Source: Burkholderiales bacterium (GTDB lineage: Bacteria > Pseudomonadota > Gammaproteobacteria > Burkholderiales > Burkholderiaceae_E). From it: a stretch of 64,000 nucleotides of DNA. Under the pieces are notes generated by a model that saw nothing but the letters and a program-made list of their open reading frames with translations, was not told the origin of the DNA and did not search any database. The number at the start of each line of letters is the position of its first letter. Position 1 is the stretch's first letter. The position numbers and the translations under genes are program-made. Shown piece by piece: positions 1-64,000 of this stretch. The stretch lies in NCBI GenBank assembly GCA_017307915.1, contig JAFKGG010000363.1:21879-85878 (forward strand), in the 5' to 3' direction.

Positions 1-2301
1 TGCCGTGCCGTCACGATCGCGCCGCTGACTTCGCGCGCCGCCTATTCGCGCTTCGTGATGCGCGAATTGTTGCAGCACGTGCATACCCCGCATCTGCTGC
101 TGATCCAGTGGGACGGCTACGTGGTGAACCCGGCGGCGTGGCTCGAATCGTTTCGCGATTACGACTACATCGGCGCGCGCTGGGGGGCGCATCAAGACGG
201 CCTGGACGTCGGCAACGGCGGTTTTTCGCTGCGTTCGCGCCGGCTGCTCGAAGCCCTGCAGGATCCGGCCATCGAACAGTTCGAACCCGAAGACGAAGTC
301 ATCTGCCGCCGCTATCGGCCGCTGCTGGAACAGCGCTACGGCATCCGCTTCGCGCCGGCGGCCGTCGCCGATCGCTTCTCGTTCGAGACCACCTATCCGA
401 ACGGCACGCCGTTCGGTTTTCATGGTCTGTTCAACATGTGGCTGTTCGTGCGCGACGACGAACTGCCGACGCTGGCTGCGATGATGCCGGCGCCGGTGGT
501 CGGCTCGGTGCAGTATGCGCAGCTGATCAAGAACTATCTGGATCTGAAGCGGCCCCATGCCGCTGTCGCGCTGCTGCAGCGGCGCTTGCAGTGCCAGCCG
601 CAGGATCGCGAGGCCGCAGCCTTGCTGGCGCGCTTGCAGGCGGCGGCCCAGTCATCGGCGTCGCCACGCGCGGCCGCCGCCCCGGCCGCGTCGCCCGCTG
701 CGGCGGCGCGCGCGGTCGGGCGCAACGACCCCTGCCCGTGCGGTAGCGGCAAGCGCTACAAGCAGTGCTGCGGTGCCCTGAGCGGCGATGCGGCAGGCAA
801 TGGCGCCGCGGCGGGCAATAGTGCCGCCGCCGGCGCGCAAAACAGCGACCAGGCTGCCCAAGCCGGTCCGCAGCAACTGCTTGCCGCCGCGATGCAACTG
901 CACCAGGCCGGCCAGCTCGATCGCGCACGCGCGCTGTACGAACGCGTGCTGGCATTCGAAGCCAATGCAACGGCCGAGCATTATCTGGGCGTCATCGAGC
1001 TGCAACGGGGCCGCGCCGCCGACGGCGAGCGCCGCATTCGCGCGGCCATCGAGCGCGAGCCCGGCAACGTCGACTTCCACAACAACCTCGGGTTGGCCTT
1101 GCGCGCGCAAGACCGGCTCGACGAAGCGATCGCCGCCTATCGCGCCGCCATCGCCTTGTCCGAGGCCTATGCGCCGGCCTGGAACAATCTCGCGCTCGAT
1201 CTGCAACAGCTTGGCCGCGTCGACGAAGCGATCGAATGCTTCGACCGCGCCATCGCGATCAAGAACGATTTTGCCCAGGCGCATTTCAGCCGTGCCTTGG
1301 CGCTGCTGCTGAAAGGCGATTTCGAGAACGGCTGGGTCGGCTACGAATGGCGTATCGGCTGCCCCGAGTATGGCCCGCAGCGGCTGCTGCTGAAGGATCG
1401 CCCTGATCGCCGCTACTGGCAGGGCGAGCCGCTGGCCGGCAAGACGCTGCTGCTGCGCGCCGAGCAGGGCCTGGGCGACACCGTGCAGTTCGTGCGTTAT
1501 GCCGACGCGCTGGCGCAGCTCGGCGCGACCGTGCTGGTCGAGACCGCCGACGCCGGCCTGGCCGAGCTGTTGCGCAGCGCGCCTGGCGTGGCGCAGACCT
1601 GCATGCCGGGTTCGGGCACGCCGCTGCCGGCCAGCGACTATTACTGCTGCATGATGAGCCTGCCGCGCCTGCTGGGCACGACGCTGGCGAACGTGCCGGC
1701 GCCGCGCAGCTATCTCCGGGCCGATGAGGCACGGCGCGAGTCATGGCGTGCGCGTCTGGCGACGCTGGACAAGCAGACTGTTGCGCGCGCAACGATCGAG
1801 GGCGGCTCATTGCCCGCGACGCAGGCCGGCATCAACGGCCCACGCCGCCGCATCGGCCTTGCATGGGCCGGCAATCCCAATCATGCCAACGATAGCAAGC
1901 GCTCGTGCCCGCTTGCCGAGCTGGCACCGCTGTTCGATCTGCCCGGCATCGACTGGATCAGCCTGCAGAAGGGCTCGGCGCAGGCGCAATTGCAGGCCGT
2001 GCCGAACGCACCGGTCGACTGGTCGGCCGATCTGCACAGCTATGCCGACACGGCGGCACTGATCGCCGAGCTCGATCTGGTCATCAGCGTCGATACCTCG
2101 GTGGCGCACGTGGCCGGCGCGCTCGGCGTGCCGGTCTGGGTGATGCTGCCGTTCGCGCCCGATTTCCGCTGGCTGCTCGATCGCAGCGACAATCCCTGGT
2201 ATCCGGAGGCGCGGCTGTTCCGGCAGGCACGCCGCTCGGACTGGGGCTCGGTGGTGCAGGCGCTGCGCAGCGCGCTGACTACGCAAGCGCCGCGGCGATG
2301 A
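1..2301 (+). CDS. DUF5672 / SEC-C / TPR / glycosyltransferase-like multidomain protein (5' end outside window)
   Basis: The reading frame is open from base 1, and the residues before the GTG at 55 (ITAPLTS-like and AAYSRF stretches) continue the DUF5672 fold, so the gene starts upstream of the window. Counting from the GTG, residues 1-150 form the DUF5672 core (QWDGYV, YDYIGARW and VGNGGFSLRSRRLL blocks), a probable glycan-modifying domain. Residues 222-240 are a zinc-binding SEC-C motif (GRNDPCPCGSGKRYKQCCG). Residues 270-420 are TPR repeats, and 430-748 resemble the C-terminal half of heptosyltransferase-like GT-B enzymes that often follow TPRs. Ala-rich linkers join the modules. The family composition suggests a cytoplasmic enzyme acting on surface glycans or glycoproteins. 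The substrate is unknown and the exact activity is inference. Confidence 0.75.
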   Translation, partial: CRAVTIAPLTSRAAYSRFVMRELLQHVHTPHLLLIQWDGYVVNPAAWLESFRDYDYIGARWGAHQDGLDVGNGGFSLRSRRLLEALQDPAIEQFEPEDEVICRRYRPLLEQRYGIRFAPAAVADRFSFETTYPNGTPFGFHGLFNMWLFVRDDELPTLAAMMPAPVVGSVQYAQLIKNYLDLKRPHAAVALLQRRLQCQPQDREAAALLARLQAAAQSSASPRAAAAPAASPAAAARAVGRNDPCPCGSGKRYKQCCGALSGDAAGNGAAAGNSAAAGAQNSDQAAQAGPQQLLAAAMQLHQAGQLDRARALYERVLAFEANATAEHYLGVIELQRGRAADGERRIRAAIEREPGNVDFHNNLGLALRAQDRLDEAIAAYRAAIALSEAYAPAWNNLALDLQQLGRVDEAIECFDRAIAIKNDFAQAHFSRALALLLKGDFENGWVGYEWRIGCPEYGPQRLLLKDRPDRRYWQGEPLAGKTLLLRAEQGLGDTVQFVRYADALAQLGATVLVETADAGLAELLRSAPGVAQTCMPGSGTPLPASDYYCCMMSLPRLLGTTLANVPAPRSYLRADEARRESWRARLATLDKQTVARATIEGGSLPATQAGINGPRRRIGLAWAGNPNHANDSKRSCPLAELAPLFDLPGIDWISLQKGSAQAQLQAVPNAPVDWSADLHSYADTAALIAELDLVISVDTSVAHVAGALGVPVWVMLPFAPDFRWLLDRSDNPWYPEARLFRQARRSDWGSVVQALRSALTTQAPRR

Positions 2302-2416
2302 GGCCGTGCGCGGGGCCGGCCCGGCAGTCCGGCGGCCGCCCTCGCGACCGGCGCCGATGCTGGCCACCGCCGGCGCTTTAGAATCGTCGAACAGACAACG
2401 CACAAGGAGCGGCTCC

Positions 2417-3664
2417 ATGGCAGACCAAGGGCCCAGCACGCCGCCGCCGGCCGGACACGATGGCGCCGCCGGCCCGCTGGCCGGCGTGCGCGTCATCGAC
2501 ATCACTTCGGTGTTCATGGGGCCGTCGGCGACCCAGTATCTCGGTGATCTCGGTGCCGACGTGATCAAGGTCGAGCCGCAGGGCGGCGACGTCATCCGCG
2601 GCATCGGCCCCTGCGGCAACCAGCGGTTGGGGCCGCTGTTCATTGGGCTGAACCGCAACAAGCGCAGCCTGGCGATCGACCTGAAGAGCGAAGCCGGCCG
2701 CGCCGCGCTGCTCAAGCTTGCGCAGACGGCGGACGTGCTGGCCTACAACGTGCGGCCGCAGGCGATGCAGCGGCTGGGGCTCGGCTATGAAGACCTGGCG
2801 GTGGTCAATCCGCGGCTGATCTACGTCGGCATGTTCGGTTTTTCGCAGCGCGGCCGTTACGCGGCCAATGCCGCGTTCGACGATCTGATCCAGGCCGCCT
2901 GCGCGCTGCCGCAGGCGATGGCGCTGGGCAGCGGCGACGTGCCTCGCTATCTGCCGATCACCATCGCCGACCGCTCGGTGGGCATCTACGCGTTCGGCGT
3001 GATCAGCGCTGCGCTGTACAGCCGCGAGCGCACCGGCCGCGGCCAGCGCATCGACGTGCCGATGTTCGAGACCATGGTGCCCTACGTACTGGGCGATCAC
3101 CTGTTCGGCCACACCTTCGTGCCGGCCAAGGGCGACTTCGGCTATCCGCGGCTGCTCACGCCGCAGCGTCGGCCCTATCGCACGCGCGACGGCTACGTCT
3201 GCTGCCTGATCTATACCGACGATCAATGGCGTGCCTTCCTGTCGAAGGTGGGGCGCGGCGACCTGTTCGACAGCGACCCGCGCTTTGCCGACATCACGGC
3301 GCGCACGCGCCACATCGATGCGCTGTACGGCATCGTGTCCGACGAACTGGAACAGCGCAGCACGGCCGAATGGCAGGCACTGCTGGCCGATGCCGACATT
3401 CCGGTGTTTCCGGTGCATACCTTCGAATCGCTGCTCGACGATCCGCATCTGAACGACATCGGTTTCTTCAGCGAAGCCGAACATCCGCAGGTCGGCACGA
3501 TCCGGCAGATGGCAGTGCCCAGCGAATGGTCGGGAACGCCGCCGCCCGGTGCCACGAGGCCCGCGCCGCGCTTGGGCGAGCACAGCCGCGAAGTGCTGCG
3601 CGAGGCTGGTTATGACGATGCCGCGATCGACGAATTGATCGCGCGCGGCATCGCGTTCGATTGA
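2417..3664 (+). CDS. CaiB/BaiF (family III) CoA-transferase
   Basis: The protein (415 aa) has the class III CoA-transferase fold: an N-terminal Rossmann part with GPSATQYLGDLGADVIKVE, the RNKRSLAIDLKS block, and AAFDDLIQAA, whose first Asp lies where the catalytic aspartate of formyl-CoA transferase is found. Such enzymes move CoA between a carboxylate and an acyl-CoA in the cytoplasm. The start is the ATG at 2417, which follows AAGGAG at 2404-2409. A longer open frame back to 2306 has no ribosome site. It is followed 34 bp later by a crotonase and an AtuA-like gene, so it probably activates the acid degraded by this small operon. The acyl substrate cannot be told from the sequence. Confidence 0.88.
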   Translation: MADQGPSTPPPAGHDGAAGPLAGVRVIDITSVFMGPSATQYLGDLGADVIKVEPQGGDVIRGIGPCGNQRLGPLFIGLNRNKRSLAIDLKSEAGRAALLKLAQTADVLAYNVRPQAMQRLGLGYEDLAVVNPRLIYVGMFGFSQRGRYAANAAFDDLIQAACALPQAMALGSGDVPRYLPITIADRSVGIYAFGVISAALYSRERTGRGQRIDVPMFETMVPYVLGDHLFGHTFVPAKGDFGYPRLLTPQRRPYRTRDGYVCCLIYTDDQWRAFLSKVGRGDLFDSDPRFADITARTRHIDALYGIVSDELEQRSTAEWQALLADADIPVFPVHTFESLLDDPHLNDIGFFSEAEHPQVGTIRQMAVPSEWSGTPPPGATRPAPRLGEHSREVLREAGYDDAAIDELIARGIAFD

Positions 3665-3698
3665 AGCGCATCCGCAGGATTCGAAACAGGAGTCGAGT

Positions 3699-4481
3699 GT
3701 GTCCTATCAGTTCATCGATTATTCAGTGACCGAGCAGGTCGCCACCATCGCGTTGAACCGCCCCGAGCGGCGCAATGCGCTTGATCTGACGATGCGCGCC
3801 GAGTTTGCCGATGCGATCGGCACGGCGCTGACCGATGATGCCGTGCGCGTGCTGCTGTTGGCTGGCAATGGCGGCCACTTCTGCGCCGGCGGCGACATGC
3901 GCTCGATGAATCCCGATCAACCGATCGACGGGGTGAATGGCCGGCGCCGCATGAAGTCGCTGCACAAGGCGCTGCGTGCGCTGCTCGAAACCGACAAACC
4001 GGTGATTGCCGCCGTTGACGGCAGCGTCTATGGCGGCGGCTTCGGCATCGCGCTGATGGCCGACATGATCGTGGCCACCGCGCGGGCGCGCTTCTGCCTG
4101 TCGTTCGTGCGCGTCGGATTGGTGCCCGATTGCGGCGTGCTGTATACGCTGCCGCGCGTCATCGGCCTGAACCGCGCCAAGGCATTGGTGATGAGCGGCC
4201 GCGAGATCGACGGCGAACGCGCGCGCGAGATGGGCATCGTCGACGAGGTGGTGGCGCCCGAGGCGCTGCGCGCGCACGCGCAGGCGCTGGGGCGTACGCT
4301 GGCGTCGGGCTCGGCCGACATGCTGGCGATGGCCAAGCATGGCCTGAACCTGTCGCTGGAAAGCGGCATGAATGCCATGTTCGAATATGAAGCCACAGCG
4401 CAGGGCGTGGCGTTTTCATCCGATTTCCATCGCAACGCGGTGCGCGAGTTCCTCAACCGTTCTCGTAAAGACAAGCCATGA
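3699..4481 (+). CDS. Enoyl-CoA hydratase/isomerase family protein, PaaG-like active site
   Basis: This is a 260-aa crotonase-fold protein starting at GTG 3699 after CAGGAGT. The oxyanion-hole segments HFCAGGDM and VYGGGFGIALM are present. The two glutamates used by classical hydratases are replaced: Gly116 sits at the Glu144 position and Phe136 at the Glu164 position. Asp144 in VGLVPD is retained, as in PaaG-type isomerases that use a single Asp. The likely reaction is therefore a double-bond shift in an acyl-CoA rather than water addition, which is an inference from alignment by eye. The gene overlaps the AtuA-like gene by 4 bp (ATGA), so translation is coupled. Confidence 0.87.
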   Translation: MSYQFIDYSVTEQVATIALNRPERRNALDLTMRAEFADAIGTALTDDAVRVLLLAGNGGHFCAGGDMRSMNPDQPIDGVNGRRRMKSLHKALRALLETDKPVIAAVDGSVYGGGFGIALMADMIVATARARFCLSFVRVGLVPDCGVLYTLPRVIGLNRAKALVMSGREIDGERAREMGIVDEVVAPEALRAHAQALGRTLASGSADMLAMAKHGLNLSLESGMNAMFEYEATAQGVAFSSDFHRNAVREFLNRSRKDKP

Positions 4482-6355
4482 CAAGCGCCGGCAATGACAA
4501 GGTGGTGCGCATCGGTGGTGCCTCGGGCTTCTGGGGCGACAGCAGCGTCGGTGCGCCGCAACTGGTGGCCAGTGGCGCCATCGACTATCTGGTGTTCGAC
4601 TATCTGGCCGAGCTGACGATGTCGATCCTGGCCGGCGCGCGCTTGAAGAATCCCGAGGCCGGCTACGCCACCGACTTCGTGACGACGGCGATGCGCTCGG
4701 TGCTGCGCGACGTGGCGGCGGCCGGCATCCGCGTCGTCAGCAATGCCGGCGGCGTCAACCCGCAGGCCTGCGCACGGGCGCTGGCGGCGCTGGCTGCCGA
4801 GCAGGGCGTGGCCGTGAAGATCGCCGTCGTCGAGGGCGACGACGTCAGCGGGCTGCTGCCGGCGCTGCGCGAAGAAGGCGTCACTGAAATGTTCAGCGGC
4901 GCCACGCTGCCGCCGAAGGTGCTCACCGCCAATGCATACCTGGGCGCGCAGCCGGTCAAGGCGGCGCTCGATGCGGGCGCGCAGATCGTCATCACCGGCC
5001 GCTGCGTCGATTCGGCGGTGACGCTGGGCGTATTGATGCACGAGTTCGGCTGGACACCCGATGATCTCGATCCACTGGCCGGCGGCTGCCTGGCCGGCCA
5101 CATCATCGAATGCGGCTGCCAGGCCACCGGCGGGCTGCACACCGATTGGGAATCGGTGCCTGACTGGGCAAACATCGGCTATCCGATCGTCGAGTGCCGC
5201 GCCGACGGCAGCTTCGTTGCGACCAAGCCGGCGGGCACCGGCGGCCTGGTCACGCCGGCCGTGGTCGGCGAGCAGATGCTGTATGAAATCGGCGATCCGG
5301 CTGCCTATCTGCTGCCCGACGTCATCTGCGACTTCACCGCCGTGACGATGGCGCAGGCAGGCGAAGCGCGCGTCGAGGTGCGCGGCGCGCGCGGGCGTGC
5401 GCCCAGTGCTTCGTACAAGGTCAGCGCCACTTATGTCGACGGCTTCAAGTCGAGCGCGCAGCTCACCATCGTCGGCTTCGATGCGGTGGCCAAGGCGCGC
5501 CGCACCGGCGAATCGATTCTGCAACGCACGCGCGGGCTGTTCGAGCGGCTGAGCCTGGGCGACTATACGGCGGCCTATCTGGAAGTGCTCGGCGCCGAAT
5601 CCTGCTATGGCCCGCATGCGCAGCCGGGTGCCTTGGTCACGCGCGAAGCGGTGCTGCGGCTCACCGTCACGCATCGGCGCAAGGAAGCGCTGGAGCTGTT
5701 CGCCCGCGAGATCGCGCCGGCCGGCACCTCGTGGGCGCCGGGCACCACCGGAGCCGGCGGGCGCGCCTCGGTGTCGCCGTCGATCAAGCAGTTTGCGTTT
5801 TTGCTGGACAAGGCACGCGTGGCGGCCAATGTGTCGATCGATGGCGAATCGATCGGGGTGATCGAGCAGCGTTGGGCAGCAGGTGCTGTCGGCGCGGCTG
5901 GCAGCGGCACTGGGGCGGGCACCGGCGCCGGCACTCTGGACGCAAGCGCCGCGACGACGGCGGCGACGGGGGCGGCTGCGACAACTGCAACAACCGCGGC
6001 GACCGCAGACGCAGCCGCTCCCGGCATCGAAGTGCCGCTGATCCGCCTGGCCTACGGCCGCAGCGGCGACAAGGGCGATACCTCGAACATCGGCATCATC
6101 GCGCGCCGCGCCGAATACCTGCCCGCACTGCGCGAGCAACTGACGCCGGCACGCGTTGCCGCGTTTCTGGCGCATCTGGTGGAAGGGCCGGTGACGCGCT
6201 ACGAGGTGCCCGGCGTCGTCGGCTTCAACTTCGTCTGCGAGCGTGCACTGGGCGGTGGCGGTATGGCCTCGCTGCGCAACGATCCGCTAGGCAAGGGGAT
6301 GGCCCAGATCCTGTTGTCGATGCCGGTGAGGGTCGATCCGGCGCTGCTCGACTGA
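4478..6355 (+). CDS. AtuA-like acyclic terpene utilisation family protein (DUF1446) with C-terminal AtuA-like fold domain
   Basis: The protein has 625 aa. Residues 1-460 match the DUF1446/AtuA family (GGASGFWGDSSVGAPQLV near the N-terminus, SNAGGVNPQACA, VITGRCVDSAVTLG). Residues 520-625 carry the separate AtuA-like C-terminal domain (AYGRSGDKGDTSNIGIIAR). A linker of about 50 residues rich in Ala, Thr and Gly joins them, so two units that are separate genes in some genomes are fused here. AtuA is needed for growth on citronellol and geraniol in Pseudomonas, but its reaction is not established. With the upstream CoA-transferase and isomerase it forms a three-gene operon. The usual atu partners (geranyl-CoA carboxylase, AtuD) are not next to it. 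Confidence 0.87.
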   Translation: MTSAGNDKVVRIGGASGFWGDSSVGAPQLVASGAIDYLVFDYLAELTMSILAGARLKNPEAGYATDFVTTAMRSVLRDVAAAGIRVVSNAGGVNPQACARALAALAAEQGVAVKIAVVEGDDVSGLLPALREEGVTEMFSGATLPPKVLTANAYLGAQPVKAALDAGAQIVITGRCVDSAVTLGVLMHEFGWTPDDLDPLAGGCLAGHIIECGCQATGGLHTDWESVPDWANIGYPIVECRADGSFVATKPAGTGGLVTPAVVGEQMLYEIGDPAAYLLPDVICDFTAVTMAQAGEARVEVRGARGRAPSASYKVSATYVDGFKSSAQLTIVGFDAVAKARRTGESILQRTRGLFERLSLGDYTAAYLEVLGAESCYGPHAQPGALVTREAVLRLTVTHRRKEALELFAREIAPAGTSWAPGTTGAGGRASVSPSIKQFAFLLDKARVAANVSIDGESIGVIEQRWAAGAVGAAGSGTGAGTGAGTLDASAATTAATGAAATTATTAATADAAAPGIEVPLIRLAYGRSGDKGDTSNIGIIARRAEYLPALREQLTPARVAAFLAHLVEGPVTRYEVPGVVGFNFVCERALGGGGMASLRNDPLGKGMAQILLSMPVRVDPALLD

Positions 6356-6415
6356 CGCCGAGGATCAGCGGCCGGCGGGGCGCGGCGGCGTGAACGATCG
6401 GAGCGTGAGCAGCGC

Positions 6416-6520
6416 CTAGTCGAGATCGAAGCCTTCGTAGTCGTGAGCGGCGACCTCATCGCAGAACTCGCGATACTTGGGGGCGTCGCCCACGTAGATG
6501 AGCGCCCGCCGTGCAATGAA
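6416..6520 (-). pseudogene. C-terminal remnant resembling a flavin-dependent (Baeyer-Villiger type) monooxygenase
   Basis: Directly downstream of lipA, the minus strand has an open stretch of about 34 codons ending in TAG at 6418-6416. It contains YVGDAPKYREFCDEVAAHDY followed by EGFDLD. This resembles the C-terminal tail of FAD-dependent Baeyer-Villiger/4-hydroxyacetophenone monooxygenases, where a Y-G-G, YR, CDEVAA, YEGF series is common. No ATG or ribosome site lies in frame and the frame runs back into lipA, so the rest of the gene is missing. I take it as a deletion remnant; the resemblance is from memory of the family, not from a search. Confidence 0.42.
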
Positions 6521-6533
6521 GGAAAGGGGCGCG

Positions 6534-7529
6534 TTACTGCGCCGGGCCGACCACTCCCGCCGCATGCGCCTGCTGGTCCGCGTGATAGGAAGAGCGCACC
6601 AGCGCCCCTACCGCCGCGTGCGAGAAACCCAGCGCATAGGCCTCGTCTTCGAGCTGCTTGAACACGTCGGGATGCACGTAGCGCCGCACCGGCAGATGCG
6701 AGTTCGACGGCGCCAGATACTGGCCGATGGTGATCATGTCGATGTCGTGCGCGCGCATGTCGCGCATCACCTGCACGATCTCGTCGTCGGTTTCGCCCAG
6801 GCCCAGCATCAAGCCCGATTTGGTCGGCACGCCGGGCACGCGTTGCTTGAACTCGGCAAGCAGTTTCAGCGAATGCGCGTAGTCGGAACCGGGCCGTGCC
6901 TCGCGATACAGCCGCGGCACGGTTTCCAGGTTGTGGTTCATCACGTCGGGCGGCGCGGCTTCGAGAATGGCCAAGGCACGATCGAGGCGGCCGCGGAAGT
7001 CGGGCACCAGCACCTCGATCTGCGTGCGCGGCGACAGCTCGCGCACGCGGCGGATGCAGTCGACGAAGTGGCCGGCGCCGCCGTCGCGCAGGTCATCGCG
7101 ATCGACGCTGGTGATCACCACGTACGACAGTTGCAAGGCCGCGATCGTGCGCGCCAGGTTCTCGGGCTCGTCGGCATCGAGCGGGTCGGGGCGGCCGTGG
7201 CCCACGTCGCAGAACGGGCAGCGCCGCGTGCACTTGTCGCCCATGATCATGAAGGTGGCCGTGCCCTTGCCGAAGCACTCGCCGATGTTCGGACACGAGG
7301 CTTCCTCGCACACCGTGTGCAGCTTGTGTTCGCGCAGGATCTGCTTGATCTCGTAGAAGCGCGTGTTGTGCGAGCCGGCGCGCACGCGGATCCAGTCGGG
7401 CTTTTTCAGCACCTCGGTGATCGGCACCACCTTGATCGGGATGCGCGAGGTCTTGCCGGCGCCTTTCTGCTTGGTGCTGGGATCGTAGGCGGTGCCGTCG
7501 ATGGGCGACGGCTGCGGAGAAACGGTCAT
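6534..7529 (-). CDS. lipA: Lipoyl synthase
   Basis: Radical-SAM enzyme of 331 aa that inserts two sulfur atoms into octanoyl chains on lipoyl domains of dehydrogenase complexes. Both cluster motifs are present: [12 protein letters not shown] binds the auxiliary [4Fe-4S] cluster consumed as sulfur donor, and CTRRCPFC binds the SAM cluster. VRSSYHADQ near the C-terminus supplies the conserved Ser ligand. The start is ATG 7529, which overlaps the lipB stop by 4 bp (ATGA). A frame extending to 7718 is only shadow sequence over lipB. Length and motifs are normal for the family. Confidence 0.97.
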
Positions 7530-8170
7530 GTCTTGCTTTCGATGTGCCCGGCCAACACGCGGCCGAAGGCTGCGGCCACTGCTGCGACGTCGGGTTCGGC
7601 GTCGCCGGTGCACTGGCGCAGATCGGTCACGGCCAAGCCCGGATAGCCGCAGGGGTCGATGCGGGAAAACGGTTCGAGATCCATCGCCACGTTCAGCGCT
7701 ACGCCGTGGTAGCTGCAACCGCGCGAGATCTTGATGCCCAGCGAGGCGATTTTAGCGCCGGCCGACCCGTCGGGCTGCGCCAGGTAGACGCCGGGCGCGG
7801 CCGGGCGACGGGTGGCGGCGACGCCGTAGCCGGCCAGCAGGTCGATGGCGGCGTCTTCGATGCGGCTGACGAAGTCGCGCACCGTCAGGTGGCGCCGGCG
7901 CAGATCGATCATCAGATAGGCCACCACCTGCCCCGGGCCGTGATAGGTGACCTGGCCGCCACGCTCGGTGCGCAGCACCGGAATATCGCCCGGTGTGAGT
8001 ACATGCTCTTCGCGAGAGGCTTGCCCCATCGTGTAGACGCTGGGGTGCTCGACCAACCAGATTTCGTCAGCCGCGGCCGGCTGGCGCTCGGCCGTGAAGC
8101 GGCGCATGGCGTCTAGCGTGGGCAGATAGTCGGTGGGGCGGAACGGGTGGATCAGGATCGGCGGAACCAT
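7526..8170 (-). CDS. lipB: Octanoyltransferase
   Basis: LipB (214 aa) moves octanoyl from acyl carrier protein to apo lipoyl domains, the step before LipA. Seen in the sequence: the [16 protein letters not shown] core, the catalytic Cys in [13 protein letters not shown], and the partner Lys in KIASLGIKI. It is translationally coupled to lipA. In many betaproteobacteria lipB directly follows ybeD; here ybeD lies at 12839 and about 4.7 kb of unrelated genes intervene. Confidence 0.97.
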
Positions 8171-8234
8171 TCGTGCACCTTAGCGCGAAACGGCTGAGTG
8201 TCCCAGCGCGCGCGGCCGCGTAACCGAGCGCAGA

Positions 8235-9185
8235 TCAAGGCTCAGGCAGCGGATGGCTGCGCATCCAATCGGCCATGAATTCCAGCGCCGCACGCACCCG
8301 CCGTGGCATCGCGCGATGTGCCGGATACACCACCCAGACGCTCGGGCCTTCGGTTTCGAATTCCGGCAGCAGCCGCAGCAGGTTGCCGTTCTTCAGCTCG
8401 GTGGCTACCAGCGCACCCGGCATCTGCACGATGCCGGTGCCGGCCAGCGCCGCCATGATCAGTTGATACGCGACGTCGCTCTTGATGCGGCCGCGCACGG
8501 CCCGCTCGTGCACGCCGCCGTCGGGCAGCGCGAAGCGCCATGGCCACTCGCTGCCTTGCGCATCGACCAGCGTGATGCAGTCGTGCGCGGCCAGTTCGTC
8601 GAGCGTGCGCGGCGCCAGCCGCCGCGCCAGATAGGACGGCGCTGCTACCGTGGCCAGCTTGCTGCCGCCGATCTTGCGGCCGGCCAGCGTTGCATCGTCG
8701 ACTTCGCCGATCACCACCGCGCAATCGACGCGCTGCGAGTAGAAGTCGGCCAGCGTCTGCAACTGCACGAGCTGCACCGATAGCTCGGTGTGCGTGCGCA
8801 GGAACTCATGCAGCATCGGCATCATCAGATGAATGCCGATGGTGGGCGGCACGCCGATGCGCAGCAGCCCCTTCAATTGCCGGCTGGTTTCGGTGGCCAG
8901 CTCGCCGGCCTGCTGCATCAGCGCCAGGCCCTCGCGGCAGCGTTCATAGAACAGGTGGCCTTCATCGGTCATGCGCAGCCGGCGCGTGCTGCGCACCAGC
9001 AGCCGTACCCCCAGGTCGCGCTCGAGCCGGCTGACCGCCTTGCTCACCCCCGAAGCGGTGAGCCCGCCGTCGGCCGCCGCGCCGCTGAAGCTGCCGGCAT
9101 CGACGGTGGCGACGAACAGGGTGGCGTCGGCCAGCGCGAACGGTGGCGTGGGCAAGGGCGTGGCGGCGGTGCTGTGCTTGTCCAT
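8235..9185 (-). CDS. LysR family transcriptional regulator
   Basis: The protein (316 aa) has an N-terminal winged helix (ATLFVATVDAGSFSGAA, then SGVSKAVSRLERDLGVRLLV) and a periplasmic-binding-fold effector domain. I chose ATG 9185; a GTG at 9224 would add 13 residues but falls within the palindrome CACTAATCAGTG at 9222-9233, a likely operator, so the shorter start is better. It is transcribed away from the small exported protein at 9334 and lies next to a fumarylacetoacetase-fold gene and a Bug receptor, which are plausible targets. The inducer is unknown. Confidence 0.92.
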   Translation of the reverse strand: MDKHSTAATPLPTPPFALADATLFVATVDAGSFSGAAADGGLTASGVSKAVSRLERDLGVRLLVRSTRRLRMTDEGHLFYERCREGLALMQQAGELATETSRQLKGLLRIGVPPTIGIHLMMPMLHEFLRTHTELSVQLVQLQTLADFYSQRVDCAVVIGEVDDATLAGRKIGGSKLATVAAPSYLARRLAPRTLDELAAHDCITLVDAQGSEWPWRFALPDGGVHERAVRGRIKSDVAYQLIMAALAGTGIVQMPGALVATELKNGNLLRLLPEFETEGPSVWVVYPAHRAMPRRVRAALEFMADWMRSHPLPEP

Positions 9186-9221
9186 GTCGGACAGCTTACA
9201 CCCGAATTGCGGACTGACAGT

Positions 9222-9233
9222 CACTAATCAGTG
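9222..9233. promoter_or_regulatory. Palindrome CACTAATCAGTG, candidate LysR operator
   Basis: A perfect 4+4 inverted repeat (CACT-AATC-AGTG) with further symmetry outside (AGT and ACT) lies between the LysR gene and the divergently transcribed gene at 9334. Position and symmetry fit a LysR box. Binding is inferred. Confidence 0.4.
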
Positions 9234-9333
9234 GACTATGACCGCCTTACTCCCATCGATTTTGGACTGCACAATCCACCCCATCGACGCTCGCTGTGAA
9301 CGCCGAGTCAAACGAAACCGCAAGGAAAGCATC

Positions 9334-9651
9334 ATGAAAACGCTGATCAACCAACTCGCTGCCGCTGCCGTTCTCGCCACGCTGGCCGGTGCCGCCACTG
9401 CCGCCCCGGTCGGCGAATGGATCGACTACCCGGGTCCGGTGCAGCAACTGACGCACAAGAGCCGCGCTGAAGTGCGCGCCGAGATCGGCACCGTCGACAC
9501 GGCTTCGCCGTTCGTGACGCAGGGCGAATTCGTGCAACGCAACCCTGCCTACACGGCGCCCGCCGCGCGCAGCCGGATCGACGTGCGCAACGAAGGGCGC
9601 GAGGCGCAGAAGGCGCATGTCGGCGCCTTCGACCCGGACTACTTCGGTTGA
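9334..9651 (+). CDS. Small exported protein, DUF4148-like
   Basis: The ATG at 9334 follows AAGGAAAG and gives 105 aa. Residues 1-24 are a clear Sec signal peptide (MKTLINQLAAAAVLATLAGA ending in TAA), cleaved around AAP. The mature part contains SRAEVRAEIG, which resembles the LTRAQVRAEL-type element of the DUF4148 family common in Burkholderiales, and ends in FDPDYFG. It has no cysteines or membrane segments after the signal, so it should be periplasmic. Function is unknown. It is divergent from the LysR gene and may be its target. Confidence 0.75.
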   Translation: MKTLINQLAAAAVLATLAGAATAAPVGEWIDYPGPVQQLTHKSRAEVRAEIGTVDTASPFVTQGEFVQRNPAYTAPAARSRIDVRNEGREAQKAHVGAFDPDYFG

Positions 9652-9826
9652 GCGCGATCGGGTACGCGCTGCCGGACGCCGTCTTGCGCGGCTGTCCTGG
9701 CTGTGTGGCCCGTGCCCGCTACTTTCCGCCTACCGGAAAGCGCCGCCGAATTGCTTAGCGTCGCCGGTCGCCGCTCCTAAACTGCCTGCGCACAATCAAG
9801 GCGCATCAGCGAGGAGGCGACCGAGC

Positions 9827-10804
9827 ATGAAACTGGCAAGCTTCGTCATCGACGGCCGCGATACGTTCGGCTTTCAGGCCGCACCGGGCCGCGTCGTGGA
9901 ATGGGCCGCGGCCGCTGCGGCCTTCGGGCTGGATTGGCGCGATGGTCCGCGCGACATGCACGACTTCATCGAGGCCGAGCCGGCGCGCCGGCAGGGCTGG
10001 CGCGAGCTGCATGATCGCGTCGTGGCCGAGCCGGGCCGCGTGCCCAGTCACGATGCCGATGCGCTGCATTGGCGCGCACCGGTGCGGCGACCTTCGAAAA
10101 TCTGCTGCCTGGCGCTGAACAACAGCGCCAACGTCGATCGCATCCTCAGCGGCCCGAAGCATCCGGCGATATTCATCAAGCCGTCGAGCGCGCTGATCGG
10201 CCACGGCGAGGCAATCGAGTTGCGCGCCGCTTACGGCCGCGTGCACCCCGAGCCCGAGCTGGCGCTGGTGATCGGCCGGCGCGCCAAGAATGTGGCGGCG
10301 GCCGATGCGCTCGACTACGTGTTCGGCTATACGATCCACAACGATCTCACCGCGCCGACGATGCGCGGCGAAGACACCTTCCATTACCGCGCCATTCACC
10401 CGAAGAGCGGCGACGCCACGGCGATCGAATACGTCGATTCCCACGTCAGCTATCCCGGCCGCTACAAGTGCAGCGACACCTTCGCCGCGCTGGGGCCGTG
10501 GCTGGTGACGCGCGACGAGATTGCCGATCCGCATGCGCTGGACGTGAGCTGCCTGCACCAGGGCTCGCTGGTCACGCACGACAACACGGTCAACCTGTTC
10601 CACAAGGTGCCGCAAGTGATCGAGTTCATCTCGCACTACATGACGCTGCTGCCGGGCGACGTGGTGTCGATGGGCACGGCGCTGCAGCGTTCGCCCGGTG
10701 GACGCGCGGTGCAGAACGTCGATCTGACCACGCTGGGCGGTCCGGTGGCGGTGACGATCCAGGGGCTCGGCACCCTGTCGAATCCGGTGCGAATGATCGA
10801 TTGA
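9827..10804 (+). CDS. Fumarylacetoacetate hydrolase family protein
   Basis: The protein (325 aa) starts at ATG 9827 behind GAGGAGG at 9811-9817. The FAH-fold metal site is visible: Glu residues in HPEPELALVIG and the Asp in YTIHNDLTAP; the C-terminal MGTALQRSPGG segment is also typical. The family hydrolyses C-C bonds in fumarylpyruvate or fumarylacetoacetate, or decarboxylates or hydrates related keto acids. No other hydrolase of this family is seen in the window, so it could complete homogentisate or gentisate breakdown with HmgA (31080) and the isomerase at 22437, but it lies 10 kb away beside a different regulator. The Bug receptor gene follows at 75 bp. Confidence 0.87.
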   Translation: MKLASFVIDGRDTFGFQAAPGRVVEWAAAAAAFGLDWRDGPRDMHDFIEAEPARRQGWRELHDRVVAEPGRVPSHDADALHWRAPVRRPSKICCLALNNSANVDRILSGPKHPAIFIKPSSALIGHGEAIELRAAYGRVHPEPELALVIGRRAKNVAAADALDYVFGYTIHNDLTAPTMRGEDTFHYRAIHPKSGDATAIEYVDSHVSYPGRYKCSDTFAALGPWLVTRDEIADPHALDVSCLHQGSLVTHDNTVNLFHKVPQVIEFISHYMTLLPGDVVSMGTALQRSPGGRAVQNVDLTTLGGPVAVTIQGLGTLSNPVRMID

Positions 10805-10878
10805 ACATGGCTCGCGCGTCCGGCGGGCGTCGTAGATACTCCGCCGGCCTCGCCGGGCGATCAACTTGGGAGACTTGC

Positions 10879-11856
10879 ATGCGACAGCTTCTGACATCCT
10901 GCCTGCGCTGGTGCGTCGCCGCGTCGGCTGCCCTGCTGCTGGCGGCGCCGGCGCAAGCCGCGTATCCGGAAAAAACGGTGCGCATCGTCGTACCGTGGGA
11001 ACCGGGCGGCTCGGCCGACGTGTTTGCGCGCCAACTGGCCGATCATCTGGCGAAGGAGACGAACCAGTCGTTCGTCATCGAGAACAAGCCAGGTGCCTCG
11101 GGCAACATCGGTTCGGCCCAGGTGGCGCGTGCGCCGGCCGACGGTTATACGCTGTTGCTCGGTTCGATGAGCACGCACATCTTCCAGCCGGCGATTGGCG
11201 CGTCGGCGCCGTTCGATCCGATCGACAGCTTCACGCCGATCGCTCGACTCGGCTTCATCACCAATACGCTGGCGGTGCGCAGCGCGCTGCCGGTGAACAG
11301 CGTGAAAGAGCTGATCGACTACGCCAAGGCCAATCCGGGCAAGGTCTCGTATGCCTCGGCCGGCGTCGGCTCGTTCAATCACCTGAGCGCGGCGCTGTTC
11401 GAAAAGCGCGCCGGCATCGAACTGCTGCACGTGCCCTACAAAGGCGGCTCGAAGGCGGCGCTGGCCACGGCCTCGGGCGAAACCGACATGGTGTTCTCGT
11501 CGATCGGGCTGACCGCGCCGCATACCAAGAGCAATCGCCTGCGCATCCTGGCGGTGGCCGAGGCGCGGCGCAGCACGCTGCTGCCGAGCGCGCCCACGGT
11601 GGCCGATACGCTGCCCGGTTTCCAGGTGTCGATCTGGTATGGCCTGTTCGGACCCAAAGGCCTGCCCACGGAAGTGACCGAGGCCTTGTCGCGCTGGGCC
11701 CAGAAGATGAGCGCCGACCCCGAGGCGCGCGCCAAGCTTGCGCAGGGCGGCGCCGAGTTCGACATCGTCACCGGCAATCAGTTCCTGACGCAGATGCGCA
11801 GCGAAACGGCGAGCTGGAAGGCCTTCGCGACGCAGAACGGCATCAAGGCGCAGTAG
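10879..11856 (+). CDS. Tripartite tricarboxylate transporter receptor (Bug family)
   Basis: This is a periplasmic solute-binding protein of 325 aa with a Sec signal peptide (MRQLLTSCLRW and a hydrophobic run ending AQAA). The Bug hallmarks are present: YPEKTVRIVVPWEPGGSADV, ENKPGASGNIGS and APADGYTLL. Bug proteins bind carboxylate ligands; few have matching TctAB membrane parts, and none is seen here. It sits 75 bp after the FAH-fold gene on the same strand and converges with the IclR gene. The ligand may be the substrate of that hydrolase pathway, which is inference. Confidence 0.93.
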   Translation: MRQLLTSCLRWCVAASAALLLAAPAQAAYPEKTVRIVVPWEPGGSADVFARQLADHLAKETNQSFVIENKPGASGNIGSAQVARAPADGYTLLLGSMSTHIFQPAIGASAPFDPIDSFTPIARLGFITNTLAVRSALPVNSVKELIDYAKANPGKVSYASAGVGSFNHLSAALFEKRAGIELLHVPYKGGSKAALATASGETDMVFSSIGLTAPHTKSNRLRILAVAEARRSTLLPSAPTVADTLPGFQVSIWYGLFGPKGLPTEVTEALSRWAQKMSADPEARAKLAQGGAEFDIVTGNQFLTQMRSETASWKAFATQNGIKAQ

Positions 11857-11885
11857 CGGTCGGGGCAGTCGTAGTCGCAGTGCTG

Positions 11886-11908
11886 GCGGGCCGGCCAGAG
11901 CGGCCCGC
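11886..11908. terminator. GC-rich hairpin between convergent Bug and IclR genes
   Basis: GCGGGCC at 11886-11892 pairs perfectly with GGCCCGC at 11902-11908 around a 9-base loop, midway between two convergent genes. There is no T-run, so a bidirectional terminator is plausible but unproven. Confidence 0.4.
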
Positions 11909-11931
11909 GCACCGCGATGGCCGCCCTGCGT

Positions 11932-12789
11932 TCAGCGCTGCAGCGTCATCTGCCGATAGCCTTCCAGCACTTCGGCCGCCGTTTCGTTCAGGATCGGCAC
12001 CATCTGGTTGACGAAGGCCGTGTTCACTGAACGCGCAAAGGCGGTCAGGCTCAGCACGGCCAGCACTTCATCGCCGTCGGCCACCGGCACTGCGCAGGTG
12101 GCGCTGTCGTCGCGCTCGTGGCCGTCGCGCCCGTCTTCGTCGCCGTCGCGCTCGTCCCCACGGCCGTTATCTTGGCCCTTGCCGGCGCCGGGTTCTTTTT
12201 CGCGACGCTTGCGGCGCCGCCCCGCGCCGCGCGCCGGCGGCGTGCGCAACGCATAGCCGTCGCGGCGCACGTCGGCCAGCCGCGCCTGCGCTTCGGCGTC
12301 GATGCCGTCGGGAAACAGCGCCTGCTGCTCGGCCTGCGGGCAATGCGCAAGATAGGCGAGCCCCACCGCCGAAGTTTTCAGCGAATGCCGGCGCCCGTAA
12401 GTGGTCGGGCGCACCGCCAGCGGGCTGTAGGGCATCGTGCTGAAGCGGATCACCATCTGCGAACCGTCGAGCGTGGCAATCGCCAATGGCCAGCGGATCT
12501 GCTTGGTGGTGCGGATCAGGCACGGGATGGCGACGTTGACCACGTTCAGCCGTTCACTGAAGCCGTCGCTCAGCTCGCGCACCTTCGGGGTGATCTGATA
12601 ACTGCCGCGCTCGGCCACCGCGCGCACGTAGCCGTCGGCGCGCAAGGTGTCGAGCAGGCGCGAGAGGGTCGATTTCGGCAGGCCGGTTTGCAGATGCAGC
12701 TCGTGCAGCGTCGAGTGCATGCGCGTATTGAGGCAGCGCAGCAACTGCAACACGCGCGAGGCGGCGCGAACGCCAGAGTCTGCCGACAC
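11932..12789 (-). CDS. IclR family transcriptional regulator with a charged insert
   Basis: The protein (285 aa) has an IclR winged helix at residues 8-75 (LHLQTGLPKSTLSRLLDTLR) and an effector domain from about 85. Residues 185-229 are not IclR-like: a run of Arg, Lys, Asp, Glu and Gly (RRRKRREKEP, then DERDGDEDGRDGHERDD) interrupts the effector domain before CAVPVADGDEVLAVLSL resumes. The DNA beneath is a degenerate CGTCGC repeat tract. It probably regulates the convergent Bug/FAH genes or a distant operon. The insert could disturb ligand binding; the frame is intact. Confidence 0.88.
   Translation of the reverse strand: MSADSGVRAASRVLQLLRCLNTRMHSTLHELHLQTGLPKSTLSRLLDTLRADGYVRAVAERGSYQITPKVRELSDGFSERLNVVNVAIPCLIRTTKQIRWPLAIATLDGSQMVIRFSTMPYSPLAVRPTTYGRRHSLKTSAVGLAYLAHCPQAEQQALFPDGIDAEAQARLADVRRDGYALRTPPARGAGRRRKRREKEPGAGKGQDNGRGDERDGDEDGRDGHERDDSATCAVPVADGDEVLAVLSLTAFARSVNTAFVNQMVPILNETAAEVLEGYRQMTLQR
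12108..12155. repeat. Degenerate CGTCGCGCTCGT repeats inside the IclR gene
   Basis: Near-identical 12-mers occur at 12108 (CGTCGCGCTCGT), 12123 (CGTCGCGCCCGT) and 12144 (CGTCGCGCTCGT). On the coding strand they give the Asp/Arg/Glu-rich insert of the IclR protein. Replication slippage probably made the insert. Confidence 0.6.
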
Positions 12790-12838
12790 GTCGATCGTCC
12801 TGCGCTGCGATCCTTGCCTGACCGTGCCGGGCTCCGGC

Positions 12839-13135
12839 TCAGAGCACGACCTTGACCAGCGGATGCGCGGCCAGCTCGCGGTACAAAGCTTCGAGCTGCA
12901 CGCGCGACTCGATGCGCACCACGGCGGTCAGGCTCAGATAGGTGCCTTGCCGCGAGGCGCGAAACTCGATCGTCGCCGGATCGAAATCGGGCGCATGGTC
13001 GGCGATCACGGCGGCGATCGTCTGCGCGAATTCATCGACGCGCCGCCCCATGATCTTCAATGGGAAATCGACCGGAAACTCGAGCAGTTGCTCGAGCCGG
13101 TCGAACACGTTCGACGCGGGCTGATCGTCGCTCAT
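12839..13135 (-). CDS. ybeD: YbeD/DUF493 family protein
   Basis: This 98-aa protein has the DUF493 signature: FPVDFPLKIMGRRVDEF near the N-terminus and REASRQGTYLS-like (here FRASRQGTYLSLTAVV) in the middle. The family has an ACT-like fold and is found between dacA-type and lipB genes. The start ATG 13135 overlaps the TGA of dat by one base, so the two are co-translated. Its role in lipoate or cell-wall metabolism is not established. Confidence 0.92.
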   Translation of the reverse strand: MSDDQPASNVFDRLEQLLEFPVDFPLKIMGRRVDEFAQTIAAVIADHAPDFDPATIEFRASRQGTYLSLTAVVRIESRVQLEALYRELAAHPLVKVVL

Positions 13136-13977
13136 CACGCCGCCTTGGCCTGCTGGTAGGCGGCGTGCAGCTTGGCGAACACCGGTCCGGGCTTGCCCGT
13201 GCCGACCGGCCGGCCGTCGATGCGGGTGATCGGCAGCACTTCCTTGGTCGCCGAAGTGAGCAGCAATTCGTCGGCCGCCAGCACTTCTTCGCGCAATACG
13301 CGGCGCAACTGCAGCTCGACGCCGGCGCGCTCGCACAGCTCGGCCATCAGGCCATAGCGGATGCCCTCGAGCACCAGATTGTCTTTCGGCGAGCCGAACA
13401 GCCGGCCGCTGCGCACCACCCAGATGTTGCTGGCCGAACCTTCGGTCAGGAAGCCATCGCGGAACATCACGCATTCGGCCGCGCCGGCCTGCACGGCCGC
13501 CTGGCGCGCAAGCACGTTGCCCAGCAGCGAGGTCGATTTGATGTCGCAATGCAGCCAGCGTTCGTCGGGCAGCGTCACCACCGAAATGCCGTTCTCGATC
13601 TGCGCGGCCGGCGGCGGCACCAGTTCGCTCACCATCGCGAACACGGTGGGCGTCACGTTCTGCGGGAACGCGTGATCGCGGCGCGCCACGCCACGCGTCA
13701 CCTGCATGTAGACGAACTGGTTGGCCCAATCATGGCGCGCAACCAGTTGGTGCACCAGGTCGGTCCACTGCTCGTCGCCGAGCGGATTGTCGATGCCGAT
13801 CGCCGCCAGGCTGCGCTTCAGGCGAGTCAGGTGCTGCGCCCAGCGAAATGGCCGCCCGCCATACACCGGCACCACTTCATAGATGCCGTCGCCGAAGATG
13901 AAGCCGCGGTCGAGCACCGGTACGCGCGCCTCTTCGATCGGAAGGAACTCGCCGTTCAGGCAAACCGTCTGGGTCAT
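13135..13977 (-). CDS. Branched-chain/D-amino acid aminotransferase family (class IV PLP enzyme)
   Basis: The protein has 280 aa from ATG 13977, with GAGG eight bases upstream; an in-frame start at 14010 would add 11 residues with no better site. Class IV features are FLPIEEARVPVLDRGFIFGD and the PLP lysine in DIKSTSLLGNVLA, with GFLTEGSASNIW near the phosphate site. It is usually annotated as D-alanine (D-amino acid) aminotransferase. The place between dacC and ybeD fits a supply role for cell-wall D-amino acids. Distinguishing it from 4-amino-4-deoxychorismate lyase or branched-chain aminotransferase would need biochemistry. Confidence 0.88.
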   Translation of the reverse strand: MTQTVCLNGEFLPIEEARVPVLDRGFIFGDGIYEVVPVYGGRPFRWAQHLTRLKRSLAAIGIDNPLGDEQWTDLVHQLVARHDWANQFVYMQVTRGVARRDHAFPQNVTPTVFAMVSELVPPPAAQIENGISVVTLPDERWLHCDIKSTSLLGNVLARQAAVQAGAAECVMFRDGFLTEGSASNIWVVRSGRLFGSPKDNLVLEGIRYGLMAELCERAGVELQLRRVLREEVLAADELLLTSATKEVLPITRIDGRPVGTGKPGPVFAKLHAAYQQAKAA

Positions 13978-14013
13978 CTGCTGCCTCGGGTCGAAACGGT
14001 GAAAGGGCAATGC

Positions 14014-15162
14014 TTATTTGGCGAACATCAGGCGCACGCTGTCCCAGGTGCGGCCGATCCAGCCGGCGGGTTCGATCGCCGTGGCCGCCAGCAGCGGTCG
14101 TTCAACGATCAAGCGGTCGTCGAGCTTCACGCGCAGCGTGCCGATGCGCTGGCCCTGCGCGATCGGCGCCACCAGCGGCTGCACGCGCTCGATTTCGGCC
14201 TTCACTTTATCAGCCTGGCCGCGCGGCACGGTGACCAGCACTTCGCCGTCGAAGCCGCCGGCCACGGTGTTGGCCTTACCCTTCCAGACTTCGTAGTTGC
14301 CGGCGGGCTGGTCTTTGGCATACAGACGCACCGAGTCGAAATTCTGGAAGCCGTAATTGAGCAGCTTCTGCGATTCGATCGCGCGGCTCGTTTCCGAAGT
14401 GGTGCCCAGCACCACCGAGATCAGCCGCCGCGAGAAGCCGGCGCCGGGCTGTTCGCGCCGCGCCGACGCGATCAGGCAATAGCCGGCGGCTTCGGTGTGG
14501 CCGGTCTTCAGGCCGTCGACCGAGGGATCGATGGCCAGCAAGCGGTTGCGGTTGGGCTGCTTGATGTTGTTGTAGCTGTACTCGCGCTTCGAATACAGCG
14601 GATAGAACTGCGGATGATCGATGATCAGCCGCATCGCCAGCAGCGACAGATCCTGCGCCGTGGTGTAGTGCTGCGGGTCGGGCAGGCCGGTGGAGTTGCG
14701 GAACTGCGTGCTGCGCATGCCCAGGCGCTGCGCCTCGGCGTTCATCTGCTGCGCGAAAGCGTCTTCGGTGCCGGCCACTGCCTCGGCCAGCACGATCGAG
14801 GCGTCGTTGCCCGATTGCACGATCATGCCGTTGACCAGCTCTTCGACCGTGGCCGGCTTGGCCGGATCGACGAACATGCGCGAGCCAATCGCCTTGTAAG
14901 CCGCCGTCGACACCATCGGCCGCTGTTCCAGGCCCAGGCGCTTTTCTTCCAGCGCCTTGAACACCAGGTGAGCAGTCATCAATTTCGTCAGCGAAGCCGG
15001 CTCGACCTTCATGTCGGGTTCGTGCGAGGCCAGAATCTGGCCGGTGGTGGCGTCGAGCAGCAGCCAGGAACGGGCAGCGATGCTGGGCGGGGCGATCTGC
15101 GCCGCGACCGGCGCGGCGGCGACAAAGGCGAACGCGAAAGCGGCGAACAGGCGTCGAATCAT
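14014..15162 (-). CDS. dacC: D-alanyl-D-alanine carboxypeptidase (penicillin-binding protein 5/6 type)
   Basis: The protein (382 aa) trims the terminal D-Ala from peptidoglycan stem peptides in the periplasm. The three active-site motifs are in order: SLTK, SGN (VQSGNDASIVLAE) and KTG (VDGLKTGHTEAAGYC). A Sec signal peptide covers residues 1-22 (MIRRLFAAFAFAFVAAAPVA). The C-terminal PBP5 domain ends in GWIGRTWDSVRLMFAK, which can act as an amphipathic membrane anchor. Start ATG 15162 is chosen because it gives the signal peptide; longer frames lack one. It heads the dacC-dat-ybeD group. Confidence 0.95.
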   Translation of the reverse strand: MIRRLFAAFAFAFVAAAPVAAQIAPPSIAARSWLLLDATTGQILASHEPDMKVEPASLTKLMTAHLVFKALEEKRLGLEQRPMVSTAAYKAIGSRMFVDPAKPATVEELVNGMIVQSGNDASIVLAEAVAGTEDAFAQQMNAEAQRLGMRSTQFRNSTGLPDPQHYTTAQDLSLLAMRLIIDHPQFYPLYSKREYSYNNIKQPNRNRLLAIDPSVDGLKTGHTEAAGYCLIASARREQPGAGFSRRLISVVLGTTSETSRAIESQKLLNYGFQNFDSVRLYAKDQPAGNYEVWKGKANTVAGGFDGEVLVTVPRGQADKVKAEIERVQPLVAPIAQGQRIGTLRVKLDDRLIVERPLLAATAIEPAGWIGRTWDSVRLMFAK

Positions 15163-15253
15163 TCGGAAAGACCTCACGATGGCGGGCCGCCGTTCGATGC
15201 GAAGAGCGGCGCCGCGAATGCAGCGGCATGGCCGATGGAGAAGAAGCGCGGAA

Positions 15254-15793
15254 TTATAGGCCGCCATCGCGGCCGACCGCCCCATCACCATCGGCGCGCT
15301 GCGCCTCTTCGAAGAAGGGCCGCACTGCGAGCACCACGCGGCGCGCCGCTTCGCCGCCGCGCCGCGCGAACACCACGTCGACCGCTTCGCGCAGTACGCG
15401 GCGCAGTACTTCCATGCTGACGCAGTCTTCGATGCGCGCTTCCCAGATCTGGCCGGCGGGGCCGAGTTCAGCTTCAAGCAGGCCGTGCAGCCGCTGTTTG
15501 GCCGCTTCGAGCGCGGCATGCTCGGCGCGCAGCCGGGCGCGGCGTTCGGCTTCCGACAAGGGGTCGGCCAGGCCGATCGGCTCGATCAGATGCTGGGCTT
15601 CGAGTTCGGCCAGGATCGGCTGCAATTCGCCGGGACGCACGATCGGCGGCAGATCGGCCACGCAGCGCTGTCCGTCGATCACCAGCAGCACGCGCAGCGC
15701 GGACTGTGACAGGCTGCGGCCGAGGCGCGCGATCTCCTGTTCGCCTTCGGCAGTGCGCGCGTAGATCAGCCGCGACTCGCCTTCACTGCTCAT
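15254..15793 (-). CDS. Conserved hypothetical protein
   Basis: I do not recognise this 179-aa protein. Its N-terminal 75 residues look like a small winged-helix or helical domain (LSQSALRVLLVIDGQRCVAD), and residues 78-110 are a charged, Ala/Glu/Arg-rich helix likely to coil. No signal peptide or membrane segment is visible. Its ATG overlaps the stop of the hydrolase gene by 4 bp, so the two are co-translated, and dacC follows 91 bp downstream. Confidence 0.75.
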   Translation of the reverse strand: MSSEGESRLIYARTAEGEQEIARLGRSLSQSALRVLLVIDGQRCVADLPPIVRPGELQPILAELEAQHLIEPIGLADPLSEAERRARLRAEHAALEAAKQRLHGLLEAELGPAGQIWEARIEDCVSMEVLRRVLREAVDVVFARRGGEAARRVVLAVRPFFEEAQRADGDGAVGRDGGL

Positions 15794-16440
15794 TGTGAGG
15801 CGGGGGCACCGAACGCGTCGAGCACGATGCGCTTGAGCAGCGTCAGTTTGCGATGGAAGAAATGGTCGGCGCCGGGGATCACCACCACCGGCAGTTCCTG
15901 CGGGCGCGCCCAGTCGAACACCGCTTGCAGCGGCACGGTGTCGTCGTTTTCGCCATGTATCACCAGCGTGTCGGCGGGTACCGATTGCAGCGCGAAGCGC
16001 GACACGGCGGCGCCGACCAGCACCAGCCGCGTCGCCGGGTGGCCGGCTTCGGACAGGCGCTGCGCGACGCGCGTCTGCACGAAGCTGCCGAACGAGAAGC
16101 CGGCCAGCACCAGGCGCTCACGCGCCGCGATCGGCAGATCAGCCTGCGCCTGGGCGTGTTCGATCAGCGCCAGCAGGTCGTCGGTTTCGCCCTTGCCTTC
16201 GTCGAAGCTGCCGGCCGAATCGCCGACGCCACGGAAATTCGGCCGCCAGACCACGTAGCCCAGCGCCAGCAGCGCGCGCGCCAGCGTCTGCGCCACTTTG
16301 TTGTCTCGGCTGCCGCCGTACAGCGGGTGCGGATGCGCGACGATGGCGATGCCGACCGGCGTGCCGGCGGGCAGGTCGAGCGCGGTATCGATTACACCGA
16401 CCGGGCCGGCGATGCGCAACAGGCGCGTGGCCGAATTCAT
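15790..16440 (-). CDS. Alpha/beta hydrolase, dienelactone-hydrolase-like small type
   Basis: The protein (216 aa) has the alpha/beta-hydrolase core: HPHPLYGGSRDNKV near the oxyanion strand, RPNFRGVGDSAG, the nucleophile elbow GFSFGS, a likely acid in HGENDDTVP and the His in GADHFFH. This compact family is widespread in proteobacteria and usually of unknown substrate. Start ATG 16440 overlaps the ferredoxin stop by 4 bp. It is the second gene of a tightly packed run with the ferredoxin and the hypothetical gene upstream of dacC. Confidence 0.88.
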   Translation of the reverse strand: MNSATRLLRIAGPVGVIDTALDLPAGTPVGIAIVAHPHPLYGGSRDNKVAQTLARALLALGYVVWRPNFRGVGDSAGSFDEGKGETDDLLALIEHAQAQADLPIAARERLVLAGFSFGSFVQTRVAQRLSEAGHPATRLVLVGAAVSRFALQSVPADTLVIHGENDDTVPLQAVFDWARPQELPVVVIPGADHFFHRKLTLLKRIVLDAFGAPASQ

Positions 16441-16745
16441 TCGAGCCGCAGCCGCGCCACGGGTTCGCCGCGCAGCAGGTGCGATTCGACGATCTCGTCG
16501 ATGTCGTTCTTGTCGACGAAGGTGTACCAGACGGCCTCGGGGTAGACCACCGCCACCGGCCCTTCGTCGCACCGATCCAGGCAGCCGGCCTTGTTCACGC
16601 GCACCTTGCCGGGACCGGCCAGCCCCAGCGCCTTGACGCGCTTCTTGGCATGGGCCTGCAGATCTTCGGCGTCGAACTGCGCACAGCAGCGCTTGCCGTC
16701 GCGCTTGTTCAGACAGAAGAAGATGTGGCGCTGATAGAAGCTCAT
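16437..16745 (-). CDS. Thioredoxin-like [2Fe-2S] ferredoxin
   Basis: The protein (102 aa) resembles Shethna-type thioredoxin-like ferredoxins. The ligand cysteines are visible as HIFFCLNKRDGKRCC and GCLDRCDEGPVAVVYPE. It should bind one [2Fe-2S] cluster and shuttle electrons in the cytoplasm; the partner is unknown. It begins 10 bp after the VanZ-like gene and overlaps the hydrolase gene by 4 bp. Confidence 0.9.
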   Translation of the reverse strand: MSFYQRHIFFCLNKRDGKRCCAQFDAEDLQAHAKKRVKALGLAGPGKVRVNKAGCLDRCDEGPVAVVYPEAVWYTFVDKNDIDEIVESHLLRGEPVARLRLE

Positions 16746-16755
16746 AGTGCAAGGA

Positions 16756-17919
16756 TTATAGGCCGCCGGGCCGCCGCGTTGCAGGGCGGCGGGTGCCGTG
16801 CAGCCGCCAGCCGCACCAGGCCAGCGCGGCGAACGGCCAGATCGTCGCCATGCCGCGCAGCAGGCCGTGGAAGTTGACCCACATGCCCTGGTTCCAGCCG
16901 GCGCGCATCGACAGATAGTAGGCGTTGGGCGAGGCCAGGTTGTACAGCGCGGTGGCCGCCACGATTGCCGCGATCGTCAGCCACAGCCGCGTGCGGCGGG
17001 TGGTCCAGCCGACCAGCGCGAGCGCGATCACGCCGGCCACCAGGCCGCCCTGCGCGCCGGCGCTGAGCCAGGCCAGCGCCTTGTCCTGGCCGAGCAGGCC
17101 GGCCGAGGCGGCCGTCTTGATCAGCATCGCGGCCGCGATTGGCAGCGCCACCGGCCAGACCGGGCCGCGCAACTGCGGTTGCAGCAGTTCGCGGCCGAGC
17201 AGGCCGATCGCCAGCACCGTCAGTGATACCGAAGCGGCTTCGGCGAACGGTTCATAGGCGTGCGGCAGCCGCAGCGCCGCCAGCCAGTCGTTGCCGGGGC
17301 CGGGCAGCGCCGGCCAGGTGGCCAGCAGGTCGCCGGTTGCGAACACCATCGGCTGCGGATAGAGCTGCGCCAGCAGCCAGGCCGACAGCAGCAGCAGGCC
17401 GGGGGTGGCGTTCGGTGCCAGCGGCGCTGCATCGCGCAGCGCCTGCGGCCAGCGCTCGATGCGGCGGCGTCCGAGCAGCACGGCCAGCAGCGCGCCCGCC
17501 GCGCCGCCGGCGCCGTTGGCGATCAGGTCGAGCCACGACGGCACGCGTTCGGGCAGCAGCACTTGCAGGCATTCCAGCGTCAGCGACAGCAAGGCCGCGC
17601 CCAGCGTGGCCAGCACGGCGGCGAGCGGCATCGACGTGTGCAGCCGGCGCGCCAGCCAGGTGGTGAGCAGCAGCCCGATCGGCAGATAGCCGATGACGTT
17701 GAGCGTGACGTCGGTGCGCGTCCACCAGCGCGGCCACGGATCGGTCAGGAAGCCGAACATCCAGGGGCCTGGCGTGCGCCAGCCGGTCAACGGATAGAGC
17801 GTGGCGTAGATGATCGCGGCGACGTAGGCCGCCAGCCACCAGCCGGCGCCCGCCGTCGTCGTCGGGGCGGGGCGGGAATCCGGAGCGGAGGCAGAGGCGC
17901 GCGTTGGCATTGGAGCCAT
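16756..17919 (-). CDS. VanZ-like family integral membrane protein
   Basis: A 387-aa polytopic membrane protein with about ten hydrophobic segments. The VanZ-like signature is in the first half: ATLYPLTGWR, DVTLNVIGYLPIGLLL and LECLQVLLPERVPSWLDLIAN. Members are small inner-membrane proteins with no known activity in proteobacteria; the vancomycin and teicoplanin link applies to other groups. The second half (residues 190-370) is an extra membrane domain with no assignment. It leads the ferredoxin-hydrolase run. Confidence 0.88.
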   Translation of the reverse strand: MAPMPTRASASAPDSRPAPTTTAGAGWWLAAYVAAIIYATLYPLTGWRTPGPWMFGFLTDPWPRWWTRTDVTLNVIGYLPIGLLLTTWLARRLHTSMPLAAVLATLGAALLSLTLECLQVLLPERVPSWLDLIANGAGGAAGALLAVLLGRRRIERWPQALRDAAPLAPNATPGLLLLSAWLLAQLYPQPMVFATGDLLATWPALPGPGNDWLAALRLPHAYEPFAEAASVSLTVLAIGLLGRELLQPQLRGPVWPVALPIAAAMLIKTAASAGLLGQDKALAWLSAGAQGGLVAGVIALALVGWTTRRTRLWLTIAAIVAATALYNLASPNAYYLSMRAGWNQGMWVNFHGLLRGMATIWPFAALAWCGWRLHGTRRPATRRPGGL

Positions 17920-18025
17920 AGCTTACCGCCAGGACATGCGTAGCGGCCCGGTTCCGGTCTGCCGATGAGCGGGCGCTGCACTCGTGCCCTAGCAGGCCCC
18001 CTGCTCGGGCTATGATTCGACCGTC

Positions 18026-18832
18026 ATGACGATCCTCGATGCCGCCCGAATTCACGCGCTGGCCGCCTGCGACGAATTGAGCGTCGAAGCGCTCGATTCG
18101 GTCGGCTCGACCAACGAATCGCTGATGAACGCGCCGTTTGGCGCCGCGCCGCGCGGCCCGCGCTTGCTGGCTGCCGCCGCGCAGACGGCCGGCCACGGCC
18201 GACGCGGCCGCGGCTGGGTCACCGAGCCCGGCCGCGCGGTGGCGTTTTCGATCGCGTTCGAGCGCAGCGTCGTCACGCAGCCGCCGCCGGCGGCGCTGTC
18301 GATCGCGGTGGGCGTGGCGGCGGCGCGTGCGCTCGAACCACTGGCGCCTGACGTGCAGTTGAAGTGGCCCAATGATCTGCAGCGTGCGCGGCGCAAGCTC
18401 GGCGGCATTCTGGTCGAGAGCCGGCGCATCGCGCCCGGCGAGGCAGCGCTGGAGCGCGTGGTGGTCGGTATCGGCTTGAATCTGCTGGCGCCGCGCGCCG
18501 CGGCGGCCGTCGCGCAGCCGGCCTGCGGCCTGTTCGATGCCGAGCCCTTGCCCGAGTTCGCTGCCGAGTCGGTGATCGGCCTGCTGGCCGCGGCCATCGT
18601 GCCGGCGGTGGCGCAGTTCATGGAGCGGGGCTTGGCGCCGTTTCTCGATGACTGGCGCCGCTTCGATGCGCTCGAAGGCGAAGCGGTGGCTCTGATAGAT
18701 GGCGAGCGAACCGTGGCGACCGGCCGCGCCGCCGGCCTCGATGCCAGCGGTGGGCTGCGCTTCGAAAGCGCCGACGGCATGCGCGTGGTGAGCAGCGGCG
18801 AAGTGTCGCTGCGCCGCATCGGCACGGCATAG
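18026..18832 (+). CDS. birA: Biotin--[acetyl-CoA-carboxylase] ligase
   Basis: The protein has 268 aa and attaches biotin to carrier lysines via biotinyl-AMP. Catalytic-domain motifs are visible: SVGSTNESLM, the GHGRRGRGWVTEPGRAVAFS biotin loop, and LKWPNDLQRARRKLGGILVE. It lacks the N-terminal winged helix, so it is the non-regulatory type. A biotin carrier (48285) in the same window is a possible substrate. In many Burkholderiales birA is followed by coaX; here a SPOR gene follows at 8 bp. Confidence 0.94.
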   Translation: MTILDAARIHALAACDELSVEALDSVGSTNESLMNAPFGAAPRGPRLLAAAAQTAGHGRRGRGWVTEPGRAVAFSIAFERSVVTQPPPAALSIAVGVAAARALEPLAPDVQLKWPNDLQRARRKLGGILVESRRIAPGEAALERVVVGIGLNLLAPRAAAAVAQPACGLFDAEPLPEFAAESVIGLLAAAIVPAVAQFMERGLAPFLDDWRRFDALEGEAVALIDGERTVATGRAAGLDASGGLRFESADGMRVVSSGEVSLRRIGTA

Positions 18833-18840
18833 GGCAAGGC

Positions 18841-19656
18841 ATGCGCCGACTGATCGTTCTGCTCGTATTCGCCAATCTGCTGCTGTTCGCCTGGGGGCGC
18901 GGCTGGTTTGCCGCATGGCTGCCGGCCGAGCGCGAGCCGCAGCTGCTTCGCGAGCAGATCAATGCCGAACGCGTGCGCGTGCTGCGGGTCGAACCGGTCA
19001 CCTTGCCGGGCGCCGAGGGCGCAGCGGCCGGTGAGGCGGGGGCGGCCGCAGACCTGGGCCAGCCGGCGGCCGGGGCGGCGGGGGCGGGCAATGCCGCGGG
19101 TTCTGCTGCTGCAGGCGCCGCCGCCGGCACGCCCACTGGCGCCACGAGCTCCAGCGGCGCCACCGCAGCCGCCGGCAGCGACGCCCGCAATGCCGCCGGC
19201 GTCTGCCTGATGTTTGCCGCGCTCGACGAAGAGCGCGCGCGCCGGCTGCGCGAAGCGCTGGAAAGCGCCGGTGCCGCCGTCAGCGCGCAGCGCAGCGAAC
19301 AGGGCGGCAGCTACCTCGTCTACGTGCAGCCGGCCGAGTCGATGGCCGATGCGCAGCGCCGGCTGGCCGACCTGCGTCGCGTCGGCCTGACCGACATGTT
19401 CCTGATGCAGGACGGTCCGTTCCGGCTCGGCATTTCGCTCGGGCTGTTCCGCACCGAAGAGGCGGCGCGCACGCTGGTGTCGCGCGTCGCCGAGCTGGGC
19501 GTGCCGGGCGTGCGGATTGCCGCGCGTCCGCCATTGACGGTGCGCGTGCGCTTGCAGGCGCGCTGGCCCGACGCCCGCGGCGCAGCGGCCGCGACGGCGC
19601 TGGCCGCGCAGTTCGATGCGCCGGCGCGCGATTGCGCTGCCGTGCAGCCCGGCTGA
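18841..19656 (+). CDS. SPOR domain-containing membrane-anchored protein
   Basis: The protein (271 aa) has one N-terminal membrane segment (MRRLIVLLVFANLLLFAW), a low-complexity Ala/Gly linker at about 55-120, and a C-terminal SPOR-like region at about 122-210 (GVCLMFAALDEERARRL, QGGSYLVYVQP, LGLFRTEEAARTL). SPOR domains bind glycan strands stripped of stem peptides at septa, so it is probably a periplasmic-facing inner-membrane protein linked to division. It starts 8 bp after birA and is likely co-transcribed. Confidence 0.83.
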   Translation: MRRLIVLLVFANLLLFAWGRGWFAAWLPAEREPQLLREQINAERVRVLRVEPVTLPGAEGAAAGEAGAAADLGQPAAGAAGAGNAAGSAAAGAAAGTPTGATSSSGATAAAGSDARNAAGVCLMFAALDEERARRLREALESAGAAVSAQRSEQGGSYLVYVQPAESMADAQRRLADLRRVGLTDMFLMQDGPFRLGISLGLFRTEEAARTLVSRVAELGVPGVRIAARPPLTVRVRLQARWPDARGAAAATALAAQFDAPARDCAAVQPG

Positions 19657-19717
19657 ACCGCGCTGCCGCGGCCGCTATCGTTCGCCCGCGATGGGTCCGT
19701 CGTCCACGAGGTCTCCC

Positions 19718-20131
19718 ATGCACGTCTTCACCTACGGTTCGCTGATGTTCGATCCGGTCTGGGCGCACGTCGTGCGCGGCCGCTATGCCAGCCGCGCCGG
19801 CGAGATCAGCGGCTTTCGCCGCTATGCGGTGCGCGACGTCACCTATCCGGGCGTCGTCGAGCGGGCTGGCGCGCAGGTCGCCGGCCGCCTGTATCTGGAC
19901 GTGGACGACGAGGATCTGCAACGGCTCGATCGTTTCGAGGGTGCGCAGTATCGGCGCATCGTCGTCGACGTGGCAACGCGCGGCAGCGACGGGCAGCCCG
20001 AGCGGCTGCCGGCCGGCCTGTATCTGTTCCTGCCTACCGAGCGGCTGCTCGATGGCGATTGGGATCCGCAGCGCTTCGAGCGCGAAGACATGGGGCGCTT
20101 CCTGGTGCGCCATGGGGCCGGAGCGGATTGA
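19718..20131 (+). CDS. Gamma-glutamylcyclotransferase (AIG2-like) family protein
   Basis: The protein (137 aa) starts at ATG 19718. The family signature is HVFTYGSLMFDPVW at the N-terminus, giving the YGSL substrate loop, and the catalytic acid is probably the Glu in DRFEGAQYRRIVV. It may act on gamma-glutamyl compounds; many relatives are uncharacterised. It converges with the FAD monooxygenase gene 53 bp away. Confidence 0.87.
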   Translation: MHVFTYGSLMFDPVWAHVVRGRYASRAGEISGFRRYAVRDVTYPGVVERAGAQVAGRLYLDVDDEDLQRLDRFEGAQYRRIVVDVATRGSDGQPERLPAGLYLFLPTERLLDGDWDPQRFEREDMGRFLVRHGAGAD

Positions 20132-20184
20132 CGCACGCGGCGCCGATCCGCTCCTGCATGCTTCAATGGATGTCGTCTTTGCCT

Positions 20185-21384
20185 TCAGTCGCCGGCAGGC
20201 AGGTCGACGCGGATGGCATCGTACCCATAGATCCAGTCATAGCGGTCGTCGATTTTTCCTCGCTCCCATTCGCGGTCGATGTGGGCGACCGCCGTGGCCG
20301 GATCCGCGAGCTGGGGCGCGTGCACGCGCCCGACCTGCTCGGCCGAGCTGCGCACGATCCGCGACGTGCGCTCGCGGCGAGCGCGTTCGTAGGAAAGCAG
20401 CGCCGCCTCGGGGCTCGCGCCCGGCTGCGACAGGCATCGGGCCAGCACAAAAGCATCCTCGATCGCCATGTTTGCGCCCTGACTGAGAAACGGCAGCGTC
20501 GAGTGGCAGGCATCGCCCAGCAACGTCACGCGGCCGACGCTCCACCGTTCGAGCGGCTGGCGTACGATCAGCGCCCACTTGTAGGGAATGAGGATCGCCT
20601 CGACCATCTGGCGCACGTCTGCGTGCCAGCCCTGGAAATCGCGCAGGCATTCCTCCACGGTGCCCTGCGCGTTCCAGGATTCGACGCGCCAATCGTCGCG
20701 ATCGACCATGCCGATGAAGTTCAGCAGCGCGCCCTTGCGCACCGGATAAGTCACGATGTGTGCGACCGGGCCGAGCCACATGCCGCCCCCGGCGCGATCG
20801 ATGCTCTGCGGCAGCCGCTCGGCCGGTATCAGGCCGCGCCACGCGATGCAGCCGGTGAATTCGGCGCGATCAGCGCCGAACAGCTGCTGGCGGATCGGGG
20901 AGTGCACGCCATCGGCGCCGACGACCACGTCGGCCGTCGCCGTCGACCCGTCGGCGAATCGAATGTCCACCGAATCGGAACGTGCCACCAGGTCGACGCA
21001 CTTGCGGCCCAGATGCAGCACCTCGGGCGCGGCCTGTACCACGGCCTGGCGAAGCAGGTCGTGCAGGTCTGCCCGATGGAAGGTGAGATAGGGCGCACCG
21101 TAGCGTTCCACGGCGGCGTCACCGAGCTGCATGAATTCTCTCGTCTCACCCGTGTTCCACAGATGAATGCGCTTGCCGCGCGTGCGGGTGCCGACGCGAT
21201 CGATCTCCGCCGACAAACCCAGCGCCTGAAGAACGCGAGCCCCGTTCGGCGTGATCTGCACGCCGGCCCCGACCTCGGTGAGCTCCTGGGCCTGCTCGTA
21301 GACATCCACCGGGATACCGCGCCGGATCAAGGCCAGAGCAGCCGCCAAGCCGCCGATTCCGCCGCCTACTATCGCCACTCGCAT
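20185..21384 (-). CDS. FAD-dependent aromatic-ring monooxygenase (salicylate/3-hydroxybenzoate hydroxylase type)
   Basis: A class A flavoprotein hydroxylase of 399 aa. The FAD and NAD(P)H motifs are present: VAIVGGGIGGLAAALAL at the N-terminus (GxGxxG), GADGVHSPIR (the DG motif) and RVTLLGDACHSTLPFLSQGA (the GD motif). It adds one oxygen to a phenolic or pyridine acid using NAD(P)H. It is the last gene of the leftward operon that carries a molybdenum hydroxylase and a maleylacetoacetate isomerase. Together with HmgA nearby, an attractive role is para-hydroxylation producing homogentisate or a gentisate-type product. The exact substrate cannot be read from the sequence. Confidence 0.9.
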   Translation of the reverse strand: MRVAIVGGGIGGLAAALALIRRGIPVDVYEQAQELTEVGAGVQITPNGARVLQALGLSAEIDRVGTRTRGKRIHLWNTGETREFMQLGDAAVERYGAPYLTFHRADLHDLLRQAVVQAAPEVLHLGRKCVDLVARSDSVDIRFADGSTATADVVVGADGVHSPIRQQLFGADRAEFTGCIAWRGLIPAERLPQSIDRAGGGMWLGPVAHIVTYPVRKGALLNFIGMVDRDDWRVESWNAQGTVEECLRDFQGWHADVRQMVEAILIPYKWALIVRQPLERWSVGRVTLLGDACHSTLPFLSQGANMAIEDAFVLARCLSQPGASPEAALLSYERARRERTSRIVRSSAEQVGRVHAPQLADPATAVAHIDREWERGKIDDRYDWIYGYDAIRVDLPAGD

Positions 21385-21436
21385 CGTCCGTCTCCCATTT
21401 TCCGGTGCATGTATCGATGCCGCAATCGTCGATCCG

Positions 21437-22426
21437 TCACTGAAGCTTGATCCCGGCCTTCTCGATCAGCACGCGCCACTTCTCGCCTTCGTCGCGCCAG
21501 AACTTGTCGAAAGCCGCGGGCGCCATCGGCGCCGGCGTGATGCCGGCGTCCAGCAGTCTCTTCGATACCGCGGCGTTCTTCAGCGAACCGATCAAGGCAT
21601 TGCTGAGCTTGTTGACGGTCGCATCGGGTACGCCGCTCGGCACGACCAATCCCTGCCAGCCCCAGACCTCCAGATCCTTGAATCCGGCCTCGACCGTCGT
21701 GGGTATGTCTTCGAAGCCGGGAATGCGCTGATCGGTGAACGAAGCGATGGCCTTCAGGCGTCCCGATTTGATCAGCTCGGCCGCGCCGGCGCCGGTATCG
21801 AGCACCATCAACATCACCTGGCCTGAGATCAGATCCTGGATCGCCGGGGCAATACCTTTGTAGGCCACGTGGGTCATGTCGATGCCGGCACGATCCTTGA
21901 GCAGCTCCATCGCGAGATGGTGCGGGCTGCCGATGCCCGGCGAGGCATAGTTCAAAGGGCCGCTCTGGCGCTTCGCGAATTCGATCAGCTGCGGCAGCGA
22001 CTTGGCCTGCAGGCCCGGATTGGCGACCAGGATCATGCCGAATCGCCCCATCATGCCAATGCTGCGAAAGTCGCGCGTCGGTGAGTACGGCAGCTTCTCC
22101 TTGAACAGGCTGGGGTTCACCGCGAGCGTCGCGACATTGCCCAGCAGCAGCGAGTAGCCATCGGGCGCGGAACGCGCCACCGTTTCGGCGCCGATGATGG
22201 TTGCGGCGCCCGGGCGATTGTCGATCAGCACCGGTTGGCCGAGAAGTTCGCCCATCGCCGGTGCAACGGCACGCGCCAGGATGTCCGAACCGCCTCCCGG
22301 CGGATATGGCACGACGAGCCGCATTGGCCGGGAGGGAAAGCCCGCTTCCTGCGGCCATGCGGCTTGCGCGGCCAGGCCCAGTGTCGTACCGAGAGAGATC
22401 TTGCCAAAACTGCGTCTATCCATCAT
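21437..22426 (-). CDS. Tripartite tricarboxylate transporter receptor (Bug family)
   Basis: The protein (329 aa) starts at the first of two ATGs, with GAGG six bases upstream. The signal peptide is MMDRRSFGKISLGTTLGLAA, and its RRSFG could be read by the Tat system. Bug hallmarks: SRPMRLVVPYPPGGGSDILA, DNRPGAATIIGAE and APDGYSLLLGN. It lies between the isomerase and the FAD monooxygenase in the catabolic operon, so it probably captures the pathway substrate, an aromatic or heteroaromatic acid, in the periplasm. Confidence 0.93.
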   Translation of the reverse strand: MMDRRSFGKISLGTTLGLAAQAAWPQEAGFPSRPMRLVVPYPPGGGSDILARAVAPAMGELLGQPVLIDNRPGAATIIGAETVARSAPDGYSLLLGNVATLAVNPSLFKEKLPYSPTRDFRSIGMMGRFGMILVANPGLQAKSLPQLIEFAKRQSGPLNYASPGIGSPHHLAMELLKDRAGIDMTHVAYKGIAPAIQDLISGQVMLMVLDTGAGAAELIKSGRLKAIASFTDQRIPGFEDIPTTVEAGFKDLEVWGWQGLVVPSGVPDATVNKLSNALIGSLKNAAVSKRLLDAGITPAPMAPAAFDKFWRDEGEKWRVLIEKAGIKLQ

Positions 22427-22436
22427 GACCTCGTTG

Positions 22437-23075
22437 TCAAAAACGATCAGGTTGGGACTCGGGGGCTGCCTGCGCGAAAGCGGGTAGGGCGAGGCAGGTT
22501 TGCTCGATGCGTACCAGCCGGGCGTGCATGTCGAGCGGGCAGCCGAAGCGCCGCGCGTTGTACAGCTGAGGCACCAGGCAGATGTCCGCCATCGTGGGCG
22601 CGGAACCGCAACAGAAAGGCGAGCCGTCATCGGGGCCGAGCAGCGCCTCGAATGCGCGCAGACCCTCGGCGATCCAGTGTCGATACCACCGGTCGCAGTC
22701 GGCCGGCGTGGATTGCAGATCCCGCTTGAGATAGCGCAACACGCGGGCGTTGTTCAGCGGGTGGATGTCGCAGGCCACGGTGCTGGCCAGCGCTCGTGCG
22801 GTGGCGCGCTGTTCGCGATCGGCGGGCAGCAGCGGCGGTTCGGGCCAGCGTTCTTCCAGGTATTCGAGAATCGCCGGCGATTGCACGAGCAGACGGCCGT
22901 CGTCGAGCAGCAGCGCCGGCACCAGCCCCTGCGGATTGACGGCCGTGAATGCCGGCGCCAGGTTCTGCTCGGTGGCGAGGTTCACGGCGATCGGTTCCCA
23001 CGCCAACCCTTTCAGGTTGAGCGCAATGCGAACCCGATAGGCCGTTGACGAGCGCCAGTAGGTATACAGTTTCAT
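22437..23075 (-). CDS. maiA: Maleylacetoacetate isomerase (zeta-class glutathione S-transferase)
   Basis: The protein (212 aa) has the zeta-GST signature YTYWRSSTAYRVRIALNLKG, in which SSTAYRVR forms the glutathione site, plus NPQGLVPALLLDDG and QSPAILEYLEE. It isomerises maleylacetoacetate to fumarylacetoacetate, or maleylpyruvate to fumarylpyruvate, with glutathione. Its start overlaps the end of the hydroxylase small subunit by 4 bp, which ties ring hydroxylation and ring fission products to one operon. HmgA, its expected partner, is encoded on the opposite arm of the island. Confidence 0.9.
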   Translation of the reverse strand: MKLYTYWRSSTAYRVRIALNLKGLAWEPIAVNLATEQNLAPAFTAVNPQGLVPALLLDDGRLLVQSPAILEYLEERWPEPPLLPADREQRATARALASTVACDIHPLNNARVLRYLKRDLQSTPADCDRWYRHWIAEGLRAFEALLGPDDGSPFCCGSAPTMADICLVPQLYNARRFGCPLDMHARLVRIEQTCLALPAFAQAAPESQPDRF

Positions 23076-24289
23076 CGACTTGATGCTCCGAACAGCCTGA
23101 GCAAGTGCGCGCGCAGCCGCGCGACAAATCCCGATGCCGGCATGGCTTGCGCTGCGCCGGCGCCGTCTGCGTCGTTGATGATCAGCGCCCGCAGGTTGTC
23201 GCTCAATTCGTTCGCCAAGCGGTTCGCGACCGCGGTGACGATGCCGGTTCTGGCGAACTGCGCCAAGGCGCCGGACAAGCGGAAGCTCGTCGATACCTGC
23301 AGCTCGGTGTTGTCGGCATCGATGGCGTGCAGCGCATAGTCGAGCCGGCTGGCGAAGCGGGTGTTCGTACGCGCATCACGGCCTTCGCTGATCACCGATC
23401 CGCGGCGATTCGCTTCATCGCGATCGATCCACGAGCGCGTCACAAACACGGTTCGCACCGGGCCGAGTCCCAGCTTCAGCCGGCTGTCGATGCGTGCCGG
23501 GTCATCGCCGGGAAACAGCGTGAGCCCCGGCATGCAGGCGGCGACACGACGGGGGTCTGCGATCAGATCCCATACGGTGTCGATCGGGCGTTCTATCCTG
23601 AGCGTGCGGGACAGCGTCAAGTCGTCCGGCGTCGGCTCGTACTGCGATCGGGTGGCGAACTCCGCCTCGATGCCGGGCGCAAGCTGATCAGGCGGATCGG
23701 ATCGGTGCGTCGGTGCGGCGACATTGGCGGTGGGCCGGGCAACCCGTGGCGCTTCGTCGACGCCGGCCGCTTGCGCGCGCGGCGCACGGGCCGTGATCCG
23801 CAGCGGCTCATGATCGTGCGTCGGTTGACGTGATCGGATCACGTCGAGAACGGCCGCCACGATGCCCGCGTAGCCGGTGCATCGACAGAGGTTGCCGGAC
23901 ATTTCCCGGCGCACGGTCGCTTCGTCGGCCTGCGGAAACCTCAGCACCACGTCGCGCGCGGCGATCAGCATGCCCGGCGTACAGTAGCCGCATTGCAGCG
24001 CATGGTGGCGGCGAAACGCGGCTTGCAACAGCTGCATGACCGGATCTTTCTGCAGGCCCTCGATGCTGTGCACGCTCATGCCGGCGCAGCCCGCCGCCAG
24101 CGTCAGGCACGAGCGCACCGGATGCCCGTCGATCAGTACGTTGCAGGCCCCGCAAACGCCTTGTTCACAGGAGAGATGCGTGCCGGTCAACCTGAGTTCG
24201 TCGCGCAGGAAGTCGGCCAGCGTGACCCGTGCCGACACGTCGGCGCACACGTCCCGGTCATTGACGCGCATCGACGTGTGTCCGCTCAC
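23072..24289 (-). CDS. Molybdenum hydroxylase [2Fe-2S] subunit fused to a CoxG/SRPBCC domain
   Basis: The protein (405 aa) starts at GTG 24289, which overlaps the stop of the FAD subunit by 4 bp. Residues 1-155 are the xanthine-oxidase-family iron-sulfur subunit: plant-type ligands C41, C46, C49 and C61, then C100, C103, C135 and C137 (CGYCTPG and CRCTGY). After a 60-residue polar linker, residues 215-375 form an SRPBCC domain like CoxG (SRTLRIERPIDTVWDLIADP, AACMPGLTLF), and residues 385-405 end in a basic amphipathic tail. CoxG in CO dehydrogenase systems is a separate membrane-anchoring protein, so the fusion may anchor or assemble this hydroxylase. Confidence 0.9.
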   Translation of the reverse strand: MSGHTSMRVNDRDVCADVSARVTLADFLRDELRLTGTHLSCEQGVCGACNVLIDGHPVRSCLTLAAGCAGMSVHSIEGLQKDPVMQLLQAAFRRHHALQCGYCTPGMLIAARDVVLRFPQADEATVRREMSGNLCRCTGYAGIVAAVLDVIRSRQPTHDHEPLRITARAPRAQAAGVDEAPRVARPTANVAAPTHRSDPPDQLAPGIEAEFATRSQYEPTPDDLTLSRTLRIERPIDTVWDLIADPRRVAACMPGLTLFPGDDPARIDSRLKLGLGPVRTVFVTRSWIDRDEANRRGSVISEGRDARTNTRFASRLDYALHAIDADNTELQVSTSFRLSGALAQFARTGIVTAVANRLANELSDNLRALIINDADGAGAAQAMPASGFVARLRAHLLRLFGASSR

Positions 24290-25122
24290 TGCAACACCTC
24301 GCGAACAGCGCGATACAGCGCGGTGGCGCGAATCCGCTGCATGACCGGATCGTTGGTGGTGTCTATCGCTTCGAGTTGGCGCTCTGCCCAGGGGCGATCG
24401 AAATCGGCGCTGTGCCGAATGCTTGCGTCGGACAGAAGCTTTTCGACTGCTTCTAGGCGCCGCGGACCTGCGGGCAGCCCGCCGAGCACCACGCGCGCCT
24501 GCTTCGATGCGGGATCGATGACGATGGCCACGATCGCGTCGGCAAACTCGCCCGATTTGCGTGCGATCTTGTGATAGGTCCAGCGCATGCTGGCAGCGCG
24601 AACCGGAACCTCGATCGCGATCAGCACTTCGCCGGGCTGCAGCGCCGTACTGAATGCGGCCTCGCCAAGCGTCTCCACCGGAATTCGACGTTGGCCTTCC
24701 GGGCCTTGAACCAGCACGCTGGCGCCGAGCGCCGTCAGCGCAACGGGCCAATCCGCGGAGGGGTCGGCATGGGCGAGGCTGCCGCCGATCGTGCCGCGCA
24801 CGCGCACCGGGCGCCAGGCGATGCCGGCGGCCACGTGGCGCATCATGCCCGCGGTGACGTCTGCAACGGCGCCGTCTTCGACCATCGCGTGGGTGGTCAG
24901 CGCACCGAGTACCAGCACGTCGCCTTTGATCTGCGCTCCGTTCAAGGCATCGATGCGCTCCAATCCGACCAGCGTGGTCGGGTTGGCCACCCGCAGGGCC
25001 AGCATCGGCAGCAAGGACTGGCCGCCGGCGAGCACGCGTGCCTCGCCCTCGTCCTGCATCAGGCAGTCGATGGCCTGTGCGACGGTGTGCGGCTGCACGA
25101 ACTCGAACGGCGGCAGCTTCAT
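24286..25122 (-). CDS. Molybdenum hydroxylase FAD-binding (medium) subunit
   Basis: The protein (278 aa) carries the FAD motifs of the CoxM/XdhB family: VLAGGQSLLPMLALR and the second GTIGGSLAHADPSADWP. It passes electrons from the iron-sulfur subunit to the acceptor. ATG 25122 overlaps the large-subunit stop and its own stop overlaps the small-subunit start, both by 4 bp, so the three subunits are made in equal measure. The order large-medium-small is seen in several aromatic and N-heterocycle hydroxylases. Confidence 0.94.
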   Translation of the reverse strand: MKLPPFEFVQPHTVAQAIDCLMQDEGEARVLAGGQSLLPMLALRVANPTTLVGLERIDALNGAQIKGDVLVLGALTTHAMVEDGAVADVTAGMMRHVAAGIAWRPVRVRGTIGGSLAHADPSADWPVALTALGASVLVQGPEGQRRIPVETLGEAAFSTALQPGEVLIAIEVPVRAASMRWTYHKIARKSGEFADAIVAIVIDPASKQARVVLGGLPAGPRRLEAVEKLLSDASIRHSADFDRPWAERQLEAIDTTNDPVMQRIRATALYRAVREVLQ

Positions 25123-27551
25123 CGAGCTGCCCCGGTGTCTGCAAGGGCCGCTGCAGTTGCAGCTTCGGCGGGTGCGGCTGACGATGCATCGCGTCGCCCT
25201 GCATCGCCGCGCAGCGCCGATGCTTCGAGCAGGGCGCTCAGGATGCGTCGCGGCGTGGCCGGCGATTGCCTGACCACGGCGCCCAGCGGATGCAGGGCGT
25301 CGTTGATCGCTGCCACCACTACGGCGGCCGATGGAATAGCGCCGCCTTCGCCTGCGCCCTTGATGCCGAACTCGGTGAACGGACTGGGGTGCTCCAGATG
25401 TTCGATGTGGATCGCGGGCACGTCGCCGGCGGCAGGAAGCAGATAGTCGAGCAGCGTCGAGGCCAGCGGCTGGCCGTCGGCGCTGTAAGGCGATTCCTCG
25501 AACAGCGCCGATCCGATGCCTTGAACCACGCCCCCGATCACCTGCCCTTCGACGATCATCGGATTGACGCGGGTGCCGCAATCTTCGACCACAACGTAGT
25601 CGATGACCGTGACGTGTCCGGTGTCGGTGTCCACCGCTACCCGCGCAGCATGAGCGCCGTAGGAAAACGCGCCGAACTCGGAAGCAGGCGAGTGATAGTG
25701 CGTCACCGCCAGGGCAGGGCGATCGCGTTCGAACAGATCCGGGCGTTCCTGCCAGGCGCGTGCGATCTCCATTAGCGGCAGGATGGATGATCCGGCTTCA
25801 TTGCTGACAACCCCGCCGGCCAGCTTCAGCGTCGAAGCTTCGCAGTGAAGAAGCGTGCCGGCGAGCGCCAGCAGATTGGTGCGCAATTGCTGACAGGCAC
25901 CGGCGACCGCGCCGCCGGCCATCACCATGGCGCGCGAGGCATAGGTGCCGGTCGAATGAGGCGTCAAGGCGGTATCGCCGTGCATGACGCGGATGCGCTC
26001 GATCGGTACGCCGAGGATTTCGTGCGCGACCTGCGCCATCGTGGTTTCCATGCCCTGGCCGTGCGACTGCATGCCGATGCGGATTTCGAGGCTGCCGTCG
26101 GGTTCCAGTTGCACGCAGGCCGGCTCGGCCGCGACCGGCACTGGCAAGCGCCAGCGTCGAGCTGCTGCCGTGCCATGGCCGGTCAGTTCGGTGTAGCACA
26201 CCACGGCAGTGCCTTCGCGCAGCACGCCGTTCGAATCGTTCGTACAGGGGCGCCGCCGCGCTTCGATCAGTTGCTGTGCACGGCGCAATGCCTGCGGGTA
26301 ATCGCCGCTGTCGAGCGTCTTGCCGGTCACGGTCTTGAACGGCATGTCGTCGGGCTGCGGCAGATTGTCGAGCCGCACCGCCCAGGGCTCGCGGCCGACC
26401 TCGCGGGCGAGCTCATCGATCAGCAGTTCGAGCGCGAAGCACGCACCTGGGCGAGCCACGCCTCGATAAGGCGCTGCCGGCGGCTTGTGCGTCGCAACCG
26501 CGCGCGATACGGCGCTGTACGCAGCTACCCGATAGGGGCCGGAGAGATTGCCCACCGCCATGCCGGCATCGAGCGTATTGGTGAAAGGCACCACCGCATA
26601 GGCACCGGCATCGATGAGCACTTCGGCACGGATGCCGAGCAGCCGGCCGCGCCGATCGGCACATGCGGCGATCCGGTAGCGGTGCTCGCGAGTATTCGCG
26701 CCTGCCACCAGATGCTCGCGGCGATCTTCGCACCAGCGCACGGGGCGTTGCAGATGGATCGCCAGCCAGCTGACCAGCACCTCTTCGGGCTGCACGATGC
26801 TCTTGAAGCCGAAGCCGCCGCCGACGTCGGGCGCGATCACCCGGATCTGCGACCGGTTCAGCGCCAGGCTGATCGCGAGCTGGTCGCGCACCAGATGCGG
26901 GATCTGCGTCGACGTGTACAGAATCAGTTGCCGGGTGCCGCTGTCCCACTGCGCGAGGCAGCCCTTGCCTTCCATCGGGTGCGCGGTCTGGCGGCTCATC
27001 GCGTATTCGCGTTCGATGACGACCGGTGCCGAGTTCATCGCTTCTCTGGCCGCGTCGTCGCCGGCCTCGAGCTTGAGTTCGGCGATCAGATTGCTGCCCC
27101 AGTCGGCATGCACGAGCGGCGCTTGCGGCGCCAATGCAGATCTGGCGTCGGTGACCGCTGCAAGCGGGTCGAATGCAACTTGCAGCGATTGAGCGATGTC
27201 TTCGGCCTGCGCCCGGGTTGGCGCAATACACGCTGCGATCGGCTCGCCGACGAAGCGCACCCGGTCGATAGCCAGCACCGGATAGGGCGCGCTGCGCGCC
27301 TCGGGCAGCGGATTGGCGGGCAGCATCGGCAAGGCCGTGCCGAGCGAATCGGCCGTGAAGACCGCATCGCGATGGGGTGCAGGTATGTCGAGCGATCGGA
27401 TCGTGGCGTGCGCAACCGGGCTGCGATACAAGGCCACTTCGAGCAGGCCCGGCAGCTGGATGTCGCCCACGAAGCGGGCCTGCCCACCGAGATGCCGATC
27501 ATCTTCGGTGCGCAATACACGCGATCCGATACCCGAGCCCTGGTGGACCAT
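25119..27551 (-). CDS. Molybdenum hydroxylase large (molybdopterin-binding) subunit
   Basis: The protein (810 aa) is a xanthine oxidase/CO dehydrogenase family catalytic subunit. Moco-binding stretches include VGGGFGFKSIVQPEEVLVS and GMQSHGQGMETTMAQVA; the catalytic Glu is E735 in KGAGEGGAIP. The active-site loop reads PYRGVARPGA, not the CSFR loop of form I CO dehydrogenase, so a hydroxylase of aromatic or N-heterocyclic substrates is more likely. Start ATG 27551 is preceded by AAAGGAG with a 9-base spacer; a start at 27578 lacks a site. It is the first gene of the leftward operon and diverges from marR. Confidence 0.93.
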   Translation of the reverse strand: MVHQGSGIGSRVLRTEDDRHLGGQARFVGDIQLPGLLEVALYRSPVAHATIRSLDIPAPHRDAVFTADSLGTALPMLPANPLPEARSAPYPVLAIDRVRFVGEPIAACIAPTRAQAEDIAQSLQVAFDPLAAVTDARSALAPQAPLVHADWGSNLIAELKLEAGDDAAREAMNSAPVVIEREYAMSRQTAHPMEGKGCLAQWDSGTRQLILYTSTQIPHLVRDQLAISLALNRSQIRVIAPDVGGGFGFKSIVQPEEVLVSWLAIHLQRPVRWCEDRREHLVAGANTREHRYRIAACADRRGRLLGIRAEVLIDAGAYAVVPFTNTLDAGMAVGNLSGPYRVAAYSAVSRAVATHKPPAAPYRGVARPGACFALELLIDELAREVGREPWAVRLDNLPQPDDMPFKTVTGKTLDSGDYPQALRRAQQLIEARRRPCTNDSNGVLREGTAVVCYTELTGHGTAAARRWRLPVPVAAEPACVQLEPDGSLEIRIGMQSHGQGMETTMAQVAHEILGVPIERIRVMHGDTALTPHSTGTYASRAMVMAGGAVAGACQQLRTNLLALAGTLLHCEASTLKLAGGVVSNEAGSSILPLMEIARAWQERPDLFERDRPALAVTHYHSPASEFGAFSYGAHAARVAVDTDTGHVTVIDYVVVEDCGTRVNPMIVEGQVIGGVVQGIGSALFEESPYSADGQPLASTLLDYLLPAAGDVPAIHIEHLEHPSPFTEFGIKGAGEGGAIPSAAVVVAAINDALHPLGAVVRQSPATPRRILSALLEASALRGDAGRRDASSAAPAEAATAAALADTGAAR

Positions 27552-27643
27552 CGGGATGCGCTCCTTTGGTGTGGTCACGCGCCGTGCTTTTCGAGAGGCT
27601 TGAACCAGGCCGGCGTCATAAGAATTCGTTTCAGATTACATAC

Positions 27644-27656
27644 GTTTCGTAACTAA
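27644..27656. promoter_or_regulatory. Candidate MarR box GTTTCGTAACTAA
   Basis: This element lies between the hydroxylase operon and the MarR gene. A close match, GTTTCGCAACTAT (28408-28420), and an inverted ATTTGCAACTAA copy lie upstream of the rightward operon. Their presence on both arms of the island suggests recognition by the MarR protein encoded between them. Binding is inferred. Confidence 0.5.
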
Positions 27657-27774
27657 TGCAAGCCCTCATACCACGCCCGCGGTAGTGCCTGGTGGCGCGG
27701 AGGGGGTACCTGATTGGACTAAAATCGCAAGGGTTTCTCGCAGTGATCCGCCATCACCCAGAACATCGGAATCC

Positions 27775-28320
27775 ATGACTCATCCGACCTTGCCGCTCGA
27801 ACGGTTTCTGCCGTATCGCCTGTCCCGACTCGACAACGAAATCAGCCAGGCGCTGGAGCGGATATACGGCCCGTCGTTCGGATTGAACATTGCGCAGTGG
27901 CGGATGCTGGCCGCGATTTCGCATTTGCAACCGACCTCGGCCACCGAACTGATCGCGTACTCGGCCATGGATAAAGTCACCGTGAGCCGCGCCGTGGCCG
28001 AACTGGTCGACCGGGCGCTGGTGAGCCGGGAAACCGACGATCGCGACCGGCGCCGGGCCCGCCTGTCGCTGACTGATGACGGCACCCGTGTCTACGAACA
28101 CATCGCGCCCGAAGCGATGGCGTTCGAACAGGCGCTGGTCAAGGCTTTCAGCCGTTCGGAACTGCAGGCATTCAATCGCGGCGTCGACAAGCTGCTCGAC
28201 GCGATCGCACTGATCCAGCGCGGCAGTGCCGGGCTGTTGCCGCAGCGCCGAACGAAGGCGGCCGGTACGACCGCACAGACCACGGCGGCGCGGCGCGCGC
28301 CCGCGCGCGCACCGCGCTGA
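27775..28320 (+). CDS. MarR family transcriptional regulator
   Basis: The protein (181 aa) has a MarR winged helix (WRMLAAISHLQPTSATELIAY, then MDKVTVSRAVAELVDRALVS, and the wing DDRDRRRARLSLTDDG). The last 30 residues are a basic Ala/Thr/Arg tail outside the family. It sits between the leftward molybdenum hydroxylase operon and the rightward amidohydrolase-hmgA operon, with related sequence boxes upstream of both. The probable role is substrate-responsive repression of the island. The ligand may be an aromatic acid. Confidence 0.92.
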   Translation: MTHPTLPLERFLPYRLSRLDNEISQALERIYGPSFGLNIAQWRMLAAISHLQPTSATELIAYSAMDKVTVSRAVAELVDRALVSRETDDRDRRRARLSLTDDGTRVYEHIAPEAMAFEQALVKAFSRSELQAFNRGVDKLLDAIALIQRGSAGLLPQRRTKAAGTTAQTTAARRAPARAPR

Positions 28321-28389
28321 GCCGCTCTTTCCCCGCGCAGCAGCGCTGACGCGCGATATCGCGCCGCAACACGAAGCCTTTCACAAAAA

Positions 28390-28420
28390 TTAGTTGCAAA
28401 TTTAACTGTTTCGCAACTAT
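28390..28420. promoter_or_regulatory. Inverted repeat TAGTTGC-N15-GCAACTA upstream of the rightward operon
   Basis: Arms TAGTTGC (28391-28397) and GCAACTA (28413-28419) are perfectly inverted with a 15-base spacer, about two helical turns centre to centre, in a short A/T-rich stretch before the amidohydrolase gene. The right half matches the box at 27644. This is a likely operator for the MarR dimer. Confidence 0.55.
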
Positions 28421-28455
28421 AGTTCCGGGCATTCATCAGACGCTCGGAGGGGCCA

Positions 28456-29571
28456 ATGTTCGTGATCGATGCGGATGCACACGTGATGGAGGACGAGTCG
28501 GCGTGGGCTTTTCTCGAGCCCGAGTACCACGCCAGAAGGCCGGTTCCCGTCATCCTGCCGGAAGACACTTCGCTGACGGTCTTCAACGCGGCGTGGCTGA
28601 TCGATGAGAAGGTGCGCCTGTTCGGCGCTTCGCCGCCGCTGGGCACGCGCAGCCTGGCCAAGAAATATTCGCTGGGCTCGCAAACCTTGACGGACGTTCG
28701 TGCGCGTCTTGGCGACATGGATCGCCGCCGCACCAACGTACAGGTCGTGCATACGACGTTCGGGCTGCTGAACCTGTGCGAAGACGTCGAGCTCGAAGAG
28801 GCGCTGATGCGCAGCTTCAACAAGTACATGGCCGGGCGTTGCAAGGAGTCGGGCGGCCGTCTGCGCTATGACGCCTTGGTGCCGTTCCGGAACCCTGCCG
28901 CCGCGGTGCGCGAGTTGCGCCGGGCCGTCGAAGACGGCGGCGTCGCCGGGGTGTTCATGCGCGGGATCGAATGGGATCGGCCGGTGGGAGATCCGTACTT
29001 CTATCCGATCTATGAAGAAGCGCAGCGTCTCGATCTGCCGATCTGCGTGCACATCGGGTCGGGGGCGCCGCAGATGCGGGCCATATTCGAGAACCAGAAA
29101 CGCCTTCCCGGCGAAGAGCCGTTCTGGCCGCCGCGCGTCAAGCGCTTGCTGGGGCCGCTGACGGTGCAGTTCGGGTTCTACAGCCTCTGTGAAACGCCGA
29201 CGGCCACCGAATTTCCGAAGCTGCGGTGGGCCTTCCTGGAAACCATGGGCGTCGAGTGGGCCCTCGGGGCAGTGGGTGCTCTGGACCGCGCCGGCAAGAC
29301 CAACGCACGCAAGCTGCTCGATGAAGGGCGCGTTTTCGTTTGTGCCGAGCCGTCGGAAGACCTGGCCTACGTCGCCAATCGGCTGGGTGACGATTTCATG
29401 GTCGTCGGCAGCGACATGCCGCATCAGGACGACGCCGCCCATGACGACATCGTCGCTGAATTCGAAGCGCGCAAGGATCTTTCGCCGGCGGTGCTCGAGA
29501 AGATGCTGTCCACGAATGCCGCGCGACTGTATCGAATCGATGCCCGCGAGTTTGACCAACGCGCGCGGTGA
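28456..29571 (+). CDS. Amidohydrolase family protein (ACMSD-like)
   Basis: The protein (371 aa) belongs to the amidohydrolase-2 group. Metal ligands are seen as DADAHVMED at the N-terminus, the His in ICVHIGSG, and the Asp in VVGSDMPHQDD near the C-terminus; ETMGVEWAL is also typical. Relatives include 2-amino-3-carboxymuconate semialdehyde decarboxylase, gamma-resorcylate decarboxylase and hydrolases acting on aromatic breakdown products. It is the first gene of the rightward operon and overlaps the next gene by 4 bp. Decarboxylation of an aromatic or ring-opened acid is a reasonable guess. Confidence 0.87.
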   Translation: MFVIDADAHVMEDESAWAFLEPEYHARRPVPVILPEDTSLTVFNAAWLIDEKVRLFGASPPLGTRSLAKKYSLGSQTLTDVRARLGDMDRRRTNVQVVHTTFGLLNLCEDVELEEALMRSFNKYMAGRCKESGGRLRYDALVPFRNPAAAVRELRRAVEDGGVAGVFMRGIEWDRPVGDPYFYPIYEEAQRLDLPICVHIGSGAPQMRAIFENQKRLPGEEPFWPPRVKRLLGPLTVQFGFYSLCETPTATEFPKLRWAFLETMGVEWALGAVGALDRAGKTNARKLLDEGRVFVCAEPSEDLAYVANRLGDDFMVVGSDMPHQDDAAHDDIVAEFEARKDLSPAVLEKMLSTNAARLYRIDAREFDQRAR

Positions 29572-30656
29572 ATACGATGAGCCGCGTTGATGCGAGCGAA
29601 AGCGCAGGGGCGAACCCTGCCCTGTGGTACACGCGATGTCCGCTGCCCACCGCGTCGGCGGTGGCCATCGACCAGGGCATCCTGCAGCGCTCCTTCGAGC
29701 AGGTCGGGGTACAGGTTCAGTCCTTGCTGAGCACGGACGACCCCAAGGTGCGCCAGTCGCATTTCGACCATGGCGTTCGCAATCTGTTCCGGCAGGGCGG
29801 AAACATACCGCCGATCTGGTCGCGCTCGAGGGGCGCCGACACCTGCGTGGTCGGCATCTCGGTCACGCGCGAATATCAGGCCATCGCCGCCAGCGCCACC
29901 GGCTCGATCCGCGCGCCGGGCGACCTGCGCGGTGCGCGGCTGGCGCTGCCGCGGCGGGTCGGCGCTGCGATCGACTACTGGCGGGCCATGTGCCTGCACG
30001 GCTACGAATCGGCGCTGGCCGTGGCGGGCCTGACGCTGAGCGACGTCGAGCTGGTGGACTTGCCGGTGCAGGAGTCCTACATCGATGCCCCGGTCGGCGG
30101 CCAGGGGAAGAACATGCCGCTATGGGGCGGCCCGAGCCGGGCGCGGCGCCAGCAGGCCGAATTGATCGCCTTCGTGCGCGGCGAGGTCGACGCGTTCTAC
30201 GCGTCGGGGGCGCTGGGTCTGCAGATGGTGGCGATGCTGGGCGCGCGCGAAGTAGTTGAGCTGGGATTCGACCCCGATCCGAAGGTCGGCGCCAACAATC
30301 AGGTGCCGAACATCCTGACCGTCGACCGAACGCTGGCGCTGGAGCGGCCCGATCTGGTGGCCCGCTACATCGCTGCGCTGAACGAAGCCGCGCGCTGGGC
30401 GCGTGCGCATCCCGACGAGGCCGCGCGCAGTTTTGCGCGCGAGATCGGCGCGCCGGAAGAATGGCTGCCGGCTGCCTATGGTGACAAGGTGATCGACAGT
30501 CTTCCCTTGGCGCTCGACGACGATGCGATCGCTGCTCTAGACGCGCAGGCGGCGTTCCTGCGGCGCCATGGCTTCATCGATTCAGCGGTATCGATCGAAC
30601 AGTGGATCGTTGCCGAACCGCTTGCCCTCGCAAACCAGGAGATCTTTCAAGCATGA
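29568..30656 (+). CDS. DszB-like desulfinase / cytoplasmic SsuA-THI5-fold protein
   Basis: This 362-aa protein has the fold of nitrate/sulfonate-binding proteins but no signal peptide, so it is cytoplasmic. It lines up with 2'-hydroxybiphenyl-2-sulfinate desulfinase DszB: Cys24 in WYTRCPLPTA matches the DszB nucleophile Cys27 (YSNCPVPNA), His65 in QSHFDHG matches His60, and Arg75 with GG in LFRQGGNIPP matches Arg70 and Gly73 (TRFGGEIPP). The spacing between the His and Arg is the same as in DszB. C-S bond cleavage of an aryl sulfinate, or a related hydrolysis, is inferred. Most databases would call it an ABC substrate-binding protein, but no transporter genes lie nearby. Confidence 0.72.
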   Translation: MNTMSRVDASESAGANPALWYTRCPLPTASAVAIDQGILQRSFEQVGVQVQSLLSTDDPKVRQSHFDHGVRNLFRQGGNIPPIWSRSRGADTCVVGISVTREYQAIAASATGSIRAPGDLRGARLALPRRVGAAIDYWRAMCLHGYESALAVAGLTLSDVELVDLPVQESYIDAPVGGQGKNMPLWGGPSRARRQQAELIAFVRGEVDAFYASGALGLQMVAMLGAREVVELGFDPDPKVGANNQVPNILTVDRTLALERPDLVARYIAALNEAARWARAHPDEAARSFAREIGAPEEWLPAAYGDKVIDSLPLALDDDAIAALDAQAAFLRRHGFIDSAVSIEQWIVAEPLALANQEIFQA

Positions 30657-31048
30657 ATCAGTTCATGAATCCCAAAGGGCTGGCCACTCCCAAGGGTTAC
30701 ACGCACGTCGTGCGTTCGACCGGGCGGACCATGATTACTATCGCCGGACAGGTCTCCTACGACGAGACCGGCGCGGTCGTCGGCGTCGGCGATCTGCGGC
30801 GCCAGACCGAACAGGTGTACGAGAACATCCGCATCGCCCTCACCGCGGTTGGTGCCAGCTTCGATGACGTCGTGAAGACCACGATCCTGATCAAGGATAT
30901 GACGCCGGCAAAGATCGCCGCCGTCAGGGAAGTGCGCGCACGGTTCCTTTCCCCTGATTCGCCGCCGGCCAGCACGCTGATCGCGGTGCCCGCGCTTGCG
31001 CATCCCGACCTGCTGCTCGAGATCGAGGCAACCGCCATCATCGACTGA
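30653..31048 (+). CDS. RidA/YjgF family protein lacking the catalytic Arg
   Basis: The protein (131 aa) has the Rid fold: TITIAGQVSYDETGAVVG-like strands, QVYENIRIALTAVGASFDDV, and the C-terminal DLLLEIEATAIID. RidA proteins hydrolyse reactive enamines/imines. The segment usually reading PARSCVEV here reads PPASTLIAV, so the Arg that defines deaminating RidA proteins is Ser or Ala. It may have another role or bind a different intermediate. The start ATG 30653 overlaps the previous stop by 4 bp; CAGGAG lies upstream. Confidence 0.88.
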   Translation: MNQFMNPKGLATPKGYTHVVRSTGRTMITIAGQVSYDETGAVVGVGDLRRQTEQVYENIRIALTAVGASFDDVVKTTILIKDMTPAKIAAVREVRARFLSPDSPPASTLIAVPALAHPDLLLEIEATAIID

Positions 31049-31079
31049 CGGTGACGCATACCCTGAGCAGGAGACCCCA

Positions 31080-32420
31080 ATGAACGATTTGCGCACGACC
31101 GGGGCGACGCGGGTCTCCCCGGGGGCAGACAGCGACCGCGCCCGCTACATGAGCGGCTTCGGCAACGAATTCGAATCCGAAGCGCTGCCCGGCATTCTCG
31201 AACCGGGGCGCAACAACCCGCAGCAGGTTGCCCGGGGGCTGTACGCCGAGCAGATTTCCGGCACGGCGTTCACCGCGCCGCGGGCCGAAAATCGCCGCAC
31301 CTGGGCGTATCGAATCCAGCCTTCGGCGTCGGCGACGGCATGGGCGCCGTATCGGCATGAGCGGCTCGCGGCGGCGCCGTTTGCGCTCGAAGGCGCCGTG
31401 CCGGCACCGATGCGCTGGAGTCCGATGCCGCTGCCCGAATCGCCCGTCGATTTCGTCGATGGCTTGTTCACGGTCGGCGGGGCCGGCGATCCGCGTGCCC
31501 AGTGCGGCCTGGCCATCCACTGGTATGCGGTCAACCGCTCGATGCAAAGGCGCGTGCTGTGCAATGCCGACGGCGAATTGCTGATCGTGCCGCAGGCCGG
31601 TCGCCTGACGATTCGCACCGAGCTGGGCGTGCTCGATCTGGTACCGGGAGAAATCGGCGTGTTGCCGCGCGGCATCCGGTTTTCCGTAGAGCTCAAGGAT
31701 TCTGCCGCGCGCGGATACGTGTGCGAGAACTACGGCGCCATGTTCCGGCTGCCTGAGCTGGGGCCCATCGGGGCCAATGGCCTGGCCAATCCGCGCGATT
31801 TTCTGGTGCCGGTGGCCGCCTGGGAAGATCGCCGCGAACCCTATGAACTACTGACCAAATACGCAGGCCGGCTGTGGCGCTGCGAGCTTGCCTGTTCGCC
31901 GTTCGACGTGGTGGCATGGCATGGCGACCTGGTGCCCTACAAATACGACCTGGCGCGTTTCGTCGTGTTCGGATCGATCAGCGTCGATAGTCCGGATCCG
32001 TCGATATCGACGGTGCTGACTTCTCCGTCGCAGGTACCGGGCGTCGCCAACGTCGACTTCGTGGCCTTCGTTCCACGCTGGCAAGTCATGGAAGGCACGT
32101 TCCGGCCGCCCTTTTTTCATCGCAACATGATGAGCGAATTCATGGGGTCGATCCAGGGCATATACGAAGGCAAGGCTGACGGATTCGTCCCTGGCGGTTC
32201 CAGCCTGCACAACCGGATGACGCCGCACGGGCCCGACGTGAACGTGTTCCAGGCCGCGTCGACGATGTCGCTGTCGCCGGTGAAGCTCGATGAAACCCTG
32301 TCGTTCATGTTCGAATCGCAGTACGCGATCGATCTGACGCCCTACGCACTGGATGCCGCGTGGTTGCAGCGCGACTATGCGTCGTGCTGGCAGGGGTTCC
32401 CGCGCAATTTTCAGCCCTGA
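31080..32420 (+). CDS. hmgA: Homogentisate 1,2-dioxygenase
   Basis: The protein (446 aa) has the diagnostic N-terminus YMSGFGNEFESEALPGIL and FTAPRAENRRTWAYRI. Iron ligands appear in PPFFHRNMMSEFMG (His and Glu) and in SSLHNRMTPHGPD (His). It opens the ring of homogentisate to maleylacetoacetate, using Fe(II) and O2. It closes the rightward operon 31 bp after the RidA-like gene, while its expected partners maiA (22437) and an FAH-fold hydrolase (9827) lie elsewhere in the window, and hpd at 53837. Start ATG 31080 follows GCAGGAGA. Confidence 0.96.
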   Translation: MNDLRTTGATRVSPGADSDRARYMSGFGNEFESEALPGILEPGRNNPQQVARGLYAEQISGTAFTAPRAENRRTWAYRIQPSASATAWAPYRHERLAAAPFALEGAVPAPMRWSPMPLPESPVDFVDGLFTVGGAGDPRAQCGLAIHWYAVNRSMQRRVLCNADGELLIVPQAGRLTIRTELGVLDLVPGEIGVLPRGIRFSVELKDSAARGYVCENYGAMFRLPELGPIGANGLANPRDFLVPVAAWEDRREPYELLTKYAGRLWRCELACSPFDVVAWHGDLVPYKYDLARFVVFGSISVDSPDPSISTVLTSPSQVPGVANVDFVAFVPRWQVMEGTFRPPFFHRNMMSEFMGSIQGIYEGKADGFVPGGSSLHNRMTPHGPDVNVFQAASTMSLSPVKLDETLSFMFESQYAIDLTPYALDAAWLQRDYASCWQGFPRNFQP

Positions 32421-32504
32421 GGCGGGCTATAGACCCTGCTGCTTCGACAGGCGCCGCGCAGGTTCAAGAAGCGCGGCGTCGGCTTTGACAAGTGCGGCGC
32501 CGGT

Positions 32505-33008
32505 TCAGCCTGCGTCGTGCTCGGCCGCGCGAATGCGCGCCACCATGTCGGTGGTTGAACGCATGAAGCGGAACGGAATCGAATGCACCGAGCCGCCCCA
32601 GCCGCGCACCTCGCTGGCGCCCACGATGCGGTCGATCGGCCAGTCGCCGCCCTTGACCAGCACGTCGGGCCGCAGCACCTGGATCAGCTCCAGCGGCGTG
32701 TCGCTTTCGAACCAGGTGACCAGCGTGGTCGATTCCAGCGCCGCCACCACGGCGAGCCGGTCGGCCAGCGGGTTCAGCGGGCGGTCGGCGCCCTTGCCCA
32801 GGCGCTTGACCGAGCCGTCGCTGTTCAGGGCCACCACTAGCGATGCGCCCAGCGCGCGGGCTTCGGCCAGATAGGTCACGTGGCCGCGATGCAGCAGGTC
32901 GAACACACCATTGGTGAACACCATCGGCCTGGGCAGGTCGGCGGCGGCCGCCACGGCGTGCGCCGGATCGATGATCTTGTGCTCGAAACCCTGTAGCGGA
33001 TTATTCAC
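32505..33008 (-). CDS. rfaE2: D-glycero-beta-D-manno-heptose 1-phosphate adenylyltransferase
   Basis: The protein (167 aa) starts at GTG 33008 with AAGG upstream. The nucleotidyltransferase motif is [20 protein letters not shown], including the HxGH, and [10 protein letters not shown] near the end. It is the stand-alone adenylyltransferase part of the HldE pathway to ADP-heptose for LPS. It converges with hmgA and lies 38 bp downstream of the di-iron protein. Confidence 0.93.
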
Positions 33009-33046
33009 GGCCTTGCTTTCGACGGCACCCTTGTGAACCGCATCGG

Positions 33047-33922
33047 TCAGGCGGCCTTCGCCGTAGGCGCAGTGGCGACCGCCGCTGCGGCGGCAGCCAC
33101 CGCGGCGGCCAGTTCCTTGCGGTGACGATTCAAATCCTGCACCGTCGCGAAGCTCTTGCCAAGCAGCAGTGACAAGTTGTGCAGGATGCGGCTGGCCACC
33201 TTGCTTTCCCAGCTGGCGTCGAAGCGGATCTGCTCGTCGAGCCAGTGTTCCAGCCACTGCGGTTCCGGCAGGCGGCTTTGTATGGTGTCGTTCGGGAACA
33301 GGTCGCGGTTGACGTGCAGGTTGGTCGGATGCATCGGCTTGGCGCTGCGGCCGCCGGCCATCAGCACGCCGATCTTGGCGAAGGCCGAGCGCGCGGTGTC
33401 GCCCAGCTCGGCAATGGCCTTTTTCATGTATTGCAGATAGGCGCCACCGTGGCGCGCCTCATCGCGCGAGATCGTTTCGTAGATCTGCTTGATCACCGGT
33501 TCGGTGTGCCACTGCGCGGCACGCCGGTACCAGTGATTCAGGCGGATCTCGCCGCAGAAATGCAGCATCAGCGTTTCCAGCGGCGGTGCCGGGTCGAACT
33601 CGAAGCGCACCGCGTGCAGCTCTGCTTCGGTCGGCACCAGATTGGGGCGGAAGCGCCGCAGGTATTCCATCAGCACCAGCGAATGCTTCTGCTCCTCGTA
33701 GAACCACACCGACATGAACGCCGAGAAGTCGCTGTCGTGCCGGTTGTCGCGCAGGAACATCTCGGTGGCCGGCAGCGCCGCCCACTCGGTGATCGCGTTC
33801 ATCTTGATGGTTTGCGCCTGCTCGTCGGATAGCTGCGCGGCGTCGAAACGCGCCCAGTCGATGTCGCGTTCGAGGTTCCAGCGTACCGCTTCGAATGAAC
33901 GGAAAAGCTCGGGATAAAGCAT
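33047..33922 (-). CDS. Ferritin-like di-iron protein (acyl-ACP desaturase-like)
   Basis: The protein (291 aa) is all-helical with two EExxH-type metal motifs, [16 protein letters not shown] and [15 protein letters not shown], plus single acidic partners in [12 protein letters not shown] and CGEIRLNHW. This arrangement is that of ferritin-like di-iron oxidases, close to plant-type acyl-ACP desaturases. A 15-residue Ala/Thr tail ends the protein. It probably binds O2 for desaturation or hydroxylation; the substrate is unknown. Start ATG 33922 has no strong ribosome site. Confidence 0.78.
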
Positions 33923-34085
33923 GTGTAGTCCAATGAATGGCGCGCATTGTAGCAACCGGGTCTTGCAATTCTGTGAAGACCGTCGGCGGCTGCGGGTTGC
34001 CCGCCGCTGAGCGGCGCCCCTCGGGTACCCGCCGGCCCGGCTTGGTCGGTCCCGTGCTGGCTGGCCGCGCGGGCAACCTCGGGCT

Positions 34086-34113
34086 GGCAATCCCGAGCCG
34101 GCAATCCCGAGCC
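34086..34113. repeat. Tandem duplication of a 14-bp unit
   Basis: GGCAATCCCGAGCC occurs at 34086-34099 and again at 34100-34113, immediately before the glutathione peroxidase stop codon on the minus strand. CTCGGG at 34078-34083 can pair with CCCGAG in the first copy, giving a hairpin of possible terminator function. Confidence 0.7.
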
Positions 34114-34114
34114 G

Positions 34115-34729
34115 TCAGCCGGCCGCCAGTAGCCGCTCGATCGCCTGCACCAGCGGCCGGTCGAGCGGCGCGACGCGGCTGGGGAAGTCGCCCATGACGC
34201 GGCCGTCGCGTGCGACCAGGTATTTGTGGAAGTTCCAGCGCGGTGCCGATCCGGTGGTGCGCGCCAGTTCGGCGAACAAGGGGTTGGCTTGCGCACCCAC
34301 GACCGTGCTCTTGGCGAACATCGGAAACTTCACGCCATAGGTGTTGAAGCACAAATCGGCGATCTCGCCGCGGCTGCCGGGTTCCTGCTGGAAGTCGTTC
34401 GACGGGAAGCCCAGGATCACCAGACCGCGGTCGCGGTAGCGCGAATACAACTGTTCGAGCCCTTCATACTGTTTGGTGAAGCCGCAGAAGCTTGCGGTAT
34501 TGACCACCAGCAGCACCTTGCCGCTGAATTGGCACAGATCGATCGGCGCATCGTCCTGCAAGCGCGGCATGGTGTGTGTCAGCAATGCCGGGCAGCCGCC
34601 CGCGACGGTGGCGGAGGCCCGCTGCGCCCATGCGGGGGCCGCCCATGCGGGGGCCGTCAGCAACAGGCCGGCGCCCAGCGACGAAACGCTGATCAGAAAG
34701 TGGTGACGCGAATACGAGGTGATGGACAT
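34115..34729 (-). CDS. Glutathione peroxidase family protein with export signal
   Basis: The protein (204 aa) has a signal peptide at 1-36 (SRHHFLISVSSLGAGLLLTA, then APAWA twice), so it is periplasmic. The peroxidase motifs are NTASFCGFTKQYEGLEQLY with a catalytic Cys rather than selenocysteine, LGFPSNDFQQEPGS, and the Trp in WNFHKYLV. It reduces peroxides, most likely with thioredoxin-type donors in this Cys subtype. A 15-bp exact tandem duplication (34626-34655) has lengthened the signal region. Confidence 0.9.
   Translation of the reverse strand: MSITSYSRHHFLISVSSLGAGLLLTAPAWAAPAWAQRASATVAGGCPALLTHTMPRLQDDAPIDLCQFSGKVLLVVNTASFCGFTKQYEGLEQLYSRYRDRGLVILGFPSNDFQQEPGSRGEIADLCFNTYGVKFPMFAKSTVVGAQANPLFAELARTTGSAPRWNFHKYLVARDGRVMGDFPSRVAPLDRPLVQAIERLLAAG
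34626..34655. repeat. Exact 15-bp tandem duplication in the glutathione peroxidase signal peptide
   Basis: GCCCATGCGGGGGCC is present at 34626-34640 and 34641-34655. It encodes an in-frame repeat of APAWA around the expected signal-peptidase site. Confidence 0.75.
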
Positions 34730-34908
34730 GCGAGACTCCGCGGCGTCGAGGCCGGCGCCGGCAGCACCGGCGAATACACCTGCGGGCGGCAGCGGATGGC
34801 GCTTGCCGGCCGCAGGGGATTTTTATAATAGGAGCCGGTTTTCGTCCGGTCAAACATCTCCGGATCGGGTGTGTTGACACCGCCTCCGCGCCCGCCCACG
34901 AACCGCGC

Positions 34909-35850
34909 ATGCTGAACATTTCCGCCGTCGAACGCGACACCGGCCTGTCGAAGGACACGCTGCGCATCTGGGAGCGCCGCTACGGCTTTCCGCAGCCGCA
35001 GCGCGATGCATTCGGCGAGCGCGTATATCCGGCCGAGCAGGTGCAGCGGCTGCGGCTGATGCGCCGGCTGCTCGATGCCGGCTACCGTCCGGGCAAGCTG
35101 GTGGCGTTGCCGCTGGCCGAGCTGCAGGTGCTGGCATGCGGCGACAGCTCGGCGCTGGCCGCCGGCGCTGCCGGCAGCGCCGGCGAGGGTGTCGGCCGCC
35201 TGCTCGCCCTGGCAATAGCCGGCCGGCTCGATGAATTGCGCGCGGCGTTGATGCAGGCCGAGCGGCACCAGGGCGCGGCGCGCTTCGTCATCGACGTGGC
35301 CGCGCCGCTGATCCAGGCGGCTGCGGTGGCGCGCTCGCGCGGCGCGCTGGCGCCGTTCGCCGAGCAGATGTTCGGCGAATCGCTGCACGTGGTGCTGCGG
35401 CATGCGATCTTCGGCATGTCGACGGCATGGTCCGGTGTTTCTGCCTGTGCGTCGCATCTGCCGGCGCCGCACCTGCTATTGACGACGCTGCCCGGCGAAT
35501 GCCAGTCGCTGGGCCTGCTGCTGATCGAGGCGTTGGCCACCGAGCGCGGCGCGCCCTGCACCTCGCTGGGCATCCAGACGCCGATTCCCGACATCGTGTC
35601 AGCCGCCGATGCGCAGCGCGCCGACGTGGTGCTGCTGTCGTTTGCCGGCAATCTGAGTCCGCGCCAGACGGTCGATGAGCTGGCGGCCTTGCGGGCCGCG
35701 TTGCCGGCATCGGCGGCGCTGTGGGCCTGCGGCGTCTGTCCGGCGCTGCATAAGCGTCGGCTTGGCGGGGTGCGGTTGCTTGCGTCGATGGGGGCGCTTG
35801 ATGAGGTGTTGGCTGGGCGGCTATTGGCGCAAAGGGAAGGTCATCTATGA
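34909..35850 (+). CDS. MerR-type regulator with cobalamin-binding-like C-terminal domain, His lost
   Basis: The protein (313 aa) has a MerR helix-turn-helix at 1-70 (ISAVERDTGLSKDTLRIWER) and a C-terminal helical plus Rossmann part resembling CarH/LitR and MlrA. The B12 motif DxHxxG is represented by ECQSLG at residues 197-202, so the cobalt-ligating His is Gln and B12 binding is unlikely, as in MlrA. The target promoters are not known; related proteins control biofilm or pigment genes. Its stop overlaps the BrnA-like start by 4 bp. Confidence 0.85.
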   Translation: MLNISAVERDTGLSKDTLRIWERRYGFPQPQRDAFGERVYPAEQVQRLRLMRRLLDAGYRPGKLVALPLAELQVLACGDSSALAAGAAGSAGEGVGRLLALAIAGRLDELRAALMQAERHQGAARFVIDVAAPLIQAAAVARSRGALAPFAEQMFGESLHVVLRHAIFGMSTAWSGVSACASHLPAPHLLLTTLPGECQSLGLLLIEALATERGAPCTSLGIQTPIPDIVSAADAQRADVVLLSFAGNLSPRQTVDELAALRAALPASAALWACGVCPALHKRRLGGVRLLASMGALDEVLAGRLLAQREGHL

Positions 35851-36134
35851 GCGGGAAAATCAGATACAGCGATGAGCCTATCGGCGACCCGAAGGTCATC
35901 CGAGACTTTCTGCCGTCGCCTGAGGATCTTGCCTTTCGCGAAGAGGACGTAAAGGTCACGATTACGCTGAGTAAACGCAGCGTCGACTTCTTCAAGGGCA
36001 AAGCCGCGCAGAACGACACGCAGTATCAGCGCATGATCAGAAGGCTATTGGATACCTACGTTGAGGCGCACGCTGAGGATTTGACTGGCCGTGCTGCTCG
36101 GCCGGCTCGCAAGCGGGGCAAGGGCGCCGGTTAG
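35847..36134 (+). CDS. Orphan BrnA-type antitoxin
   Basis: The protein (95 aa) has the BrnA/CopG C-terminal DNA-binding part: VKVTITLSKRSVDFFKGKAA, then YQRMIRRLLDTYVEAH. In BrnT-BrnA modules the toxin gene lies just upstream; here the MerR gene is there instead and no toxin is found. Its ATG overlaps the MerR stop by 4 bp. It marks the start of a lower-GC accessory stretch. Confidence 0.8.
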   Translation: MSGKIRYSDEPIGDPKVIRDFLPSPEDLAFREEDVKVTITLSKRSVDFFKGKAAQNDTQYQRMIRRLLDTYVEAHAEDLTGRAARPARKRGKGAG

Positions 36135-36398
36135 TTTCGATGTTGAGTGGCACAAAAACTTGCCATCCATCTTGCGAGGAAACTCACTTGGCGGCGTCTG
36201 CCGTTCATGGTTCCTTTGAACTGGATTTCGAAAATTACCCCGGTGGGTTCAGCGATTACGAAGTGCATCGAGATCCACTGCAGATGATGCCTGACCTGTA
36301 TTCCAAAGGGCGTTTGACGCTACCGTCGCCGTTCTGTCGCAAGCCAACGGTTGCATCAACCGCCTCTGAACCGATCGTTACGTTTCAGGAGGCGGCGC

Positions 36399-36818
36399 GT
36401 GAGTGGTGCAGTTTTCACGTTTGTCGGGGCAATTGTCGGGGCCCTACTGCAGTTTCTTTTCACGCGGCACCTCGAAGGCAAGAGGCATCATAGAGAGGTG
36501 CGAGCGAAGGCGTATGCAGACTACTTGCAGTGTGTAAGTGAACACGCAAATCTTGGGTATCAGAGGCAATCGCCCGAAGGGCGTCAACTTGGCGCCCGAA
36601 CTGCCTACGCGAAATGTCGCATCTCTTTATATGGATCCCAAGACGTAGTGTCCTCATTCGCCGAGTTCGAGAAGTTGGGAGCTACCATGAACACCGACGC
36701 GCAGTGTCGCGCATTCTCTCGCATGGTCATCGCGATGCGAAGGGACACGCTTGGCAACCCGTCAGTCGATGAGCAAGATATTGAGGTCGTCTTGCTCGGG
36801 AGGCGTAATGCCACATAA
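36399..36818 (+). CDS. Small membrane-anchored protein of unknown function
   Basis: GTG 36399 is preceded by CAGGAGG with a 7-base spacer, a strong ribosome site that decides the start. The 139-aa product has one N-terminal membrane helix (FTFVGAIVGALLQFLFT) followed by a charged helical cytoplasmic part (HLEGKRHHREVRAKAYADYL). I do not recognise a function. Codon use is less GC-rich than neighbouring core genes, in keeping with acquired DNA. The 264 bases before it contain no gene I can support. Confidence 0.72.
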   Translation: MSGAVFTFVGAIVGALLQFLFTRHLEGKRHHREVRAKAYADYLQCVSEHANLGYQRQSPEGRQLGARTAYAKCRISLYGSQDVVSSFAEFEKLGATMNTDAQCRAFSRMVIAMRRDTLGNPSVDEQDIEVVLLGRRNAT

Positions 36819-36845
36819 TAGAATGGTGGGGTGGACGTTGACGCT

Positions 36846-36962
36846 ATGAAAGCTGCCGTGATCGTTCTCCAAGGCCCCACGAGCGCTGGTAAATCCAGCA
36901 TTGCGAGCGCGCTTCAGGATACGGCCGGAGTACCCACGTTTCACGGTACGAATGGCTCGTGA
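36846..36962 (+). pseudogene. Truncated P-loop gene, chloramphenicol-phosphotransferase-like N-terminus
   Basis: The ATG at 36846 opens a 38-codon frame reading MKAAVIVLQGPTSAGKSSIA and ending in TGA at 36960. The Walker A motif GPTSAGKSS and the following ALQD resemble the N-terminus of the chloramphenicol phosphotransferase-like family, whose full length is about 180 aa. The remaining domain is absent; the next 180 bases hold only short frames with stops. It is a decayed gene. Confidence 0.55.
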
Positions 36963-37140
36963 ACAGATCGACTGCTCGGCTTTTTCGCGAGACTGTGAAC
37001 TCGTAGTTGATTCGCCCAAATACGCTGCAACAGAAGGTGCAGCCACTATTTGCTAGTTCATTGGCGAGCCTTCGTATCCCACTGATCAATCGAATAGGTT
37101 GCCTTCGGCAGCTGCTCATTTCGGACGGTAGGCATCAAGA

Positions 37141-37694
37141 ATGAAGGAAAACGAGGAAAATAGATCCATACGAACTGAAGTTTCTCCATCGGAACAGCCG
37201 GATCTTCGTCTTTATCGTCGCCTATGGATCGCATGTTCTGACCTCGAAGAGGCGAAGGAAACTGCGGAGGACTACTAAAGTTACGACTACCCATTCCTCG
37301 GCGAAGCCGGGAATCTCCTCTACTAACCGCCTTAACCACGGCACTGGTCGTTTCCTATGCTAGGTCGTTCGTTAACTCTCGCGGACAATCGACTTTTGCA
37401 GAGAAGGCCGTTCCGGGCTCATTGCTGAGAGTGCTCACGAGCAATCAAAGAGCATTTCACGACTACCTGATCAATCTTCGCAATCAGTGGGTAGCGCACT
37501 CAGACGCTGAAGTCTCGGAGCTTCATTTGAGATTGCTCGATGGCGGTGACTCCGCGATCGTCCGACACGGTCGTGCGCCATTTAATAGGCGCGAGCTGCG
37601 CTACATCACAAGTATTACGACCAAACTTCTTGCGGCCATAGCGGGTCGCTGTGCAGAGCTTAGAGCCCGCCTTCCAAGCGGTGTATGGCTGTAA
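37141..37694 (+). pseudogene. Frameshifted hypothetical gene
   Basis: The ATG at 37141 opens a frame (LRLYRRLWIACSDLEEAKET) that ends in TAA at 37276. In the frame one base back, open from 37242 to 37694, the protein continues smoothly: LLKLRLPIPRR, SPLLTALTTALVVSYARSF, VLTSNQRAFHDYLINLRNQW, ending in RLPSGVWL. One net single-base change near 37270-37278 joins the halves into a protein of about 184 aa. The helical composition with RNQWVAHSD resembles HEPN-like proteins, but I cannot assign it. Confidence 0.6.
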
Positions 37695-37799
37695 ACGGTG
37701 AGGGGGCAGATGAAAGGCGCGAACACCTACCTCTGCCGGCTCTTCCGGCGTGGCGTATGCCATACGCCTTTGGCTGTCAGGTAAGGAATTCGCCCTGGC

Positions 37800-39014
37800 T
37801 CACGAGGCCTGCACCGTTTCCTCAGCAACGAACAGCGTCAGAATCCCCGTATACCCATACAACCGATCACCAGCGATCTCGCCATTGGCGAAGAATCCGA
37901 TCAACGGAATCTCGCCCAGGTTGTGCGACACGATATCGACCTCAGCCCCCGGCACGCCGAACAGATGCTCGCCGCGCGCCACGCACGACACATAATGCGC
38001 GCCCAGCACGCGCAGCGATTCGGTTTCCAGTTCTTCGCGCAGTTCGGTGCAGATGCGGATCAGATCGGCGCGCGCCGCGCGCTGGTCGCGGGTGCAGAAC
38101 ACCGCGCGATCGCCATGCTGCGGCTTGGCCGCGACCGCCAGCAGCCGATTGTGCGGATCGATGCCGATGACGTTGCGCACCGCATAGTCGCCGAAGCCGA
38201 TGTGGCGTTCGGTCTGCGCCGGCGCGAAGCCGATCATCAAGCCGCGCGCCAGCCGATCGGTCGGTAGCGCGCGCAGGATCTCGTCGCCGTCGCGCGAGCG
38301 GCGCACCGTCTCGGGCACGTCGAGATCTTCGAGCAGCACGTCGAGCGCCGGGCGGCCGTCGAGTTCGCGAATGTAATGCGATGAGCAATCGGAAATGCGA
38401 TGCTCGCGCGCCAATGGCGCACAGCCTTGTGTCAGCCGCGACAGCAGTCGCACACTCTGGCCGAACGCAACGCCCGACAGGCCGCCCTGCACGGGCCGCT
38501 CGGCCAGCTGCGTGCCGTCGTTGTCGCCGCCGATCAGTCCGCCGAACAGCACGCCGTTGCCGGTGCGCGTGGCCAGCTCCGAGATCAGTTCGGCCAGGTC
38601 CGGCGTGGAAGGGTCGGCGTGCACCAGCACCGCCGAGGGCAGCTCGGCGGCCTCGTCGCCCGCGACGGGCAGCCGCTGCTTGCCGGAGAAGATGCGCCAA
38701 TCATCGTCCGGCAACTCGCAGATCATCGCGGCCAGCGCCGGCTCATCGACGTATTCGGCGCCGGCCACGCACACGCCGTGCGCGCCGGCCCCGACCCACT
38801 GCACGTCGGGTAGATGCGTGTCGAACAGCGCGGCGATGTCGCCAAGATGCCCGGCAAAGGCTTCGGTGACGTACAGCAGGCCGAGGCCGCTGGCTGCTGT
38901 CGCCTGGTGCGTCGGCGGCTGACCCTGTCTGTGTTCGAGCTGGGCCAGCACCAGCTCGGCCGCGGTACGCCAATCGGGGTGCGAAGCGTGGCCGTGTCTG
39001 AAACTGCGCATCAT
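37800..39014 (-). CDS. FIST N- and C-domain protein
   Basis: The protein (404 aa) contains the FIST sensory architecture: an N-terminal part with WVGAGAHGVCVAG and VLFGGLIGGDNDGTQL, and the FIST_C part near the end (IPLIGFFANGEIAGDRLYGY, TLFVAEE). FIST domains are thought to bind small ligands such as amino acids. It is 22 bp downstream of the PhaM-like gene on the same strand, a pairing known in other Burkholderiales. Start ATG 39014 or 39011. Confidence 0.88.
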   Translation of the reverse strand: MMRSFRHGHASHPDWRTAAELVLAQLEHRQGQPPTHQATAASGLGLLYVTEAFAGHLGDIAALFDTHLPDVQWVGAGAHGVCVAGAEYVDEPALAAMICELPDDDWRIFSGKQRLPVAGDEAAELPSAVLVHADPSTPDLAELISELATRTGNGVLFGGLIGGDNDGTQLAERPVQGGLSGVAFGQSVRLLSRLTQGCAPLAREHRISDCSSHYIRELDGRPALDVLLEDLDVPETVRRSRDGDEILRALPTDRLARGLMIGFAPAQTERHIGFGDYAVRNVIGIDPHNRLLAVAAKPQHGDRAVFCTRDQRAARADLIRICTELREELETESLRVLGAHYVSCVARGEHLFGVPGAEVDIVSHNLGEIPLIGFFANGEIAGDRLYGYTGILTLFVAEETVQAS

Positions 39015-39035
39015 CGATCCGTTCGTGCGCGGCGC

Positions 39036-39917
39036 TCAGCGCTTGCGGCCGGCGCTGCGCGCCGCCGGGCGGGGGCCGTCGGCGGGTGCGGTGCCCTGCG
39101 TGCCGGTTCGGGCCTTGTCACGTGCCTTCACGCCGGCGCTACCGCTTGCGCGGCTGCTTCGCGAGCTGGTGCCTTTGGCGGTGGCATCCTTCTTGCCGCC
39201 CGCCGGTGCGGCGGTGCTCGGGGCCGTCATGCCCGACAGCGCGCTGCTCGGCAGCCCCACGCCCGATAGCGCCGCACTCGCCACCTGGTTGAACTGGCTC
39301 TGCAGCATGTTCCACCAGGCGCTGGGTGTCAGTGCCGGATCGATCGTCATGCCCGCTGCGGCTTCGTGTGGCGATGCCTGCCCGGTCGAGCTGGCGTCGG
39401 CTTGATCGCTCGGCGGCGTCGCGGCCGAGGCTTGCGCACCCGTCCGTTCGGCAGTGGCAGCAGCGCCGGAAGACGGCGGTGCCGATGCGCCAGCCGTGCC
39501 GCCGCTGCCGGCCGCACCACTACCGCCGCCAGGCGTGCTCGCGGCTGCCGCCGCGCCGCCAGCCGCCGCGGCATCGGCCGCTGCAGCACCCATCGCCATC
39601 GCCGGATTGGTCAGCGCGCTGCCAAAGGCCTGCAACGTAGCGATCGTGCCGCGCTGGATTTCCAGCGCCTGGATGCTGCCTTTGAGCATGTTCATATTGA
39701 CGGTCAGCCATTGCTCGACCGCTTTCAGGTCGCTGATGCGCCGATCCAGTTCCTGCAGATCGATGGTCGGCGCGAAGTTCGACGGCACGCCGAACGAACT
39801 CCACGCCTTGCGCACGAACTCGGCCGTATCGAGCATGTTGCCCATGTTCAAGGGTCCGAGGCCGACGTTGGCCAGGCCCATCGAGGCCAGGTCACCGATA
39901 CCGAATGTGTTGCTCAT
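39036..39917 (-). CDS. phaM: PhaM-like polyhydroxyalkanoate granule-associated protein
   Basis: The protein (293 aa) has the PhaM N-terminal signature: VPSNFAPTIDLQELDRRISD and LKAVEQWLTVNMNMLKGSIQ. The middle is low-complexity Ala/Gly/Ser and the C-terminus is a basic Ala/Lys/Arg tail (AGVKARDKARTG-like), as in PhaM of Cupriavidus, where it activates PHB synthase PhaC1 and binds DNA so granules are shared between daughter cells. GGGAGAG precedes ATG 39917. Confidence 0.85.
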   Translation of the reverse strand: MSNTFGIGDLASMGLANVGLGPLNMGNMLDTAEFVRKAWSSFGVPSNFAPTIDLQELDRRISDLKAVEQWLTVNMNMLKGSIQALEIQRGTIATLQAFGSALTNPAMAMGAAAADAAAAGGAAAAASTPGGGSGAAGSGGTAGASAPPSSGAAATAERTGAQASAATPPSDQADASSTGQASPHEAAAGMTIDPALTPSAWWNMLQSQFNQVASAALSGVGLPSSALSGMTAPSTAAPAGGKKDATAKGTSSRSSRASGSAGVKARDKARTGTQGTAPADGPRPAARSAGRKR

Positions 39918-40108
39918 GGCTGACTCTCCCACAGTGCGCTGACAATAACAGGAATCGACTGGCCAAAGCCACCGCGCCGTGCAGCGCTCGTACCGGCCGG
40001 CATGTGGCGCGCCCGTGTCACCCGGCATCGGCATGGCATCATTACCGGATGGCCGCGCAGCGTGCTGCAATTCATGCGCGGCGACCTCAGACAAGCAGGC
40101 ACAGCCCC

Positions 40109-40579
40109 ATGGCCGACATCGATACTCTGCGGCGCATTCTCGGCACCCACCGCGTGATCGCGGTGGTCGGCCTGTCGGCCGACTGGAACCGGCCCAGCTT
40201 CTTCGCCGCCAAGTACATGCAGGAGCATGGTTATCGGATCATTCCGGTCAATCCGCGCTATGAGCACATTCTCGGCGAACGCTGCTATCCGTCGCTGACC
40301 GACATCCCTGATCCGGTGGACGTCGTCGACGTATTCCGCCGCACCGAAGACGTGCCACCGATCGCGCAGCAGGCGGTCAGCATCGGCGCCAAGGTGCTGT
40401 GGCAGCAGATCGGCGTGCGCAACGAAGAGGCCGACGGCCACGTACGTGCCCACGGCCTGGATTCGGTGATGGACCGCTGCGTGAAGATCGAGCACGCGCG
40501 GCTGTTCGGCGGCCTGAACTGGGTCGGCGTCAATACGCGGGTGATCTCGGCGCGGCGGCCGCGGCAGCTCGCTTACTGA
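40109..40579 (+). CDS. CoA-binding protein (YccU-like)
   Basis: The protein (156 aa) has a Rossmann CoA-binding fold of the YccU family: VIAVVGLSADWNRPSFFAAK at the N-terminus and KVLWQQIGVRNEEAD. The function is unknown; related domains are found in acyl-CoA synthetases. ATG 40109 gives the usual length. It diverges from phaM across a 190-bp gap with no other gene. Confidence 0.9.
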   Translation: MADIDTLRRILGTHRVIAVVGLSADWNRPSFFAAKYMQEHGYRIIPVNPRYEHILGERCYPSLTDIPDPVDVVDVFRRTEDVPPIAQQAVSIGAKVLWQQIGVRNEEADGHVRAHGLDSVMDRCVKIEHARLFGGLNWVGVNTRVISARRPRQLAY

Positions 40580-40590
40580 GCAAAAAGCAG

Positions 40591-41817
40591 TCAGCGCCCA
40601 TTGCGCTCGCTGCTCACGCGCACGCCGTCGGCCACCTTGTCGCTCGGGTGCAGGATCACGCGTGCATCGAGCGGCAAGCCCTCGCGCAGCTCGCCGAATT
40701 CGTCATTTATGCGACCGATCTCCACCGGCGTGAGCCGAGCGTGGCCGCCCTCGTCGACGCTGAACACAGCCCAGCGGTTGCCGCTGCGAAACAATGCGCC
40801 GATCGGCACGCGCAGCACGTCGGCCGAGCGCCACACCTCGATGCGCACCGTGGCGCGATAGCCGTGGCCCAGGCGCTGCCAGGCCTGCCGCGGCTCGGCA
40901 AAATCGAGCAGCACGTTGACGCGCTGCTCCTCGACTCCCAGCGCCGAAATCTTGGTGAAGCCGAACGGCTCGACAAGCCGCACCGTGGCGCGCAGCGCTT
41001 GTTCGCCGCCCCAGTCGTCGATCAGGGCCGCGGCGCCGGGCGCCACCTTGACCGCATCGCTGGACAGCAGCTCGGCCACGATCTCCAGCCGCGCCGGGTC
41101 GCCGATTTCCAGTAGCGGTGTGCCGGCCGTGACCACGCGCTCGCTTTCTTGCGGCACGCGCAGCACCTCGCCCGAAATCGGTGAGCGCACCGTGACGGTG
41201 CCGCGTCCGCCGCCGGCGCCCGGGTTGGCCACGATCAGCGTGGCGCGCGCCGCTTCCAGCGCATGCCGCGCCGACTCGGCTGAATCACGTGCCTGGGCCA
41301 GTGCCGCACGCGCGCGATCGCGCTCGCTGCGCGCGGTGTCCAGCGTGGCCGCGGCCACGAACTCGCGTGCCGACAGTTGCTCGGTGCGCTGATAGGCCTG
41401 CTCGGCCAGCGTCGCGGCGGCCTGTGCCTGCGCCACGCCGGCCTGCGCGGCGGCCGATTGCGCTTCGAGCGCACGCACGTTGGCCTGCGCTTGCGCCTGT
41501 GTGCGCGCATCGAGCGGCCCGGGCAAGGTCGGCTTGATGCGCGCCACCACGGTCTGGTTGGCGAGCACCGTGTTGCCGACCTTCAGCGGTGAGCGATCCA
41601 GTTCGCCCGAGATCGGCGCCGATACCGTGTACAGATCGATGACCCGCGTGCGGCCCAGGTCATCGACCGTTACCGTCAGCGGGCCGCGATCGATGCGCGC
41701 CAGTTCGACCGTCACCGGCGGCGTGCGCAGCAGAAAGGCGACCGCCAGCACGCCGGCCACGAGCACCAGTGCGCCGATCACTCGCGGGCCGGTGAAGATT
41801 TTTTTCGTCATCGTCAT
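40591..41817 (-). CDS. HlyD/MacA-type membrane fusion protein of an ABC exporter
   Basis: The protein (408 aa) is a periplasmic adaptor with one N-terminal membrane helix (VIGALVLVAGVLAVAFLL), a lipoyl half-motif (YTVSAPISGELDRSPLKVGN), a long Ala/Gln coiled-coil hairpin at 105-200, the second half (VRSPISGEVLRVPQESERVV) and beta-barrel domains. It links the inner-membrane pump to an outer-membrane channel. Its start overlaps the permease stop by 4 bp. The substrate is unknown. Confidence 0.92.
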   Translation of the reverse strand: MTMTKKIFTGPRVIGALVLVAGVLAVAFLLRTPPVTVELARIDRGPLTVTVDDLGRTRVIDLYTVSAPISGELDRSPLKVGNTVLANQTVVARIKPTLPGPLDARTQAQAQANVRALEAQSAAAQAGVAQAQAAATLAEQAYQRTEQLSAREFVAAATLDTARSERDRARAALAQARDSAESARHALEAARATLIVANPGAGGGRGTVTVRSPISGEVLRVPQESERVVTAGTPLLEIGDPARLEIVAELLSSDAVKVAPGAAALIDDWGGEQALRATVRLVEPFGFTKISALGVEEQRVNVLLDFAEPRQAWQRLGHGYRATVRIEVWRSADVLRVPIGALFRSGNRWAVFSVDEGGHARLTPVEIGRINDEFGELREGLPLDARVILHPSDKVADGVRVSSERNGR

Positions 41818-44189
41818 TCCCGAGTCTTCAATGCGCGCACCAGGTCGAGCCGGTTGACGCGGCTGCGGATGGCCAGCGCGGTAGCCGCCGCCGCCACTCC
41901 TACCACCAGCACTCCTTCGGCCAGCGTCGATACGTTGACGCCGAACGGAATGCTGTACAGATCGGCGCTGAACTGCTCGGTCATGTAGCGCGCCAATCCG
42001 ATCCCCATCGCAATGCCCGGCACCAGCGACAGCAGTACCAGCAGCGCCTGCTCGCCGAGCAGCACGAACGCCACTTCACGCTTGCGAAAGCCCAGCACGC
42101 GCAGCGAGGCCAGGTCGCGCGCCTGTTCCGACAAGCTGATGCGGGCACTGTTATAGACCACGCCAAGCACGATCAGCATCGAAAAGCCGACGGTGAACAG
42201 CGTCATGATGCCCATGCTTTCGGCGATCGTGTCGCGGATGCCGCGCACCGTGGCTTCGCGCACCGACACGCCGGCCACCAGCGGCGTTTGCTTGAGCGTC
42301 CGATACAGCGCCGGCAGCGCCCGGCGGTCGACCTTCAGATGCGCGCCTGATACGGTGTCGCCTTCCATCAGCAAGCGGTTCAGATGCACGCGGTCGAGCC
42401 GCGCGGCCGTGCCCAGCGGGCTGTCGACCACCGCTGCCACCGGAATCTCCAGCCGTGGCCGCTGGCCCTCGGTGACTTCGGCGACCAGTACGTCGCCGGG
42501 GCGCAGATCCAGCCGCCGCGCCGTGCGCCGCGACACGATCGCTCCCTGCGGCGCCGGCTCGATCACGTTGCCGTCGAGATCGACCAGCCGGCTCAGGTCG
42601 CCGCTGGCCAGCGTGCCGCTCAGGCCCTCGCGCTCGATGCGCGGCCCGTTGACCAGCCGCGCGCCGACCGAACGGAACGGCTCGACGCGCAGCACGCCCG
42701 GCAGGCGTGCGAAGGCATGCAGCGCGCGCGCGTCGCGCGGCTCCGCAAACTGTACCGTCAGGTCGGCGCGTTCGGCGCGGGCAAAGGCCAGCTCGATCAT
42801 CCGGTCGACGTTGTCGGTCGAACTGGCCGAGGCCACGTACAGCGCCTGCGCCGCCGCCAGGCCGGCTATCGTCAGCAGCGAGCGCAGCGGCCGGCGCAGC
42901 AGCCCGCGCACGATCATGCGCGTCGGTTCGTCGGGCACCACCCGCACCAGTCCGCCCAGGCTGTGCCGGGAGAAGTCGGCCGGCGTCGGTGGGCGCATCG
43001 CCTCGGCCGGCGTGAGCCGCGCCGAGCGGCGCACTGCTGCCGCCGCGCCGATCAGCACGGCGGCCAGCGCCACGCCGGCCGCGCTCAGATACACGTCGGC
43101 GTCGATCGAAAAGCGCAGGAACGGAAACACGAAATAGCGCTGATACAGCTCGGCCAGCGCGCGGCCCAGCCAACTGCCCATCAGCGCGCCCAGCAGCAGG
43201 CCGCCGGCCGACAGCAGCAGCGCCAGCAGCGCGTAATGCAGCGTGATCGTGCGGCTGCGATAGCCGAAGGCCTTGAGCAGGCCGATCACTTCGCGCTCGG
43301 TGTCGACCAGCCGGCTGAGGACGATGTTCAGCAGGAATGCGGCCACCCCCAGAAAGATCGGCGGCAGGACATCGACCATGGTGCGCAACTGGTCGATCTC
43401 GTTCGACACGAATCGATCCGACATCTGCAAGTCGCGGCCATAGGCACCGCTGGCGCCATACGGTGCCAGCAGATCGTCGAGGCTGCGGATCAGTGCTGCC
43501 GGCTGCGCCGACGGCGATAGACGCAGCAGGACTTCGTTGAACGCCTTGTTCAGGTCCAGCGCTGCGGCCAGCGCCTCGCGATTCATCCACAGCACGCCGT
43601 GGCGGCGGTTGTCGGGAAATATCTGGCCAGGCGCCACCGCATAGACGTATTCCGGCGACAGCACCGTGCCGGTCAGCCGCAGCGTCATGCGCTTGCCGTG
43701 CAGCAGCGCGCTGAAGCGGTCGCCCGGCGACAGGCGCGCGGCTTTGGCGAAGGCTTCGCTGGCCACCACTTCGTCGCTCTGGTCGGCCGCGGGCAGGCGC
43801 CCGGTGCGCAAGACGAGCTGGTTCAGCGCCTGCGCTCCCGCCGGCGGCAGTGAATGCAGCCGCGCCGATACCGGCTCGGCGATGCCTGCGACGTCGAGCA
43901 GCGCCGCGGCGCTGATGCGGCTTTCGGCGTGCGCCACGCCAGGCAGGTGGCGCAGCGCCGACAGCACGGTTTCGGGCGCGCGCTTGACCGGTGCGAACAG
44001 GTCGGCGAAGCGATACTGCTCGTAATAAGCGGTGCGAGTCGCATCGAGTGAGCGCAGCATGCCGAACGACATGATCACCATGCCGACGCCGGCGGCCATC
44101 ACCAGCGCGATCGCCGCCGATTGCGCGCGTAGCCGCCACAGATCGCGCAGCAGCTTGACGTACAGCGCGCTGATGCGCAGCCGTCTCAC
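41814..44189 (-). CDS. ABC exporter permease with two FtsX-type domains
   Basis: The protein (791 aa) starts at GTG 44189, overlapping the ATPase stop by 4 bp. It has an N-terminal helix ([20 protein letters not shown]), a large periplasmic domain, then two FtsX modules with membrane segments around 270-400 ([36 protein letters not shown]) and at 670-790 ([20 protein letters not shown]). The duplication is characteristic of the DevC/LolC-like permeases that work with MFPs. No substrate can be read from it. Confidence 0.92.
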
Positions 44190-44980
44190 CAGCTCAGCTC
44201 CGCCGGCGCCCGGCGCCGCGCATTGCGGTGCGTGCCGACGATGCGGCCGTCGCCGAACTGGATCACGCCATCGGCCATTTCGGCGATCACCGCGTTGTGC
44301 GTGATGATGAACGTGGTCGTGCCCAGTTCGCGATTGACGGTGTCGATCGCGCTCAGCACACGCGTGCCGGTGGCGCTGTCCAGCGCGCCGGTCGGCTCGT
44401 CGCACAGCAGCACTTCGGGTTGCTTGGCGATGGCGCGCGCGATTGCCACGCGCTGCTGCTCGCCGCCCGATAGCTGAGCTGGAAAGTGGTCGAGCCGCGC
44501 CTGCAGGCCGACCAGCGACAGCGCCTCGGCGGCATCCATCGGATTCTCGGCGATGTCGGTGATCAGCGAGACGTTCTCGCGCGCCGTCAGCGACGCGATC
44601 AGGTTGTAGAACTGGAACACGAAGCCGACGCTGCGACGCCGGTATTCGGTGAGCGCTTCGTCGTCGCAGGCGGTCAGATCCAGGTCGTGGAACCAGGCGT
44701 GGCCGCTGGTGGCGCGGTCGAGCCCGCCCAGAATGTTCAGCAGCGTCGACTTGCCCGATCCTGAAGGGCCGAGCAGCACCAGCATCTCACCTTGGTGCAC
44801 TTCCAGGTCGACGCCGCGCAGCGCATGCACGGCGCCTGGGCCGCTGCCGTAGGTCTTGGTCAGCCCCTCGGCGCGGAACACGCTGCGCCGGCTGTCGGAT
44901 GCGGCAGCGCTCACCGAAGCTGATGAAGGCGAAGGCGGTTCGGGCGTCGAAGCGGGTTGCACGTCGAGAACACTCTCCAA
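44186..44980 (-). CDS. ABC exporter ATP-binding protein (MacB/LolD/DevA type)
   Basis: The protein (264 aa) has Walker [10 protein letters not shown], the signature [16 protein letters not shown], Walker [14 protein letters not shown] and the H-loop [20 protein letters not shown] is typical of the LolD/MacB branch. It leads the three-gene exporter operon (ATPase, permease, MFP) and is transcribed away from the GntR gene at 45153. Confidence 0.95.
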
Positions 44981-45101
44981 GATCAGGCGGAGCAGGCCGT
45001 ATGGCAGCCGGGAACGTCATTGTCCCGTCAAGCGCGGCCTTCAGCCTTGTGCCCGATTAACCGGCAGTGAAATGGGTGTCTGGAATGCAACTAAAACAAT
45101 A

Positions 45102-45123
45102 TTGGCGCCAAAATGGTTGCCAA
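45102..45123. promoter_or_regulatory. Palindrome TTGGCGCCAA with a nearby TTGCCAA, before the GntR gene
   Basis: TTGGCGCCAA at 45102-45111 is perfectly self-complementary, and TTGCCAA (45117-45123) repeats part of it. The element lies in the gap between the exporter operon and the GntR gene, 30 bp before the latter, and may serve autoregulation. Confidence 0.4.
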
Positions 45124-45152
45124 TGAGGTCCATGCCTGCCTAAAATGCGTTC

Positions 45153-45923
45153 ATGAAACGTTCCGTCCGAGTCAAGCTGGTCGTCGGGGCCAATGGCGGG
45201 GGTGCCGCCGCGGCTGCCAAAGCCCATGGCGATACCGCTGCCAGCAGTGCGCCGTCTGACGCCGGCCGCGGCAAACCCTCTGCCGGCGAGCGCGAAGACA
45301 TCTCTCGCGAATTGCGCCGCCGCATCGCCGCGCACGACCTCCCCCCCGGCAGCCAGCTCAAGGAGCTGAAGCTGGCTGCCGAATTCGTCGTGCCTCGCCT
45401 GCGCGTGCGCGAAGCGCTGGCGCGGCTCGAACAGCGCGGCCTGGTGGAACGCATCCCGAACAAGGGCGCCATCGTGACGCGGCTCTCGCTCGACGAGCTG
45501 GTATCGATCTACCAGGCGCGGGAAGTGCTCGAAGGCCTGTGCGTACGGCTGGCGGCCGAGCGTGCCCCCGACGGCAGTTGGGACGAGTTGCTCGCGCTGT
45601 TCGAGGGCCGCATGTGGCAGCTATTGCGCGACGGCGATTTCGATTCGTACTTCGCCGGCTATGAGGAGTTCCGCTCGCGCATGCTCAGTCATGCCGACAA
45701 CGTCATCGTGTGCGACATGCTCGGCAGCATCATCGAACGCACGCAGATGATCATCCGTCGCGTGATCATGCTGCCCGGCCGCGCCGAGCAAGGGTTGACC
45801 CAGCACATCGCGGTATTGCACGCGCTGCGCGAACGCCGCGGCGAAGACGCTGAGCGCATCCGTCGCGAAACGCTGTGCGATGCGCTGGGCTACGTCAGGC
45901 GTTATCACAAGTTCCTGGTCTGA
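45153..45923 (+). CDS. GntR family transcriptional regulator (FadR/FCD subfamily)
   Basis: The protein (256 aa) has an N-terminal 45-residue low-complexity Ala/Gly/Ser extension, then the winged helix (DISRELRRRIAAHDLPPGSQL, RLRVREALARLEQRGLVER) and an all-helical FCD ligand domain. FCD regulators respond to organic acids or acyl-CoAs. It precedes the Bug, CoA-transferase and carboxylase genes on the same strand, so it probably controls them. Confidence 0.92.
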   Translation: MKRSVRVKLVVGANGGGAAAAAKAHGDTAASSAPSDAGRGKPSAGEREDISRELRRRIAAHDLPPGSQLKELKLAAEFVVPRLRVREALARLEQRGLVERIPNKGAIVTRLSLDELVSIYQAREVLEGLCVRLAAERAPDGSWDELLALFEGRMWQLLRDGDFDSYFAGYEEFRSRMLSHADNVIVCDMLGSIIERTQMIIRRVIMLPGRAEQGLTQHIAVLHALRERRGEDAERIRRETLCDALGYVRRYHKFLV

Positions 45924-45982
45924 ATAACCCATTCGCGGCAGTGCTCGAGCCAAGCCGCGCCATTCCCTGCGAGGAGACGACG

Positions 45983-46968
45983 ATGCAACGAAACACGCTG
46001 CCCAGGTGGGCGGCCGTGGCGGTTTTGGCTTGCCTGCTGGGCATGGCCACGAGTGCCGCGACGGCGAATGACTATCCGAATCGACCCCTGAAGATGTACG
46101 TAGGCTTCTCGGCCGGCAGTGCTACTGACGTGGTCGCGCGCACGATTGCGCAGAAGCTGTCGGAGCGGCTCGGCCAGTCGGTGGTGGTCGACAATCGCAC
46201 CGGAGCCGGCGGCACGCTGGCTGCCGAAGCCGCGGCGCGCGCCGCGCCCGACGGCTATACCTTGCTGACCGTATCCAGCGCCATCGCGATCAGTCCGGCG
46301 CTGTATCCGAATCTGCGTTTCGACGTCGAGAAGGATCTGTCGGCGGTATTCCTGATCGGTGCGCTACCGACTGTGCTCGAAGTCCATGCCGGAATGCCGG
46401 TCAAGAACCTGCGTGAATTCATCGATTACGCCAAGACGCGGCCCGGCAAGCTGAACTACGGATCATCGGGAAAAGGGGGTCGATCCACTTGTCCACCGAA
46501 CTGCTGGCCAGCCTGGCCGGCATCAAGATGATGCATGTGCCGTATCGCGGTAACGACCAGGCTGCTACCGCCGTCATGGCCGGCGAGGTCGACGTATTGA
46601 TAGACACCATCCTGCTGGCTGCGCAGACGGCGAAGTCCAACCGTGTGCGGCCGCTGGCCATCACGGGCAAGACACGCTCGCCGCTATTGCCCGACGTGCC
46701 GACCTTTGCCGAGGCGGGCCTACCCGAGTTCGACGCGTCGATCTTCTTCGGCATTCTGGCGCCGGCCGGGGTGCCGCGCGACATCCTCTCCCGGCTCGAA
46801 CGCGAGCTGGCCGAGGTCATCAAGACGCCCGAAGTGAGAGCGCGCTTGTCCGATGCGGGCGGCATCGCCATGGTCGGCGAACCGGGCGAGGCCTTCAGCA
46901 AGATGCTGCGCGAAGAGTTGATCAAATGGAAGCGCATCGCCCGCGATTCGAACGTGACGCTGAATTGA
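45983..46968 (+). pseudogene. Frameshifted Bug family receptor
   Basis: ATG 45983, after GAGGAGA, opens a Bug protein with a signal peptide (WAAVAVLACLLGMATSAATA), then YPNRPLKMYVGFSAGSATDV and APDGYTLLTV. After KLNYGSSGKGG the frame goes wrong at the run of five G at about 46476-46480. With one more G it would continue GSIHLSTELLASLAGIKMMH and run normally to the TGA at 46966. The second half is intact (MHVPYRGNDQAATAVMAGE). A homopolymer contraction, either real or an assembly error, splits a protein of about 328 aa. Coordinates cover both halves. Confidence 0.85.
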
Positions 46969-48227
46969 TGTCCGCGCAGCCTGACCGCACCGCGGGCGAT
47001 CCGGCCGAAGCGTCGGCGGGGCCGCTCGCCGGTTACCGTGTTCTCGAACTGGGATCGACCATCGCCGGTCCTTTCTGCGGGCGCCTGTTTGCCGATTTTG
47101 GCGCCGAAGTCATCAAGATCGAAGCGCCGGACGGCGATCCGGTGCGCACGATGGGCAGCCACGTCGATGGCGTGTCGCTGTACGCGGCCAGTATTCTGCG
47201 AAACAAGTCATTGCTGGCGATCGACCTGAGGCAGGCGCAGGGCTGTGAACTCGCGCTGCGGCTGGCTGCGCGCTGCGATGTGGTGATCGAGAACTTCCGG
47301 CCTGGCACCCTGGAGCGATGGGGGCTGGGCTACGACGCGCTGCGCGCCGCCAACCGTGGCATCGTCATGGTGCGGATCAGCGGGTTCGGGCAGAGCGGGC
47401 CATACAGCAGACGCGCTGGCTATGGCGTGATCGGCGAGGCGCTGAGCGGTCTGCGCGAACTCACCGGCGATCCTGACCGGCCGCCGGCGCGCATCAACAC
47501 GTCGCTGAGCGACTACCTGACCGGGCTGTACGCTGCGTTCGGCGCGATGATGGCGTTGAATCTGCGCGAACGTACGGGTGAAGGCCAGGTCGTCGACGCC
47601 GCTCTGTACGAATGCGCGTTCAGCATGCTCGAACCCCATGTGCCGGCCTTCGACAAGCTCGGCATCGTGGCACGCCGCAGCGGTTCGGCGCTGCCGGGCA
47701 GTGTGCCCAACAACCTGTACCGCTGCGCCGATGCGCGCTACATCCATATCACCGCGATGGCCGACTCGGTGTTTCGCCGTCTGTGCGCGGCGATGAATCG
47801 CGACGAACTGGCCGAAGATCCGCGCTTCGCGTGCGCGGCGCAGCGAGTGGCCAACGCCGAAGCGATCGATGCGCTCATCGCGCAGTGGACAGGCAGCCTG
47901 ACGCTGGCCGACGTCGAGGCCGCGCTGCAGTGCCGCGACGTGCCTGCCTCGCGCATCTACGACGTCGCCGACATCTTCGCTGATCCGCATTACGCGGCGC
48001 GCGGCATGCTGGCGCGCGTGCCGTCGGAGGAACTGGGCGGCGTCACGCTGGCCAACGTCGTGCCGCGTCTGCTCGGGACACCTGGGCGAGTCCGCCAGGC
48101 CGGCGGCGCGGTGGGCCGCGATACGCGCGGCGTGCTGTCGCGTTTGCTCGGCCTGTCCGACGCGCAGATCGATTCGTTGGCCGACCAGCACGTGATCGCC
48201 TGCGCGCCGTCCGCGGCATCGGATTGA
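46968..48227 (+). CDS. CaiB/BaiF (family III) CoA-transferase
   Basis: The protein (419 aa) starts at ATG 46968, whose A is the last base of the Bug stop codon. Family III features: LELGSTIAGPFCGRLFADFG and AEVIKIEAPDGDPVR, RNKSLLAIDLRQAQG, ENFRPGTLERWGLGYD, and GYGVIGEALSGL holding the active-site region. It differs from the paralogue at 2417 throughout. It probably loads CoA on the acid used by the carboxylase that follows. Confidence 0.92.
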   Translation: MSAQPDRTAGDPAEASAGPLAGYRVLELGSTIAGPFCGRLFADFGAEVIKIEAPDGDPVRTMGSHVDGVSLYAASILRNKSLLAIDLRQAQGCELALRLAARCDVVIENFRPGTLERWGLGYDALRAANRGIVMVRISGFGQSGPYSRRAGYGVIGEALSGLRELTGDPDRPPARINTSLSDYLTGLYAAFGAMMALNLRERTGEGQVVDAALYECAFSMLEPHVPAFDKLGIVARRSGSALPGSVPNNLYRCADARYIHITAMADSVFRRLCAAMNRDELAEDPRFACAAQRVANAEAIDALIAQWTGSLTLADVEAALQCRDVPASRIYDVADIFADPHYAARGMLARVPSEELGGVTLANVVPRLLGTPGRVRQAGGAVGRDTRGVLSRLLGLSDAQIDSLADQHVIACAPSAASD

Positions 48228-48284
48228 GTCCGGCGCCGATCCATTCCCACCGAATCCGTTCATCCTGTTGCCTGGAGAATTGTC

Positions 48285-48512
48285 ATGTCGACGCAGAAAA
48301 TACTGAGCGAAGTTGCCGGTTCGATCTGGAAGATCGAAACCGCCGCCGGCCAGCGCATCGCCGCGGGTCAATCGATCATCATCATCGAATCGATGAAGAT
48401 GGAGATTCCCGTCGAGGCGCCGGTCGATGGCGTGATCACCACGATCCTGGTCGACGAGGGGCAGGCGGTGTCCGAAGGGCAAGCGCTGGCAATCATCGAA
48501 CCGGCGGTGTGA
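48285..48512 (+). CDS. Single-domain biotin carboxyl carrier protein
   Basis: The 75-aa protein is one biotinyl/lipoyl domain: IETAAGQRIAAGQSIIIIES then MKMEIPVEAPVDGVI. The Lys of ESMKMEIPV is the biotin attachment site. GGAGA lies before ATG 48285. It would carry CO2 between a biotin carboxylase and the carboxyltransferase encoded 7 bp downstream, but no biotin carboxylase gene is near. Confidence 0.93.
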   Translation: MSTQKILSEVAGSIWKIETAAGQRIAAGQSIIIIESMKMEIPVEAPVDGVITTILVDEGQAVSEGQALAIIEPAV

Positions 48513-48519
48513 GGGCGTG

Positions 48520-50154
48520 ATGACGGCGAATACCAAAGCAGCCGCAATGCCCGTCGGTGAGAATGCCGGTGCGTCCGGCAAGGCCGACAGCGCCGACTGG
48601 CACGATGAGCTCACCGAGTTGCAGCAGCGCCGCCAATGGGCTGACGGCCTTGGCGGAGCCGAGGCGGTGGCCCGCCATCATGACAATGGCCGATTGACGG
48701 TACGCGAGCGGATCGCTGCGCTCACCGATGCCGACAGCTTCCAGGAAGTGGGCAAGCTGGCCGGCCAGGGCCACTATCAGGATGGCCGCGTCACGCATGT
48801 GACGCCGGCCCCATACGTGATGGGCCTGGCTTCGATCGGCGGCCGGCCGGTCGCGATCGGCGGCGAAGACTATACGATCCGCGGCGGTTCCAGCTGGAGC
48901 GGCGATCGCAAGAAGGGCGGCCAAGGCGGCTTCGTCGAGGAACTGGCGCTCAAATACCGGATTCCGCTGGTCAACCTAATCGACGGCGTAGGCGGCAGCG
49001 TCACCTCGGCCAAGCGGCGCGGGCATACGGTGTTTCCGGGCGTGCATGGCTTCGAGACTTCGGTCGCATTGATGTCGGTCGCGCCGGTGGTCAGCGTCGT
49101 GCTCGGCACCGCGGCCGGGGGCCCGGCCGGCCGCGCGATGCTGTCGCATTGGTCGTTGATGGTCAAGGACAACTCGCAAGTGTTCGCCGCCGGCCCGCCG
49201 GTCGTCGAGCGCTCGCTCGGCCACAAGATCAGCAAGGAAGAGCTGGGCGGCGCGCAGGTCGCGGTCGCGCAGGCCGGTTCGATCGACAACGTTGCCGGCA
49301 GCGAGGCCGAGTGCTTCGAACTGATCCGGCGCTACCTGTCGTACATGCCGACCAATGTGTGGGAACTGCCGCCGGCGCTGCCTTGCGATGACCCGGTCGA
49401 TCGCCGCGATGAAGCGCTGGCGTCGATCGTGCCGAAAAACCGCAAGAAACCCTATGACATGCGCAAGCTGGTGTCGATGGTCGTCGATCGCGATTCGATG
49501 TTCGAGATCCAGCCCAGCTTCGGCCGCGCGATCATCACCTGCCTGGCGCGGCTCAATGGCAAAGTGGTCGGCGTGATCGCCAATAATCCGATGATCTACG
49601 GCGGAGCGCTCGACGGCAAGGCGGCGCGCAAGCAGACGCATTTCATCGAACTATGCGACACCTTCCACATCCCCTTGCTTTTCTTCGTCGACGTGCCCGG
49701 CTTCATGGTCGGCAAGGAGGCCGAGCTGGCGGGTACGCTGCGTGAAGGCATGCGCAGCGTCTACGTGGGGTTGCAGGCCACGGTGCCGATGATGACGGTG
49801 GTCGTGCGCAAGTGCTATGGCATGGCCGGCATGGCGGCTACCGACAAGAACGGCATCGGACTCAAGCTGGCGTGGCCGTCGGCCGAATGGGGATCGCTGC
49901 CGATCGAGGGGGGTGTGGCGGCTGCGTTTCGGCGCGAGATCGCGCAGGCGGCCGACCCCGCTGCGCGCGAGCGCGAGCTCGAAGCCGAACTGCGCGTGCT
50001 GGCGTCGCCGTTTCGCACGGCCGAGGCCTTCGGCGTCGAGGATGTGATCGATCCGCGGGAGACGCGGCGCTATTTGTGCCGCTTCATCGACGCCGCGCAG
50101 ATCGGCTTGCGCACGACGCTCGGCATCAAGTCGCGCGGCGGCGTGCGGCCCTGA
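48520..50154 (+). CDS. Acyl-CoA carboxylase, carboxyltransferase subunit
   Basis: The protein (544 aa) has the paired crotonase-like carboxyltransferase domains. N-half: GGRPVAIGGEDYTIRGGS, LVNLIDGVGGSVTSAKRRGH and GTAAGGPAGRAMLSH. C-half: GVIANNPMIYGGALDGKAAR, FFVDVPGFMVGKEAELAG and the CYGMAGMAATDKNG stretch. It transfers carboxylate between biotin and an acyl-CoA; the acyl group cannot be told. It is in one operon with the CoA-transferase and biotin carrier. The ATG at 48520 or the GTG at 48517 may be used. Confidence 0.92.
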   Translation: MTANTKAAAMPVGENAGASGKADSADWHDELTELQQRRQWADGLGGAEAVARHHDNGRLTVRERIAALTDADSFQEVGKLAGQGHYQDGRVTHVTPAPYVMGLASIGGRPVAIGGEDYTIRGGSSWSGDRKKGGQGGFVEELALKYRIPLVNLIDGVGGSVTSAKRRGHTVFPGVHGFETSVALMSVAPVVSVVLGTAAGGPAGRAMLSHWSLMVKDNSQVFAAGPPVVERSLGHKISKEELGGAQVAVAQAGSIDNVAGSEAECFELIRRYLSYMPTNVWELPPALPCDDPVDRRDEALASIVPKNRKKPYDMRKLVSMVVDRDSMFEIQPSFGRAIITCLARLNGKVVGVIANNPMIYGGALDGKAARKQTHFIELCDTFHIPLLFFVDVPGFMVGKEAELAGTLREGMRSVYVGLQATVPMMTVVVRKCYGMAGMAATDKNGIGLKLAWPSAEWGSLPIEGGVAAAFRREIAQAADPAARERELEAELRVLASPFRTAEAFGVEDVIDPRETRRYLCRFIDAAQIGLRTTLGIKSRGGVRP

Positions 50155-50160
50155 TCGAGG

Positions 50161-50189
50161 CTTGCGCGGCGCACGCCGTGCTGCGCAAG
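50161..50189 (+). terminator. Hairpin downstream of the carboxylase operon
   Basis: CTTGCGC (50161-50167) pairs perfectly with GCGCAAG (50183-50189), and inner bases can extend the stem. It lies 7 bp after the carboxyltransferase stop. No T-run follows, so terminator activity is uncertain. The rest of the 200-bp gap to the next gene holds nothing I can identify. Confidence 0.45.
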
Positions 50190-50358
50190 TCGGCCCTGGT
50201 CGATCCGTTACCAGTGCTGTCAATGTCGGCTTGAACGGCGCGCCTGTCGGGCCGCGCTACACTGCGCAGCGTGGCGCCGAGCTCGCGGCCGCCGTGTCGT
50301 CGCGGGCGTCGGGCGCCGCCGTGCGCTTGCCGCGCACGCTCGACGGAGATCTTTCGCA

Positions 50359-51669
50359 ATGGCCGACCGCCGCTACGGCATCGAAACGCTGTGCCTGCAT
50401 GCCGGGCAGATTCCTGATCCTGCCACCGGCGCCCGTGCCGTGCCGATCCATCAGACCACCTCGTACGTGTTCGATTCGGCCGATCACGCCGCCAGCCTGT
50501 TCAATCTGCAGACCTTCGGCAACGTCTATTCGCGCTTGTCGAACCCGACGGTGGCGGTATTCGAAGAACGCGTCGCGGCGCTGGAAAACGGCCGGGCCGC
50601 GATCGCCGCGGCCAGCGGCATGGCTGCCGAGATGGTTGCGATGCTTACGCTGTGCCGCCAGGGTGATCACATCGTCGCGGCCAATACGCTGTATGGCGGC
50701 ACCTACTCGCAATTCGCCGTCACCTTCGCGCGCTTCGGCATCGAGTGCACTTTCGTCGAGCCCGACGAGCCCGAGAACTTCCGGCGCGCATTGCAGCCGA
50801 ATACCAAGGCGCTGTTCGCCGAATCGATCGCCAACCCGCGCTTGAACGTACTCGACATCGAGGCGGTGGCGAACATCGCGCACGGACACGGCGTGCCGCT
50901 GGTGGTCGACAACACGCTGGCTTCGCCGTATCTGTGCCGGCCGCTCGATCACGGTGCCGACATCGTCGTGCATTCGGCCACCAAATACCTGGGCGGCCAC
51001 GGCACCACGCTGGGCGGCGCGGTCGTCGAGTCGGGCCGCTTTCCATGGGACAACGGCAAATTCCCCGAAATGGTCGAGCCCTCGAAGGGCTATCACGGCG
51101 TGCGCTTCTACGAAACCTTCGGGGATTTCGGCTTCACGATGAAGGCGCGCATGGAGACGATGCGCACGCTCGGCCCCACCTTGTCGCCGATGTCGGCCTG
51201 GCTGCTGCTGCAGGGCATCGAGACCTTGCCGGTGCGCATGGATCGGCACGTGCAGAACGCGCAGCGCATCGCCGAGCATCTGGCGGCGCACCCGCAGGTG
51301 GCGTGGGTCAACTACCCGGGTTTGGAAGGCAGCCGCTATCACGCACTGGCCGCCAAGTATCTGCCGCGCGGCGCCGGCGGCATTCTCGCCTTCGGCGTGA
51401 AGGCGCCGGGGCAGGGCGGTGCCGATGCCGCGCGCCGTGCCGGCGAGCGCTTCATCGAGGCGGCCAGCTTCATGAGCCACCTGGCCAATGTCGGTGATGC
51501 ACGCACGCTGATCATCCATCCGGCTTCGACCACGCATCGCCAGCTCGATGATGCGCAGCAACTTGCTGCCGGCGTCGCGCCTGACATGATCCGCATGTCG
51601 GTGGGGCTGGAATCGATCGACGATCTTCTGTGGGACATCGATCAGGCGCTGGAACGTTCGCAATGCTGA
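50359..51669 (+). CDS. metY: O-acetylhomoserine sulfhydrylase / Cys-Met metabolism PLP enzyme
   Basis: The protein (436 aa) belongs to the Cys/Met PLP family in the long, MetY-like form: ETLCLHAGQIPDPATGARAV, YSRLSNPTVAVFEERVAALE, and the PLP lysine in HSATKYLGGHGTTLGG. The length and the C-terminal ARTLIIHPASTTHRQL segment favour O-acetylhomoserine sulfhydrylase over cystathionine gamma-synthase. It makes homocysteine from O-acetylhomoserine and sulfide. The next gene overlaps its end by 7 bp. Confidence 0.92.
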   Translation: MADRRYGIETLCLHAGQIPDPATGARAVPIHQTTSYVFDSADHAASLFNLQTFGNVYSRLSNPTVAVFEERVAALENGRAAIAAASGMAAEMVAMLTLCRQGDHIVAANTLYGGTYSQFAVTFARFGIECTFVEPDEPENFRRALQPNTKALFAESIANPRLNVLDIEAVANIAHGHGVPLVVDNTLASPYLCRPLDHGADIVVHSATKYLGGHGTTLGGAVVESGRFPWDNGKFPEMVEPSKGYHGVRFYETFGDFGFTMKARMETMRTLGPTLSPMSAWLLLQGIETLPVRMDRHVQNAQRIAEHLAAHPQVAWVNYPGLEGSRYHALAAKYLPRGAGGILAFGVKAPGQGGADAARRAGERFIEAASFMSHLANVGDARTLIIHPASTTHRQLDDAQQLAAGVAPDMIRMSVGLESIDDLLWDIDQALERSQC

Positions 51670-52505
51670 GTCGTGTGCTGGGCGCGCTGGTGGTGTGGGC
51701 GGTGTTCGCCGGCGGGGTGTCGAACGCGGCGGGTCCGTCGGATGCAGTTGCTTCATCGAATGCGGTCGGTGCGTCGAGCGCGGTCAATTCGTCGAACGCG
51801 GCGAGCCCCTCGAACGCAGCCGCTCCATCGAAGGCCCACGCCTTCGAAGACACGATCGCCGAGCGCGCGCGCCCCTGTACGCTGTGCCATGGCGCGCAGG
51901 GCCGCGCCGGGCCCGATGGCTATTACCCGCGCATCGCCGGCAAGCCGGCCGGCTACCTGCTGCATCAGCTGCAGAACTTTCGTGACGGCCGCCGCCAGTA
52001 CGAACCCATGGCCGTGCTGCTCGAACACCTGGGCGACGATTACCTGCGCGAGATCGCCGGGTACTTCGCCACTTTGGATCTGCCTTATCCGCCGCCGCAG
52101 CCGGCAGCGGTGTCAGGCGCCGTGCTCGAACGCGGCCGGCGTCTGGTCGCCGAGGGCGATGCCGCACGCCAACTGCCCGCCTGCGCGGCCTGTCATGGTT
52201 CTGCGCTCACGGGTGTCGTGCCGGCCATCCCTGGGCTGCTCGGCCTGCCGCGCGACTATCTGAACGGCCAGCTCGGCGCCTGGAAGGCCGGCCAGCGCCG
52301 CGCGCACGCGCCCGACTGCATGGCCGAGATCGTGCAAAAGCTCAGCCCGGATGACATCGCTGCGTTGACCGGCTGGCTGGCCGCGCAGCCCTTGCCGGCC
52401 AACACGCATCCGGCTGCCGCGCTGCCGGCACCGCTGCCGCTGACCTGCGGCGGTGTGCCGGCCTCGGCGCAGGCCGTGAACGCAGCCGGCGGAGCGCAGC
52501 GATGA
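51663..52505 (+). CDS. Dihaem cytochrome c (c4-like)
   Basis: The protein (280 aa) has a signal peptide (MLSRVLGALVVWAVFAGG) and two CxxCH haem sites, RPCTLCHGAQG and LPACAACHGSAL, in two c4-like halves. Between the signal and the first haem is a 35-residue Ser/Ala/Asn linker of repeated SSNA-like units. It is a periplasmic electron carrier. Start ATG 51663 overlaps metY by 7 bp, and its stop overlaps the next cytochrome by 4 bp. Confidence 0.9.
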   Translation: MLSRVLGALVVWAVFAGGVSNAAGPSDAVASSNAVGASSAVNSSNAASPSNAAAPSKAHAFEDTIAERARPCTLCHGAQGRAGPDGYYPRIAGKPAGYLLHQLQNFRDGRRQYEPMAVLLEHLGDDYLREIAGYFATLDLPYPPPQPAAVSGAVLERGRRLVAEGDAARQLPACAACHGSALTGVVPAIPGLLGLPRDYLNGQLGAWKAGQRRAHAPDCMAEIVQKLSPDDIAALTGWLAAQPLPANTHPAAALPAPLPLTCGGVPASAQAVNAAGGAQR

Positions 52506-53797
52506 AGCGCAGCATGCGGCGATGGCTGTTTGCGATACTGACCCTGGCCGTGATCATCGGCGCCGGCGTCGCGCTGGTCGTGGCGCTGAACCTGCGTGAC
52601 GAAGCCCCGCTCGACGGCAGCGCATCGGGCAGCGAACTCGCGGCGCGCTTCACCAACCCCGCATTGATCGAGCGCGGCCGCTATCTGGCGCAGGCCGGCA
52701 ATTGCATGACCTGCCATACCGTGCGCGGCGGCGCACCCTATGCCGGCGGTCGGCCGATCGATACGCCATTCGGCGTCGTGCATTCGAGCAATCTCACGTC
52801 CGATGCCGATACCGGCCTGGGCCGCTGGAGCGCAGGCCAGTTCTGGCGCGCGCTGCACAACGGGCGCTCGCGCGACGGCCGGCTGCTGTACCCGGCCTTT
52901 CCTTATCCGAATTACACGCAGGTCACGCGCGAAGATTCGGACGCGATCTATGCCTATCTGCGCAGCCTGCCGCCGGTGGCGCAGCCGAACCGGCCGCACG
53001 CGCTGCGTTTTCCGTATGACACGCAAGCGGCGCTGGCTGTCTGGCGCGCGCTGTTCTTCAGGCCCGGCGTGTTCCAGCCGCAAGCCGGGCAATCGGAGCA
53101 ATGGAACCGCGGCGCCTATCTGGTCGGCGGCCTGGGCCACTGCAACGCCTGCCACGCCGGCCGCAATCTGCTTGGCGCCACCGGTGCCGCGCTCGAATTG
53201 GGTGGCGGCATGATCGCCGCGCAAAGCTGGTATGCGCCGTCGCTCGCCTCGCCCGCCGAGGCCGGTGTCGGCGACTGGCCGGCCGATGAAATCGTGCAGT
53301 TGCTCAAGACCGGGCAGAGCCCGCGCGGCATCGTCGTCGGGCCGATGGCCGAAGTGGTGGTGCGCAGTACGCAGCACCTGTCCGATGCCGATTTGCAGGC
53401 GATGGCGGCGTTCCTGAAATCGCTGCCGCCATCCGAGCCGCGTCGCCGGCCGGCTGCGCCGCCGGCGAGCGGCGAGCTGATGAAGCGCGGCGCCGTTCTC
53501 TACGAACGCCATTGCGCCGATTGCCACGGCGCCGACGGCCAGGGCCAGCCGCACGCCTATCCGCCGCTGGCCGGCAACCGCGCGGTCACGCTGGAGCCGC
53601 CGGCCAACGCGTTGCGAATCGTGCTGCACGGCGGTTACGCGCCGGCCACCGCTGCCAATCCGCGGCCGTTCGGCATGCCCCCGTTCGCGGCGCAGCTTGC
53701 CGACGACGAGATCGCGGCGGTCGTGTCCTACATTCGCGCCGCCTGGGGCAATCGCGGCTCAGAGGTCCGTAGCGTCGAGGTCGTGCGTTATCGGTGA
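52502..53797 (+). CDS. Trihaem cytochrome c (alcohol dehydrogenase cytochrome subunit-like)
   Basis: The protein (431 aa) has an uncleaved or signal helix (LFAILTLAVIIGAGVALVVA) and three CxxCH sites: GNCMTCHT, GHCNACHA and RHCADCHG. The layout, with NLTSDADTGLGRWSAGQFW and FPYPNYTQVTREDSDAIYAY, matches the cytochrome subunit of membrane-bound quinoprotein or flavin dehydrogenases (acetic-acid-type ADH, gluconate dehydrogenase). It would pass electrons to ubiquinone. No dehydrogenase gene is adjacent. Confidence 0.92.
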   Translation: MKRSMRRWLFAILTLAVIIGAGVALVVALNLRDEAPLDGSASGSELAARFTNPALIERGRYLAQAGNCMTCHTVRGGAPYAGGRPIDTPFGVVHSSNLTSDADTGLGRWSAGQFWRALHNGRSRDGRLLYPAFPYPNYTQVTREDSDAIYAYLRSLPPVAQPNRPHALRFPYDTQAALAVWRALFFRPGVFQPQAGQSEQWNRGAYLVGGLGHCNACHAGRNLLGATGAALELGGGMIAAQSWYAPSLASPAEAGVGDWPADEIVQLLKTGQSPRGIVVGPMAEVVVRSTQHLSDADLQAMAAFLKSLPPSEPRRRPAAPPASGELMKRGAVLYERHCADCHGADGQGQPHAYPPLAGNRAVTLEPPANALRIVLHGGYAPATAANPRPFGMPPFAAQLADDEIAAVVSYIRAAWGNRGSEVRSVEVVRYR

Positions 53798-53836
53798 GAT
53801 TGCCCAGGCCGCCGACGGCCATGCCGGCGCAGCACA

Positions 53837-54940
53837 TCAACCCTGCAGCACCCCACGCCGCATCTGATCCAGCTCGATCGACTCGAACAGCGCCTTGAAG
53901 TTGCCTTCGCCGAAGCCCTCGTCGCCTTTGCGCTGGATGATCTCGAAGAAGATCGGCCCGATCACCGTATTGGTGAAGATCTGCAGCAGCAGCCCGCCGT
54001 CGGGGCCGCCGTCGATCAGGATGCGGTTCTTCTGCAGCGCGGCCAGGTCTTCGCCGTGGCCCGGCAGCCGCTTGTCGACCAGCTCGTAATAGGTATCAGG
54101 CGTATCGAGAAAGACCACGCCGCTGGCGCGCAGCGCATCCACCGTGCGATAGATGTCATGCGTACCCAGCGCGATGTGCTGGATGCCCTCGCCGTGATAC
54201 TGATCCAGATACTCCTGGATCTGCCCCTGCTTGTCGTTGCCTTCCTCGTTGATCGGAATGCGGATCTTGCCGCACGGGCTGGTCATCGCCTTCGACTTCA
54301 CGCCGGTGGCCTTGCCCTCGATGTCGAAATAGCGGATCTCGCGGAAGTTGAACAGCCGCTCATAGAAATCCGACCACTCCTTCATGCGGCCGCGATGCAC
54401 GTTGTGCGTCAGGTGGTCGACGTAAGCCAGGCCCGCGCCGACGTGGTTCGCATCTTCGCGCGCCGAGGCCGAGTCGATCGGCACGAAGTCGACGTCATAG
54501 ATCGAGATGTCGCCGATGCCGCCGTTGCCCCCGTCCTTGCCGTGCCAGCGATCGACGAAATAGATCAGCGAATCGCCGATGCCCTTGATCGCCGGAATGT
54601 TCAGTTCCATCGGCCCTGATTTCGAATCGAAGCCCCATGCCCCCAGGTCGAGCGCGCGCTTGTAGGCGGCGGCCGCATCGTTGACGCGAAACGCGATCGC
54701 GCAGATCGACGGCCCATGCAACCGCGCGAAGCGCTGCGCGAACGAATCGGGCTCGGCGTTGACGATGAAATTGATGCCGCCCTGGCGATACAGCGTCACG
54801 TTCTTGTGCCGATGCCGCGCTACCGCCTTGAAGCCCATCTGCTCGAACAGCCGGCCCACCTCGGCCGGATTCGGCGCTGCGTATTCGATGAACTCGAAGC
54901 CGTCGGTGCCCATCGGGTTGTCCCAGGGTGTGAAAGCCAT
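53837..54940 (-). CDS. hpd: 4-hydroxyphenylpyruvate dioxygenase
   Basis: The protein (367 aa) makes homogentisate from 4-hydroxyphenylpyruvate. Fe(II) ligands are visible as His in [12 protein letters not shown], His in [11 protein letters not shown] and Glu in [19 protein letters not shown]. It feeds HmgA, whose gene is 21 kb away in another regulatory unit. It diverges from an Lrp-type regulator across a 131-bp A/T-richer gap. Confidence 0.97.
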
Positions 54941-55071
54941 GCCTGCCTCCGTTCTGTAGATGCGACATTCTAGGAAAGTGGAAGCGCCATTCGCTGTCTA
55001 TTTGTGGCCGTAAATCCGAAGTAAAGGGTAGAAAAGACTACTAAACTGGGTTATGCAGCAATAAAATTGCC

Positions 55072-55593
55072 ATGCCACTCAATGCCAGGCCGTTACCGCC
55101 GCCCATCATGGACCTCGACCGCACCGACCTGCTGATCCTCGATACCCTGCAACAAGACGGCCGCATCAGCAATCAAGAGCTGGCCGAGCGCGTGGCTTTG
55201 TCGCCGTCGCCATGCCTGCGCCGCGTCAAGCGGCTGGAAGAGGAGGGCTTGATCCGCCGCTACGTCGCGCTGCTCGATGCCGAGCGTCTCGGCTTGGGCC
55301 TGCTGGCTTACGTCAACGTCAAGCTCGAAAAGCGCGCCATCGGGCGCGGTGGGCGCTTTGCCTTCGATGACTTCCGCGATGCCGTGTCGAGCTGGCCCGA
55401 GGTGGTCTCGTGCTACGCGATGACCGGCGATTCCGACTACCTGATGCGCGTGCAGGTGCGCGACCTGGCGCACTTTTCGCGCTTCGTCATGGATACGCTG
55501 CTGAAATACCCGGGTGTGCTCGACGTGCGTTCCAGCTTCGCGCTGGATCGGATCAAGGACACGACGGCCTTGCCGCTGCAGGCGCTGCGCTAG
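55072..55593 (+). CDS. Lrp/AsnC family transcriptional regulator
   Basis: The protein has 173 aa from ATG 55072, or 161 aa from ATG 55108, which starts directly at the DNA-binding domain (MDLDRTDLLILDTLQQDGRI). The helix-turn-helix is ISNQELAERVALSPSPCLRR and the RAM ligand domain follows. No good ribosome site separates the two starts. It faces hpd and very probably controls tyrosine catabolism. Confidence 0.93.
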   Translation: MPLNARPLPPPIMDLDRTDLLILDTLQQDGRISNQELAERVALSPSPCLRRVKRLEEEGLIRRYVALLDAERLGLGLLAYVNVKLEKRAIGRGGRFAFDDFRDAVSSWPEVVSCYAMTGDSDYLMRVQVRDLAHFSRFVMDTLLKYPGVLDVRSSFALDRIKDTTALPLQALR

Positions 55594-55609
55594 CTAGCGC
55601 CGCGCAGGA

Positions 55610-56362
55610 TCAGCGATTCCGATTGCGCCGCAAGGTACTGGTCAGGTTCATCCGCGCCGCCGGATAAATCGTCTCGGTGATCTCGATCAGCAATTGCTGC
55701 GTCGTCTTGTAGTGCCGCAGCACGCGCAGCGCCGGGGACCCGGTGGGCGCATCGAGCAGCGCCGCCAGCTCGGCGTCGAGCAGCGTAGCCTGGATGGTTT
55801 GCCGCACCTCGTCGATCGACTGGCCGCATTCGCGCTCAAGAAAATCGCTGACCAGCACCTCGGGGTGGGCCTGCACCGAGTCGGCGATCCGCGCAAAGCG
55901 CGCATCGACGTAGATGTGCGCGCATGAAATCGGTCGTTCCTGCCGCTGCGCATCCACGCGCAGCCCTGCAAAGCACAACCATTGGCTGCCGTAGGGCGCT
56001 TGCAGCTCGCGCGCAGCCGCGCGCCCCAGCTTGACCGGCTGCACCGAGCGAATGCGCCGCACTTCGGTGGCTGCCACCTTCACCAGATCGTCGAGGCCGC
56101 CCAGCATCTGCGTATAGCCGCTGGCCGGGTCGGTGCTCTCGATGCGGCTGCCCACGCCCTTCTTGCGCGAGATGTAGCCGCGATCCTGCAGCGCCTGCAA
56201 TGCGATGCGCACGGTCTGCCGGCTGACGCCGAAATCGTCGGCCAGTTCCAGCTCGGTCGGCAGCAGGCTGCCCACCACATAGCGGCCGCCCGCGATGGCC
56301 TCGATCAGCTTGCCGGCGACATCGGCGTAGCGAGTCGTCGGCTGGATGGTGTCATTGGGCAT
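55610..56362 (-). CDS. GntR family regulator (HutC/UTRA subfamily)
   Basis: The protein (250 aa) starts at ATG 56362. The winged helix is AIAGGRYVVGSLLPTELELA then DFGVSRQTVRIALQALQDRG, and the UTRA ligand domain covers about 90-245 (LLIEITETIYPAARM near the end). It diverges from the acyl-CoA dehydrogenase gene; copies of AAGTACGTAC lie between the two genes. Confidence 0.92.
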   Translation of the reverse strand: MPNDTIQPTTRYADVAGKLIEAIAGGRYVVGSLLPTELELADDFGVSRQTVRIALQALQDRGYISRKKGVGSRIESTDPASGYTQMLGGLDDLVKVAATEVRRIRSVQPVKLGRAAARELQAPYGSQWLCFAGLRVDAQRQERPISCAHIYVDARFARIADSVQAHPEVLVSDFLERECGQSIDEVRQTIQATLLDAELAALLDAPTGSPALRVLRHYKTTQQLLIEITETIYPAARMNLTSTLRRNRNR

Positions 56363-56376
56363 TTGATATGCTTGGT

Positions 56377-56473
56377 AAGTACGTACATAATAGCCAAAAG
56401 ATCGGCAGGGCGGAAAGAAAAACCACCTTGCTCCGTATGCAACCCTTGAGTACGTCATTAAAAGTACGTACTT
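56377..56473. promoter_or_regulatory. AAGTACGTACTT-type operators between GntR and acyl-CoA dehydrogenase genes
   Basis: AAGTACGTACTT at 56462-56473 is a perfect 12-bp palindrome. AAGTACGTACAT (56377-56388) repeats it with one mismatch in the arms, and a half-like AGTACGT lies at 56449-56455. The two full sites are 85 bp apart, near the starts of the two divergent genes, so looping or double repression by the HutC-type regulator is plausible. Confidence 0.6.
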
Positions 56474-56500
56474 GTTTAAAGTCCGTGGCAGGAGCTCCCC

Positions 56501-57667
56501 GTGCAACAGCTCTCTGAAGAGCGCCGAATGATCAAGGAAGCAGCGCGCCAGTTCGCCATCGAACGCGTGCTGCCGGTGGCCAATCGGCTCGATCCCGAGA
56601 AAGGCGCGATCCCGCGCGATCTGATCGACGAGATGGCCGAGCTCGGCTACTTCGGCATCCTGCTTCCCGAGGAATACGGCGGCCTCGGCCTGGGCGCCTT
56701 CGAGTACTGCCTGGTCGCCGAAGAGCTGTCGCGCGCCTGGATGAGCGTGGGCAGCCTGATCGCGCGCGGCAACGGCTTGATCGGTGCGCTCAAGCAGCTC
56801 AGCCCCGAACAGAAGGCGCTCTATCTGCCGCGCATGGCGCGCGGCGAATTCCTCGGCGCGTTTTCGCTGTCCGAGCCCAACGCGGGCTCCGACGTGGCCA
56901 ACATCAGCTGCCGCGCCGTGCGCGTCGGCGATGAATGGGAGATCACCGGCAACAAGTACTGGTGCACCTTCGCCGACGAGGCCGATTTCATCCTGGTGAT
57001 CGCACGCACCGATCCGCAGATCGATCCCAAGGCCCGCCATCGCGGCCTGAGCGGCTTCCTGATCGAAAAGCCGCGCGGCGCGCTGCCCGCAGGCGTGCAG
57101 GGCAGCCCGATTCCCAAGATCGGCTATTACGGCTGGACGACCTGGGAACTGGCCTTCGATCGCTGCCGTGTGCCGGCCAGCAGCATGGTCTGCGAAGAAG
57201 GCAAGGCGTTCTACCTGGCCACCGCAGGCCTGGAAACGGCGCGCGCCCACACCGCGGCGCGCTCGGTCGGGCTGGCGCAAGGCGCGCTCGAAGACGCGAT
57301 CAGCTACGCGCGCGAACGGCAGCAGTTCGGCCACCCGATCGGCGATTTCCAGGCGATCCGCTTCAAGATCGCCGACATGGCCACGCAGATCGCCGCGGCG
57401 CGCGCCCTGCTCTACAGCGTTTGCGAAAAGATCGACAGCGGCGTGCGCTGCGACACCGAGGCGTCGATGGTCAAGCTGTTTGCCAGCGAGATGTCCGAGC
57501 GCGTGACCAGCGAAGGGCTGCAGATCCACGGTGGCGCCGGCTACACCACGCACTTCGCCGCCGAGCGCTACTGGCGCGATGCGCGCTTGACCAAGATCTT
57601 CGAGGGCACGTCGGAGATCCAGATGCGGATCATTTCCGACAGCTTGCTGGGCAAGCCGGCTCGCTGA
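56501..57667 (+). CDS. Acyl-CoA dehydrogenase
   Basis: The protein (388 aa) starts at GTG 56501 after AGGAGCTC. Family motifs: FGILLPEEYGGLGLGAFEY, SLSEPNAGSDVANISC and, near the C-terminus, QIHGGAGYTTHF and IFEGTSEIQMRII, with the catalytic base Glu in the latter region. It oxidises an acyl-CoA to the enoyl-CoA and passes electrons to ETF. No other beta-oxidation gene adjoins it. It converges with the TetR gene. Confidence 0.93.
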   Translation: MQQLSEERRMIKEAARQFAIERVLPVANRLDPEKGAIPRDLIDEMAELGYFGILLPEEYGGLGLGAFEYCLVAEELSRAWMSVGSLIARGNGLIGALKQLSPEQKALYLPRMARGEFLGAFSLSEPNAGSDVANISCRAVRVGDEWEITGNKYWCTFADEADFILVIARTDPQIDPKARHRGLSGFLIEKPRGALPAGVQGSPIPKIGYYGWTTWELAFDRCRVPASSMVCEEGKAFYLATAGLETARAHTAARSVGLAQGALEDAISYARERQQFGHPIGDFQAIRFKIADMATQIAAARALLYSVCEKIDSGVRCDTEASMVKLFASEMSERVTSEGLQIHGGAGYTTHFAAERYWRDARLTKIFEGTSEIQMRIISDSLLGKPAR

Positions 57668-57686
57668 TTTTCGCCGAACCCTTGAA

Positions 57687-58412
57687 TCAGCCTGCGCGCC
57701 GGCCGGTCGTCTCGAGGACGTCGGCGCGCGCCGAGGCGGCACCGGCGATGGCGGCAGAGGTGCTGGCAGCAGAAGCGGCGGCAGCCGCATCCATCGCGGC
57801 CGGCATTGCCGCGCCGGGCAGCGGCTCGCCTTCCAGCCCGCGCTGCCAGATGTCGATCACCATCTCGGCAAACTGCTCGTAACTCATCGGCCCGTCGGGC
57901 CGCAGCCACGCAAACGTGAAGTTGATCGTGCCCAGCAGCGCCATCGTCAGCGGCGTGCGCAGCGCGGGCGTCATGCGCTGCGGAAATGCGCGTTCCAGCG
58001 TGTCGGCCAGCGCCGACACCACGGCGCGCTCGCGATCCTTGATCCGTTCGCGCAACTGCGGCGCCAGGAACTTCACGTCGTGCAGCAGCGCCACGTGATA
58101 GTCGTGCGAATGCCGATATTCGGCCATCAGCTCGCGCACCAGCGCCGATAGTTCCTGCCGAGCCGGCAAGCGTCGGGCGCGCACCTGGTCGACGATCGCA
58201 TTGAGCCTGGCCGTGTAGCGCTCCAGCGAATCGAACAGAATCGCTTCCTTGCTCGGATAGTAGTGATACAGCCGCGCCTTCGAGGTGCCGCAGGTCTGCG
58301 CCAACTCGGCCATTGAAGCGCTCGGATAGCCGATTTCGGCGAAGGCGCGCACCGCCAGCTCGAGAATGCGGTCGCGCTGCTGTTCGTAGTCGATGGCTTT
58401 GGGTCGGGACAT
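57687..58412 (-). CDS. TetR family regulator of the paa operon (PaaR-like)
   Basis: The protein (241 aa) has the TetR helix-turn-helix (RAFAEIGYPSASMAELAQTC then KARLYHYYPSKEAI) and a helical ligand domain; the last 40 residues are Ala-rich. It is encoded 18 bp after paaE, so it belongs to the paa operon. In other proteobacteria PaaR of this family represses paa genes and is released by phenylacetyl-CoA. The palindrome inside the paaA promoter is the likely target. Confidence 0.9.
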   Translation of the reverse strand: MSRPKAIDYEQQRDRILELAVRAFAEIGYPSASMAELAQTCGTSKARLYHYYPSKEAILFDSLERYTARLNAIVDQVRARRLPARQELSALVRELMAEYRHSHDYHVALLHDVKFLAPQLRERIKDRERAVVSALADTLERAFPQRMTPALRTPLTMALLGTINFTFAWLRPDGPMSYEQFAEMVIDIWQRGLEGEPLPGAAMPAAMDAAAAASAASTSAAIAGAASARADVLETTGRRAG

Positions 58413-58430
58413 CGATGGATGATAGCGGTC

Positions 58431-59519
58431 TCAGCGATCGTCGTAGCTGAGCACGACGCGCTCGGTCAGCGGGTGCGACTGACAGGTCAGCACGTAGCCG
58501 TCGGCGATCTCCTGCTCTTCCAGCGTGTAGTTCTTGTCCATTCGCACCTGGCCTTCCAGCACGCGCGCGCGGCAGGTGCAGCAGACGCCGCCCTTGCAGG
58601 CATACGGCAGGTTGATGCCGGCGGCCAGGCCGGCATCCAGGATCACCTGCCCTTCGAACGGCACCTGCAGCTCGCGTGCCTTGCCGTCGACGATCACCGA
58701 CACGGCGGCGCGCGGGCCGTCGATCATCGGTGCTGCTGCGCGCAGGCTGCCGGCCGCCGGCAGCGGCACGCCAAAGCGTTCGATGTGAATGCGCGCCGGC
58801 GCCAGGCCGCGCGCGCGCAGTGCGGCTTCGGCCGCGTTCATCATCGGGTCGGGGCCGCAGACGAAGGCCTCGTCGATCGTTGCCGGCGGGATCAGCGCGT
58901 CGAGGAACTCGCCGCACTTGGCCTCGTCGAGCAGGCCGTTGAACAGCGGCACTTCCTGTGCTTCGTCGGACAGCACGTGATACAGGCGCAGCCGCCCCAG
59001 ATAGCGGTTCTTCAGGTCTTCCAGCGCTTCGACGAACATGATCGACGCAGTGCCGCGATTGCCGTAGACCAGCGTGAAGCGGCTTGCCGGTTCGGCCGCC
59101 AGCGTGGTGGCGATCAGCGACAGCATCGGCGTGATGCCCGAGCCGCCGGCGAAGCCCACGTGGTGCCGCGCGCGGCCGGCATCCAGCGGCACGAAGAAGC
59201 GGCCGTCGGGCGTCATCACGTCCAGCGTCTGGCCGACGCGGATCTGGTCGTTGGCCCAGTTCGAGAACAATCCGCCCGGCACGCGCTTGATGGCGATGCG
59301 CAGCTCGCCACGCCGCTCATAGTCATCGACGCCGACACAGATCGAATAGGAGCGCCGTTGCTCGGCGCCGTCGATGGCCGTACGCAGCGTCAGAAACTGC
59401 CCGGCCTTGAAACGATAGTGATCGCGCAGCGCGGACGGCACGTCGAAGGCCAGCGAGATGCTGTCGGCGGTTTCGGCGCGCCGGTCGAGCACGCGCAGCG
59501 GATGAAAGCTGGGGGTCAT
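58431..59519 (-). CDS. paaE: Phenylacetyl-CoA epoxidase reductase subunit
   Basis: The protein (362 aa) has a ferredoxin-NADP reductase domain (RSYSICVGV flavin motif, HVGFAGGSGITPMLSLI) and a C-terminal plant-type [2Fe-2S] domain with ACKGGVCCTCRARV and the last ligand in VLTCQSHPLT. It transfers electrons from NADPH to the di-iron oxygenase PaaAC. Its gene follows paaD by 15 bp. Confidence 0.95.
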   Translation of the reverse strand: MTPSFHPLRVLDRRAETADSISLAFDVPSALRDHYRFKAGQFLTLRTAIDGAEQRRSYSICVGVDDYERRGELRIAIKRVPGGLFSNWANDQIRVGQTLDVMTPDGRFFVPLDAGRARHHVGFAGGSGITPMLSLIATTLAAEPASRFTLVYGNRGTASIMFVEALEDLKNRYLGRLRLYHVLSDEAQEVPLFNGLLDEAKCGEFLDALIPPATIDEAFVCGPDPMMNAAEAALRARGLAPARIHIERFGVPLPAAGSLRAAAPMIDGPRAAVSVIVDGKARELQVPFEGQVILDAGLAAGINLPYACKGGVCCTCRARVLEGQVRMDKNYTLEEQEIADGYVLTCQSHPLTERVVLSYDDR

Positions 59520-59534
59520 GGCGGATGGGCGCGG

Positions 59535-60113
59535 TCAATACGGCTTGAAATAATCGAAGGGCTCGGCGCAGGAAAGGCAGCGATACAGCGCCTTGCAGGG
59601 CGTCGAGCTCCAGCGGCTGATCACCTCGACGTTCGGCGAACCGCAGCGCGGGCATTCGGGATCGACCTCGGCGCCGGCCGCGCCGCTGCTGCCGCGGGCG
59701 TGCCAGCGGATCGGCTGCATCGCGCTTGTTCTGGGCGAGGCAGACGCCAGCGACGAGACAGACGATCCCGATGCCGAAGCATGCACGCCGCTGGCACAGG
59801 CCGGCGGTGCAATGCCGTACTCGCGCAGCTTGCGGCGACCGTCGTCGCTGATCCAGTCGGTGCTCCACGCGGGCGATAGCGTGATGCGCACCTCTGCTTG
59901 CGGATAACCGCCGCGCGACAGCGCATCGCGCACGTCGGCCATGATCGCTTCAGTGGCCGGGCAGCCGCTGTAGGTGGGCGTCAACACGACGACGGCATGG
60001 CCGTCTTCAACGAACGCCTCGCGCACCATGCCCAGGTCGGCCAGCGTCAGCACCGGCACCTCGGGGTCGGGCAGCGCGCCGGCCAGTTCGAACAGCGCAT
60101 CGTCGCGCGCCAT
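59535..60113 (-). CDS. paaD: Phenylacetyl-CoA epoxidase maturation protein
   Basis: The protein (192 aa) has the DUF59-like N-terminal domain (ALPDPEVPVLTLADLGMVRE, TYSGCPATEAIMADV) and a C-terminal zinc ribbon (CPRCGSPNVEV, CLSCAEPFDYFKPY). It is needed for iron-sulfur assembly in the epoxidase. A Ser/Ala-rich linker of about 45 residues between the domains is longer than in E. coli PaaD. ATG 60113 has AGGAGG six bases upstream; a GTG at 60131 that overlaps the paaC stop is less likely. Confidence 0.94.
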   Translation of the reverse strand: MARDDALFELAGALPDPEVPVLTLADLGMVREAFVEDGHAVVVLTPTYSGCPATEAIMADVRDALSRGGYPQAEVRITLSPAWSTDWISDDGRRKLREYGIAPPACASGVHASASGSSVSSLASASPRTSAMQPIRWHARGSSGAAGAEVDPECPRCGSPNVEVISRWSSTPCKALYRCLSCAEPFDYFKPY

Positions 60114-60127
60114 GGCCGCCTCCTGCT

Positions 60128-60913
60128 TCACCAGCTGGCGTGCGGGTGAGCGCGCGCCAGCGACTGCATCTCGGCCAGCATCAAGCCCAGGTGCTCGCTG
60201 TGCAGCCCCTGCCGGCCGGTGCTGCGAAACTGGCTGTCACCGGGCCAGCGCAGCGTCGCTTCATCGACCAGCGTGCGCATCGTTGCCAGCCAGGCTTCGC
60301 GCAGCGCCGAGCCGGCCACGCCGATGCCGGCCGCGGCCGCGCGCGTATCGAGCGCGTCATCGGTGAACCATTCGTTGGTGTAGGGCAGCAGCGCATCGAG
60401 CGCGTGCTGGGCGCGCCGATGCGATTCGTCGGTGCCGTCGCCGAAGCGCAGCAGCCAGTCGGCGCCGTGGCGCAGGTGGTAGCTGGCCTCCTTCAGCGAC
60501 TTGGCCGCGATCGCGGCCAGCTCGGCATCGTTGGACGCCGACAGCTGCCGCCACAGCTCCACCGCATACGCTGAATACAGCGTGTTGCGCACGATGGTGA
60601 ACGCATAGTCGCCGTCGGCCGCGCCGGCCGAGGCGACGCCGCTGTTGGGCAGCTCCAGCGCGGTGAAGTTGCGAAAGCCGGCCGCGTCGCGGAAATACGC
60701 GTAGCGGTTCTCGTCGGCGTCGCCGCCCTCCAGCGCCGCCGCCTGCTGATACAGCAAGCGCGCCTGGCCCAGCAGGTCGAGCGAGATGTTGGCCAGCGCC
60801 AGGTCTTCTTCCAGCACCGGGCCGTGGCCGCACCATTCCGACAGTCGATGCGACAGCACCAGCGCGTTGTCGGCCAGGCGCAGCAGATACTGGGCGTGTT
60901 CGTCGCGGTTCAT
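60128..60913 (-). CDS. paaC: Phenylacetyl-CoA epoxidase structural subunit
   Basis: The protein (261 aa) is the non-catalytic ferritin-fold partner of PaaA: RLADNALVLSHRLSEWCGHG, EDLALANISLDLLGQAR and SLKEASYHLRHGADWLLRFG. Its start ATG shares one base with the paaB stop. Its own stop lies within the upstream region of paaD. Confidence 0.95.
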   Translation of the reverse strand: MNRDEHAQYLLRLADNALVLSHRLSEWCGHGPVLEEDLALANISLDLLGQARLLYQQAAALEGGDADENRYAYFRDAAGFRNFTALELPNSGVASAGAADGDYAFTIVRNTLYSAYAVELWRQLSASNDAELAAIAAKSLKEASYHLRHGADWLLRFGDGTDESHRRAQHALDALLPYTNEWFTDDALDTRAAAAGIGVAGSALREAWLATMRTLVDEATLRWPGDSQFRSTGRQGLHSEHLGLMLAEMQSLARAHPHASW

Positions 60914-61206
60914 CACATGTGCTTCAGTTCGTCGGGCAACACGTAAAAGGTCGGATGCCGATAGATCTTGTCGCCCATCGGATCGAAGAACTCGGCCTTG
61001 GCCTCGGGTTCCGATGCGGTGATCGCGGCCGAAGGCACGACCCAGATCGACACGCCTTCCTGGCGCCGCGTGTAGACGTCGCGCGCCATCTGCAGCGCCT
61101 GCCTGGCGTCGGCGGCATGCAGGCTGCCGCAATGCTTGTGTTCCAGGCCCTGCTTGCTGCGGATGAAGACTTCCCACAGCGGCCATTCGTCGTTCGGTGT
61201 GCTCAT
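60913..61206 (-). CDS. paaB: Phenylacetyl-CoA epoxidase subunit B
   Basis: The 97-aa protein contains WPLWEVFIRSKQGLEHKHCG and HPTFYVLPDELKHM, diagnostic of PaaB. It bridges PaaAC subcomplexes. ATG 61206 gives the usual length; a GTG at 61242 would add 12 residues. Confidence 0.95.
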   Translation of the reverse strand: MSTPNDEWPLWEVFIRSKQGLEHKHCGSLHAADARQALQMARDVYTRRQEGVSIWVVPSAAITASEPEAKAEFFDPMGDKIYRHPTFYVLPDELKHM

Positions 61207-61316
61207 CGTCGGCTGATCCTGTGATGGTGTCTGCGCTTGCACGTCGCTCGTTGCCGTCGTGTCGCCTTGCGCTGTGCTGCGCGATGCGGTAGCACGCTGC
61301 AGGCGTCCAACCGGCG

Positions 61317-62336
61317 CTAGGCCGCCTCGCGCTGGCGCCGTGCCGCCTGCTTGCGCGCATAGACCAAAGCGGCCTCGCGCACCCAGGCGCCGTTCTCATG
61401 CGCGCGCCGGCGCGTTTCCAGCCGCTCGCGATTGCACGGCCCGTCGCCGTTGACCACGCGCCAGAACTCGTCCCAGTCGATCGCGCCGTAGTCGTAGTGG
61501 CCGGTCTGCTCGTTCCACTTCAGGTCGGGGTCGGGTATTTGCAGCCCGAGCAGCTCGGCCTGCGGCACGGTGGCGTCGATGAACTTCTGGCGCAGGTCGT
61601 CGTTCGAGATCCGCTTGATGCCCCACTGCATCGTCTGCGCCGAATGGATCGAATCCTTGTCGCTGGGGCCGAACATCATCACCACCGGCCACCACCAGCG
61701 ATCGAAGGCCTCTTGCGCCATCGCCTTCTGCTCGGGCGTGCCGTTGCACAGCGCCAGCATCAGCTCGTAACCCTGGCGCTGATGGAACGACTCTTCCTTG
61801 CAGATGCGGATCATGGCGCGTGCGTAGGGCCCATACGAGCAACGGCACAGCGGGATCTGGTTCATGATCGCCGCGCCATCGACCAGCCAGCCGATACAGC
61901 CCATGTCGGCCCAGCTCAGCGTCGGATAGTTGAAGATCGATGAATACTTGGCCTTGCCCGACAGCAGCGCGGCAATCATGTCGTCGCGCGACACCCCCAG
62001 CGTTTCTGCGGCTGAATACAGATACAGGCCATGGCCGCCTTCGTCTTGCACCTTGGCCAGCAGGATCGCCTTGCGCCGCAGGCTGGGTGCGCGCGTGATC
62101 CAGTTGCCCTCGGGCAGCATGCCCACCACCTCGGAATGCGCGTGCTGCGAGATCTGCCGCACCAGCGTGCGGCGATAGGCTTCGGGCATCCAGTCCCGCG
62201 GTTCGATCTTGTGGTCGTGATCGATGCGGGCATCGAACTGGGCTTGCCGGGCCAGCGCCGCTGCGTCGTCCGCGCTCGCCTCGACCGGCTGCGGTCCGGT
62301 GCCTTGCCCGGGCAGATCCATTGCCTGCGTATACAT
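61317..62336 (-). CDS. paaA: Phenylacetyl-CoA epoxidase catalytic subunit
   Basis: The protein (339 aa) holds the di-iron site with ferritin-fold motifs: [20 protein letters not shown] and [19 protein letters not shown]. It converts phenylacetyl-CoA to the 1,2-epoxide. The start is ATG 62336, with GGAGG upstream; an in-frame ATG at 62372 overlaps the promoter -10 element, so it is not used. It is the first gene of paaABCDE and the TetR gene, all on the minus strand with gaps of no more than about 110 bp. Confidence 0.96.
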
Positions 62337-62372
62337 GCCTTGTCTGCCTCCGCCGCCGATTGGGTTGGTCAT

Positions 62373-62400
62373 TTTATATCCCGACCGGTCGGCTGATCAA
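62373..62400 (-). promoter_or_regulatory. paaA promoter with embedded TetR operator
   Basis: On the minus strand, TTGATC (62400-62395) and TATAAA (62378-62373) are separated by 16 bases and fit a sigma-70 promoter. The spacer contains the perfect palindrome CCGACCGGTCGG (62381-62392). A repressor bound there would block polymerase. The TetR gene at the end of the operon is the likely binder. Confidence 0.68.
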
Positions 62401-62576
62401 TGGGATTTAAGGGGCTGGCACGCAGACGAATTACCCGACGATGCGCTTGCTGCGGTTATGACTCGCTAGATGATCGGCCGACGTAGCCGGTGACCTTCTG
62501 GTAGCGGAAAGTGCCTGGCGCCACGTTCAATTGCGGCATCGCAGCAAATGCGACACACGTCAATTCAGCGAAAATC

Positions 62577-62876
62577 TCAGAGAGAAGGTCCGCTGACACG
62601 CTCCGCATGCCAAAGGGAAAGCACTTCGAGCCGATTGGCTCGTGCGCGGTAATAGACCCAATACCGGATGCGTTCGAGATAGAACCGCCGTACATCGGGC
62701 ACGCTTGCCTGCGTCACCAGGCTGCCGATGTCAGGCCGAATCGTCAAAAGCTCGAAAGCCGCCTTCAGGTCGACGCTTACAGCATCAGGCGCTGCAGGCC
62801 GGTTCAGAAACCACCATTGAACGACGCGTTCGATCTCTCTCGCGGCACGCCGTGAGACCCGGAGTTCGAGTGGCAT
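62577..62876 (-). CDS. ParE/RelE-type toxin
   Basis: The protein (99 aa) has the RelE/ParE fold signature: LRVSRRAAREIERVVQWWF, RPDIGSLV, VRRFYLERIRYWVYYRARAN and LEVLSLWHAER. The gene starts 2 bp after the antitoxin gene. ParE toxins poison DNA gyrase while RelE toxins cut mRNA; the residues seen do not decide. The 175 bases between the toxin and the paa promoter hold no other feature I can support. Confidence 0.85.
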   Translation of the reverse strand: MPLELRVSRRAAREIERVVQWWFLNRPAAPDAVSVDLKAAFELLTIRPDIGSLVTQASVPDVRRFYLERIRYWVYYRARANRLEVLSLWHAERVSGPSL

Positions 62877-62878
62877 GC

Positions 62879-63100
62879 TCAGCCACGGCGACGCAGGCGG
62901 GCAAAGAGTTCATCGCCGGAAATCGTGTCCCCGCGCTCGGCCTCGGCAATGCCGGCTTCGAGTTCGGCCAGTTCTTCGGGAGATAGACGAGCCTCGCCCG
63001 CGCGTTCGCGCGTGAGGACGAACACCTCGGTGCCGTCTTCAATCGCAGCGCCTCTGATCTTGACGTTTCCGTCAATAACCGTGCCGATGGCAACTTTCAT
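62879..63100 (-). CDS. Antitoxin of the ParE/RelE-type pair
   Basis: The 73-aa protein begins MKVAIGTVIDGNVKIRGAAI and ends in the acidic segment SPEELAELEAGIAEAERGDT, which probably wraps the toxin. The pair is in the usual antitoxin-toxin order. It lies between the paa operon and the tRNA-tuf cluster. Confidence 0.8.
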   Translation of the reverse strand: MKVAIGTVIDGNVKIRGAAIEDGTEVFVLTRERAGEARLSPEELAELEAGIAEAERGDTISGDELFARLRRRG

Positions 63101-63188
63101 AGGAGAATAATACTCCGTGCCCGATCTACGAGCGCCGGTTCTCTTCGTTCGATAGATCTAGGTCCGTCGGGTGACGGTAGCCCCAAAG

Positions 63189-63217
63189 TTGACACGGCGC
63201 TGGCGCCGGCACATAAT
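63189..63217 (+). promoter_or_regulatory. Strong sigma-70 promoter of the tRNA-tuf cluster
   Basis: TTGACA (63189-63194) and CATAAT (63212-63217) are spaced by exactly 17 bases, and the first tRNA begins 12 bases after the -10. The GC-rich discriminator (CGCGG) suits stringent control. Confidence 0.8.
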
Positions 63218-63229
63218 TCGCGGTTCCCT

Positions 63230-63315
63230 GGAGGGGTGCCCGAGTGGCTAAAGGGGGCAGACTGTAAATCTGTTGGCTTACGCCTACGTTGGTTCGAATC
63301 CAACCCCCTCCACCA
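63230..63315 (+). tRNA. tRNA-Tyr (GUA)
   Basis: The acceptor strands GGAGGGG and CCCCTCC pair fully, with discriminator A and an encoded CCA. The anticodon is GTA in a CTGTAAA loop, and the long variable arm fits tRNA-Tyr. Length is 86 bases. Confidence 0.97.
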
Positions 63316-63361
63316 GGTCTCGATGTCGGTGTGCCAGGTGATTACCTGGGGGTCGGCCCAG

Positions 63362-63435
63362 GCGGGTGTAGCTCAATGGTAGAGCAGAAGCCTTCCAAGC
63401 TTACGACGAGGGTTCGATTCCCTTCACCCGCTCCA
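63362..63435 (+). tRNA. tRNA-Gly (UCC)
   Basis: The acceptor GCGGGTG pairs with CACCCGC, followed by T and an encoded CCA. The anticodon is TCC. Length is 74 bases. Confidence 0.97.
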
Positions 63436-63529
63436 GCCTTCGGGCGGTCTGGCCGATGCCAGGCGGCCGGCGGGCCGCGCACGTCGGGTCGAGAGCGCAG
63501 CGATTGAGGTTTTGCAGTTTTCAGGGCCT

Positions 63530-63604
<75 letters not shown>

Positions 63605-63644
63605 GCAATTTTTTGACAGCACCGAAGAAAAACCGGAGTTCGAC

Positions 63645-64000
<356 letters not shown>

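Follow-up and report, generated by a model that had tools for sequence, protein, structure and literature searches.

A two-armed gene island for predicted aromatic catabolism in a Burkholderiales bacterium, with an HmgA paralogue that carries Ser in place of a conserved His

The window, the whole stretch of 64,000 nucleotides analysed here, contains at positions 20185-32420 a two-armed gene cluster arranged around marR. The leftward arm encodes a molybdenum (Mo) hydroxylase with subunits L, M and S (the last carrying a CoxG domain), MaiA, a Bug receptor and a FAD monooxygenase (FMO), and the rightward arm a PF04909 "amidohydrolase", a DszB-like protein, a Rid-family protein and HmgA. An earlier note had described two divergent operons with marR between them, and our analysis found all its genes at the same positions, on the same strands and in the same families. 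The gene content also supports its view of an aromatic catabolic island. The features are the following.

20132-32504, no strand: inserted stretch between an AIG2-like gene and rfaE2, from comparison with congeners.
20185-21384, minus strand: FAD-dependent aromatic monooxygenase (FAD_binding_3), related to 3-hydroxybenzoate 6-hydroxylase, NicC and tropone monooxygenase.
21437-22426, minus strand: Bug/TctC periplasmic solute receptor (TctC family match).
22437-23075, minus strand: maiA, maleylacetoacetate isomerase family (above the TIGR01262 cut-off).
23072-24289, minus strand: small subunit (2Fe-2S) of the Mo hydroxylase, with a CoxG domain at its C-terminus; the GTG start at 24289 is assumed.
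24286-25122, minus strand: Mo hydroxylase FAD (medium) subunit (family match).
25119-27551, minus strand: Mo hydroxylase large subunit; closest solved relative by sequence, quinoline 2-oxidoreductase.
27644-27655, minus strand: box TAGTTACGAAAC upstream of the left arm (motif count; suggestive only).
27775-28320, plus strand: marR regulator (MarR family match); the ORF opens at 27685 and the ATG is at 27775.
28391-28419, no strand: inverted repeat TAGTTGCAAA-N9-TTCGCAACTA upstream of the right arm (repeat search).
28456-29571, plus strand: PF04909 "amidohydrolase" (Amidohydro_2) with an AibH2-type dinuclear ligand set and D325 (residue alignment).
29568-30656, plus strand: DszB-like enzyme (NMT1/SsuA-like) with Cys24, His65 and Arg75-Gln-Gly-Gly (DszB alignment).
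30653-31048, plus strand: Rid-family protein with Ser replacing the imine-hydrolysis Arg (family match; alignment).
31080-32420, plus strand: hmgA paralogue (TIGR01015) with Ser332 for His; residue 332 is counted from 30996, its codon being 31989-31991.

The right arm is tightly packed: GTGA is common to the amidohydrolase and DszB-like genes and ATGA to the DszB-like and rid genes, and hmgA starts 31 bases past rid with GGAGA ahead of its ATG. In two of the three congeners examined, the housekeeping genes that flank the island lie close to each other. The SPOR and rfaE2 matches are spaced 87 bp apart in one congener (G355), 518 bp in another (G102) and 12,848 bp in the window. The whole two-armed block is one insert, and the two 250-base stretches compared at its ends have no repeat longer than 9 bases in common. 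Horizontal acquisition of the island belongs to the overall reading that we tentatively prefer below, and is proposed jointly with it.

The earlier note also claimed related boxes upstream of both arms. Exact TAGTTRCGAAAC occurs at two sites in the window, one per promoter (27644-27655 and 28408-28419), and the right-promoter copy falls inside a 9/10 inverted repeat. At 2 mismatches there are three further sites in the window; this motif was picked after being seen, and its 5 matches are not above chance (shuffle mean 2.63). The two intergenic stretches are no more alike than dinucleotide shuffles, the best 16-mer having 12 matches and 60 shuffles 11 to 13. The reading of these MarR boxes as related elements is suggestive only.

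In the left arm, the Mo-binding, FAD and 2Fe-2S domains of a xanthine oxidase-type Mo hydroxylase are found on L, M and S. MaiA scored 271 bits against TIGR01262 (cut-off 171.05), which supports the isomerisation step proposed before. The island FMO shares 50% identity with one encoded next to a canonical hmgA operon (hmgA-fahA-maiA) in Paraburkholderia PREW-6R but only 30% with that in the mab cluster of its own genome, which favours a hydroxyphenylacetate route. The linkage of FMO and HmgA is not general, since FMOs equally close (52-53%) occur in Sagittula and Neorhizobium at loci with no hmgA, maiA or DszB within ~9 kb.

Two of these comparisons would fit an N-heterocycle route, in which the Mo hydroxylase would hydroxylate an acid of the pyridine or quinoline type, the FMO would add a second hydroxyl in the manner of NicC, HmgA would open the hydroxylated heterocycle, and Rid and the amidohydrolase would release the nitrogen: among solved proteins L is closest by sequence to quinoline 2-oxidoreductase, and the FMO resembles 6-hydroxynicotinate 3-monooxygenase. 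However, the ligand set of the amidohydrolase points to an oxygenase, its sister loci with DszB lack a Mo hydroxylase (both described below), and we know of no HmgA that opens a pyridine. We consider this route improbable.

The HmgA of the right arm scored 619.7 bits against TIGR01015, the homogentisate 1,2-dioxygenase model (cut-off 510.75). The Fe ligands (2-His-1-carboxylate; P. putida H331, E337, H367) are kept in all 32 alignment rows, as are the positions of Tyr346 and His361 in the window protein. At the second-shell position of human His292 (P. putida 288), the window HmgA has Ser332, whereas His is found in the 31 other alignment rows and in three more HmgAs, 34 others in total; of the 70 other matches in the HmgA search, 30 were read for this residue, and one row (L085, longest frame 278 aa) was left out of the count. 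Residues 311, 338, 373 and 385 likewise deviate from near-invariant or invariant columns. In a tree of 27 rows, five fewer than in the alignment, the window row lies on a long branch with weakly supported placement (85/46). Two further HmgAs, both with the His, are encoded in the same genome. An excerpt of a review (PMC4019311) places His292 among the groups proposed to help deprotonate the ring hydroxyls.

The homogentisate ring fission of the earlier note therefore stands as fission of the HmgA type, while its substrate becomes doubtful because the enzyme lacks the second-shell His of 34 others. The alignment suggests that the window HmgA may open a ring other than textbook homogentisate. 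To our knowledge no bacterial HmgA-family enzyme acts on another substrate, and our search of open-licence PubMed Central found no such case; nor did it find a paper combining homogentisate with desulfinase, with molybdenum hydroxylase or with aminophenylacetate.

Compared with the homogentisate pathway hmgA-fahA-maiA, the island shares an HmgA above the cut-off with its Fe ligands, a MaiA and an FMO of a kind once seen beside those genes; it differs in the His292-to-Ser change, in having no fumarylacetoacetase gene beside hmgA and in the added amidohydrolase, DszB, Rid and Mo hydroxylase. An ordinary homogentisate route for a hydroxyphenylacetate, close to the view of the earlier note, would have the FMO make homogentisate, HmgA open it with Ser or water replacing His292, and MaiA isomerise the product, the other genes serving upstream side-group removal. 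The shared features, together with the Tyr346 and His361 positions and the 50% identity of the FMO, argue for this route, but only the window HmgA has Ser at the His among the 35 HmgAs read, and two His-bearing HmgAs are already present in the genome. We regard it as possible, with considerable doubt.

In the "amidohydrolase", the residues D7, H9, H199, E262, D320 and H323, together with a further acidic one, D325, are invariant across the six aligned sequences. The metal-ligand pattern of AibH2, as given in an excerpt of PMC7782822, is D-x-H, H, E and D-x-x-H plus an acidic residue two past the last His. In a search of the PDB with the family profile, six of the nine matches were chains of dinuclear-oxygenase entries (8sm6-8sm9, PtmU3, AibH1H2), although every match was weak (E between 1e-10 and 9e-9) and the nine included two decarboxylases. 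A structure model from six sequences (mean pLDDT 56.4) was too poor for a fold search. In its residues the protein resembles dinuclear-metal oxygenases of the amidohydrolase superfamily (AibH2, PtmU3, SfbO): each of the six positions that bind metal is conserved, as is the additional acidic one, but the sequence matches are weak and the island has no Rieske protein. According to an excerpt of PMC10811679, a neighbouring Rieske ferredoxin is a criterion for finding such oxygenases; none was detected among the ten family-searched island proteins or in hmgA, and a Rieske-domain protein lies near the module of one other locus (L022). A gamma-resorcylate-type decarboxylase, suggested by 2dvt ranking first in a single-sequence search, was rejected: 2dvt has Phe at the ligand His323 position (in a weak third alignment) and was outranked, by a small margin, by several dinuclear oxygenases in the profile search. 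At E<=1e-40 the amidohydrolase was found in its own genome alone among 398 genomes of the phylum; the scan of the order (399 genomes) gave its own genome and one 33%-identical match, with no DszB-like gene in its surroundings.

The closest solved relative of the DszB-like protein by sequence is DszB 2de2 (E 2.2e-18). Cys27, His60, Arg70 and Gly73 of DszB from the 4S pathway are kept in the island protein, including the Arg-x-Gly-Gly motif, but the identity is 27.5% over 320 aligned residues. Across 20 aligned rows, DszB itself counted, Cys is present in 18, His in 19 and Arg in all 20. These residues are consistent with the possible desulfination (C-S) step that had been suggested. An ABC transporter receptor, the Pfam NMT1 reading, was rejected because no signal peptide is seen by eye and the catalytic residues of DszB are kept. 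Among the island proteins the family search detected no monooxygenase of the luciferase type or the acyl-CoA-dehydrogenase type, the kinds to which DszA and DszC belong. At E<=1e-20 DszB-like proteins occur in seven of 399 genomes of the order, own genome included, and the other six showed no island-type amidohydrolase in the order scan or in the stretches fetched.

The Rid-family protein has Ser aligned to Arg105 of RidA (2dyy and 1xrg). Six other aligned Rid proteins have Cys there, so that Arg is absent in all seven; an excerpt of PMC4433059 gives this Arg as needed for imine hydrolysis.

One scan of genome contigs revealed five other loci, from Reyranella, a Rhodospirillales MAG, Pigmentiphaga (with Pigmentiphaga kullae K24) and a Burkholderiales MAG, in which the amidohydrolase and DszB genes are adjacent in the same order. 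In all five, MaiA (55-57% identical to island MaiA) lies downstream of this pair. Each locus also has a Rid protein and, in place of HmgA, a MabB (5-aminosalicylate-type dioxygenase) above the curated cut-off; L, M, S, FMO and HmgA were absent from all five within ~10 kb (E<=1e-8). The earlier note contained neither these MabB loci nor the likeness of the amidohydrolase to dinuclear oxygenases. In Comamonas QT12 the mab pathway for 3-aminobenzoate and 5-aminosalicylate, as excerpted from PMC9584955, has a para-type ring cleavage followed by a possible deaminase step. The likeness to that pathway lies in the para-type cleavage and in the MabB used by the sister loci. However, the island has the HmgA family instead of MabB, its Rid is merely 28-33% identical to mab-type Rid proteins, and its FMO differs from the host's mab FMO as stated above.

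MaiA, encoded in the left arm, accompanies amidohydrolase-DszB in all five sister loci, which argues for a link between the two arms. The search for the gene set in other genomes thus supports the joining of the arms through MaiA but not through the Mo hydroxylase, which is missing from all five; conversely, none of 11 loci around Mo-L relatives carries right-arm genes, FMO or MaiA. Such counts, along with FMO relatives without hmgA and a box similarity not above chance, would be expected if the island had brought together two unrelated clusters for different substrates, one of them comprising the Mo hydroxylase, Bug and FMO of the left arm and the other the right arm, with only a regulator or position in common. 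This is rather unlikely, since maiA sits within the left operon with a 4-base overlap with the S gene, recurs at the sister loci, and the whole block is one insert.

We prefer, tentatively, to read the stretch as a horizontally acquired island that would degrade an aromatic of the aryl-acetate type, with a homogentisate analogue without the para hydroxyl as the predicted ring-cleavage substrate. In the order of steps that we infer, the Mo hydroxylase would prepare the substrate by N-heteroaromatic hydroxylation or aldehyde oxidation, as would the putative dinuclear-metal oxygenase of the amidohydrolase superfamily; the DszB-like enzyme would remove a ring sulfinate or other leaving group via protonation from its cysteine; the FMO would hydroxylate the ring; the HmgA paralogue would open it; MaiA would isomerise the cis product; and a fumarylacetoacetate-type hydrolase encoded elsewhere would complete the route. 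By analogy with MabB of the sister loci and 5-aminosalicylate, the ring-cleavage substrate would most simply be 5-amino-2-hydroxyphenylacetate, perhaps. Several results count against this reading: the HmgA score above the homogentisate dioxygenase cut-off, the low identity of the Rid protein to mab-type ones and its missing Arg, the closer match of the FMO to one next to a canonical hmgA operon, the weak PDB matches of the amidohydrolase, and an island with no Rieske ferredoxin detected. More speculatively, the HmgA fold might have a second use, the His-less paralogue opening an amino or non-hydroxyl analogue after a dinuclear oxygenase and a cofactor-free desulfinase of the same operon strip sulfur; the oxygenase-desulfinase-isomerase set would then be a portable module, able to work with ring cleavage by MabB or by HmgA. 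If true, an HmgA-family enzyme would act on a non-homogentisate substrate, with one residue (His-to-Ser) as first suspect, and the loci would offer a genomic lead to a joint role of uncharacterised DszB-like and two-metal PF04909 proteins.

Relatives of the island proteins were also found on plasmids: 162 records for HmgA (three inspected), 91 for the DszB-like protein (one inspected), 603 for the FMO (two inspected and one reached through hmgA) and four for the amidohydrolase, the last with identity <=28.5%.

Analysis of the island confirmed all the genes listed in the earlier note, with their start and stop codons checked, over a span that runs from the stop codon of the FAD monooxygenase (FMO) gene to that of hmgA (homogentisate dioxygenase). 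The left operon reads L-M-S-maiA-Bug-FMO, with four-base overlaps at L/M and S/maiA, and the right operon reads amidohydrolase-DszB-Rid-hmgA, with overlaps GTGA and ATGA and a 31-base gap before hmgA. The arrangement fits the shared MarR control proposed for the two arms, marR being placed between them with an exact 12-mer in both promoters, but the statistics gave it no support.

The island is an insert. The distance between the ends of the SPOR-gene and rfaE2 matches is 87 bp in one congeneric genome (G355) and 518 bp in another (G102), and 12,848 bp lie between these genes in the window. Since a genome of another genus of the family has an AIG2-like gene between the same flanking genes, the insert extends from after the AIG2-like gene (20131) to rfaE2 (32505). 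A third congener has about 4.8 kb at this site, and a comparison of the island ends turned up no common repeat of more than 9 bases. The host genome is a draft of 6.1 Mb in 521 contigs (completeness 94.42%, contamination 4.75%); both flanks follow the gene order of the relatives, which argues against contamination. The island is a real, acquired mixture of known parts, and the chemistry of its genes is an unproved prediction. The most useful facts are a recurring amidohydrolase-DszB-MaiA set and an HmgA with serine where all the others examined carry histidine.

The recurring set was found in one scan of genome contigs with the DszB-like protein as query, which returned five sister loci (L018-L022), from:

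Rhodospirillales MAG
Reyranella (two loci)
Burkholderiales MAG
Pigmentiphaga kullae K24

In all five, an amidohydrolase gene (46-49% identical to that of the window) lies directly 5' of the DszB-like gene (51-53%), maiA (maleylacetoacetate isomerase, 55-57%) lies downstream of it, and a Rid gene is found 3' of maiA. The window MaiA is 48-49% identical to the MaiA adjoining hmgA on two Paraburkholderia plasmids. The ring-cleaving gene of all five loci encodes a cupin dioxygenase scoring above the curated cut-off for MabB, 5-aminosalicylate 1,2-dioxygenase (665-677.5 bits; cut-off 650), and none carries HmgA, FMO or the molybdenum hydroxylase within about 10 kb. The amidohydrolase-DszB-MaiA set is therefore paired with either of two para-type ring cleavers, MabB in the sister loci and HmgA in the window. 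The set is rare, and no further genome with a close amidohydrolase was found among the 398 and 399 genomes searched. Clustering placed further genes in all five loci, one resembling gamma-glutamyltransferase and others for an NMT1-type receptor accompanied by an ABC ATPase and a permease; their Pfam check covered the L022 copies, and the gamma-glutamyltransferase-like gene of L018-L020 shows a weak likeness. In L020 (7450-8748) and L022 (7426-8706) a member of the citrate synthase family bearing an N-terminal HTH domain is encoded divergently from the set and could have either a regulatory or an enzymatic role.

Residues Asp25, His27, His211, Glu265, Asp337 and His340 are described as the di-iron ligands of AibH2, where an acidic residue at position 342 is reportedly conserved only in two-metal members (PMC7782822). 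The window amidohydrolase and its five relatives are invariant at Asp7, His9, His199, Glu262, Asp320, His323 and Asp325. Six of the nine PDB matches of the family profile are chains of dinuclear-oxygenase entries, the other three being the uncharacterised 4dzi and two gamma-resorcylate decarboxylases, with all nine E-values close together; the single-sequence search ranked a decarboxylase first. PF04909 proteins without an assigned role may commonly show the same ligand pattern, so that an oxygenase role is a prediction only. No Rieske partner is found in the island.

The DszB-like protein of the window is 27.5% identical to DszB over 320 residues and, like most of its relatives, has the Cys, His, Arg and Gly of that enzyme at the aligned positions (Cys in 18, His in 19 and Arg in 20 of 20 rows, DszB counted). 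The tree contains a clade of 12 rows (97/97) that includes neither the window protein nor L023 nor any of the five MabB-linked copies, all of which fall where the branching is unsupported. The relative in L023 adjoins a luciferase-like monooxygenase and an FMN reductase, and one in Variovorax paradoxus CP063167 (L037, 8968-18177) lies near SDR, sulfurtransferase, ABC transporter, cysteine dioxygenase family and cystathionine beta-lyase genes, a possible thiol to sulfinate to sulfite route. The sulfur-related neighbours in these two loci favour C-S cleavage by the DszB-like protein.

Another contig of the host, C284, contains a mab-like cluster (5000-14900 of locus L107) with FMO, MabB (666 bits, above the cut-off) and Rid genes and, by eye, genes resembling a flavin reductase, a LIV-type ABC transporter and a GntR regulator. 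The mab cluster of Comamonas QT12 is described as converting 3-aminobenzoate to 5-aminosalicylate followed by ring opening, with orf7 'deaminase' and orf9 'hydrolase' supposed to act later, although mutation of either one alone did not stop degradation (PMC9584955). The host mab Rid is 66-69% identical to the Rid of L018-L020 and 47-48% to that of L021-L022, and the window Rid only 28-33% to any of these. The Arg reported as required for imine hydrolysis by RidA (PMC4433059) is missing in all seven aligned Rid proteins, replaced by Ser in the window and Cys in the other six. For these two reasons a deaminase label for the window Rid is without sequence support.

The HmgA alignment covered P. 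putida, both paralogues of the host and 28 fetched loci of 71 matches (window counted). The three iron ligands are kept in the window protein (32/32 rows). At P. putida position 288 the window has Ser (codon AGT) and the other 31 rows His, which is also present in three plasmid HmgAs taken from 162 plasmid records; the human counterpart is His292, counted 43 residues before His335. D311, S338, F373 and S385 also differ from the N, F, W and L of near-invariant or invariant columns. His292 has been placed on a ring hydroxyl (PMC6337169), and Titus and co-workers, as reviewed, proposed that the 5- and 2-hydroxyls of homogentisate lose their protons with the aid of His292 and His365, or else of a metal-bound hydroxide (PMC4019311). 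The neighbouring genes have relatives that serve a 5-amino substrate; together with the loss of this His, this suggests that the window HmgA may act on an analogue without the 5-hydroxyl. A Ser-water pair might instead replace His292.

The host genome has three hmgA copies. An FAA-hydrolase-family match adjoins each of the two others (with a weak NCBIfam score on contig C92) and none is adjacent to the window copy. An FAA-hydrolase-family gene with a divergent LysR at 9617-10804 of the window, about 10 kb from the island and below the NCBIfam cut-offs listed, could serve the last pathway step. The HmgA on C92 (1739-3070 of locus L032) has His at the P. putida Tyr346 position, which is Tyr in the other 31 rows, including the window.

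The best solved relatives of the FMO are tropone 2-monooxygenase and then 6-hydroxynicotinate 3-monooxygenase, and its best NCBIfam match, under the cut-off, is 3-hydroxybenzoate 6-monooxygenase. A Paraburkholderia plasmid carries, close to hmgA-fahA-maiA, an FMO that shares 50% identity with that of the window; the host mab FMO shares 30%. FMOs of Sagittula and Neorhizobium (52-53%) have transporter and hydroxycinnamoyl-CoA genes as neighbours and no hmgA, so the FMO-hmgA link is not general.

The nearest PDB relative of L is quinoline 2-oxidoreductase, and relatives at E<=1e-200 occur in 18 of 389 genomes of the order, its own counted. Of the 19 non-window matches, 11 were inspected for neighbouring genes, one being the host's second copy and some truncated by contig ends; amidohydrolase, DszB, HmgA, FMO and MaiA were near none of the 11, which makes the molybdenum hydroxylase the least secure pathway member. 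S (23072-24289) carries a CoxG domain, a fusion not unique to the window, since some 370-400 residues align in four of the 11 loci (L059, L060, L061 and L065). We also detected an independent molybdenum hydroxylase-homogentisate neighbourhood in genome G180 (L101, 6077-11672), where an hmgA 62% identical to that of the window, with the His kept, and a fumarylacetoacetase gene lie near genes resembling a two-subunit molybdenum aldehyde oxidoreductase.
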